This document shows, in pieces, positions 1-37,535 of a stretch of DNA of 37,535 nt. Below the pieces are notes generated by a model, which worked only from the letters and a program-made list of their open reading frames with translations, was not told the origin of the DNA and made no database searches. Origin of the DNA: Rhizobium sp. Q54 (GTDB lineage: Bacteria; Pseudomonadota; Alphaproteobacteria; Rhizobiales; Aestuariivirgaceae). Position 1 is the stretch's first letter, and each line of letters starts with the position of its first letter. Made by a program: the position numbers and the translations under genes. The stretch spans positions 1 through 37,535 of the forward strand of contig CAMDBX010000034.1 in assembly GCA_945889445.1 (NCBI GenBank). The letters are read 5' to 3'.

Positions 1-135
1 ATTCTCAGACTGATCTGGGGCACGATTGCAGATTTCTTCCGATCACGGGCAGATCTGCAAACGGAAATCATCGCGTTGCGCCACCAGCCCACCCCATTGC
101 TCGGAGGACTCCATCATCACTACGTCCGGATTTGA
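1..135 (+). pseudogene. Internally deleted transposase/integrase remnant
   Basis: Frame 1 is open from the window edge to TGA at 133-135. The first ~29 residues (ending TEIIALRHQ) resemble the N-terminal 'FRSRA.L..EI.ALRHQ' segment of rve-type transposases common in rhizobia. The last ~11 (LGGLHHHYVRI) resemble the very C-terminus of the same proteins. The catalytic core between them is missing although the frame is kept, so this is most simply an internal deletion leaving both ends. It cannot be active. The assignment is from motif memory; the start lies outside the window. Confidence 0.55.
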
Positions 136-284
136 TTTGCGGTAGGGACAACGGTGATGAAGACATTGTTCGACGAAACCAAGGAAGCTGAACTCCGGAA
201 TGCACTTGCGGGCCAGCCACCTACCGGCGCTTGAAGTTGGTTTATGGTTGCACCCTTATCATTCATTTTAAATTATGGACGCCC

Positions 285-1319
285 TCAACTCCCTTCCACA
301 GACCGTCGCAGATGGTCAAGAAACGTGCGGTCTACTGGGAAGTCATGGGCGATACCGTAGGGTAAATTGTTCTCACGCACGAAGGCGCGCAAGCCGTGCA
401 GCGTTGCATCCACATCTTCCCATGTCAGCCCCATGCTTTCCGGTCGGATATCCACGCCGATTTGCGCCACGGCCTGGCGTAGTTCCTCGGCTCTTCGATC
501 ATGCATCATCGCACCGGCAATGAGGCCTAGGCAGACGGACTGGCCGTGCAGAAACTTGATGCCAGTTCGGGCTTCCAACGCATAGAAGATAAAATGCTCA
601 ACGCCTTCGATGTGGCGCGGGCACCAGCCCGTGCCGTGATAGGAGGCACCACCCCACTTGAAAGCGTCGATGATGAGGTTGATGCCCGCCGGTGTTAGAT
701 CATGGATAGCTTGTTTCCCCTGGAGTGCGGCTTCCGCCAGCTTCAATGAATGGCTGGCCAGGCCCTCGTTATAGGGCCAGCGTGGTTCGCATCTGCCTAT
801 CTGATCGGCATACTGCCAATCCCACACGCCAGTGAAGAAGCAGAATACATCACCAATGCCGGCGTGGTTGATGTGCTTGGGGGTAGCTTCTAGAATGCCG
901 TAGTCGAAATAGATGCATTCCGGGATGGCCCAGCCGACATATCTCACGATCTGATTATCGCGCACGCCGGAACGTTGGCCATACATGGCGTCGACGGAGA
1001 GTGATGTGGGGAACTGGTGCAGCTTCAAACCTAGCCGCCAGGCAAAGTACTTCGCCGCATCGATGGCTTGGCCACCTCCGAGCCCAATGACGGAGGAATA
1101 GGGCTGAATCTGCGGCAAGGAGGCTTCGAGATCGGAGCGCTCCATGCTGCGAACGAACCACACTGGTGTGTCTCTCGGAAACTGCGCCTCAAAATGTGGC
1201 CACAAGTCTTCCATGGTGACCACGAGAAACGGGCTTGCGACAAAGTCCGGAACCTCTGCCAAGAGGTCGCGGCCAAAGACCGTGGGAAATGCTTTGATGT
1301 CTTGTGGATTGACAGTCAT
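285..1319 (-). CDS. Glycerol-1-phosphate-dehydrogenase-like (iron-ADH superfamily) dehydrogenase
   Basis: A 344-residue protein of the Fe-ADH/G1PDH superfamily, which performs NAD(P)-dependent oxidation of polyols or sugar alcohols in the cytoplasm. The nucleotide-binding motif GLGGGQAIDAAK lies at residues 79-90. The three expected metal ligands are visible: Asp157 (GIGD), His242 (EGVEH) and His259 (LHGQ). The length is normal for the family. It is transcribed away from the FAD-linked lactone/alditol oxidase gene, and a sugar-type ABC importer lies beyond that, so a polyol or sugar-alcohol substrate is likely. The exact substrate cannot be read from the sequence; the G1PDH-like label refers to fold and motifs. 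Start ATG at 1317-1319. Confidence 0.75.
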   Translation of the reverse strand: MTVNPQDIKAFPTVFGRDLLAEVPDFVASPFLVVTMEDLWPHFEAQFPRDTPVWFVRSMERSDLEASLPQIQPYSSVIGLGGGQAIDAAKYFAWRLGLKLHQFPTSLSVDAMYGQRSGVRDNQIVRYVGWAIPECIYFDYGILEATPKHINHAGIGDVFCFFTGVWDWQYADQIGRCEPRWPYNEGLASHSLKLAEAALQGKQAIHDLTPAGINLIIDAFKWGGASYHGTGWCPRHIEGVEHFIFYALEARTGIKFLHGQSVCLGLIAGAMMHDRRAEELRQAVAQIGVDIRPESMGLTWEDVDATLHGLRAFVRENNLPYGIAHDFPVDRTFLDHLRRSVEGS

Positions 1320-1642
1320 TTTGAATTAGATGGCACCTTCCGAATGTGATGCGAAGTTTTGCGCGAATTAGCTCTGTTGGCAAGACCGGGCGTTGGTAAA
1401 CAACTCCACTGACCTGCCAAGGCATTGACGTGTGCGTGTCGCAGTCGGATTGAGGACACTGCACAAATCAAGTCGTAGATGTCCTATGTTTTCGGTGGGA
1501 CTGAATGACAATAGGTTCCGCAGCCACGCCCCGGGGTCGCGACCCTATTGGGCGCCGATCAGGGGTCAGAGTTCAACGCCGATTGACATCAAGTCAGTAT
1601 CCATCGCACACTACTTCATTATCTAAAAACTTGAGATGAGTG
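1320..1642. other. Divergent intergenic region, no gene recognised
   Basis: This 323-base gap separates two divergently transcribed genes and must hold both promoters. Short open frames here have no recognisable protein features. I see no convincing operator palindrome or riboswitch. Confidence 0.5.
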
Positions 1643-2923
1643 ATGCCCTTAACCAATCAAGCACCTTCTTCCGCGCTCGGACCATCTCTGATCTGGCGCA
1701 ACTGGGTTAGCAACCAGGTTTCGCGCGTCGGACATTTCGCGATGCCGAGTAGTGACGAGGAGGCATGTGCAGTTGTTGAGATCGCGGCACGCGACGGTCT
1801 CACCGTGCGGGTCGTGGGGTCGGGTCATTCCTATACACCCATTGTTGCCACAGACGGCGTCCTGGTCTCTGCCGAACGGTTGACCGGCATCGAAGCCATC
1901 GACGCGGAACGCGGGCACGTGTCATTGCGTGGCGGTACAAGGATCTGCGACGTTGGTCCGGCACTACGCGCTGCCGGTTGGGCGCTTCCCAATCAAGGCG
2001 ACATAGATCTGCAGACCATATCTGGCGCAATCTCTACCGGAACCCATGGCAGCGGCGACAATATTCAATGCCTCGCGGGGCCAATTGTAGCCATGCGGCT
2101 TGCTGGATCGGACGGGAAGATCCTCAAGTTTTCGGAGGAAAATGATTCCGACACGCTTCGCGCAGCAAAGGTTTCGCTCGGTATGTTTGGCATCATTCTG
2201 TCGATCACAATGAGGCTCGTCCCGGCCTTCGATCTCCACGATAGAATTTGGCGTGCCGATTTCGATGAGTGCCTCGATGATTTAGATGACTTGTGCCGGG
2301 AAAATCGCAGCGTCCGCATCTTCTGGTGCCCGACTGCACACTCGGCATCGCTCTTTAGCCTTCCTGACACTCTGGGGCTCGGCCGAACACGCAAGTCGAC
2401 TGACGTATGCGAGATGCGTACCCTGAATGTCACGACAGCTTCCCCCGAAACTGTTGCTGGCAAACGCGGTGAACTGATAGGTCCGAGCTATCGCATCTTC
2501 CCGGGTTCAATACCCATGCCGAACCACAATGAGTGCGAATATTCGGTACCATACGAAAGCGGGCCAGACGTCTTCCGTGCCATCCGAAAACTCGTTCAGA
2601 CCAAGCATCCCGATCAGATTTTTCCGGTGGAGTATCGGACTGTCGCAGCGGACGATATTTGGATGAGCCCCTACTATCAGCGCAAGACTGCCATGGTCTC
2701 AGTTGCCGGCGGGGCGGGCGAGGATTATTGGAACTTCATTCGTGACTGTGAGGCAATCTTTGCCGAGGTTGGCGGCCGGCCTCACTGGGGCAAGCTCCAT
2801 AGTCTCGGCAGAGAACGTATCGAGGAAATCTATCCCCGCTACCAGGATTTTGTCGCTCGCCGCCGTCAGCTTGACCCGGAGGGGCGCTTCTTGAATGGCT
2901 ACCTCAGAGAGCGGTTTTTATGA
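1643..2923 (+). CDS. FAD-linked oxidase, D-arabinono-1,4-lactone / alditol oxidase family
   Basis: A 426-residue VAO-type flavoprotein. The N-terminal FAD_binding_4 domain carries VGSGHS at 58-63, where His62 is the expected site of covalent FAD attachment, and GTHGSG at 133-138. The C-terminus has the HWGK motif and the LDPEGRFLN ending typical of arabinonolactone/alditol oxidases. Family members oxidise aldonolactones or alditols with O2 and release H2O2. No secretion signal is seen. ATG 1643 is chosen; a GTG at 1640 in the same frame is an alternative. Its position beside a polyol-type dehydrogenase and a Mal/Ugp-like importer suggests alditol or aldonolactone use. It converges on the transporter ATPase gene with a 29-base gap. 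Confidence 0.8.
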   Translation: MPLTNQAPSSALGPSLIWRNWVSNQVSRVGHFAMPSSDEEACAVVEIAARDGLTVRVVGSGHSYTPIVATDGVLVSAERLTGIEAIDAERGHVSLRGGTRICDVGPALRAAGWALPNQGDIDLQTISGAISTGTHGSGDNIQCLAGPIVAMRLAGSDGKILKFSEENDSDTLRAAKVSLGMFGIILSITMRLVPAFDLHDRIWRADFDECLDDLDDLCRENRSVRIFWCPTAHSASLFSLPDTLGLGRTRKSTDVCEMRTLNVTTASPETVAGKRGELIGPSYRIFPGSIPMPNHNECEYSVPYESGPDVFRAIRKLVQTKHPDQIFPVEYRTVAADDIWMSPYYQRKTAMVSVAGGAGEDYWNFIRDCEAIFAEVGGRPHWGKLHSLGRERIEEIYPRYQDFVARRRQLDPEGRFLNGYLRERFL

Positions 2924-2952
2924 GCTATCAATGACACAGAAGATGAGAGACG

Positions 2953-4038
2953 TTAGCTTTTTGTTTTGATACGCCGACCGCTCTCATTATCGAACAACAT
3001 AAGTTGCATCGGATCGATGGAGAAATGCGCGGTTTCGCCCACTGTCAACCGAACGATACCGTTCAGCCGGGCCATGATCGCGCTCCCCTCCCAACCTAGC
3101 TTCACAAGTGTCGACGGTCCGGTCGGCTGCACATCCCTGATGGTTGCGGATGTTCCTTGACCACCAATCGTCACATATTCAGGGCGTATTGTGACCAGAA
3201 CCTTTTCAGTCCTCGTGCCAAGAGCGACAGCCTGGCGGGCGGTTATTGGAAGACTTGCTGATCCGCAGCGCAAAACGGTGTTGCTTCCGTTGCTCCGATC
3301 AATGACACATTCGAGAATCTCAACTTGTGGCGTTCCGATAAACCGCGCCACCTCGACTGTTTCGGGATCCGCATAGACGTCCTCAGGCGTTCCGAACTGT
3401 TCGACGGAACCGTTACGCATGATTGCAACACGGTCGGAAATTGAGAGCGCCTCCTCCTGATCGTGGGTAACAAAAATCGATGTTACGCCGAGCCGTAGAT
3501 GGAGTTCTTTTACCTCAGCTCGCATGCGGTTTCGGAGTGCTGCATCAAGGTTCGAGAATGGCTCGTCGAACAGGAATACCTTGGGGTGTCGTACAATGGC
3601 TCGACCGATCGCCACACGCTGCTGCTGACCGCCCGATAGCTGGCTGGGGTAGCGATCCAGCACATGGCTGAGGTCGAGTGCGGACGCTGCCGCGCCCACT
3701 CGCTCGTGAATCTCAGCGGGCGAGAAATTCCGCAGCCGCAGATTGAAACCCATGTTACCTGCGACGGTCATGTGCGGATATAGCGCATAGTTTTGAAAGA
3801 CCATGGCCACATCGCGACCGACGGGTTCAAGGTCGTTGACCCGCCGTCCGTCCATGAGGATGTCGCCTGACGTGGGATCGTCGAGCCCCGCGATCATATT
3901 GAGAGTAGTTGTCTTGCCGCAGCCGGACGATCCGAGCAGCGTGACAAACTCGCGATCTGCGATGGTGAGATTGATACCCTTGCAGACGTGGACCGCGCCA
4001 TATGACTTGTTGATGTCGATAAGCTCGATGCTTGGCAT
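2953..4038 (-). CDS. Sugar-type ABC transporter ATP-binding protein (MalK/UgpC family)
   Basis: A 361-residue cytoplasmic ATPase energising the adjacent importer. All motifs are intact: Walker A GSSGCGKT (36-43), Q-loop Gln82, signature LSGGQ (134-138), Walker B FLFDEP (155-160) and switch His192. A C-terminal TOBE-like regulatory domain fills about residues 240-350. The length and MalK-type C-terminus fit the carbohydrate-uptake CUT1 class. It is the last gene of a four-gene minus-strand operon, 3 bases after the preceding permease gene. The substrate is probably a sugar, polyol or glycerol-phosphate-type compound given the neighbouring oxidase and dehydrogenase, but it is not determined. 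Confidence 0.9.
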   Translation of the reverse strand: MPSIELIDINKSYGAVHVCKGINLTIADREFVTLLGSSGCGKTTTLNMIAGLDDPTSGDILMDGRRVNDLEPVGRDVAMVFQNYALYPHMTVAGNMGFNLRLRNFSPAEIHERVGAAASALDLSHVLDRYPSQLSGGQQQRVAIGRAIVRHPKVFLFDEPFSNLDAALRNRMRAEVKELHLRLGVTSIFVTHDQEEALSISDRVAIMRNGSVEQFGTPEDVYADPETVEVARFIGTPQVEILECVIDRSNGSNTVLRCGSASLPITARQAVALGTRTEKVLVTIRPEYVTIGGQGTSATIRDVQPTGPSTLVKLGWEGSAIMARLNGIVRLTVGETAHFSIDPMQLMLFDNESGRRIKTKS

Positions 4039-4041
4039 AGA

Positions 4042-4878
4042 TCACCCTTTCAGCATACCGTCGGCGAAGCCACGCAGAATGGTATTTCGGAGCAAGATCG
4101 TCAGCAGGATGATGGGCGCCACGGAGATCGCCGCGGCAGCCATCATCTGCCCGAACATCGTTTGATACTGTCCAGCGAAGGCAGATATGGCCAATGGTAC
4201 TGTCTGGGCAGTCTGGCGCGTCATAATCAAGGCGAAGAAGAACTCATTCCAGGCCTCGATAAAGGCGAAAATCGCAGCGGCAAACAGCGAAGGCAGAGAA
4301 ATCGGCAGAACAATCCGCAAGAATGTCTGGAGTGGCGAGGCGCCATCCACGCGCGCAGCGCGCTCTAGCCCGAGGGGAAGGCCCATAAAAAATCCGCGCA
4401 ACACCCAAATGACAATCGGAAGGTTGAAGGAGAGATAGACCAGGATGAGGAGAAGCTTCGTGTCGATTAGCCCCAACTTGGAGGCGGTAATGAAAAGCGG
4501 AATTGCGATCACGATGGCCGGAAACATCTGCGCGGCAAGAACCATGAGGAGGATGGTGCCTGCATGTTTAATTTCAAGCCGTGCCAGCGCATAGGCGGCC
4601 GGCGCTCCCAGGATAATGGCGAGCGCGGTCGTAAATGTCGCAACGATGAGAGAATTGATAATGGCTCGGCCCAATTGTGCGGCTGAACTGAAGACCTCTA
4701 GATAATTGGCGAGCGTGAAGGATGAAGGCGAAAGATCAGGCGGGATCGACGTCAATGCCTGCTGCTGGAGAACACTTGAAAGCAGGAGCCAGACGATCGG
4801 TCCAGTGGCAGCGAATACGAAAACAACAAGCGCAAGAACGATCCCTGCCCTTCCCAGGATTGATTGCCTAGCGGCCAC
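4042..4878 (-). CDS. Sugar-type ABC transporter permease (MalG/UgpE family)
   Basis: A 278-residue inner-membrane permease with about six hydrophobic segments. The cytoplasmic coupling (EAA) loop reads AARVDGASPLQTFLRIVLP, the usual contact point with the ATPase. The N-terminal segment followed by a periplasmic stretch and the short C-terminal tail are typical of MalG-type CUT1 subunits. Its start overlaps the end of the upstream permease gene by 11 bases, implying translational coupling. It pairs with that protein to form the membrane channel. Confidence 0.88.
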   Translation of the reverse strand: MAARQSILGRAGIVLALVVFVFAATGPIVWLLLSSVLQQQALTSIPPDLSPSSFTLANYLEVFSSAAQLGRAIINSLIVATFTTALAIILGAPAAYALARLEIKHAGTILLMVLAAQMFPAIVIAIPLFITASKLGLIDTKLLLILVYLSFNLPIVIWVLRGFFMGLPLGLERAARVDGASPLQTFLRIVLPISLPSLFAAAIFAFIEAWNEFFFALIMTRQTAQTVPLAISAFAGQYQTMFGQMMAAAAISVAPIILLTILLRNTILRGFADGMLKG

Positions 4879-5794
4879 GAGGCGCTCCGGGGTTCATGAG
4901 GCGAACGTAGATGATCGACAACAGCAGGCTGGCGAGGAAAATTATATTTGCCAGTGCAGCGCCGTAGCCAAACTTCAGGAAATTGAAAGTGACGCGGTAG
5001 GCAAGAAAGTTCATGACGACGGTCCCATCGGCAGGGCCGCCCTTGGTTAAGACGAAGATCAAATCGAACACCCTCAATGACCATATCGTCTGTAGGATCA
5101 CAGCAATGGCAATGGCGGTGTTTAGAGAGGGAAGCGTGATGAAGCGAAATGCTTCGAACGTCGATGCGCCGTCTACTCGCGCCGCGCGATAAAGTGTCTT
5201 GGGGATGTTCTGGAGTGCAGCAAGAAACAGAATTGCGATAAACGGAGTGGATTTCCAGATATCCACCAACAACACCATGTTGAGTGCCCGAAATGGGTCT
5301 CCCAGCCAAGTGACGTTATGGTCAATCAACCCGAGTTGGAGCAGCAGGCTGTTCAGAATTCCATAGTTTGAATGATAGATCCATTTCCACAGAACGGCAT
5401 TGGCGACGGGTGCAATGGCCCACGGAAGGAGCAGAAATACGCGAAATCCACTCCAGCGAGCCATTGGATGATTGAGGAGAAGCGCCGTCAACAGACCCAG
5501 CACTACGACACCTATGACCTCGACCACGGTGAAATAGAGAGTGTTGAGAAGTGCGGCCAAGACAGACTTGTCACCTATCAGCCGCCGATAGTTGTCAAGA
5601 CCACTGAATGGCGTATCGAGCTGGCCGGCCGATAGACTTGCATCGGTCAGTGATAGCCAGATCGAATACAGGACAGGATAGGCAAGCAGAAGTGCAAGAA
5701 CGATAAGCGCAGGAGCAAGGAAGAGTGGTGCCACACGCGCATGGCGAGTTCGGTGCCCCGTACCTAGACGCAAAGCGCGTGTGGCTTCGGCCAC
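4868..5794 (-). CDS. Sugar-type ABC transporter permease (MalF/UgpA family)
   Basis: A 308-residue inner-membrane permease. The N-terminus has an arginine-rich cytoplasmic tail followed by a strong membrane segment (PALIVLALLLAYPVLYSIW). The EAA coupling loop is recognisable as AARVDGASTFEAFRFITLP. The size and topology match UgpA/LacF-like CUT1 permeases. It begins 7 bases after the binding-protein gene and overlaps the next permease gene by 11 bases, so the four genes form one transcript. It heterodimerises with the MalG-like subunit. Confidence 0.88.
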   Translation of the reverse strand: MAEATRALRLGTGHRTRHARVAPLFLAPALIVLALLLAYPVLYSIWLSLTDASLSAGQLDTPFSGLDNYRRLIGDKSVLAALLNTLYFTVVEVIGVVVLGLLTALLLNHPMARWSGFRVFLLLPWAIAPVANAVLWKWIYHSNYGILNSLLLQLGLIDHNVTWLGDPFRALNMVLLVDIWKSTPFIAILFLAALQNIPKTLYRAARVDGASTFEAFRFITLPSLNTAIAIAVILQTIWSLRVFDLIFVLTKGGPADGTVVMNFLAYRVTFNFLKFGYGAALANIIFLASLLLSIIYVRLMNPGAPRGR

Positions 5795-5801
5795 GTTTCT
5801 T

Positions 5802-7094
5802 TTAGCCGCGCTTCTTGACGATCGCGGCCACGAGATTTGCCGCCTCTGCTATTGCATCTTTTGCTGAGGATTTCCCCGCCAGAGCCTTGTTAATCTCAGT
5901 CCCGAGAGCGACCGTGACCTCGTTGTAGTCCGGGGTCACGTAGCTGTCATAAGGATGGTTTGCCTGTTCGAGCACGACAGCAGCATTGGGGAGTGCCTTC
6001 TGCACGTCCGGATCGCTGAGCACCGAAAGCCGGATGGGCAGCCAGCCCGTATCGATTGCCTGTCGTTTCTGAACGTCCTTGTCGAGATAGAACTCGATGA
6101 GCTTTGTTGCGAGTTCAGGGTTCTTCGAGGTCTTGGTGATCGTCCACGCATCGGTGCCGTCGATCGAGGCTGATCCCGCAGGTCCTGCAGGCAGCAGCGC
6201 TCCAGCGAGCTTGCCAACGATTTTGGAGGAGGCGGGGTCATTGGCCGACTTCCACATGAATGGCCAATTCATCATCATCGCGGCCTTGCCGGCCGTCATT
6301 ACGTTCGTGGCGTCGTTTATGCCGACATAGGAGATTGAACCCGGATCGGAATAGGGCATCAAATCCATCATCATCTGGAGAGCGAGAATTCCCGCATCAC
6401 TGTTGAATGCGGGCGAACCATCCTCATTGTACAGTTTGCCGCCCGCCTGCTGTAGAAAGCACATCCAGTATGAAGCCGTGCCACCAATACCCGCCGGGTC
6501 GCCGTAGTTCAGCACCCAGCCATAATTGCCGTCACGCGTGCATTCCTTTGCGACGTTCTTGAGCTCGTCCCATGTCTTGGGCGGAGCGGTGAAGCCGGCC
6601 TTCTGCAGCAACTCGGTATTGTAGAACAAGGTCAGTAGTGACAGCGTAAAGACCACCCCGCTCGATTGGCCGTCCCAGGTCACGGTTGAAAAGCTCGACT
6701 TGGGAAGGTCGTCAATGAGCTCTTTGGGCAAATTCTTGGCGAACGGAACTAGGAATTTGGCTAACTCCGGCACCCAGCCGGACATATAGACCACATCCCA
6801 GACATGCTCGCCGGATGCGAATGCGGTGGCCATTTTGTCGTGGAGTTGCGGCCACGCGACCATGTCGTAAGTCACCTTGGCCGAATTTGCTTTTTGCCAG
6901 GCGGCGAAGGCCTCTTCTGAAAACTTCGCAGCCCCAGGCGGAGCAGGATCGGGGGGGAGAGGAGAAAATACGCTTAAGGCTGTCTCATCGGCCCAAGAAG
7001 GCCGCGATAAGCTGGGCAACACCAGGGCTGCTGCGGCACCAGACGCCGCTGTCTTTATCAGCGACCGTCGGTCAATAAAGGGCAAGCGGTTCAT
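5802..7094 (-). CDS. Extracellular solute-binding protein (family 1, UgpB/MalE-like)
   Basis: A 430-residue periplasmic binding protein, first gene of the importer operon. The N-terminus has a twin-arginine-type signal: DRRSLIK followed by an alanine-rich hydrophobic stretch and a likely cleavage near PSWADE (about residue 36). The body has the SBP_bac_1 pattern, for example PKTWDEL and the AMMMNWPFMW segment with conserved aromatic residues in the ligand cleft. It delivers ligand to the two permeases. The promoter should lie in about 7095-7180, a short gap bordered by an insertion-sequence end. The ligand is inferred to be a sugar or polyol from context only. Confidence 0.88.
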   Translation of the reverse strand: MNRLPFIDRRSLIKTAASGAAAALVLPSLSRPSWADETALSVFSPLPPDPAPPGAAKFSEEAFAAWQKANSAKVTYDMVAWPQLHDKMATAFASGEHVWDVVYMSGWVPELAKFLVPFAKNLPKELIDDLPKSSFSTVTWDGQSSGVVFTLSLLTLFYNTELLQKAGFTAPPKTWDELKNVAKECTRDGNYGWVLNYGDPAGIGGTASYWMCFLQQAGGKLYNEDGSPAFNSDAGILALQMMMDLMPYSDPGSISYVGINDATNVMTAGKAAMMMNWPFMWKSANDPASSKIVGKLAGALLPAGPAGSASIDGTDAWTITKTSKNPELATKLIEFYLDKDVQKRQAIDTGWLPIRLSVLSDPDVQKALPNAAVVLEQANHPYDSYVTPDYNEVTVALGTEINKALAGKSSAKDAIAEAANLVAAIVKKRG

Positions 7095-7173
7095 TGGCTT
7101 CCTTCGCTATGTCTGCTGTTATGTGACAATCTACCGCAGGCGTGAATATATCAGAGGGCGTGTGGTGTCAACG

Positions 7174-7277
7174 TGACCTGACCGACATTTTCTGAACCAG
7201 GCGAATTGAGAGAAGATAGCCTGGAAAGGAGAAAGCCTATGCCGAAGAAGAGGTTGGGAGCCGAGCAGAGGCCTTAG
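7174..7277 (+). mobile_element. Left-end remnant of an IS3-type insertion sequence with first codons of its orfA
   Basis: A typical IS leader (AACCAGGCGAATTGAGAGAA...) is followed by a Shine-Dalgarno-like AAAGGAGA and ATG at 7239. The ORF encodes only MPKKRLGAEQRP before TAG; MPKKR.. is how many IS3-family OrfA proteins start. The element is cut off right there and phage-derived DNA follows. A diverged copy of the leader lies at 36003-36064 in the same orientation. The exact outer end is uncertain (TGACCTGACC near 7174). Confidence 0.6.
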
Positions 7278-7292
7278 CCTTTTGCACCGCCC

Positions 7293-7553
7293 TCAAGTCT
7301 GCGTTTTCCGCATCACACGGTACCGCTGCTTTAACCGATCCTGCCCCTGCCCCCGCCTCTCGGCCTGACGCCACGCGGCCTCCTCCTCCGGCGACATCCT
7401 CTTCGAGATGAACTTCCAGGCCACGGGAAGCAACGCCTTGCCCAGCCGTGACACAAACTCGATCCAGAAGGAGGGCCGTTGCGCCACGAGGAACGCCCCG
7501 GCGCCAAGGCCGAGGAGCACCACCGTGATCGCAACAACCCCCTGCCAGCTCAC
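7293..7553 (-). CDS. Small phage-type membrane protein (lysis cassette)
   Basis: An 86-residue protein with one strong N-terminal membrane segment (about residues 6-24) and a highly charged C-terminal half rich in Arg, Gln and Glu. This resembles accessory (spanin- or holin-regulator-like) proteins downstream of endolysin genes in rhizobial prophages. The start is GTG at 7553, 2 bases after the stop of the upstream 57-residue ORF, so translation is probably coupled. The specific function is not recognised. Confidence 0.5.
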   Translation of the reverse strand: MSWQGVVAITVVLLGLGAGAFLVAQRPSFWIEFVSRLGKALLPVAWKFISKRMSPEEEAAWRQAERRGQGQDRLKQRYRVMRKTQT

Positions 7554-7555
7554 GC

Positions 7556-7729
7556 TCAGACAAACTTCTTGTTGGGGATGGCCCAGACCAGCACCGGCGT
7601 GATGAGACCGATGATGGTGGCGATAGTATCAGGGGTCGCCCAGACCATGCTGAACCCGGTGTAGGTCTGGACAATAAACAGGATGCCCATGATGGCGGCG
7701 ACGAGCGCCTTGTCGATCGACGTGAACAT
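7556..7729 (-). CDS. Small holin-like phage protein, 57 residues
   Basis: ATG at 7727-7729 and TGA at 7556-7558 give 57 residues, beginning MFTSIDKALVAAIMGILF and ending AIPNKKFV. There are two predicted membrane segments (about 8-27 and 36-52) joined by a short loop, a class-II-holin-like layout. It sits between the endolysin-like gene (11-base gap) and the 86-residue membrane protein gene (2-base gap), which supports it being a real member of the lysis cassette. Not recognised by name. Confidence 0.55.
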   Translation of the reverse strand: MFTSIDKALVAAIMGILFIVQTYTGFSMVWATPDTIATIIGLITPVLVWAIPNKKFV

Positions 7730-7740
7730 TGAGACTTCTC

Positions 7741-8286
7741 CTATTCTTCGTTAGTGGAAAGGGCGCCGCTGGCCGCCAGCACGACGGGACGGACTGCAGC
7801 CGGCTGGTTGATCCTCCACGGGCAGCGCCTGCACCCAAGGAGTCGGTTCTTCGCAATGCGCTTGATCATCACCCGGTCGGACTGGTTGCCGCCAAGGACG
7901 TGGAAGGCTTCTCTGTCCTCTCCGACGTAAAGGCCCACGTGGCCGTTGAAGCCGGAGGAGGCGCCCCGCCAGAAAACGAGGACATCGCCCAGAGCGGGTT
8001 CCTGCTGAGGCACGCCAAACGGCAGCCAGTTGCGGGCGCCAAGCGAGTTCATGGGAACATCCCAGCCAGCCTGAAGCGCCACATAGGCCATCCACAGCCC
8101 GCACCAGGCGGTCGCGTCGTTCCGGTAAATGCGGTCGAGCCCTGTGATCTTGGCCCAGGCCAGAATCGAGGGGTTCGACCCTTCGCCCGGTTTCTCGATG
8201 GTGCCGTAGGTCTTGAGCGCCTCGACAAGGATGCGAGGGCCCGGCTCGGCATCGAGCCAGGCGTATTGCTTCGGAAGATCCGTCAT
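7741..8286 (-). CDS. Phage endolysin-like NlpC/P60-type protein (TIGR02594-like)
   Basis: A 181-residue protein resembling the TIGR02594 family of phage cell-wall hydrolases. A candidate catalytic Cys is in DATAWCGLWMAY (about residues 57-68) and a candidate His in FNGHVGLYVGE (about 113-123), matching the Cys-His layout of NlpC/P60 and CHAP domains. The early motif PGPRILVEALKTYGT is also typical. No signal peptide is evident, so export would depend on a holin. Its start overlaps the stop of the upstream membrane-protein gene by the ATGA arrangement. The gene appears intact although the surrounding prophage is degraded. Confidence 0.7.
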   Translation of the reverse strand: MTDLPKQYAWLDAEPGPRILVEALKTYGTIEKPGEGSNPSILAWAKITGLDRIYRNDATAWCGLWMAYVALQAGWDVPMNSLGARNWLPFGVPQQEPALGDVLVFWRGASSGFNGHVGLYVGEDREAFHVLGGNQSDRVMIKRIAKNRLLGCRRCPWRINQPAAVRPVVLAASGALSTNEE

Positions 8287-8615
8287 GGTTCCCTTTCATC
8301 AAGTGGAATGGTGGGGTTGCGCGACCAGGCGCGGATGAACCGCAGCACGCCTTCGCAGATCAGCATGGCGGTGAGGCCGACAAGGCAGCCAATCGCGTGC
8401 TCGCTCGAGGCGTCACCGGCAAGCAGTGGGAAGTAAGCTTTCGCCGCCGCGTAGACGGGGGTCGTAAGGTAACCAGCCGTCAGGCTGCCAATGACCACGG
8501 ACGAGATGGCAGCAAGCCAACCGCCGCCAGCCAACAAGGCGCGAACCGTGCCGCCCGCCACGCCGGCAACCAGATGCGTCGCCTTGATCCCGAGCACAGC
8601 CTGCACTGGGTCCAT
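8283..8615 (-). CDS. Phage holin-like membrane protein
   Basis: A 110-residue hydrophobic protein with about three membrane segments (approximately residues 12-30, 34-55 and 72-92) and a charged C-terminus (WSRNPTIPLDEREP). It lies directly upstream of the endolysin-like gene with overlapping stop and start codons, the usual holin position. Holins form lesions in the inner membrane to release the endolysin. The family is not identified by name; the call rests on topology and position. Confidence 0.55.
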   Translation of the reverse strand: MDPVQAVLGIKATHLVAGVAGGTVRALLAGGGWLAAISSVVIGSLTAGYLTTPVYAAAKAYFPLLAGDASSEHAIGCLVGLTAMLICEGVLRFIRAWSRNPTIPLDEREP

Positions 8616-8656
8616 GGGTCACCTCGTATAATGTCGTGGAATTGGAGAACAGGCGC

Positions 8657-8749
8657 TCAGCGCGCCGGGTCAGGCTCCGGAGGGCCTGCCAGTTCGCGCA
8701 GCACAGCGGCGCGCTGGCGTAGGAGGGGGCCGATGCAAGGCGCTGTCAT
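8657..8749 (-). CDS. Possible very small phage protein, 30 residues
   Basis: ATG at 8747-8749 overlaps the TGA of the upstream 68-residue ORF (8746-8748), and TGA at 8657-8659 ends it. The product starts MTAPCIGPLLRQRAAVL. The tight coupling fits the compact late-gene layout on both sides, but a 30-residue ORF can arise by chance. No function is proposed. Confidence 0.3.
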   Translation of the reverse strand: MTAPCIGPLLRQRAAVLRELAGPPEPDPAR

Positions 8750-8952
8750 GACGGGTTCGAGAAGTTCCACATGTAGATGCCGCTCATGCCAACCATCTCG
8801 AGGCTATCGATCACCTCGACGTCGACCCAGATGTTCTGGTTGTCGGGATTATAGACCCGCACGACATGGGTCCGCCGAACAGTCTCGTCGAGGATGTGCG
8901 TGTTGGAGAGGCCGCTTCCGCCACCACCGCCCCCCTCCATCCCAGGTGTCAT
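8746..8952 (-). CDS. Small phage late protein, 68 residues, function unknown
   Basis: ATG at 8950-8952 overlaps the TGA (8949-8951) of the tail-gene fragment upstream. The N-terminus has a poly-glycine linker (MTPGMEGGGGGGSG), followed by a compact beta-rich stretch (THVVRVYNPDNQNIWVDVEV, then MSGIYMWNFSNPS). This looks like a small virion or tail-associated protein. A longer in-frame reading to 9165 overlaps the better-supported tail frame and is rejected. Confidence 0.45.
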   Translation of the reverse strand: MTPGMEGGGGGGSGLSNTHILDETVRRTHVVRVYNPDNQNIWVDVEVIDSLEMVGMSGIYMWNFSNPS

Positions 8953-9161
8953 AGACGCTGGTACCCTCGCGCATTGCCGTAGGTCAGGACGTTCTCGTTG
9001 CCATTCGACGGCGGTGACTTGTTGTGGTCGCTCCAGGTCATAGGCAAGGCGATGGCCTGCTGCCAGTCGCCATTGGGCGACAGCGCGGTGAACTGCTGTC
9101 CTTTCGACGGCAGCGTATGAACCTTCAGCGCGCCTGCAATCTGCGCGTAGGGTACCCAGGT
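8949..9161 (-). pseudogene. Fragment of phage baseplate assembly protein V-like gene
   Basis: The frame open from 9161 to TGA at 8949-8951 encodes about 70 residues. It contains WVPYAQIAGALKVHTLPS followed by TALSPNGDWQQAIALP, resembling the conserved 'vlSPsGd..qGi.lp..' core of P2 gpV/Mu gp45-type baseplate proteins. A stop (9162-9164) lies just upstream, and integrase-derived sequence in the opposite orientation begins within a few bases, so the N-terminus was lost by recombination. Identification is by motif memory and moderate. Confidence 0.45.
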
Positions 9162-9164
9162 TCA

Positions 9165-9419
9165 AAGCAGAGCAGACCGCTCTCGGTCATGTCGATGACC
9201 ATGGTGATGCGGCGTCTGAAGCAGGACTTCACCGTCCATGGCTTCCGCTCGGCCTTCCGTAACTGGGCGTCCGAAGAGACGAGTTTCGCCCGTGAGGTTG
9301 CCGAGCAGGCGCTGGCCCACATTATTGAGAACGCCGTGGAGCGTGCCTAACGGAGGTCCGACCTGTTCGAGAAACGACGCGAACTTATGAAAGCTTGGGC
9401 AGTTTACTGCGCCTCCTAG
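9165..9419 (+). pseudogene. Tyrosine-recombinase (phage integrase) C-terminal remnant with a nonsense codon at the catalytic Tyr
   Basis: The frame reads RPLSVMSMTMVMRRLK, then TVHGFRSAFRNWASEE, then EVAEQALAHIIENAVERA, stop (TAA 9348-9350), then RRSDLFEKRRELMKAWAVY and TAG at 9417-9419. This is the C-terminal catalytic part of a P4-like integrase: HGFR supplies the box II His and Arg, ALAH the second His. The family consensus after 'VE.A' is Y-R-R, where Tyr is the nucleophile. The stop codon occupies exactly that position, and the frame continues as integrase beyond it. The N-terminal two thirds are missing. Inactive. Confidence 0.75.
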
Positions 9420-9624
9420 GCTGCAGAAGAGCGACCAGTTTGAATCTCGTCCTGCGCGCCAATTACACAACAAAATTCACTGTTATAACTCCTGTTCATG
9501 GTCGGCACAGGAAGCTTATAGGAAGCGAGATATAACCGTTTCCGTGCCTCGCACGCGCCCGAGTGGATCCGTTCCAGTCATGGCGGCTTGCAGGTCGTAT
9601 CCGATACACGGGCCGAGGCCCCTG

Positions 9625-11790
9625 CTAAGACAGGGGAAGTTCCGAGGTGAATGCCCGCAGTACATTTGTGGTGACACATGCCACGTCGTTGGTGAAGCCG
9701 TTCCAGGCAAGCGCTCCGCAATAGGTCATTGAACCGACGGAGAATACGGCGCCTCTATTGCCTGTCGTGAAATAAACCATGTCGGCGCGGATCTTTTGCG
9801 GCTTCTGCTGGCCACCCTGTTCGGGCAAGGTGAGCGTCTGTTCCTCGATAACGAGCTGGTATTCGTTGCCGAGCGGGGTCGAGGAGGCCAGCACATGCGC
9901 ATGCACGGGGCTGCCCAACGAAACATCGTAACGGTCAACCTCATCTCCAGCGGCACCGCCGAGGACATGACCGTAATCTCCGATCAACCGGCTATCGACA
10001 CCTTTGAAGAAAGCGGCACCCGGAACTTCATAGCTGGCAGCGAGCCTCTCGTAGCCGCTGCCCTTCGACCATCCTTCGGATGAGAAGCCGACGCCCACCG
10101 TTGCATGGGGACCGCGCCCGCGTGTCTTCCATATGCCGCCCTGCTCGAGGCTGGCGACATGGGTGCGTTCGCCGTAAGGCGCATCCCAACAGCGCGTGCC
10201 GGAATTGTCTCGCCGCACCTCGATGATCCAGGGCCGCTCCGGATCATGGCTTGTGACCCAGTAGAAGCCATTTCCGCCCAGATACATGAGCCGCCCACCT
10301 ACCTGCAGATAGCAATCGAGCACCGAAAGGCCGTTCCGCGTCCAGTATTCCGGGTGTGAGCCGGTGACAATCACCTTATACTTGCTGAGCAGTTCCATTC
10401 CCTCACGGTGCAGTTCCTCGTCCGTTGCCACATGGAAGGCCATGCCGCTGCGCTCCAGCCACTCGACGATGTAAAGATCCTGCGGAAAGTTCCGGTAGGA
10501 ACCCGTCAGCCAGTTCGGATAGCCGGGCCGCACATTGAGCATGGGGCGCCGCCTGCTGGAGTAGCGCACCGGCGTCCCATCGGAATGCGTGTCATAGCAG
10601 GAGCGCCCGAATGCAGGCTCAGAGAACAGCAGCTTCTCGTCATCCGGCACAACCATCTCGTGGGTCATGACCTGCGAATAGTCGAGCGAGGCGAGATGGT
10701 CGTTGGCATAGGCGAGGTACGTATTGGTCGATGCCAGGAACAGAACCGGTGCGGTATCATCGCGAGCACCCAGCACGAAGAGCGGATAATGCTCGACATC
10801 CTCTCCGCCAGAGAGCCTCACAGCATAGACACCGCTCCGGAGCGTGGCAGGCAGCGTGAACTCGAGATCGTAGCTCCAACCGGAATCGACCATGTCGTCT
10901 TCGTGGAACTGAAGCGCGCAGTATTGCTCCGGTGTTTCGATAAAGGAGTCGCTGCTGCCGTCCCAGTTGCGGCCGGTCACGCCGCGCTCCACGCCGTTGA
11001 CGAGTTCACCATCAGCGAGTGCTGGAATGCACGGCCGCACGGCGCGCGAAGACCAGTCACCGCCAATCAGCCATTCGGCGAGAGGCGATGCGGGACGTTC
11101 GCCCTCCTCATGAAGTGCCAGGCACTGCGCCGGCGAGAGCAGACCCCGGTACAATACTGGAGTGTCGATTTTCCCATTGTAACAGTTGATGGCCCGCCGA
11201 CGCTCATCAGGGCCCACTGATGCGAGCATGAGCGACTGGAGCCGCCCGATCGCCGCACCCTGCCCCACGGTCGTGTCCCGACGTTTCTCCGGGTGAAATT
11301 GTAGCGACATTACGTCGAGTGCGGAATCCTGGCCGCCTACGGCGGCGGCCACCGAATACCAGCGGCGCGGCGCCACCGGCATAACCGATGATACCAGCAC
11401 GCCATCGGCCAGCAACTGAAGCCGCCCGCCGGACAGCACGAGTTCGACGCGGCCCGAGGCGTGGTTGAGCGCCCAAATGGTCTGCACACCTTTGGCAGGA
11501 AGCGTGGGCCATATGAAGCAGTGAACGGTGACGCCTTCGCGCGGATCGAGGTTTTCGAGCGGGAGTTGCGCGTAGGAGCCGACCGGGCTGTCCTGCAGGC
11601 GGCCGCTCGCGCGCGTGGCGGGCACCTCCGACACCGGCTCGGTGCCCACATGGGATTGACCCGCTGCACCAGGCCCTGTGGTGAGCCGAACCAGCTCTGC
11701 CGTCACCTCGGTGAGCGGCGTGCTGATCGCCATGCGCACAGACTCGCCGGGCCGGCGCGACCATTCCTCGAAATAAGCAAATATCTTCAT
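9625..11790 (-). CDS. N,N-dimethylformamidase large-subunit homologue (DmfA2-like), no small-subunit gene seen
   Basis: A 721-residue protein matching the large subunit of N,N-dimethylformamidase, which hydrolyses DMF to dimethylamine and formate. The N-terminus (MKIFAYFEEWSRRPGES) fits the family start. Residues ~85-220 look like a LamG/concanavalin-type beta domain, and ~340-720 form the catalytic part. The mononuclear-iron ligands known for the Paracoccus enzyme (two Tyr and one Glu) align with Tyr358 (STNTYLAY), Tyr399 (GRSCYD) and Glu481 (GSHPEYW); the Tyr-Tyr spacing of 41 is the same, and His479 is kept. The known enzyme is alpha2beta2 with a small subunit encoded upstream. Here the upstream neighbour is a divergent GMC gene, and no small subunit is present nearby. 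The substrate may be another amide. Confidence 0.8.
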   Translation of the reverse strand: MKIFAYFEEWSRRPGESVRMAISTPLTEVTAELVRLTTGPGAAGQSHVGTEPVSEVPATRASGRLQDSPVGSYAQLPLENLDPREGVTVHCFIWPTLPAKGVQTIWALNHASGRVELVLSGGRLQLLADGVLVSSVMPVAPRRWYSVAAAVGGQDSALDVMSLQFHPEKRRDTTVGQGAAIGRLQSLMLASVGPDERRRAINCYNGKIDTPVLYRGLLSPAQCLALHEEGERPASPLAEWLIGGDWSSRAVRPCIPALADGELVNGVERGVTGRNWDGSSDSFIETPEQYCALQFHEDDMVDSGWSYDLEFTLPATLRSGVYAVRLSGGEDVEHYPLFVLGARDDTAPVLFLASTNTYLAYANDHLASLDYSQVMTHEMVVPDDEKLLFSEPAFGRSCYDTHSDGTPVRYSSRRRPMLNVRPGYPNWLTGSYRNFPQDLYIVEWLERSGMAFHVATDEELHREGMELLSKYKVIVTGSHPEYWTRNGLSVLDCYLQVGGRLMYLGGNGFYWVTSHDPERPWIIEVRRDNSGTRCWDAPYGERTHVASLEQGGIWKTRGRGPHATVGVGFSSEGWSKGSGYERLAASYEVPGAAFFKGVDSRLIGDYGHVLGGAAGDEVDRYDVSLGSPVHAHVLASSTPLGNEYQLVIEEQTLTLPEQGGQQKPQKIRADMVYFTTGNRGAVFSVGSMTYCGALAWNGFTNDVACVTTNVLRAFTSELPLS

Positions 11791-12065
11791 GGCTGTCCTG
11801 AACCGCTTTCAATGCCGGAAAGCACGATACAAGTTTTTTGGCATCCGGGAAGTCTGCCGCCGCCCATTATTCGGCGGCCAGAGCATCGCCCCGCGCATGC
11901 GAAACCTGGAGCAGCACTTTTCCGGCCCTGCTGCGTGTCACGCACAGCAGCCTCCCCGCCAAGCCGCTTGCGTGCGGCAGTCTCTTTTGACTATCCTAAT
12001 TCATAACTTATTGCACCGCTTCATCGGACACGAGCATATTCCTCCTCAAGAGCTGGAGAACCGGG
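11791..12065. promoter_or_regulatory. Divergent promoter region between the DMFase-like and GMC oxidoreductase genes
   Basis: This 275-base gap must contain both start signals. The half nearer the GMC gene turns AT-rich and contains TTGACT (near 11988) followed by an ATAACTTAT palindrome at 12003-12011, which could be promoter or operator elements. No strong consensus promoter or terminator is visible. Confidence 0.3.
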
Positions 12066-13664
12066 ATGACTTGGGACTTTATCGTCGTGGGCGCCGGATC
12101 GGCGGGCGCTGTCATCGCAACCCGGCTCTCCGAATCCGGCAAGCACAAGGTGCTGCTGCTGGAAGCGGGCCCCGCGGACAACTCGCCCTTCATCCGCATA
12201 CCCGCCGGCGAGATGAAAGCGATCAGCAACCCGAAGCTCAACTGGCAGTACCTCTCTGACCCCGACGCTTCGCTCGGCAACCGGCCCGTCATCTGGCCTG
12301 CGGGCAAGGTCCTGGGCGGCTCCAGCTCCATCAACGGAATGGTCTATGTCCGCGGGCAACGGGAAGATTTCGATGACTGGTCTCGCGGCCTCGGAAACAC
12401 CAAGGAGTGGAGCTATGAGGACGTGCTCCCCTTCTTCCGCAACATGGAAACGAACCCTCTGGGCGAAAGCGAGTATCACGGCGCTTCCGGTCCGCTCAAG
12501 GTGTCCAACGTGCCCACGCCGCATCCGCTGACGGATGTCTTCATCCGCGGCGCCCAGGACATCGGGATCCCCTATAATCCGGACATCAATGGCGCCACCC
12601 AGGAAGGCGCCGGGCCCAACCAGGGAACCATTTTCTTCGGCCGCAGGAATAGCTCGGCGCGTGCTTACCTGAAGCAGGCACTGCGGCGATCCAACCTGAA
12701 GGTGATGACCGGCGCCATGGCGGACAAGGTCGTCATCACCGATGGCGAGGCCAAGGGCGTGCGCTTCTGGCACGAGGGTGCTATGCGCTATGAGCAGGCC
12801 GAGCGCGAAGTGATCGTCTGTTCGGGTGCCATCGGTTCGCCGGCGGTGCTCATGCGCTCCGGCATCGGCCCGGGCTCCCACCTCAAGGAACTGGGGATTG
12901 ACATCAACTGCGAGCTGCCCGGCGTTGGGCAAAACCTGCAGGAGCACCCCCAGGTCTGGGTCAGCAACTATGTCGACTTGATCACCTACAATCTCGAAAC
13001 CAAGCCGCTGCGCGCCCTGCGCCACGGCGTCAACTGGCTGTTCCGCGGCGCGGGCCCGGCGGCAAGCCCGATCTGCCAGGCCGTCGCCTTCGTGCGCACA
13101 CGGCCCGACAAGGAACACCGTCCGGACCTGCAGATGCACTTTGTCCCTGCGGGCTACAAAGTTACAGAGGCTGGCCTTGTGCTGTTGTCCAAGGCCGCGG
13201 TCACCATCTCATGTTGCGTGCTTCGGCCCAAGAGCCGCTCGGAAGTGCTGCTGAAGTCCAGTGACTTCACCGTTCCGCCCCGCATCGTGTCGCGCCTGCT
13301 GGATCACCCTGACGACGTGCAACGGCTTCTTGACGGCTTCAAGATGGCGCGCCGCATCTTCAAGAGCAAAGCCTTTGCACCGCATGACCGCGGCGCCTGC
13401 CAGCCCGGCCCCACAGTGAACTCGGACGATGAGACACTCGCCTATTTCCGGGAGCAGGCTGAGGGCGGCTATCACCCAGCGGGAAGCTGCCGAATGGGGA
13501 TCGGCAAAGACGCCGTGGTCGACAAGACGCTGAAAGTGCGTGGGGTGCAGAAACTGCGGGTTGCGGATGCCTCGATTATGCCCACCGTAACGAGCGGCAA
13601 TACCAATGCCCCCTCCATCATGATTGGCGAAAGGGCGTCCGCTTTCATACTCGCCGGTGCGTGA
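12066..13664 (+). CDS. GMC-family FAD oxidoreductase (choline/alcohol dehydrogenase-like)
   Basis: A 532-residue flavoenzyme that oxidises an alcohol to aldehyde or acid. The Rossmann motif GAGSAG is at 9-14, GMC signature 1 ([18 protein letters not shown]) at about 80-97, and signature 2 around [16 protein letters not shown]. The catalytic pair is His470 ([10 protein letters not shown]) and Asn514 (SGNTNAPS), 44 residues apart as in choline oxidase. The length matches BetA/AlkJ-like dehydrogenases. It is divergent from the DMFase-like gene and convergent with the M20 hydrolase gene. Choline or another amino-alcohol is a possible substrate given the betaine-type genes further along, but this is inference; other alcohols are equally possible by sequence. 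Confidence 0.85.
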
Positions 13665-13686
13665 TGCCTTCACGCCCAAGGCCACC

Positions 13687-14847
13687 TCAGGGGTGGCGAT
13701 CCCAGTTCTCGACGAGGCCAATCCAGTAGCGTGCGCCAAGCGGGATGAGCTCGTCGTTGAAGTCGAAGGCGGGGTTGTGCAGGGGGACGTCGGTTCCCGT
13801 GCCGATCCAAGCATAGCTTCCCGGCACTTCGTTCAACATGAAGGCAAAGTCCTCCGAGGCCATGCTGGCTTTGTAGTCTTTGTCGGTGTTGTCAGGGCCC
13901 CAGAGTTCCCCGGCAACCGTTGCGGCATAAGCAGCACTGTCTGGGTCATTGACTGTGACGGGGTAGCGATGCTCCAGCGCGACGCTTCCAGTCACGCCAT
14001 GCGCGCTGCAGATACCCTCGCAGATCTGCTTGAGGCGCAGCCCAGCCGTCTCCGCGGACTTGGCCGAAAGCGCACGGATCGTGCCGAGGATCCTGCATTC
14101 CTCGGGGAGTACATTCAGTGTTTCCCCGGCGTGGACCTGAGTGAAGGATACCACCGTCGCCTCTCTCGCATCGATCGAGCGGCTGACGATGGATTGCACG
14201 GCGGAGATGATCGCGCCTGCCGCGACGATCACGTCGTTGCCCAGGTGAGGCATCGCGGCATGAACACCCTTGCCCCTGATGGTTATGACGAAGAGGTCCA
14301 TGGAGGCCATGACCGCCCCCGGCTTCACCGCCAGTCTGCCCTTGGGAAGTCCAGGCCAGTTGTGAAGACCGAACACCGCATCAATGGGAAAATCGCGAAA
14401 CAGGCCCTCCTCTATCATCTTACGGGCGCCGCCCTCCGCCTCTTCCGCAGGCTGGAAGATGAAGCGCACCCTGCCCTTGAAGTCACGTGACTTCGCCATG
14501 TAGTCGGCAGCAGCAAGCAGCATGGTGGTGTGGCCGTCATGCCCGCAGGCATGGCTCCTTCCCGGATGCTGTGAGCGGTAAGGCAGGTTGGTTTCTTCGT
14601 GGATCGGTAATGCGTCGATATCTGCGCGGAGCCCTATGGTAGGACCGTCTCCCTTGCCTTCCAGAGTAGCTACCACGCCTGTTCCGCCAACGCCGCGGAT
14701 AAACGGAATCCCCATCTCCGTCAGGCGCGCGCAAATGAAGTCTGAAGTCTTGTGCTCGTGGAACGCAAGCTCAGGCTGTTGATGCAGGCTTCGACGCCAC
14801 TCCCTGTGCCTGGTATGATGCTCTTCCAGGTAATGCTGTGCCGTCAT
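13687..14847 (-). CDS. M20-family amidohydrolase (hippurate hydrolase/aminoacylase-like)
   Basis: A 386-residue metal-dependent amidohydrolase, typically cleaving N-acyl amino acids to a carboxylate and a free amino acid. Visible motifs are GLRADIDALPIHEE (72-85), the metal-binding HACGHDGH (99-106, with Cys101 and His103), catalytic FQPAEEAEGG (131-140), LHNWPG with His162, and SEDFAFML near the C-terminus. These define the M20D group with a dinuclear metal site. I chose ATG 14847 because it gives the usual family length; an in-frame TTG at 14883 would add 12 residues. It converges on the GMC gene with a 22-base gap. The role may be release of amino acids from acylated substrates in the same pathway. 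Confidence 0.88.
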   Translation of the reverse strand: MTAQHYLEEHHTRHREWRRSLHQQPELAFHEHKTSDFICARLTEMGIPFIRGVGGTGVVATLEGKGDGPTIGLRADIDALPIHEETNLPYRSQHPGRSHACGHDGHTTMLLAAADYMAKSRDFKGRVRFIFQPAEEAEGGARKMIEEGLFRDFPIDAVFGLHNWPGLPKGRLAVKPGAVMASMDLFVITIRGKGVHAAMPHLGNDVIVAAGAIISAVQSIVSRSIDAREATVVSFTQVHAGETLNVLPEECRILGTIRALSAKSAETAGLRLKQICEGICSAHGVTGSVALEHRYPVTVNDPDSAAYAATVAGELWGPDNTDKDYKASMASEDFAFMLNEVPGSYAWIGTGTDVPLHNPAFDFNDELIPLGARYWIGLVENWDRHP

Positions 14848-15086
14848 TCTGTTCTCTTGCCGCCAGTAACTTGCTTCATCCAAATCCTACATATTTCCGA
14901 GCATTTCCACAAAAGCACTAACCCAGATTATTCACCGCGTGATGATTGAGGGTTAGAAGATATATCGTAAGGAATTGATCTGGTTTTTACATTATCTGTA
15001 GAGACGATGGCCTGCAGCCGAAGTAACACGGCAAACACACGCTATGAGAGATAATCGCTTGCCAGCGGGAGCACGCTAAAAACTTC

Positions 15087-15449
15087 ATGATGATACACAA
15101 GGTCCAGATGGCCTCCGATCGCATCTCCTTTCAGAGTCCGATCGCCAATCGGCTGCGCCTTGTCCTTTACACCGTCACCTGCCGGTTGATGCGGGCGCAG
15201 CTCCACGCAATCCCTTCCGCCCAGGAACTTTCCAAGCCCGCCTTCAACACGCTCCGCATCAGACTACTGAAGATCAGCACCTACATCATCGAGACTACGT
15301 AACGCATCCGGATTCATCTCGCGTCCTCCTATCCCAATGCCTCCCTCATCAGACTGTTCGCCAGTAGGCTCGCCGCCACCGGTTCGTGGCCGCCGGGCCG
15401 AGTGCGCCATGTCATCCCTGAACATGCCCCCTACGCCTGCCTACATTAA
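15087..15449 (+). pseudogene. IS1380-type transposase C-terminal remnant
   Basis: The frame reads ASDRISFQSPIANRLRLVLY, then FNTLRIRLLKISTYIIETT, TAA (15300-15302), then RIRIHLASSYPNASLIRLF and on to TAA at 15447-15449. This resembles the C-terminus of IS1380-family transposases ('DR.S......NQ.RL.L...AY.LM', 'F.T.R.RLLKI.A.', 'RIR..LAS..P'). Homology continues across the internal stop, so it carries a nonsense mutation, and the N-terminal bulk with the DDE residues is missing. No gene is recognised between 14848 and this remnant. Confidence 0.6.
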
Positions 15450-15748
15450 AATCTAAAATCGTCTATCGGCGCGAGAGCAAATTCTATGATCAGACACAGA
15501 ACATAAGAAGTCTTATCATGACTTTCTACATATTCGGCAAATAAATCGGTTTAATCTTATCGAATTTCTGCCAAATGACCAATGCTCATACTACAAAGTC
15601 GATGTGCAATTAATTTGGGTAAGCGCTGTTGCCGCATTAATAGCGATTGACCCCGGGCAGCGCACTCCGTAGCCTTCAAAATCAAGCTGATGAGGATATG
15701 ATACAATACCTCACGGTGAGGATACGCACAAAGGATAGGAGATTATCC
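15450..15748 (+). promoter_or_regulatory. Upstream region of the Dpp-like operon with an ATAAGA-AG-TCTTAT palindrome
   Basis: This AT-rich stretch precedes the binding-protein gene. A near-perfect palindrome, ATAAGAAGTCTTAT, lies at 15503-15516 (arms of 6, centre of 2), about 230 bases before the start codon. It could be an operator, possibly for a LysR-type regulator. No consensus sigma-70 promoter is convincing. The ribosome binding site AAGGATAGGAGA is at 15731-15742. Confidence 0.3.
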
Positions 15749-17317
15749 ATGCACATCACACGCCGAGACGTATTGAAAGTCACCCTGGGTACAACCGCCC
15801 TGGCCAGCCTTGGGGCAACGCAGCCCTTCCATTCGACAGTCGCACACGCGGCCGACACGAAGTCCATCAAGATCGCTTCGATGGGACCCATCACCGGAAA
15901 CTGGGATCCGACGTCGCACACCACGATCGGTCAGCTGAACGTTGAATCCTGGATCTTCGGGCGCCTCACCAGCTGCCCGATGAAGGAAGACAACCCGAGC
16001 GAGATCCTCCCTGACCTTGCCACGAGTTGGAAGCTAATCGACCCCAACACGCTCGAGTTCGAGTTGCGCAAGGGCGTGAAGTTCCACGACGGCAAGCCCT
16101 TCAGCGCCGAAGACGTGAAGGCGACGATGGAATACGCCTCCGACCCAAGCCGCCCTGCTGCGGCGTGGTACCCTGGCAAGGTGGACGTTGAAATTGTCAA
16201 CGAATACACAGTCCGTCTCAAGACGGATAAGTATGGCTACCCTGCCTCGGCCTTCTGGTTCGTATCGAGCTTCCTGCCGATCCTGTCGGCGAAGGACTTG
16301 GCCGACCCCGCAATGCTGCAGAAGCGGCCGAACGGTACGGGTCCCTACAAGCATGTCTCCACCGAGGGAGACCGCAACACGCTTGCTGCCTATGACGATT
16401 ATCATGGCGGCCGGCCTAAGATCGATGAAATCGTTCACAATTACGTGCCTGATTCAAACACGCGCGTGCTGGGCCTGCTGAACGGGGAATATCACATCGC
16501 CGAACGCCTGGAGCCGGAGCAATACACCTCTCTCGCCTCCAACGCCGACCTGGCGACCTACAAGGGCCTGTCGACGGAGAACAAGTATCTCCACTTCCGC
16601 TGCAACAAGGCTCCCTTCAACGACGAGCGGGTACGCCTCGCTGCCTGCCACGCCATCGACCGCGAGCAGATACTCGCGCTGATGGGCGAGGCCGCCAAGG
16701 CATCGAACTGTTACATCTCGCCGATGAAATACGGCTATATCGATATTCCGAACTATCCGACCTTCAACCCCGAAGAGAGCCAGCGGCTTCTGGCCGAAGC
16801 CGGCTTCCCGAAGGGCGAGGGTCTGCCAGAGCTTGAATACATCACCTCGGTTGGCTTCTATGCCAAGACCAAGGAATATGGTGAGCTCGTAACTGCCATG
16901 CTGCAGGAGCAGGGCTTCAACGTGAAGCTCACCGTTCTCGAGCCGGCGGCATGGGAACAGGCCATCTACCGCCAGAAGGACGGCCAGGGCCCAGGCCACA
17001 TGTGCGACGTGGGCTGGCTCACCGGTTCGCCGGAGCCCGACCTCGTACTGCGTCCCAACTTCCACTCCGCGGCCGCCCTCATCAATGGAATCAACGATCC
17101 CGAGATCGATGCCGCCCTCGACAAAGAGCGCAACACCGCCGACCCGGCGGAGCGCCTCAAGGTCCTGCAGACGGAGACGTTCCCGACGATCGCAAAGAAG
17201 GCACCGAGCTTCTCCCTGTTCTCTGCCGTCAACTTCCACGGCATGAGCAAGAAGGTCCAGGGCGCCTACTTCTTCCCGAACGGGCCGATCGACCTGCGCA
17301 ACGCAGATCTCGGTTAG
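15749..17317 (+). CDS. Dpp/Opp-type ABC transporter substrate-binding protein (SBP family 5)
   Basis: A 522-residue periplasmic binding protein for peptides or other small organic ligands. ATG 15749 is preferred over the longer open frame (from 15647) because it follows AAGGATAGGAGA and directly encodes a Tat-type signal (TRRDVLKVTLG) with likely cleavage near VAHAAD (about residue 35). The SBP_bac_5 signature is visible as LEFELRKGVKFHDGKPFSAEDVK. It is the first gene of a four-gene operon with two permeases and a fused double ATPase. A GC-rich hairpin follows its stop codon. SBP family 5 also covers nickel, opines, glutathione and other ligands, so the ligand is undetermined. Confidence 0.88.
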   Translation: MHITRRDVLKVTLGTTALASLGATQPFHSTVAHAADTKSIKIASMGPITGNWDPTSHTTIGQLNVESWIFGRLTSCPMKEDNPSEILPDLATSWKLIDPNTLEFELRKGVKFHDGKPFSAEDVKATMEYASDPSRPAAAWYPGKVDVEIVNEYTVRLKTDKYGYPASAFWFVSSFLPILSAKDLADPAMLQKRPNGTGPYKHVSTEGDRNTLAAYDDYHGGRPKIDEIVHNYVPDSNTRVLGLLNGEYHIAERLEPEQYTSLASNADLATYKGLSTENKYLHFRCNKAPFNDERVRLAACHAIDREQILALMGEAAKASNCYISPMKYGYIDIPNYPTFNPEESQRLLAEAGFPKGEGLPELEYITSVGFYAKTKEYGELVTAMLQEQGFNVKLTVLEPAAWEQAIYRQKDGQGPGHMCDVGWLTGSPEPDLVLRPNFHSAAALINGINDPEIDAALDKERNTADPAERLKVLQTETFPTIAKKAPSFSLFSAVNFHGMSKKVQGAYFFPNGPIDLRNADLG

Positions 17318-17334
17318 CCTCACGCGGGTTCGAG

Positions 17335-17369
17335 GTTGGGGTCCGGCGTTTCGCGCGCCGGCCCCACCC
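17335..17369 (+). promoter_or_regulatory. GC-rich intergenic stem-loop between binding-protein and permease genes
   Basis: GGTTGGGGTCCGGCG pairs with CGCCGGCCCCACC across a TTTCGCG loop, with one unpaired T. No U-tract follows, so it is not a standard intrinsic terminator. Such hairpins after binding-protein genes commonly protect the 3' end of a processed mRNA or partly attenuate, giving more binding protein than permease. The role is inference. Confidence 0.5.
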
Positions 17370-17422
17370 TCGTCCCGCTCTTTGCTGAAGCAACCACCTT
17401 TCCCAGAGAGGCACGACACATT

Positions 17423-18409
17423 ATGTTTGCCCTGAACTTCCTCTTGCGCCGCATCGTTCAGGGCATCGTCATTATCGGCCTGGTCACGCTTCTGATCTTC
17501 ACTCTGCTCCGTGTCGTTCCAGGGGACCCCGTTCGCATCATGTTGGGGCCCATGGTAGCTCCTTCGGTCATGGAGCAGGTCGCCACCGAACTCGGCTTGC
17601 GTGATCCGATACCGGTCCAGTTCGGCCGTTACATGTTGCAGGTCATGAAGGGCGACCTCGGTCACTCCTTCATCCGCAATGCCCAGGGTGGCAGCACCGG
17701 GGGTTCACGCGGCGGCGAAACGTTCGACCTCCAGAACCGCGCCAAGGTATCGGAGTTGATCGCCAACACCATCCCCTACAGCATACTCCTCGCCGCTCTC
17801 GCCATCCTCTTTACAGTGCTCATCTCGTTCCCCCTCGGCTTCGTTGCAGGGGTCTATTCCGGAAAATGGCCCGACCGTTTGTCGCTTTATGTGAGTTCCG
17901 TGCTGGTTTCCCTGCCAAACGTCTGGCTCGGCATTGTCCTGATCCTGCTGCTATCGGCTTGGGGCGGGATCCTGCCCGCGATTGGCTACAACGGGCCAAG
18001 CTATGCGATCCTGCCCGCCTTGGTGCTGGCCATTGAACTTGCCCCAGTTATGATTCGGTCGATAGCTGTGTCCGTCGCCAATAGCCTTCAGGAGAACTAT
18101 GTCTCGGTGGGCGAGGTGCGCGGCATAAAGCGTCGGCGCATGATCACCCATCACGTGTTGCGCAATGCCTCCATTCCGCTCCTGAACCTGTTCGGCATCC
18201 AGGTCATCGGCATGCTGCTCGGCAGCTTGTTCGTGGTCGAATACATCTTCAACTATCCCGGTGTGGGGCTCCTGATGATCAACGCCGTGTTCCAGCGTGA
18301 CTTCCCGATCATTCAGGCCATCGCCATGCTGAGCAGCGCGGTTCTCGTCTGCGTGAACATCCTCGTCGACTTGGCCGCCACCAATATCGACAGAAGGTTG
18401 CAATACTGA
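17423..18409 (+). CDS. Dpp/Opp-type ABC transporter permease (DppB family)
   Basis: A 328-residue inner-membrane permease. ATG 17423 follows an AGAGAGGCACG leader and begins MFALNFLLRRIVQGIVIIG, the usual DppB start with a membrane segment straight after the N-terminus. The longer frame from 17336 crosses the intergenic stem-loop and is rejected. The conserved LLRVVPGDP segment follows TM1; the EAA coupling loop is seen near VRGIKRRRMITHHVLRNA. An insertion-like periplasmic loop (GGSTGGSRGGETFDLQNRAK) is somewhat glycine-rich but within family variation. The stop overlaps the next gene's start by one base (TGATG). Confidence 0.88.
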   Translation: MFALNFLLRRIVQGIVIIGLVTLLIFTLLRVVPGDPVRIMLGPMVAPSVMEQVATELGLRDPIPVQFGRYMLQVMKGDLGHSFIRNAQGGSTGGSRGGETFDLQNRAKVSELIANTIPYSILLAALAILFTVLISFPLGFVAGVYSGKWPDRLSLYVSSVLVSLPNVWLGIVLILLLSAWGGILPAIGYNGPSYAILPALVLAIELAPVMIRSIAVSVANSLQENYVSVGEVRGIKRRRMITHHVLRNASIPLLNLFGIQVIGMLLGSLFVVEYIFNYPGVGLLMINAVFQRDFPIIQAIAMLSSAVLVCVNILVDLAATNIDRRLQY

Positions 18410-19323
18410 TGATCGAGGAGATCGCAAGCGGGCCGGCCGCCATTCCCGCCGCCAAGCGCGGGAGCAGCATCGGAGCGCAGATCCTGGCGCTCGCTTGGCG
18501 CGCGGCGGATTTCAGGATCGGCCTCGCTGTTCTCGCCTTTCTCATCCTCGCCTCGCTGCTGGGCCCGAGCGTATTGGGGCTGTCGGCTACGAAGATGGAC
18601 GTTGCGAACCGCTTTGCTCCTCCGATCTTCCTGGAGGGCGGCACCTGGAAGCACATTCTCGGGACGGACCAATTGGGCCGCGACCTTCTGATCCGCTCGC
18701 TCATCGGGCTCCGCAACGCGCTGCTCATCGGCACGATCAGCACCATTGGCATGTTCATCCTCGGTTCGACCATCGGCCTCGTTGCCGGCTACTTCGGAAA
18801 GACGGTCGACCTCGTCCTGATGCGCATCACTGATGCCCAAATGGCGATCCCGGTGATCATTCTGGCCATCACCATTCTCGGTGTTTCTCGGCCAAACCCC
18901 GTGACCATCATCCTGGTGCTTGTCCTTGCGGGCTGGCCGGCCTATGCGCGCGTGGTGCGCAGCGTGACGATGTCGGAGCGGCGCAAGGAATATGTGCGTG
19001 CCTCAACCATCCTCGGCGCATCGTCGATCCGCGTCATGCTGCAGCAGATCGCACCCAACATTCTTCCACCCGTGGCCTTCGTGGCCCTGCTCGATGTGGC
19101 GCGCATGATGATCTTCGAAGCGATCTTCGGCTTCATCGGCATCGGCATCCAGCCGCCGACGCCCACTTTCGGCACCATCATCGCCGACGGGACGAAATAT
19201 CTCCTCAATGCGTGGTGGATCACCACCATTCCCGGCCTGCTCCTTGCACTCTGCCTCTGCAGCATCAACCTGATGGGCGGCGCACTGGAACGCGCGCGCA
19301 ACACCCTCCTGCGAGGCCAATGA
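18409..19323 (+). CDS. Dpp/Opp-type ABC transporter permease (DppC family)
   Basis: A 304-residue inner-membrane permease, partner of the DppB-like protein. It has the DppC-type N-terminal cytoplasmic tail, a first membrane segment (IGLAVLAFLILASLLGPSVL), then the characteristic LGTDQLGRDLLIRSLIGLRN motif and the EAA loop (YVRASTILGASSIRVMLQQI). It starts at ATG overlapping the previous stop, and its own stop overlaps the ATPase start, so the operon is translationally coupled throughout. Confidence 0.9.
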   Translation: MIEEIASGPAAIPAAKRGSSIGAQILALAWRAADFRIGLAVLAFLILASLLGPSVLGLSATKMDVANRFAPPIFLEGGTWKHILGTDQLGRDLLIRSLIGLRNALLIGTISTIGMFILGSTIGLVAGYFGKTVDLVLMRITDAQMAIPVIILAITILGVSRPNPVTIILVLVLAGWPAYARVVRSVTMSERRKEYVRASTILGASSIRVMLQQIAPNILPPVAFVALLDVARMMIFEAIFGFIGIGIQPPTPTFGTIIADGTKYLLNAWWITTIPGLLLALCLCSINLMGGALERARNTLLRGQ

Positions 19324-21152
19324 TGCAGACCAACCGTTCGGTGCTCAACGTTTCGCAACTCTCCGTCGACATCGAAGGCAGGGAGCGGCGGCGCATCCTG
19401 AACGAGATCTCCTTCACACTGGAGGCCGACACCGTTCTCGGCATCATCGGCCAGAGCGGCTCGGGCAAGACCGTGCTGTCGCGCGCCCTGGTCAACTGGC
19501 TGCGTCCACCGCTCCGGATTTCAGGCGGCTCCATCCTCTTCAAGGGTGTCGACCTTGCGACAGTGAACGAGACCGCCATGCAGCAGCTTCGCGGCCGGGA
19601 GATCGCCTACATCGGCTCCGATCCCGCCAACGCGCTGGACCCCACCCTCCCCATCGGACGGCAGATCGCCGAGAAGCTCATGTCGGTCGAGAACGATCTC
19701 GCGCGAGATGCGGCTGATCGCCGCGTACTCCAGATGCTGGACGCAGTGCGCATCCCGTCCAGTCGCCAGCGGTTCCACGAATTTCCGTTCCAGTTCAGCG
19801 GCGGCATGATGCAGCGTGTGATGATCGTCGACGCGCTCATAACCAACCCCGCATTCCTCGTCGCCGACAATATCACACAACCGCTCGACGTGACGATTGC
19901 GGCCCAGATCCTGCGCTTGCTGAAGGAGCTTCAGCGCGATTTTCGGACCTCCACCGTGTTCGTCTCCAGTGCGTTGGGCGTCGTCGCCGAAATCGCGGAT
20001 CGCGTCATTGTTCTGGCCCATGGGGAGGTCGTCGAGCAACAGGGCATGCACGGCCTTCTCGACAGGCCGACGCATGAATACACGCGGCGGCTCATCAGCG
20101 AGATGCCGAAGATCTGGGGCGAAGAACCGCTGCCCACTGCTGTCGAAACGCCTGCTTCGGAAACGGTTCTGTCTGTACGCGACGTCAGCAAGACTTATTC
20201 GGAGAGGGACCGCAACAGGTTCTTCGTATGGAATCACATCCAGGCAGTAAGAGGTGTCTCCTTCGATGTGTTCCGCGGCGAGAACCTCGGCATCATCGGC
20301 GAGTCGGGATGTGGAAAGTCCACCTTGTCACGCCTCTTGGGCCGCGTGGAGGCGCCGGATACCGGGCAAATCGAATTCCTCGGGAAGGACATCGCGCATA
20401 TGGGCCGCCGGCAACTCCTCGGCCTGCGCAAGAAATTCCAGCTCCTTCTGCAGGACCCGTTCAACGCCATTCCGCCGCACCTGACGATCGGGCGGACCAT
20501 CGCTGAGCCGCTTTACATTCAAGGTGGTACATCTTCAGTGGAAGTCGAGAAGCGCGTCCGGGCCACGATGATCGAGGTGGGGCTTCAGGAGGATCTTTAC
20601 GACTTGCTTCCTGTGGGGCTCAGCGCAGGACAGAGACAACGCGTGAACATCGCCAGGGCCATGGTTCTCGATCCCGAGTTGCTGATCCTCGACGAGACCC
20701 TTTCCGCCCTGGACCAGGTCGAGCAGGCGAAGCTGATCGAACTGTTCGGGGACATACAGAAGCGGCGCGGCATTACCTACATCTACATCTCGCATGATCT
20801 CAGCCTTGTGCGGCGGGTGTGTAACCGGATCGCGGTGATGTATCTTGGCCGCGTGGTCGAACTCGCTTCCAACACCGACATATTCTTCAATCCGCAGCAT
20901 CCCTATACGCGGGCACTTCTTAGCGCCGTGCCAGCCATCGAAGAGCGGCGATACCTCCCCGAGACCTATCTGATGGAGGGAGAACCACCGAGCCCAATTA
21001 ACATACCTGCAGGCTGCAGCTTTCGCTCACGTTGCCCACTTCCAATAGAGATTTGTGCGTCCGTCGATCCAAAGCTGTCGGCTACGCCATCGGATGGTTA
21101 CGCTGCTTGCCACCTGATCACCCCAATTGCGCAATCTACAATCAACTCATGA
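19320..21152 (+). CDS. Fused double ATPase of Dpp/Opp-type transporter (DppD-DppF fusion) with degenerate first domain
   Basis: About 610 residues with two nucleotide-binding domains (numbering from ATG 19323; ATG 19320 adds one Met). NBD1 keeps Walker A GQSGSGKT (43-50), but the Q-loop Gln is Ser99 (YIGSDP), the signature is FSGGM (158-162), the Walker B catalytic Glu is Asn183 (FLVADN), and the switch His is Ser216 (VFVSSA). NBD2 is canonical: Walker A 326-333, Gln377, LSAGQ 433-437, Walker B LLILDE (453-458) and His491. A C-terminal oligopeptide-transporter segment with cysteines (GCSFRSRCPLP) follows. The protein should therefore have one hydrolytic and one non-hydrolytic ATP site. It is the last gene of the operon. 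The long open frame from 19212 is an overlap artefact. Confidence 0.88.
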   Translation: MMQTNRSVLNVSQLSVDIEGRERRRILNEISFTLEADTVLGIIGQSGSGKTVLSRALVNWLRPPLRISGGSILFKGVDLATVNETAMQQLRGREIAYIGSDPANALDPTLPIGRQIAEKLMSVENDLARDAADRRVLQMLDAVRIPSSRQRFHEFPFQFSGGMMQRVMIVDALITNPAFLVADNITQPLDVTIAAQILRLLKELQRDFRTSTVFVSSALGVVAEIADRVIVLAHGEVVEQQGMHGLLDRPTHEYTRRLISEMPKIWGEEPLPTAVETPASETVLSVRDVSKTYSERDRNRFFVWNHIQAVRGVSFDVFRGENLGIIGESGCGKSTLSRLLGRVEAPDTGQIEFLGKDIAHMGRRQLLGLRKKFQLLLQDPFNAIPPHLTIGRTIAEPLYIQGGTSSVEVEKRVRATMIEVGLQEDLYDLLPVGLSAGQRQRVNIARAMVLDPELLILDETLSALDQVEQAKLIELFGDIQKRRGITYIYISHDLSLVRRVCNRIAVMYLGRVVELASNTDIFFNPQHPYTRALLSAVPAIEERRYLPETYLMEGEPPSPINIPAGCSFRSRCPLPIEICASVDPKLSATPSDGYAACHLITPIAQSTINS

Positions 21153-22005
21153 ATGTCCAACTTTTGCGTGGATGCCCGGCGGCAGAGCTCCTGAGACAAA
21201 CCGGAGTGGATCCGCTGATATGCTTATATCTTGATACATGTTATAAACTGGATAGCTGAACTACTGTCCTCCTGGAACTTGGGAGACGACCTGATACCGA
21301 GCACGACTGATCTCATGGAGTGGAATTTCGTTTGTCAATCTCGAGCGAGTTCCCTGCAATCTTCGATGGCGCAGCCGCGGAGGCTTAGCGGATAGACAAT
21401 TATGGAAAGAAGGACGCAATCATTGTGACCGATGGAGAGGGCGTGTGGCGGCGGCGCTTCAATCCTGGTGATGAGATCGGTCATCGGGCTATAGGGCCGT
21501 TTCGGAGAATGCCGGATCCGATCTTGAACCAGAGTTGCATAGGGTTTGTGCCGCTTTCCTTACGCTCGTGGACCATTTGCGGGCGGAGGGCGGAGGGCGG
21601 CGGCGGTCGGAAAGGTATGACTTCCCACGAGCTCATGCGTTTAAACTGGTTGTTTGGTACTATGGTCGTCTCGAAATTGATGCGTTTGAGAGATGTCAGA
21701 GTTCTTCAACCACAAGCTGTTGCCATCGCATTTCGAATTTTCACCTCGCGGTGGCGGCCTGAGGAGCTGGTCCCTAGATCTGTTGACTTGGGGCTTGGGA
21801 CGTTCGAAAAACGCGAGTGTTTTGATCAACCGGCTTACCGAGCGCTGGGCGATCATTTAGTCCCGACTATTGCGACTTCTAAGATGTTCCGGAGACGATT
21901 GGAAACATCTGAATTCGAGCGGCGTTCTGCTTACCATGCGGCAGTTTGTCGGATGGACCATCGAGCTATATGCTCCTTTCGGTCGTTGACTGGGACCGCT
22001 CAATA
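21153..22005. other. 853-base region without a convincing gene
   Basis: This gap lies between the ATPase gene and the LysR gene. A 193-residue open frame (21425-22006, GTG start) has Arg/Ser-rich composition, no recognised domain and an implausible run over the purine repeat, so it is not called. A GGGCGGA direct repeat followed by a CGG run is at 21581-21605. A promoter for the LysR gene must be near the right end. The composition is less biased than the flanking genes, suggesting degraded DNA. Confidence 0.45.
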
Positions 22006-22941
22006 GTGGCGCGTCGGCTTCCGCCTTTTGCTGCCATTCGTGCCTTCGAGGTGGTCGCGCGTTCGGGCAATCTCAGGGTCGCCGCACAGGAGCTTCATCT
22101 GAGCGTTTCAGCCCTCAGCCATCAGCTCAAGTCGCTTGAGAACTACGTGGGTATTCCGCTGTTCCTGCGGAACCATTCCGGCCTGCGCCTGACTGAGAGC
22201 GGAAACCAGTATGCGCAGGAACTGACGCGGGCACTCGACTCGATATCACTCGCCACTGCCAAGGTCGAGGCGGGGCCAAGGCGCGTGCTGTCAATCTGGC
22301 TCTCTCCGTCGATGGCCGGGCTCTGGCTGCTGCCACGCCTCGGCAAGTTCAACCGGCTCGTTCCGTCCGTTGATATCCGCATGGTGACATCGCTTGCGCC
22401 ACACTCGTCTGATGCCGAAATGGTTGATTTTAGGATCGGTTATGGCGGGGGCGCGCCGCCAGGCGCCATCCGGCTTTTTGATGAAGCGGTTTTCCCAGTC
22501 TGCGCCCCGGACCAGTTGGACAAATATGCTTTTGAGGCAGCCGACCCGGACAATGACCTATCGAAGGGAACACTGATCGTCTGCCAGACGATGCCTGAGG
22601 AGTGGAACGGTTGGTTCCGCTTCAGCGAGTTTCGCGGCCGGCGCCCCGAGAGGTTGATATCCGTGGACAATCGAGCACTTGCCCTAGAAGCGGCGACCGA
22701 GGGTCTAGGCGTCGCCATGGGGCGTACGCCCTTCGTCAACGATGCCATCGGCGCGGGCAAGCTGCGGCGCGCCAGCAGCAAGACATTTGCCGACGGCTGC
22801 TGCTACTACCTCGTCACGTCATCGCTCCTGCTCCAGGATAAGGTGGCAGAAAACTTTAGCGACTGGCTGGTCACCGAGGCAGCGGGAACAGCCGGCACGC
22901 GACCGCCCCTCTCTGCATTGAACCTTCGCATCGCTGGTTGA
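22006..22941 (+). CDS. LysR-family transcriptional regulator (GcvA-like)
   Basis: A 311-residue DNA-binding regulator. The start region (ARRLPPFAAIRAFEVVARSG) matches the GcvA/AmpR-type N-terminus. The winged helix-turn-helix follows as LRVAAQELHLSVSALSHQLK, and the remainder is a periplasmic-binding-like effector domain (about residues 90-295). GTG 22006 is chosen because GcvA-like proteins begin a few residues before RLPP; in-frame ATG 21970 or TTG 21946 would add 12 or 20 residues. It lies upstream of, and codirectional with, the orphan binding-protein gene and the CocE/MmgE cluster, which are its likely targets. The effector is unknown. Confidence 0.85.
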   Translation: MARRLPPFAAIRAFEVVARSGNLRVAAQELHLSVSALSHQLKSLENYVGIPLFLRNHSGLRLTESGNQYAQELTRALDSISLATAKVEAGPRRVLSIWLSPSMAGLWLLPRLGKFNRLVPSVDIRMVTSLAPHSSDAEMVDFRIGYGGGAPPGAIRLFDEAVFPVCAPDQLDKYAFEAADPDNDLSKGTLIVCQTMPEEWNGWFRFSEFRGRRPERLISVDNRALALEAATEGLGVAMGRTPFVNDAIGAGKLRRASSKTFADGCCYYLVTSSLLLQDKVAENFSDWLVTEAAGTAGTRPPLSALNLRIAG

Positions 22942-23059
22942 ATCTGGTTCAACCCGTGTTTAGCCTTTTTTGGTTCCTCCCCGACAGAACTCTCCATAAG
23001 AATTGGGTAAGGGGCCTTTGGGGTCCGCCCAAAAGAACAATATTTCAGGAGGAGTCGAA

Positions 23060-24646
23060 ATGGATCGTCACCAACAGGGCCTGATCGCCCAGAAACTGCT
23101 GCGGCCGAGCATGACAAAGCGGGAGTTCATGCAGCTCGCGCTTATTTCGGGGGTCAGCATCGGCGTAGCGGACGCAATATTCACCTCCCGGGCGCAGGCT
23201 GAACCTAAGACTGGAGGCTCTATGCATTTCGGCCTGAGCTACGGGGCCACGCAGGACAGCCTCGACCCAGCGACCTGGTCAAACATCATGGGCACGCTGA
23301 TCTTCGGCGCGACGCTCACAGAGATTGACTCTAAGAACGTGGTGCAGCCCAGCCTTGCAGAGTCCTTCGAGGCATCGGAGGGCGCCAAGAGGTGGGTGTT
23401 CAAACTCAAGCGCGGCGTGACCTTCCATAATGGCCGCACCGTATCGGCAGACGACGTGGTGGCATCTTATAATCATCATCGCGGTGAACAGTCAAAATCT
23501 CCCATCAAGTCGGCGCTCGAGCAAATCGCAGACATCAAGGCCGACGGGTCGGAGACCATTGTATTCACGCTGAAATCTGGGAACGCGGATTTCTCCTACA
23601 TCACGTCCGACTATCACCTGCCGATTTTCCCCGCTACCTCAACCGGCGGGATCGAGTGGGAAAAGGGTGTCTCCGCCGGCCCCTTCGTACTCGACAAGTT
23701 CGAGCCTGGCCAGAGCATGAGTGGCAAGCGCTTCAAGGACTACCACAAGAATGGGCGGCCTTATCTTGACGAAGCCCGCATCACGGTGATCCATGACGTC
23801 ACGGCGCGCACCAACGCGCTGCTCACTGGCGAGATCGACTATATGGACCGGTGCGACCTGAAGACGCTCAAGCACCTCTCGGCCGATCCAAACATCGAGA
23901 TCGACAACGTGACGGGTGCTGCGCATTACATCGCTGTCATGAACGTGACGGTGCCGCCCTTCAACGACCCCAACGTCCGCAATGCGATCAAGTATGCAAT
24001 CGACCGCAATGACATTGCCGACAAGATCGCGGCAGGATACGGCACGATCGGCAACGACAACCCCATTTCCCCCACGCTCCGCTATGCCGTTCAGCCCGAA
24101 CCGTTGCACCAGTTCGACCCGGCCAAGGTGAGCGAACTGCTTAAGAAGGCAGGCATGGACTCCCTCAAGGTCGATCTCTCGACATCTGAGACCGCTTTCC
24201 CCGGCGCTGTGGATGCGGCGTTGCTGATGAAGAACAGCGCGGCCAAGGCTGGAATCGAAATCAACGTGACAGTCGAGCCTTCGGACGGCTACTGGGAAAG
24301 CGTCTGGATGAAGAAGCCCTTCGCCATGAGCTACTGGGGCGGGCGCCCGACCTGCGATTGGATGTTCACGATTGCGTACGCCGACGATGCAGCGTGGAAC
24401 GACACATTCTGGAAGAACAAGCGTTTCAACGAACTCCTCGTCCAGGGCAGGTCGGAGACCGACGAGGCAAAGCGGGCGGCGATCTACTCCGAGATGCAGC
24501 AACTCGTTCATGACGATGGCGGGGCCATCGTGCTGATGTTCGCGAACTTCGTCTCGGCCCACACCAAGGGGCTTGCGCATGGAGAGCTGAACTCCAACCT
24601 CGACATGGACGGCGGCCTGATGTTTGAGCGATGGTGGAGAGCCTGA
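23060..24646 (+). CDS. Orphan Dpp/Opp-type substrate-binding protein (SBP family 5)
   Basis: A 528-residue periplasmic binding protein. ATG 23060 is chosen because AGGAGG lies just upstream (23048-23053); the open frame extends to 23003 without a better start. The N-terminus has a Tat-like signal with KREFMQLALISG and likely cleavage near SRAQAEP (about residue 48). The SBP_bac_5 signature is KRWVFKLKRGVTFHNGRTVSADDVV. It has no permease or ATPase of its own: an intrinsic terminator follows and hydrolase genes come next. It may feed the Dpp-like permeases encoded 1.9 kb upstream, widening their ligand range, and its ligand may be the substrate of the CocE hydrolases. Confidence 0.87.
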   Translation: MDRHQQGLIAQKLLRPSMTKREFMQLALISGVSIGVADAIFTSRAQAEPKTGGSMHFGLSYGATQDSLDPATWSNIMGTLIFGATLTEIDSKNVVQPSLAESFEASEGAKRWVFKLKRGVTFHNGRTVSADDVVASYNHHRGEQSKSPIKSALEQIADIKADGSETIVFTLKSGNADFSYITSDYHLPIFPATSTGGIEWEKGVSAGPFVLDKFEPGQSMSGKRFKDYHKNGRPYLDEARITVIHDVTARTNALLTGEIDYMDRCDLKTLKHLSADPNIEIDNVTGAAHYIAVMNVTVPPFNDPNVRNAIKYAIDRNDIADKIAAGYGTIGNDNPISPTLRYAVQPEPLHQFDPAKVSELLKKAGMDSLKVDLSTSETAFPGAVDAALLMKNSAAKAGIEINVTVEPSDGYWESVWMKKPFAMSYWGGRPTCDWMFTIAYADDAAWNDTFWKNKRFNELLVQGRSETDEAKRAAIYSEMQQLVHDDGGAIVLMFANFVSAHTKGLAHGELNSNLDMDGGLMFERWWRA

Positions 24647-24665
24647 TCCTAGACTTGCGTGGCAG

Positions 24666-24693
24666 GGGGCCGGAAGTAATTCGGCCCCTTTTT
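24666..24693 (+). terminator. Intrinsic terminator after the orphan binding-protein gene
   Basis: GGGGCCG at 24666-24672 pairs with CGGCCCC at 24682-24688 over a 9-base loop, followed by TTTTT. It ends only 15 bases before the next start codon, so read-through would be needed for the downstream genes unless they have an unseen promoter. This probably makes more binding protein than hydrolase. Confidence 0.8.
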
Positions 24694-24708
24694 CAGTGAG
24701 ATGCAAAC

Positions 24709-26709
24709 ATGAAGTTCGTCAAAGACTTCCCCCGCCAGGTGCAGGAGATCGAGAACCTATGGATTCCGCTGCCTGACGGAACACGCCTAGCTGCCCGTGC
24801 ATGGATGCCGGTGGACGCGGCGGAGGAGCCCGTGCCGGCCATTCTCGAGATGATCCCCTACCGCAAGCGAGACGGAATGGCCCGGCGGGACGAGATGATG
24901 CACCCCTATTTCGCCGGCCACGGTTATGCGGCCATTCGCATCGACCTGCGGGGCTCTGGCGATTCTGAAGGCCTGCTCGACGACGAATATGCGCCGCAGG
25001 AGCAAGAGGACGGGCTGGCGATCATCGACTGGCTGTCGCGGCAGCGCTGGTGCTCCGGCAATGTAGGCATGATCGGCATCTCCTGGGGCGGCTTCAACAG
25101 CCTGCAGGTCGCGGCCCGCCGGCCGCCGGCGCTCAAGGCGATCGTCTCTGTCGGGTCGACAGATGACCGCTATGCGGACGACGTGCATTTCATGGGCGGC
25201 TGCCTGCTTTCGGCGAAGTTTACCTGGGCGCAGACCCTCTATTCCGACCTGACGCGCCCCCCCGACCCGGCCATAGTAGGGGATAGATGGCAGGACATGT
25301 GGCTCGACCGCTTGCGGAACGAGCCCCAGTTCCTCGCCCGCTGGCTGGAACACCAGACCCGCGATGACTACTGGCGGCACGGCTCGGTGTGCGAGGACTA
25401 TGGCGCCATCGAATGTGCGGTCTTCGCCGTCGGCGGCTGGGCCGACAGCTATTCCAACCCGGTGGCGAGGCTCGTTTCAAACCTCAAGGCCCCGAGTATT
25501 GCTCTGATTGGACCATGGGGCCACGACTATCCGCACACGGCGGTTCCAGGTCCGGCGATCGGTTTCCTCCAGGAGTGCCTGCGCTGGTGGGACCACTGGT
25601 TGAAGGGCAAGGACAGCGGCATCATGCACGAGCCGAAGTTCCGCATCTGGGTGCAGGAGAAGATCGCCCACACACCTGATCATACTGCCCGTCCCGGTCA
25701 CTGGGTAGGTCTCCGGAAATGGCCCGACCAGTTCTCGACCTTTTACCTAGGGCAGAGCGGCCTGTCGTCCGATCCTCAGCCCGCTGAAGTCCTGACACAC
25801 GGTTCGCCGCAGACACTGGGGTCCGCGGCGGGAGAGTGGTGCTCTTATGGCGCATGCGCCGATCAGCCGGCCGACCAGGCGGGGGACGACGGGCGCGCGC
25901 TGGTCTTCGACAGCGCGCCACTTAAGAGCCCGCTGTCGATTCTCGGCACAACATTCCTCGACCTCAGCCTTTCGATAGACCGGCCGCTGGGGTTCCTTGC
26001 CGTGCGACTGGAGGATGTCGACCCCTCCGGCCGTTCGGCCCGGATCAGCTACGGGCTATTGAACATCGCCCACCGCGAGGGCCATGACCGGGTCACGCCG
26101 GCTGTGCCCGGCGAGATGATGCGTGTCCGCGTCAAGCTTTGCGACACGGCATATGTCTTCGCCCCCGGCCACCGCATCCGGGTTGCCGTCTCGACGGCCT
26201 ACTGGCCGACGGTCTGGCCCTCGCCCGAAGCCGTGACGCTCAGCATCGAGACGGCTGGATGCGCGTTGCGCCTTCCGGTTGCCAGCGCGGGCGAGGCAGG
26301 GGCGATCCACTTTACGGAGGCCGAAGCGCCGGCGCCCGTTGCGCGCGCTGTGGTGGAGCCGCCCGAGAACCGACGAGAGCTCCGCCGTAACTATATCACG
26401 GGAGAGGAGATCATGGAGGTCGTGGTCGACGATGGGCTGTTGCGGATAGAGACTCACGGGCTCGCTGTCGGGAGGCGATGCGTTGAGCGCTACGTCATCC
26501 ACCCGGACGATCCACTATCCGCCCTCTGCGAGGCTGACTGGACGATGAGGGTTGAGCGCGGCGACTGGAAGACCCGAACCGAAACCCGTGCCACCATGCG
26601 GGCTGACAAGGACAGCTTCCACATAAGGGTCGGCGTTCAGGCGTTCCTAAACGGCAGTCTCGTCTTTTCCCGGGAGGATGAGCAGAGCATCCCGCGCGAC
26701 GGTATCTAA
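24709..26709 (+). CDS. CocE/NonD-family serine hydrolase (X-Pro dipeptidyl-peptidase S15 type), copy 1
   Basis: A 666-residue alpha/beta hydrolase related to cocaine esterase, X-Pro peptidases and glutaryl-acylases; the family cleaves esters or amides. The catalytic triad is readable: Ser125 (GISWGG), Asp246 (GGWADSY) and His272 (GPWGHDYPH). The N-terminal hydrolase domain (about 20-300) is followed by the jelly-roll PepX_C domain (about 330-560) and a C-terminal extension of ~100 residues. No signal peptide, so probably cytoplasmic. It heads a three-gene run with the MmgE/PrpD-like gene and a paralogue (copy 2), and an intrinsic terminator sits just upstream. The substrate is unknown; ester or amide cleavage of a compound imported by the adjacent transporter is plausible. 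Confidence 0.85.
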   Translation: MKFVKDFPRQVQEIENLWIPLPDGTRLAARAWMPVDAAEEPVPAILEMIPYRKRDGMARRDEMMHPYFAGHGYAAIRIDLRGSGDSEGLLDDEYAPQEQEDGLAIIDWLSRQRWCSGNVGMIGISWGGFNSLQVAARRPPALKAIVSVGSTDDRYADDVHFMGGCLLSAKFTWAQTLYSDLTRPPDPAIVGDRWQDMWLDRLRNEPQFLARWLEHQTRDDYWRHGSVCEDYGAIECAVFAVGGWADSYSNPVARLVSNLKAPSIALIGPWGHDYPHTAVPGPAIGFLQECLRWWDHWLKGKDSGIMHEPKFRIWVQEKIAHTPDHTARPGHWVGLRKWPDQFSTFYLGQSGLSSDPQPAEVLTHGSPQTLGSAAGEWCSYGACADQPADQAGDDGRALVFDSAPLKSPLSILGTTFLDLSLSIDRPLGFLAVRLEDVDPSGRSARISYGLLNIAHREGHDRVTPAVPGEMMRVRVKLCDTAYVFAPGHRIRVAVSTAYWPTVWPSPEAVTLSIETAGCALRLPVASAGEAGAIHFTEAEAPAPVARAVVEPPENRRELRRNYITGEEIMEVVVDDGLLRIETHGLAVGRRCVERYVIHPDDPLSALCEADWTMRVERGDWKTRTETRATMRADKDSFHIRVGVQAFLNGSLVFSREDEQSIPRDGI

Positions 26710-26827
26710 ACTTCACTTTCCACCCCACCCTCGAACTACGAACATTAGAGGTCGCGTGGCGGGTTCAAATATCGGCGCGCGACGCTATGCTGTCGCGGTG
26801 GACTTCATCATTGCCAGGAGGGATACC

Positions 26828-28162
26828 GTGACGACCCAGCTTTTCCATTTTGTCAGCGACACCCGCTTCGATGACATCCCCGATCCGGTGCGGAACATGG
26901 CGCGCCGATGCATTCTCGATCTCACCGGAACGGCAGCCGCTGGCCTCTCCAGCGATCTCTCTCGCATCATCCGTAATATTGCCGTCCGGTCCTTCAATGC
27001 CGGTGACGGCGCCCCTCGAGCCCGCATCATCTTCGACGGACGCACCGCCAGCCCGGCGGGCGCGGCGATGGCGGGGGGCATGACGATTGATAGTTTTGAC
27101 GCGCATGACGGCCATGTCCTGACCAAGGGGCACGCCGGCTGCGCCATCTTCCCGGCCCTGCTGGCCCTTGCCGATAGCACAAGGAACACGATCAGCGGCG
27201 CTGACCTCATGGCCGCGCTGGTCATCGGCTATGAAGTGGCAATCCGCGCCGGCATCGCGCAGCATGCGACGGCGCCCGACTATCATACGTCTGGTGCATG
27301 GAATGCGTTGGGCGTCGTTGCCATGGCGGCCAGACTCCAGGGGCTGGACCAAGAGGCGTTCCGTCAGGCGCTGGGCATTGCGGAGTACCACGGACCGCGC
27401 AGCCAGATGATGCGCTGCATCGACTTCCCCACCATGGTGAAGGATGGATCCGGCTGGGGCGCAATGTGCGGCGTGAGCGCAGCCGAACTAGCGTCCGAGG
27501 GGTTCACGGGCGCCCCCGCGCTGGTTGTCGAGAGCGATTCCGTGCGCGACCTCTGGATCGATCTCGGCACGCGCTGGCGCATCTTGGAAATATACTTCAA
27601 GCCCTATCCGATCTGCCGCTGGGCCCAGCCCGCCGTCGAGGCATCGCTGGTCCTGCGCCAGACCCATGGCGTGACCGCTCCCGACATTGAGGCCATCGAG
27701 GTTGAGACCTTCCATGAAGCGGTGCGGCTCGACCAACACCGGCCGGCGTCCACGGAGGAAGCCCAGTACAGTCTGCCATTCCCGGTAGCAGCTGCGGTGG
27801 TACGCGGGCGTCTGGCGCCGACCGATATTTCGGGCGCCGCCCTGCACGATCCCGAGATCCTGGCGATGAGCGACCGCATCCTACTTCGTGAGGCGGATGA
27901 CCTAAATGCCCGTTTTCCGGCGGAGCGCTTCGCGCGCGTCACCTTTCGGCTGAAGGACGGCCGCGTGCTGCAAAGCGAGACGACTCCGGCGCGGGGAGAT
28001 GCGGAACGCCCGCTCTCCGATCTCGAAATCCTGGAGAAGTTCAAGGCAGTGGCGTCCGAAGCACTGGGGACGCGGGCCGGAGACATCGTGGCCGCGGTAG
28101 ACAAACTGCCTGAAGAGGCATCGAGCCGGACACTGCTCGACCTGCTCCTCAACCATTGCTGA
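26828..28162 (+). CDS. MmgE/PrpD-family protein
   Basis: A 444-residue protein of the MmgE/PrpD superfamily (2-methylcitrate dehydratase, cis-aconitate decarboxylase and iminodisuccinate epimerase folds). Typical segments are CILDLTGTAAAGL near the start, GGMTIDSFDAHDGH (about 78-91), the SGAWNALGVVAMAARLQGLD region, and FKPYPICRWAQPAVEA. GTG 26828 is chosen because AGGAGGG (26816-26822) lies 5 bases upstream; the longer open frame from 26678 overlaps the previous gene. It lies 118 bases after CocE copy 1 and 10 bases before CocE copy 2. Family members do not share one reaction, so a role such as dehydration, decarboxylation or epimerisation of the acid released by the hydrolases is only inference. 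Confidence 0.85.
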   Translation: MTTQLFHFVSDTRFDDIPDPVRNMARRCILDLTGTAAAGLSSDLSRIIRNIAVRSFNAGDGAPRARIIFDGRTASPAGAAMAGGMTIDSFDAHDGHVLTKGHAGCAIFPALLALADSTRNTISGADLMAALVIGYEVAIRAGIAQHATAPDYHTSGAWNALGVVAMAARLQGLDQEAFRQALGIAEYHGPRSQMMRCIDFPTMVKDGSGWGAMCGVSAAELASEGFTGAPALVVESDSVRDLWIDLGTRWRILEIYFKPYPICRWAQPAVEASLVLRQTHGVTAPDIEAIEVETFHEAVRLDQHRPASTEEAQYSLPFPVAAAVVRGRLAPTDISGAALHDPEILAMSDRILLREADDLNARFPAERFARVTFRLKDGRVLQSETTPARGDAERPLSDLEILEKFKAVASEALGTRAGDIVAAVDKLPEEASSRTLLDLLLNHC

Positions 28163-28172
28163 GGCCCTTGTC

Positions 28173-30158
28173 ATGAACGCGCCGCATGTCGAAGAAACAG
28201 TATGGATCGGGCTTTCAGACGGATGCCGCGTGGCAGCCCGCCTCTGGCTGCCGCGCGCCGACACCGAACCGGTGCCGGCGATACTCGAATATCTTCCCTA
28301 TCGCCGTCGCGACCGGCACCGTGGCGACGACGCCGTCCTTCACCCGGCCTTTGCCGCTGAGGGCTACGCCTGCATTCGCGTCGACATGCGGGGCGCTGGC
28401 GACTCCGACGGGCTGATGAACGACGAATATACGCCCGGGGAGTGGAAAGACGCCGTCGAGGTTATTGACTGGATTGCCCGGCAGCCATGGTGTTCCGGTG
28501 CGGTCGGTATGATAGGGCTCTCATGGAGCGGGTTCAATTCACTCCAGATTGCCACTCTGGCGCCGCCTGCGCTGAAGGCCATCGTCACCACCTGCGCCTC
28601 CGATGACCGTTATGGCGACGACATGCACTACATGGGTGGCTGCCTGCTCAACGACAACATCCAGTATGGTTCGACGCTGTTTACCTGGATAGCCACACCC
28701 CCGGACCCCGAGATAGTGGGCGAGCGATGGCGCGACATGTGGCTGAAGCGGCTCGAGACGGTTGAAATTCCACCGGCTGCTCGCTGGATGCAGCATTCCG
28801 ACCGTGACGGCTACTGGAAAAGTGGCTCGGCTTGCGAAAACTATGGGTCCATCAAGGCGGCCGTTCTCGCGGTGGGTGGCTGGGCAGACGGCTATACGAA
28901 CGCCGTGATGCGCCTGCTGTCCGGCCTCACTAGTCCCCGCAAGGGACTTATCGGTCCATGGGGCCATGCTTATCCCCACGTCGCGACACCCGGTCCCGCG
29001 ATTGACTTCATCGCCTATGCCGTGAGGTGGTGGGACCATTGGCTGAAGGGTCGCGATACTGGCATCATGGACGAGCCGATGCTAACCTGCTGGCTGCAGG
29101 AGCATGAGAAGCCGCAGTCCCGTTACGGCGCCCGTAAGGGACGTTGGATCGCGGAAGAGTCCTGGGATAGCCCCAATGTTTCGGTCAGGAAGTTGGGCAT
29201 CAACGCCAATGGCCTTGGTGCCAGGGGCGGGGTGCTCGACATGTCGGTCCGCTCTCCAGCATCGACTGGCCTCGCATCGGGCGAGTGGTGTCCATATGGC
29301 TGGGGCCCCGACATGCCTCTCGACCAAAGGGAGGATGACGGCGCCTCGCTGTGCTTCGACGGCGAAGGGCTGGCTGCACCGCTGCAGATCCTTGGCGGCG
29401 CGCGTGTGCATCTGGTGCTGTCCTGCGATAACGAGGAAGGCATGGTCGCGGTACGGCTCTGTGAGGTAGCGCCCGATGGCACGTCTTCCCGTATCACCTA
29501 TGGGCTTCTAAACCTCCAGCACCGTAGCGGGCATGGGGCGGCGGAGAAACTGGTTCCCGGCCGCCGTTACGAGGTCGAGGTGAAGCTGAAGGACTGCGCC
29601 TATGAGACGCCTACCGGGCATCGCCTGCGCGTGGCGATCTCCACGGCCTACTGGCCTTTGGCCATGCCGGCGGGCGCAGGAACCACGGTGACGCTGCACG
29701 AGGCCAGCCTTGCACTGCCGGTGCGTGGCGCGAAGGGTGCGCGGCCAGCAAGCCTCGGCGAGCCCCACGTACCTCCTGCGCTTGCGACCACTGTGCTCGT
29801 TTTGCCGGAGCGCGGCCGCCTGCGCATGAGTCGTGATCTCAGCGCGGGCATCACGCGCGTCGAGGTCGTGCGGAACCTCGGCGCTGTCAGGATCGAGGAT
29901 GTGGCCCTCGAACTTAAAGCGCTCGGCAGCGAGACCTACGAGATCAAACCAGACGATTCGACAGCTGTAAGGAGTGAGACGACGCGGCTAGCTGAGTTCC
30001 GCCGCACCGGCTGGTGTGCGGCCGTCGAGACGCACTCGGTGCTGACCATGGAAGGTGGAAACTGGAGGCTGAAGGCGCGACTTGAAGCGCGCCATGGCAA
30101 TGAGACGATTTTCGCCCGCGACTGGAACCTGATTATTCCGCGCTCGAGTGCGGAGTGA
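28173..30158 (+). CDS. CocE/NonD-family serine hydrolase, copy 2
   Basis: A 661-residue paralogue of copy 1 with the same architecture and colinear motifs. The triad is Ser117 (GLSWSG), Asp239 (GGWADGY) and His265 (GPWGHAYPH). The two proteins share long near-identical blocks (RYADDVHFMGGCLL versus RYGDDMHYMGGCLL; the ISTAYWP region) but differ clearly elsewhere, so the duplication is old and probably gave different substrate preference. The gene follows the MmgE/PrpD-like gene by 10 bases and is probably cotranscribed. The next downstream DNA is a dead transporter ATPase gene. Confidence 0.85.
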   Translation: MNAPHVEETVWIGLSDGCRVAARLWLPRADTEPVPAILEYLPYRRRDRHRGDDAVLHPAFAAEGYACIRVDMRGAGDSDGLMNDEYTPGEWKDAVEVIDWIARQPWCSGAVGMIGLSWSGFNSLQIATLAPPALKAIVTTCASDDRYGDDMHYMGGCLLNDNIQYGSTLFTWIATPPDPEIVGERWRDMWLKRLETVEIPPAARWMQHSDRDGYWKSGSACENYGSIKAAVLAVGGWADGYTNAVMRLLSGLTSPRKGLIGPWGHAYPHVATPGPAIDFIAYAVRWWDHWLKGRDTGIMDEPMLTCWLQEHEKPQSRYGARKGRWIAEESWDSPNVSVRKLGINANGLGARGGVLDMSVRSPASTGLASGEWCPYGWGPDMPLDQREDDGASLCFDGEGLAAPLQILGGARVHLVLSCDNEEGMVAVRLCEVAPDGTSSRITYGLLNLQHRSGHGAAEKLVPGRRYEVEVKLKDCAYETPTGHRLRVAISTAYWPLAMPAGAGTTVTLHEASLALPVRGAKGARPASLGEPHVPPALATTVLVLPERGRLRMSRDLSAGITRVEVVRNLGAVRIEDVALELKALGSETYEIKPDDSTAVRSETTRLAEFRRTGWCAAVETHSVLTMEGGNWRLKARLEARHGNETIFARDWNLIIPRSSAE

Positions 30159-30279
30159 AGTATCGAGGCAGCGGCCCGGAAGGACGAACAACCCAACGAG
30201 AAACTACGGAAGAGACCAGTGAGACATAATGCTGTCAGGACGCGCCTCAAGCTGATTGCAGGTGCTGACGGTCTAGCCA

Positions 30280-30919
30280 GTGGCACGGATCCGCGCCCGT
30301 GCGGATGAATTTCTGGAACTCGTCGGTTTGCCGCCAGATCATTATTGCAATCGCTGGCCGCGCCAGTTGCCGGGCGGTAAGTAGCAGCGAGTTGGCGAGG
30401 CGCGGGCACTCGCCGCCGATCCTTCCATCATCCTGATGCATGAGCCCTTTGGAGCCCTTGACCCTATCATATGGAGCAAGTTGCAGGACGGACTAATGCG
30501 TATTTAGCAGCAGCTCGACTAGGCCATCATCGTCATCAGTCATGACATGGACGAGGCAATCCGCCTTACCGATGCCGTGGCGGTGGCGGTGATGAGGTGG
30601 AAGACTGCTGCAGTTCGCGCATCCGGCTCAATTCTTTGCCCAACCCGCAGACCCCTTCGTGACGTCGCTGCTCGGGCATGACCGATTGCTCAAACTGATG
30701 CGCAAGATGCCGCTCGCCATTCTTCCGCCCGAGGAGGCGATAACGGCCGAAGCACCTGAGATCGACCGCCGCCCCACCGCCGAGAACGCGCTGATTCAGA
30801 TGCTGGCGAGCGGCAGTGAACGTGTCGCAGTCATAGAAAGTGGGCGGCGCCTCCACTCATTGCTGGTATTAACTCTCGTGCGCTCCGTGCTTCTAGGTAC
30901 TCCTCATTGCACCGCCTGA
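30280..30919 (+). pseudogene. Dead OpuAA/OpuBA-type osmoprotectant (betaine/choline) ABC ATPase with CBS domain
   Basis: The frame from 30280 reads RIRARADEFLELVGLPP, then WPRQLPGGK[23 protein letters not shown], EPFGALDPI, two more in-frame stops, then AIIVISHDMDEAIRLTDAVAV. This is the ATPase core from just before the signature to past the switch His. After a frameshift near 30598 homology resumes as GRLLQFAHPAQFFAQPADPF, TSLLGHDRLLKLM, and a CBS-domain tail (ALIQMLASGSERVAVIESG). The layout matches glycine betaine/choline-type ATPases. The N-terminal part with Walker A is missing, Walker B MDEP became MHEP, and three stops and one frameshift are present, so it is inactive. Confidence 0.75.
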
Positions 30920-30925
30920 ACCCAT

Positions 30926-33343
30926 TCAGGCCCTGAGGCGCTTACCTTCTGGGTCGAAAGCCGGGGTGGCCAGGATGACGGCGCGATGGGGACTTCCGAG
31001 AATGGCGACGTTCACCTCGTCACCGGGCTTCGTAAGTCCCGTTTTCAGATATGCGATCGCCAGTGACTTGCCGACGGAATAACCGAAGGTGCCGGAGGTG
31101 ACCTGGCCAAGCGGGGCACCATCGAAAAGGAAAACTGGCTCGCCCCCGGTCGCATCGGCGACGGTTGCATCTATTTCGAGGAAGCTCATCATCTCGCGCG
31201 GCGCTACCTGCGCCACCGCGAGATATGCTTCACGGTTGAGGAAGGGCTTTTCCGGCTTCACGAGGCGGGTAAGGCCGCATTCCTGCGGCCAGTATTCAAG
31301 ACTGTAGTCGCGGCCCCAGCTGCCATATCCCTTCTCGACACGCAGGCTCATTAGGGCGCGGGAACCCACCGGCCCTGCACCAAATTCGCGCCCAGCCTCC
31401 AGCAGGGCCTCATACAGCCTCACCTGATCGTCCGCCCTGCAATGAAGTTCCCAGCCGAGATCGCCCGTGAAGCTGACACGAATGGCGACGACCTCCACGC
31501 CCGCCACGGTAATGCGCGCGGACCGCATGAACGGGAAAGCCGCATGGGAGAGATCGACGTTGGTCAGGCGTTGCAGCAACTCGCGCGATGATGGCCCGGC
31601 CACGTTGAAGCCGCAGTGGGAATTGGTGAGCGACCGGAACACCGTGCTGGCAGGAAGCGGCATGGCGTTGAAATATCGCTGATGGTAGCGCTCTGCCATG
31701 CCGGAGCCTATGATGAGAAATTCCTCCGCATCCAACCGCGTCACCGTGAAATCGCCCGCGATGCCGCCACGCTTCCCGATGAGCGGTGTGAGGCAGGAGC
31801 GTCCCACCTCTTTCGGCATGTGGTTGGCGAACAGGGCGTCCAGCCAGGCTTCCGCACCAGGGCCCTTCACCTCGTATTTGGCAAAGTTCGAGATGTCGAT
31901 GATACCGGCTCTCTGACGCAGCATCATGGCTTCGCGGCCAACAGGCTTCCACCAGTTCTGCCGCGTGAAGCCTATGGTCTCCTCCTGCGGTTCGCCTGGC
32001 GCTGCGAACCACAGAGGGTGTTCCCAGCCGTAGTTGAGACCGAAGATGGCGCCCATGTCCTTCTGCATCGGATGGGCTGGCCTCACGTGAACCGGGCGGC
32101 CGGCAGCGCGTTCCTCATTAGGGAAGTGGATTTTGAAGCGCGTCGTGTAGACGTCGCGCACCCGGGCCCTGGTGAAGGCATGATCTGCCCAGTCTCCGAA
32201 GCGCGCCAGATCCCAGGAGAAGATGTCGAGGGTTGGTTCGCCCTCCACCATCCACTCGGCCGCGAGTTTGCCCAGTCCGCCGGACTGCGAGAAGCCCGGA
32301 ATGATGCCGTTGCAGCAGAAATAGTTCTTCAGTTCCGGCACCGGCCCGAAGAGTGCAGCACTGTCGGGCGACCAGATCATCGGACCGTTGATGATGCGCT
32401 TGATGCCCGCATGCCCGATCACTGGAACGCGGGCAATGGCGCGGGCGACGTTCTCCTCTATGCGTCCGAGGTCGTCCGGCAGCAGTTCTTGCCCGAAATC
32501 CTTCGGCGTTCCAGACTCGGCCCAGAACTTCATGTCGCGTTCATAGGCCCCAATAAGAAATCCGAGGCCTTCCTGGCGGAAGTAGTATTCCCCGTCGCGA
32601 TCGGCGATCGACGGCAGCCTTCGCCCGATGGCAGCGACCTCCGGCACAGTCTCGGTCACGAAATACTGGTGCTCGGTAGGAATGAGCGGAAGAAATAGCC
32701 CAGCCATCGCCGCGACCTCGCGCGCCCAGAGCCCGGCTGCGTTGACTACCCAACTCGTGTGAATGTCGCCCTTCTCGGTGTGCACGATCCACGAGCCGTC
32801 GGGTTGCGGCGCGGTTCCGGTGACGGCGGTGAAGCGCTGGATTTCTGCTCCGAGCTTTCGGGCCCCTGCGGCATAGGCGTGGGTTACGCCGGAGGGATCC
32901 ACGTTGCCACCTTCAGGCTCATACATAATGCAGCGCACGCCGTCGAAGTCAGCGAGCGGGTGCAGCTTTTCCGCTTCCGCCCGGCTCACCTGATGGAAAT
33001 TCATACCGTAGCGCTTCGCCTTTGCGGCCTGCAGGCGCAGCTGGTGCTCACGTGCCTCGGTTTGCGCTAGGTAGAGCGAGCCTGGCTGGAACACGCCGCA
33101 CCCCTGACCGGTCTCGGCCTCGAGCGCCTTGTAGAGGTTCATCGTATAGTACTGGATACGACTGATGTTCGTGGAATCATGCAGGCCGTGGATACCTGCC
33201 GCGGCGTGCCAAGTGGAACCGCTGGTGAGTTCACTCCGCTCCAGGAGCACGCTGTCGGTCCAGCCGAGCTTCGCGAGGTGGTATAGGATGGAACAGCCAA
33301 CAAGGCCGCCCCCGATGACGACAGCTTGCGCATGGGTTCGCAT
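30926..33343 (-). CDS. FAD-dependent dimethylglycine/sarcosine dehydrogenase-like protein with C-terminal GcvT domain
   Basis: An 805-residue two-domain flavoprotein. The N-terminal DAO-type FAD domain begins AVVIGGGLVGCSILYHLA (7-24). His46 in the GSTWHAAAG motif matches the His that binds FAD covalently in dimethylglycine dehydrogenase. The C-terminal half is the GcvT/aminomethyltransferase fold (GDLGWELH; GYGSWGRDYSLEYWPQECG), which in this family passes the oxidised methyl group to tetrahydrofolate as 5,10-methylene-THF. The expected reaction is oxidative N-demethylation of an N-methylated amine or amino acid. ATG 33343 follows GGAAGGAGC. It lies 24 bases after the MttB-like gene in the same operon, pointing to successive demethylation of one substrate. 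Confidence 0.87.
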   Translation of the reverse strand: MRTHAQAVVIGGGLVGCSILYHLAKLGWTDSVLLERSELTSGSTWHAAAGIHGLHDSTNISRIQYYTMNLYKALEAETGQGCGVFQPGSLYLAQTEAREHQLRLQAAKAKRYGMNFHQVSRAEAEKLHPLADFDGVRCIMYEPEGGNVDPSGVTHAYAAGARKLGAEIQRFTAVTGTAPQPDGSWIVHTEKGDIHTSWVVNAAGLWAREVAAMAGLFLPLIPTEHQYFVTETVPEVAAIGRRLPSIADRDGEYYFRQEGLGFLIGAYERDMKFWAESGTPKDFGQELLPDDLGRIEENVARAIARVPVIGHAGIKRIINGPMIWSPDSAALFGPVPELKNYFCCNGIIPGFSQSGGLGKLAAEWMVEGEPTLDIFSWDLARFGDWADHAFTRARVRDVYTTRFKIHFPNEERAAGRPVHVRPAHPMQKDMGAIFGLNYGWEHPLWFAAPGEPQEETIGFTRQNWWKPVGREAMMLRQRAGIIDISNFAKYEVKGPGAEAWLDALFANHMPKEVGRSCLTPLIGKRGGIAGDFTVTRLDAEEFLIIGSGMAERYHQRYFNAMPLPASTVFRSLTNSHCGFNVAGPSSRELLQRLTNVDLSHAAFPFMRSARITVAGVEVVAIRVSFTGDLGWELHCRADDQVRLYEALLEAGREFGAGPVGSRALMSLRVEKGYGSWGRDYSLEYWPQECGLTRLVKPEKPFLNREAYLAVAQVAPREMMSFLEIDATVADATGGEPVFLFDGAPLGQVTSGTFGYSVGKSLAIAYLKTGLTKPGDEVNVAILGSPHRAVILATPAFDPEGKRLRA

Positions 33344-33367
33344 GTGTTCAGCTCCTTCCAGTCAAGA

Positions 33368-34906
33368 TCATGGGTCATCGCCGCCGATCTCCTCACGGCG
33401 GTGGGCAACATAGGTGTCAAGCTCCTCGCGGATGGCGGCGTCCATCGGCGGCTCCTCGTACTCGGCAAGGGCGCGTTGCCAAAGAGCGGTGGCGCGCGTC
33501 AGGGCATCACGGCCGCCGGCCTCCAGCCATGCCCCGTGATTGCTCCAGTCCGACAGCATGGGGCGGTAGAAGGCGGTCTGATAACGCGACATGGTGTGCT
33601 CGGCACCGAAGAAGTGGCCGCCCGCCGGAACGGAGGCTATTGCCTCCAGGCCTAGCTCATCCTCGGCTGAATCGAGCGGTTTCAGGATTTCCATCATGTT
33701 CTGAAGGATCTCAACGTCGAGGATGATCTTTTCGTAAGAAGCCGTGAGTCCGCCCTCGAGCCAGCCCGCCGCGTGATAGATGAGATTCCCGCCACCCAGC
33801 ACCGCGCCCCAGGTGGCGTTCACGGTCTCATAGGCCGCCTGCAGGTCGACGGCGTTCGACGCGTTAGAGTTTGAGGTGCGATATGGGAGGCCATAGCGCC
33901 TGGCCAGCTGGCCGGAGATGATGTTGGCCCGGGTGTTCTCGGGCGTTCCGAAGGCGGGTGCGCCGCTGCGCATGTCAACATTGGAGGTGAAGGCGCCATA
34001 CATCACCGGCGCCCCCGGGTTCACGAGTTGCGTGAGGACCACGCCGAACAGCGCCTCGGCATTCTGCTGGGCGAGGGCCGCGGCGAGGCTCACCGGCGTC
34101 ATCGCTCCCATCAGGGTGAAGGGAGTGATCGTCACCGGCTGACCGTGGGCGCTCATGGCGGTGAGGCCGTCGGTCATCGCCTCATCAAGGAGGCGCGGCG
34201 AGTTCACCGAGATGATCGTTGTGACGCCCGGCTCTCGCTTCATCTCCTCCAACGAGACCCCGCGTGCGATGGCCATCATGCGAATGCCATCGACAGCCCG
34301 GGCACTGCCGATGGCTGTGCAGTGATAGGCACGGTCGCTTAGCGTCAGATTGGCGAGATAGCAGTCGAGGTGGCGCGAGTTGGCAGGCAGCTCCTGCGGT
34401 GAGGTCGCTTGGTTGCCGATAACATGGATGGCGTTGAAGGTTTGCGCAAGTCTGACGAAATTCTCGTAGTCGCGCATGTTACCGGCGCGCCGACCGTTGA
34501 TGCAGTCATGTACGTTGGGCGGACCGGCGACCAGGCCGAACACCATGTGCCGTCCACCGAAAACCAATTTTCGGGCCGGATTGCGCGGAGTCAGCGTGAA
34601 GGTTCTGGGTGCCGTCCTGAGCGCTTCGTTCACCATGCTCTCATCGATGCGCACCAGCTTTTCGGAGCGATCCACCAGGGCACCCGCAGCAGCAAATCGG
34701 TCAAAGGCCGCTTCGCTCATTACGCGGATGCCAAGTTCGGAGAGAATCCGCATAGCGGTCCTGTGAATAGCCTCGATCTGGTCTGGCGTAGCCGCTTCGA
34801 GGGGGGCGAATGGATTTTCCGGAAGCTGCCATGGAAGCTGTGGAATGGAGCCGCCCACTCGGGCGCTGCGCTGCCGCCGGCCGCCGCCTCTTCTGTCCGT
34901 AGTCAC
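33368..34906 (-). CDS. Trimethylamine methyltransferase (MttB)-like protein, non-pyrrolysine type
   Basis: A 512-residue COG5598/MttB-superfamily protein. Family landmarks are the Arg-rich N-terminus (RRGGGRRQRSARVGG), the VAGPPNVHDCINGRRAG segment, VMYGAFTSNVDMRSGAPAFG in the barrel, and the C-terminal GHFFGAEHTM and YRPMLSDWSN motifs. The frame is continuous with no internal TAG, so no pyrrolysine is used. Characterised non-Pyl members demethylate quaternary amines such as glycine betaine, proline betaine or carnitine, passing the methyl group to a corrinoid protein. No corrinoid protein or reactivase gene is in this window, so they must be elsewhere or another acceptor is used. Start GTG 34906 with GGAGGAGAG upstream. 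It is divergent from a LysR gene. Confidence 0.85.
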   Translation of the reverse strand: MTTDRRGGGRRQRSARVGGSIPQLPWQLPENPFAPLEAATPDQIEAIHRTAMRILSELGIRVMSEAAFDRFAAAGALVDRSEKLVRIDESMVNEALRTAPRTFTLTPRNPARKLVFGGRHMVFGLVAGPPNVHDCINGRRAGNMRDYENFVRLAQTFNAIHVIGNQATSPQELPANSRHLDCYLANLTLSDRAYHCTAIGSARAVDGIRMMAIARGVSLEEMKREPGVTTIISVNSPRLLDEAMTDGLTAMSAHGQPVTITPFTLMGAMTPVSLAAALAQQNAEALFGVVLTQLVNPGAPVMYGAFTSNVDMRSGAPAFGTPENTRANIISGQLARRYGLPYRTSNSNASNAVDLQAAYETVNATWGAVLGGGNLIYHAAGWLEGGLTASYEKIILDVEILQNMMEILKPLDSAEDELGLEAIASVPAGGHFFGAEHTMSRYQTAFYRPMLSDWSNHGAWLEAGGRDALTRATALWQRALAEYEEPPMDAAIREELDTYVAHRREEIGGDDP

Positions 34907-34970
34907 TCTTTTCTCTCCTCCGCACCCGCCATACCCCTTTTATTTTTTTACTCTGCTCTCTACACGCGAA

Positions 34971-35008
34971 ATAACTGGGGTTATGCCATAAGAGGAACGA
35001 CCTTATGG
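34971..35008. promoter_or_regulatory. Two adjacent inverted repeats, likely LysR operator, between divergent genes
   Basis: ATAAC-TGGG-GTTAT (34971-34984) and CCATAAG-N9-CTTATGG (34986-34992 with 35002-35008) sit in the 112-base gap between the MttB-like and LysR genes. LysR regulators usually bind such interrupted dyads in the shared region of a divergently transcribed target and repress their own gene. The second dyad ends 10 bases before the LysR start codon, which fits autorepression. Confidence 0.55.
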
Positions 35009-35018
35009 GGAAAGTCAC

Positions 35019-35921
35019 TTGATCGATAGACCGCCGCCGCCGCTGGGCCTGATCCGCGCATTCGAGTGCACCGCGCGGCACTTGAGTTTCACACTTGCGG
35101 CGCGGGAACTCGGCTATACTCAGGCGGCAGTCAGTGCGCAGGTCCGGGCATTGGAGAAATATGTCGCGCGTCCGCTGTTCGTGCGGAAGACACGCAGCCT
35201 CAAGTTGACGGATATAGGCGAGGCATTCCTCCCAACCCTTCTACAGGGCTTGCAGCAGATCGATGATGCAACCAATGCGATACTCACCGGATCGCGCGAG
35301 AAAACCGTGAGCGTTGCCTGCCCAATGAGCCTCGCCGAAAACTGGCTTCCCGGGGTACTGGTAGGATTTCGCGAGCACTACCCCGACATTGACGTCATCG
35401 TGCACGGAACGGTGTGGGAGGCACCGGGAGAGCCTGCCGCCGATCTCACCATTACTATCAACCGCAGGGATGAGGCGCCGGACACCGCAAAGTGCCTGTG
35501 GCCGGAGAAGCTGGTGCTGCTATGCGCGCCCTCGGCAGCGCAGGGGCTCACCTCCGCAACTGCTATAGCCTCTGCGCCAAAGATCTTCGTCATGGGGCGC
35601 CAGGAATACTGGACCGGTATGGCCGCCGCTCTGTCACTCCCCGGCGTAGATCTCGACCGGGGCTATCGTACCAATTCCACCAATATCGCGCTTGAAATGG
35701 CCGCCAGTGGGCTCGGCATCACCGTCGCACTGGAGACGGTCTCGCGCACTTATCTCGAACGCGGCTTGCTAGTTGACCCTCTAGGGGTGAGGCCAATCAG
35801 CCCGTGGTCCTACTACCTGGCGTCGGGCTCCACCCGAAATCGGACTGTGGCAGAGCAGCTTCGTGCCTGGATCGCCTCAGCTAAGCCATACATGCAGGAT
35901 CGAGGGCTTCCCGAGTCTTGA
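35019..35921 (+). CDS. LysR-family transcriptional regulator (GcvA-like), divergent from the demethylation operon
   Basis: A 300-residue regulator with the winged helix-turn-helix at the N-terminus (LSFTLAARELGYTQAAVSAQ) and an effector-binding domain to the end. It begins at TTG 35019 (IDRPPPPLGLIRAFECTAR fits the family start; no ATG is available) after GGGGAAAG. The weak TTG start suggests low expression. Its position, divergent from the MttB-like/dimethylglycine-dehydrogenase-like operon with operator-like dyads between, suggests it controls that operon, probably in response to a methylated amine. Confidence 0.87.
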   Translation: MIDRPPPPLGLIRAFECTARHLSFTLAARELGYTQAAVSAQVRALEKYVARPLFVRKTRSLKLTDIGEAFLPTLLQGLQQIDDATNAILTGSREKTVSVACPMSLAENWLPGVLVGFREHYPDIDVIVHGTVWEAPGEPAADLTITINRRDEAPDTAKCLWPEKLVLLCAPSAAQGLTSATAIASAPKIFVMGRQEYWTGMAAALSLPGVDLDRGYRTNSTNIALEMAASGLGITVALETVSRTYLERGLLVDPLGVRPISPWSYYLASGSTRNRTVAEQLRAWIASAKPYMQDRGLPES

Positions 35922-36002
35922 CGGTAAGGGGAGATCTCAGCATACGGCGTGTCCTAGTTTCTGCGCTGCACGTGGGGAGCTCAAGTCGCGGTTTCTGATC
36001 GG

Positions 36003-36064
36003 CACTTTCTTAACCAGGCGAAATGAGAGAAGATAACCTGGAAAGGAAAAGCCCACGCGAAGTA
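36003..36064 (+). repeat. Diverged second copy of the IS3-type leader found near 7186
   Basis: CACTTTCTTAACCAGGCGAA... aligns with 7186-7247 over about 60 bases in the same orientation with only a handful of mismatches and two single-base gaps, sharing AACCAGGCGAA, TGAGAGAAGATA and CCTGGAAAGGA. The orfA ATG seen at 7239 is ACG here. Beyond this the sequences diverge. It is a truncated IS end; nothing else is recognised in 35922-36203. Confidence 0.7.
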
Positions 36065-36203
36065 CCGGCAGGTTCCTCAGCCATACCCCGTATCTTCGGC
36101 ATGCTTCAAATTCTTCAATTTGCGCTGAATGGCCCGATCTTTTGAGGTAATCCGCCCAGCCCGCTAGGACTATGAAACAGGGGGCTAGCAAGATCGTGCA
36201 TAT

Positions 36204-36842
36204 CTACAGAGGAACCTTGGGGCCTCCTGAGGGCTCGGCAAGCCAACATCGGCTGATATGTCCGCCCGCCAGAATAACAGCGGGTGGTGCTTGGGTCGCG
36301 CAGCGCTGAAATGCCCGTGAACAGCGCGTCTGGAATTAACATCCCGAGGAGCGCCTTAGAAGGCTCGGCGTCTCGCCGAGGATGGGCGCTCCGGTGCGAA
36401 GGCGATCCGGGTCGGGATAGGGCTGCGCTGCAATCAAGCCTTCTGCATAAGGATGCGCTGGATGCCCCATCACATCATTGGTGGTGCCAAACTCGACGAT
36501 GCGCCCCATGTACATTATTGCCACCGCATCAGCCACGTGCCGGATGAGCGAGATGTTGTGTGTGAACAGGATATAGGCCATGCAGAACTGGCTCTGTAGA
36601 TTCCGCATGAGATTGAGCACTCCAGCCTGTACCGAAACATCAAGGCCGGCGGTCGGCTTGTCAGCCACAATGAGCTTTGGCGACAAAGAACCGGCTCGCG
36701 CTACGCAAACCCGCCGCGCCTGTCCACCAGAGAGCTCATGAGGATAGCTGTCAGCAAGAGCTGGAGGCAGGCCGACAAGGCTAAGAAGTCTTAGAACTTC
36801 GGCGCCGAGATCCCGCTCTTTCAACCCATTGTACCGGGGCAC
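36204..36842 (-). pseudogene. Truncated peptide/nickel-type ABC ATPase pseudogene (DppD/OppD-like)
   Basis: The frame from 36842 begins at MPRYNGLKERDLGAEVLRLL, with signature ELSGGQARR, Walker B LIVADKPTAGLDVSVQAG and a switch region ILFTHNISLIRHVADAVA. The N-terminal Walker A part is missing: the reading stops at an insertion-sequence fragment. Walker B has Lys in place of the catalytic Glu. A TAA at 36336-36338 interrupts the C-terminal oligopeptide-transporter domain, since homology continues beyond it as FQTRCSRAFQRCATQAPP to TAG at 36204-36206. It was probably part of another peptide-uptake operon before truncation. Confidence 0.75.
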
Positions 36843-36868
36843 GGTTGTGAGACAGTTCGCTGCGCCGG

Positions 36869-37217
36869 TTAGGCTGGCAATTTCAACTCCGTGGCGGCTT
36901 CGGTTGCAAGGGCCCTCTGCTCGGCCCTAATCTGATTGGGCGTCTTGTGCTCATGGCGCTCCCGCAGCCATGAGGCGTTATAGAGATCTGCGAACTCGGC
37001 GAGCCCCTTGCGAAGCGCCTCTATGGTCGGGAAGTACCGGATCCAGTGGAGTTGCTCCTTAAGCGTCTTGATGACCCTCTCCGTCACGCCGTTGCCCTCT
37101 GGCTGGCGCACGAAGGCGGGCGAGCTTTCGATCCCGAGGGATTTGATCTCGTCCTGGAAGTCATCGGCGAGGTAGTTGGAGCCGTTGTCGTGGCGAAGGA
37201 TCAGACCGGCCGCGATG
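36869..37217 (-). pseudogene. IS3-type transposase (rve integrase core) C-terminal fragment
   Basis: The minus frame reads IAAGLILRHDNGSNYLADDF, then SLGIESSPAFVRQPEGNGVTE, RVIKTLKEQL, then a tail to KLPA and stop at 36869. HDNG supplies the second catalytic Asp and GVTERVIKTLKE the catalytic Glu of a DDE integrase; the first Asp and all upstream parts are absent. The frame is closed by TGA at 37235-37237, and the alternative frame there reads on briefly, suggesting a frameshift or rearrangement. It directly abuts the truncated ATPase pseudogene and probably caused that truncation. Confidence 0.75.
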
Positions 37218-37281
37218 TTTTCCCGAGAACGCGGTCAGCGCAGATACGTCCACGCGCTCGATGCCGTGACTTTCGGGGATC

Positions 37282-37519
37282 ATGGAAACCTCGTTGGGTA
37301 GAATCTGGAAGTGGAAACCTGAGTGGAACCCTGAGGGGTGGAAACTGGAACCCTGAGCCGGGGTTTCCAGCCCAGGGTTCCACCCTCATTCACCTGGGGA
37401 GTGAATGATCCAAAATGCAGAAAAGCCCCGGAATACGGGGCTTCTTTCGAATGATGTTGTTCAGGTGATGCGATGATTGTCGGGGTGGAACCTGGAAACT
37501 GGAACCCCAAACTGGAACC
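37282..37519. repeat. Cluster of short TGGAAMC repeats with a long imperfect inverted repeat
   Basis: At least nine TGGAA(A/C)C units lie on the plus strand, several extended to TGGAACCCTGAG. Two more are inverted. GTGGAACCCTGAGGGGTGGAAAC (37323-37345) is an imperfect inverted repeat of 37363-37383, able to form a long stem over a 17-base loop. The array continues to near the window end. No protein-coding meaning is seen. Confidence 0.65.
37421..37446. terminator. Bidirectional intrinsic-terminator-like hairpin
   Basis: GCCCCG (37425-37430) pairs with CGGGGC (37436-37441) around a 5-base loop. A T-rich run follows on the plus strand (TTCTTT) and a TTTT run follows on the minus strand. The gene it serves is not in view on the right side; on the left only IS debris and repeats are present. 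Confidence 0.65.
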
Positions 37520-37535
37520 CTGTCGCTAGCGAAAG

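Follow-up and report, generated by a model that had tools for sequence, protein, structure and literature searches.

The usual description of type I importers, the maltose and peptide systems among them, gives each two consensus ATP sites. A locus of Rhizobium sp. Q54 raises the question of whether an importer of the peptide type may run on only one. It lies in a window of 37,535 nucleotides (the whole stretch of DNA analyzed, whose positions are used below), for which the original prediction had described a Dpp-type ATPase, fused from two NBDs, whose first catalytic site is dead, the Q-loop Gln, the Walker B Glu, and the switch His of NBD1 being lost. The open reading frame, its coordinates, and the three substitutions turned out to be real (Table 1). 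The numbers first given to the residues, 99, 183, and 216, denote the same amino acids but fit a second ATG at 19323; with the ATG at 19320 as residue 1, the three become Ser100, Asn184, and Ser217.

A fused ATPase in an operon of the Opp/Dpp type

The ATG of the ATPase gene overlaps the stop codon of the upstream permease gene (ATGA), which suggests translational coupling of the two. Together with an SBP_bac_5 gene and two BPD_transp_1 permease genes, the ATPase forms an operon (SBP, permease B, permease C, ATPase) that was found whole in 22/24 homologous loci; contig ends cut the remaining two. Escherichia coli DppABCDF and OppBCDF and Mycobacterium tuberculosis OppABCD and DppABCD have the same SBP, two BPD permeases, and DppD-type plus DppF-type NBDs, and the M. 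tuberculosis OppD and DppD proteins are also fused. Besides its ABC_tran and oligo_HPY matches, the ATPase scored above the cutoff of the NCBIfam dipeptide ATPase model (NF008453); since the nickel models nikE and nikD also passed their cutoffs, the NCBIfam models do not settle the substrate. The annotations seen in the family were dipeptide, oligopeptide/dipeptide, or plain ABC transporter ATP-binding protein.

TABLE 1 Positions of the operon genes and of the motifs discussed in the text
Feature	Position	Strand	Remark
Solute-binding protein, first operon gene	15647..17317	+	SBP_bac_5; true start possibly further downstream
Permease B (DppB-like)	17423..18409	+	BPD_transp_1; listed ORF from 17336, preferred start ATG 17423
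Permease B Arg233	18119..18121	+	Coupling-helix position equivalent to Lys243 of E. coli DppB
Permease C (DppC-like)	18409..19323	+	BPD_transp_1
Fused Opp/Dpp-type ATPase	19320..21152	+	610 aa plus stop; ABC_tran (two stretches) and oligo_HPY (Pfam)
NBD1 A-loop position, Ile18	19371..19373	+	Aromatic in most control NBDs, nonaromatic in family NBD1s
NBD1 Walker A, GQSGSGKT	19449..19472	+	Residues 44-51, Lys50; intact
NBD1 Q-loop position, Ser100	19617..19619	+	Ser for Gln
NBD1 Lys119	19674..19676	+	Adjoins Glu118, near expected contact with permease coupling helix
NBD1 signature, FSGGM	19794..19808	+	Normal; expected to complete NBD2 active site
NBD1 Walker B catalytic position, Asn184	19869..19871	+	Asn for Glu; Asp183 kept
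NBD1 switch (H-loop) position, Ser217	19968..19970	+	Ser for His
NBD2 Walker A, GESGCGKS	20298..20321	+	Canonical
NBD2 Q-loop Gln378	20451..20453	+	Canonical; 38/38 rows
NBD2 signature, LSAGQ	20619..20633	+	Degenerate, with Ala436 replacing Gly; predicted to lie opposite the NBD1 Walker site
NBD2 catalytic Glu459	20694..20696	+	Canonical; 38/38 rows
NBD2 switch His492	20793..20795	+	Canonical; 38/38 rows
Cys566, Cys572, Cys579, Cys597, after NBD2	21015..21110	+	Conserved; spacing like E. coli DppF [4Fe-4S] ligands

In a tree, NBD1 clustered with NBDs of the DppD type and NBD2 with those of the DppF type, the inner placement being weak and the stems long, with a warning by the tool of long branches meeting. 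The fold predicted by AlphaFold comprised two NBDs, with M. tuberculosis OppD and DppD, both fused proteins, as its top Foldseek matches; because of a pTM of 0.59 (5-row alignment), the model does not establish how NBD1 and NBD2 are arranged. The Cys residues following NBD2 match the ligands of DppF in their spacing, a motif carried by several, not all, of the solved members (PMC12136057). They were present in 37 of the 38 aligned rows and absent only from the truncated L066; no such set follows NBD1. The solved members have two consensus ATP sites, which the fused ATPase does not, and it was therefore filed as a variant subfamily rather than as a typical Opp/Dpp member.

Three catalytic residues of NBD1 are lost together throughout the family

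The family comprises homologues with about 49% identity or more, of which we aligned 38 rows (37 distinct, query included), one of which, L087, is a fragment starting just before the NBD1 Walker B. The Q-loop Gln, the catalytic Glu, and the switch His were all lost in each of the 36 distinct family NBD1s (query included), while all three were present in 23/23 control DppD-type NBDs and in 15 homologues just below the family (39 to 43% identity). The Q position was held by Ser (24 rows), Ala (11), Asn (1), or Gly (1), with one gap; the Glu position by Asn (37) or Ser (1); and the His position by Ser (31), Ala (6), or Asn (1). Judged from these sequences, the three-residue pattern is not a product of chance. 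Close homologues thus lack the canonical residues too, and the same residues recur in independent assemblies and in all five plasmid copies read among 78 matching records, which excludes both a local mutation and a sequencing error, the two objections raised along with the original prediction. One family record bears a betaproteobacterial name, Roseateles sp. XES5, and a title marked UNVERIFIED_ORG.

At the A-loop, where the alignment is uncertain, an aromatic residue was found in 0/36 family NBD1s (6 gaps), compared to 18/23 DppD-type controls (2 gaps) and a Tyr in 37/37 family NBD2s. Other parts of NBD1 were retained. The Walker A motif is intact, as had been predicted, with the Lys and likewise Thr/Ser51 in 37/38 rows (one gap), and the Walker B Asp183 was found in 38/38. 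The FSGGM signature, originally listed among the deviations, is not one: FSGGMRQR also occurs in canonical relatives (L136, L137, L138, L142, L144, and L146), and Ser-Gly-Gly-Met was kept in 37/38 rows, with one gap.

NBD2 had been called canonical. This holds for its Walker A (Lys in 38/38 rows), Q-loop, Walker B, and H-loop but not for its signature, which is LSAGQ and not LSGGQ. Position 436 was Ala in 25 and Thr in 13 of the 38 rows (LSAGQ/LSTGE), whereas Gly occupied it in 46/46 control NBDs and in 15/15 homologues just below the family. In the standard head-to-tail geometry of NBDs, the NBD2 signature would face the NBD1 Walker site, so that one whole composite site is degenerate, having lost the Q-loop Gln, the catalytic Glu, the switch His, the A-loop aromatic residue, and one signature Gly, and the other is complete.

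In a search of 249 genomes of the order, the scores fell abruptly, the last above the gap being 635 bits (51% identity) and the first below it 423 bits (39%); no stepwise intermediates were found among the homologues read below this gap; of the 16 best places there, the 15 with loci (L135 to L149) were examined, and all were canonical. The match in L141 contains stops. A further match in the query's own genome (C85, L011) was canonical where readable. Quick trees built with the trait columns left out placed the NBD1 halves in one clade and the NBD2 halves in another (SH-aLRT, 100 each).

The comparison of dN/dS between the two domains, proposed along with the original prediction, gave median omega values of 0.30 for NBD1 and 0.22 for NBD2 over 78 pairs, none of them reaching 1. 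NBD1 had the higher value in 70/78 pairs, with a maximum of 0.89 in one pair, and its mean pairwise identity was 0.54 versus 0.63 for NBD2. Both NBDs look constrained, NBD1 less so; its faster evolution compared to NBD2 could mean relaxation over part of the domain.

The expected permease contact of NBD1 is altered as well

The coupling helix of permease B is expected to sit on NBD1. At one position of it, Arg was found in 24/24 family permeases versus Lys in 14/14 controls. Near the expected contact within NBD1, Lys119 was present in 36/36 family members but in 0/23 DppD-type controls and 0/15 homologues just below the family; the neighboring Glu118, the proposed contact itself, was Gln in 3/36.

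A single hydrolytic site is the probable design

We favor, at a probability of about 0.7, an SBP-dependent type I Opp/Dpp importer with one engine, in which NBD1 would serve as a nonhydrolyzing clamp and ATP would be hydrolyzed at site 2 only. The head-to-tail pairing of the sites, nucleotide binding by NBD1, the stoichiometry, and transport are what we infer here. The composite site formed by the NBD1 Walker motifs and the NBD2 signature would have no useful rate of ATP hydrolysis, and that formed by the NBD2 Walker motifs and the NBD1 signature would be complete and carry the hydrolysis. NBD1 would still bind nucleotide through its conserved Lys (Walker A) and Asp (Walker B) and would act as a clamp, so that each import cycle would cost one ATP; the coupling helix with which permease B sits on NBD1 would have changed along with it. 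With Asn in place of Glu, hydrolysis could be slow rather than absent, and the apparent loss of the A-loop aromatic residue weakens the case for good ATP binding by NBD1. The dead first site originally proposed is supported to this extent, its inactivity being deduced from motifs. We also consider it rather likely that this is an alphaproteobacterial Opp/Dpp subfamily with one hydrolytic site, in which the TAP/CFTR/Pdr5 pattern evolved independently and is matched by a coupling-helix change on the dead side.

The favored clamp has to be weighed against an NBD1 that binds no nucleotide at all and is a scaffold, holding permease B and offering FSGGM to NBD2, with one bound ATP per transporter. 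The missing A-loop aromatic residue (36/36, 6 of these gaps), the loss of the Gln, Glu, His, and partner signature Gly, and the kept NBD1 signature would all suit such a scaffold; the conserved Walker A Lys, Thr/Ser51, and Asp183, however, would be needless in it, and we regard it as unlikely, though worth keeping in mind. Conservation of this nucleotide-binding core without catalysis would also fit a regulatory sensor, in which binding of ATP or ADP gates the importer, e.g., by energy state, and not in each cycle, the altered coupling helix and the invariant Lys119 being able to carry the signal. By sequence such a sensor is hard to tell from the clamp, but a Pfam scan of the fused ATPase revealed no regulatory domain, and we give this idea little credence.

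A decaying gene, or an error of sequencing or assembly, could be read from the in-frame TAG that truncates the L066 homologue, from the highest NBD1 omega (0.89), or from a broken OppF-type fragment present in the same window (36336-36842). Against this, independent assemblies and plasmids carry the same residues, both NBDs gave omega below 1 in each of the 78 pairs, and the operon is intact; these observations exclude decay, as the original prediction had held, and leave this explanation with next to no weight. Equally hard to credit is export, as by TAP or other asymmetric exporters, in which asymmetry is best described (PMC7756269): the SBP_bac_5 gene and the BPD_transp_1 permeases in one operon argue against that direction, and the nearest solved relatives are peptide importers.

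Comparison with known asymmetric transporters

According to its authors, DppD and DppF of E. coli can each hydrolyze ATP (PMC12136057); because both sites of DppABCDF can do so, the ordinary Opp/Dpp type has no need of a one-site design. In the alignments, the fused M. tuberculosis proteins (8j5q and 8wd9) have the Gln, Glu, and His in both NBDs, unlike the family NBD1; 8j5s and 8wdb, in which Asp or Gln replaces the Glu, look to us like engineered mutants.

TAP (ABCB2/B3), CFTR (ABCC7), MRP1 (ABCC1), and yeast Pdr5 likewise have the NBD1 Walker B Glu replaced (by Asn in Pdr5 and Ser in CFTR), the H-loop often changed, the NBD2 signature altered, and site 2 canonical (PMC7756269). By the precedent of Pdr5, returning one degenerate residue to the consensus would change little, whereas returning all of them would abolish function (PMC7756269). 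The family differs from them in having also lost the Q-loop Gln and the A-loop aromatic residue. These proteins, exporters or a channel, have another membrane fold, whereas here importer permeases and an SBP are found and no exporter-type transmembrane fold. Going by its motifs, the family ATPase is one that works like the TAP/CFTR/Pdr5 pattern and not a member of that group, and its degenerate site presumably arose independently.

The likeness to TAP and CFTR, aptly drawn in the original prediction, is stronger than it was made there, since the partner half in the NBD2 signature is degenerate too. Asymmetry is not peculiar to exporters, since the fused RbsA/NupO-type ATPases of type II importers, with two NBDs per chain, also have one degenerate site (PMC11466899); the RbsA class is a known case of one-site import. 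RbsA/NupO belongs to another importer class and lacks the Lys in its second Walker A, whereas here NBD1 is altered with its Walker A kept. Among the open-access matches listed, none described a degenerate-site Opp/Dpp importer.

If the one-engine reading is true, one versus two ATPs per transport cycle becomes testable in an importer with solved canonical relatives. The family would also provide an importer in which to ask why, in several ABC lineages, loss of the Walker Glu in NBD1 goes along with loss of the signature in NBD2, and how a permease adapts to a dead NBD.

Possible substrates

No kinase cluster was found in the window. The genes neighboring family members include a pair resembling choline/ethanolamine kinases, an M20 hydrolase, a DeoR gene, an inositol-phosphatase-like gene, and, on one plasmid, EutBC. 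For several members, these neighbors hint at an amide of ethanolamine, or of a similar aminoalcohol, as the substrate.

The fused ATPase and its operon

The gene for the fused Opp/Dpp-type ATPase was translated into 610 aa without internal stops. The product matched ABC_tran in two stretches and oligo_HPY once (Pfam). Its top NCBIfam model was NF008453 (dipeptide ATPase), with a score above the model's cut-off; nikE and nikD, both nickel models, likewise exceeded their own cut-offs. Upstream lay one SBP_bac_5 protein and two BPD_transp_1 permeases, and this set of solute-binding protein, permease B (DppB-like), permease C (DppC-like), and fused ATPase formed one cluster in 22 of 24 loci, with the remaining two cut off by contig edges. 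The three substituted residues of the original prediction in the first nucleotide-binding domain (NBD1) were recovered, but each had been numbered one too low, which matches counting from the second ATG.

Features of the fused ATPase and of other genes in the window (residues counted with M1 at 19320)
Feature	Residues	Window position (strand)
DMFA2_C (dimethylformamidase-like) protein		9628-11790 (-)
Fused ATPase		19320-21152 (+)
NBD1 Walker A, GQSGSGKT	44-51	
NBD1 Q-loop position	Ser100	
NBD1 signature, FSGGM	159-163	
NBD1 Walker B, VADN	181-184	
NBD1 D-loop position	187	19878-19880
NBD1 switch position	Ser217	
NBD2 Walker A	327-334	
NBD2 Q-loop	Q378	
NBD2 signature, LSAGQ	434-438	
NBD2 catalytic Glu	E459	
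NBD2 switch	H492	
Second SBP_bac_5 gene and following genes		23003-30158 (+)
DAO/GCV_T protein		30929-33343 (-)
MTTB (trimethylamine methyltransferase) protein		33371-34906 (-)
OppF/DppF-type ATPase fragment		36336-36842 (-)

An AlphaFold model (5-row alignment) had a mean pLDDT of 74.8 and a pTM of 0.59, with both NBDs mostly at pLDDT 70 to 90 and the linker and tail low; the seven best Foldseek matches were M. tuberculosis OppD and DppD. Four Cys residues C-terminal to NBD2 were kept in 37 of 38 aligned rows at a spacing of 6, 7, 18, compared with 6, 7, 17 in E. coli DppF (PMC12136057), and no Cys followed NBD1. An in-frame TAG ended one homologue (L066 / L105) at ~525 residues, and its iron-sulphur Cys motif was gone.

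Conservation of the degenerate NBD1

The degeneracy of NBD1 is real, conserved, and larger than first described. Scans of the collection and of the window's own genome yielded five more proteins with the same pattern (54-66% identity), one of them a paralogue in that genome (C176), and nine canonical fused relatives at ~30-42% identity, of which one (L011) lacked its first residues. The paralogue (L010, G000:C176:862-2676), a second one-site copy 55% identical to the first, has its own permease C upstream on a contig that stops short of permease B. With a cut-off of E <= 1e-140, 10 of 69 genomes from the taxonomic family, 23 of 397 from the order, and 5 of 385 from the class contained members; with E <= 1e-130, so did 6 of 398 in the phylum sample, all six from the same class. 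The samples share genomes with one another, and the window's own genome is in every count. At E <= 1e-120, 78 plasmid records matched, and the pattern was present in all five that were read (Rhizobium johnstonii 3841 pRL12, Agrobacterium tumefaciens pAspH13-3a, a Mesorhizobium, Paracoccus methylovorus, and an unverified record titled Roseateles).

The alignment comprised 38 rows, the query and 37 loci (37 distinct, L039 and L059 being identical), with L087 a fragment lacking most of NBD1. In NBD1, the Q-loop position held Ser (24), Ala (11), Asn (1), Gly (1), or a gap (1), the Walker B Glu position Asn (37) or Ser (1), and the switch His position Ser (31), Ala (6), or Asn (1), while the Walker A Lys (37 rows, a gap in the other) and the Walker B Asp (38/38) were retained. 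The three substitutions were conserved together: Gln, Glu, and His were all absent from 36/36 distinct family NBD1s. The same residues and the signature Gly were present in 23/23 DppD-type and 23/23 DppF-type NBDs of canonical loci.

When 249 genomes of the order were searched at a lower threshold, the scores showed a gap between 635 bits (51% identity) and 423 bits (39%). Both NBDs were canonical in all 15 proteins read just below it (fetched among the best 16 places), with no intermediate form among them; thus, the substitutions occur together. FSGGM, earlier counted as an NBD1 deviation, proved to be ordinary, occurring in 6 of these 15 proteins. The description of NBD2 as canonical held for its Lys, Gln, Glu, and His (each 38/38), but not for the third signature residue, which was Ala (25) or Thr (13) and never Gly. 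The most deviant row, L084, had Ser and Asn at the NBD1 Glu and His positions, respectively, an LTASQ signature, and Gly in place of the NBD2 D-loop Asp.

Residue 187 of the NBD1 D-loop, which precedes Pro/Ala-Leu-Asp, was Gln in 38/38 family rows, and Thr (21), Ala (1), or Ser (1) in the 23 DppD-type controls. In the standard geometry this residue is expected to touch the NBD2 active site.

Selection and history

The dN/dS comparison of the two halves (NG86, 78 pairs 65 to 99.5% identical) suggested constraint on both: omega was below 1 in every pair (maxima, 0.89 for NBD1 and 0.48 for NBD2) and higher for NBD1 in 70, with medians of 0.30 and 0.22, the pairs not being independent and NG86 ignoring codon bias. 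For the 55 pairs with dS < 1 in both halves, the values were 0.32 and 0.25. Mean pairwise identity (666 pairs) was 0.54 for NBD1 and 0.63 for NBD2. Each half formed one clade (SH-aLRT 100, trait columns dropped or kept), which fits a single origin, these being quick trees with long stems and a tool warning that long branches meet.

A predicted one-site importer

Applied to the sequence, the pairing rule for composite sites predicts one site in which NBD1 motifs and the facing NBD2 signature are both degenerate, and another that combines canonical NBD2 motifs with the normal NBD1 FSGGM. According to PMC7756269, every degenerate site in the human genome has NBD2 signature changes, loss of Glu is frequently accompanied by an H-loop change, and Glu is replaced by Ser in CFTR and by Asn in Pdr5. 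Since the degenerate motifs would face each other here as well, the family appears to represent the same kind of solution (Glu loss plus altered NBD2 signature), but in an importer. Family NBD1 additionally lacks the Q-loop Gln and the A-loop aromatic (0/36, 6 of them gaps, versus 18/23 DppD-type controls, 2 gaps); the NBD2 A-loop was Tyr in 37/37.

The predicted mechanism would have a single hydrolytic site, the other serving as a nucleotide clamp or, less likely, as a scaffold. We propose that the family, a variant within the Opp/Dpp importers, functions in the manner of the asymmetric ABC proteins of the TAP/CFTR/Pdr5 type without belonging to them. The RbsA class includes importers described as one-site (PMC11466899); searches of an open-access library turned up no report of a one-site Opp/Dpp importer, which does not prove its absence.

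The coupling helix of E. coli DppB contacts DppD, and the contact includes a Lys243-Glu114 salt bridge (PMC12136057). Opposite Lys243 lay Arg233 of permease B (HMMER alignment, counted by hand; numbering from 17423). The position was Arg in 24/24 family permeases (the window and 23 of 24 loci, L109 being cut) and Lys in 14/14 permease B matches among 24 control loci, and Lys119 of NBD1 was found in 36/36 family members and 0/23 DppD-type controls. The family therefore differs in the coupling helix expected to rest on the dead NBD. Glu118 of NBD1 (Glu in 33, Gln in 3 of 36) is the inferred equivalent of DppD Glu114, and since Lys to Arg preserves the charge, the permease B-NBD1 contact may persist.

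Gene neighborhood and other genes in the window

Among 22 loci with flanks (of unequal length, window included; family labels based on one or two representatives each), phosphotransferase/choline-kinase-like genes were near 18, an M20 hydrolase near 14, a DeoR regulator near 13, an amidase near 7, an inositol-phosphatase-like gene near 6, and a GMC oxidoreductase near 5, the window among them. EutBC was additionally present on pAspH13-3a. These neighbors suggest, as a lead rather than a result, amides of ethanolamine or a similar aminoalcohol as the substrate for part of the family. In L115, L119, L130, L131, L134, and similar loci, DeoR, the M20 hydrolase, a choline/ethanolamine-kinase-like pair, and the inositol-phosphatase-like gene often adjoin the operon.

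Elsewhere in the window, the 168-aa OppF/DppF-type fragment lacks the Walker A half and carries a Lys where Walker B normally has Glu; unlike the intact fused gene, it is apparently a broken remnant. The second SBP_bac_5 gene has no adjacent permease genes and is followed by two S15/PepX_C-type hydrolases and an MmgE/PrpD protein. The DMFA2_C, DAO/GCV_T, and MTTB proteins perhaps reflect methylated-amine or amide catabolism.
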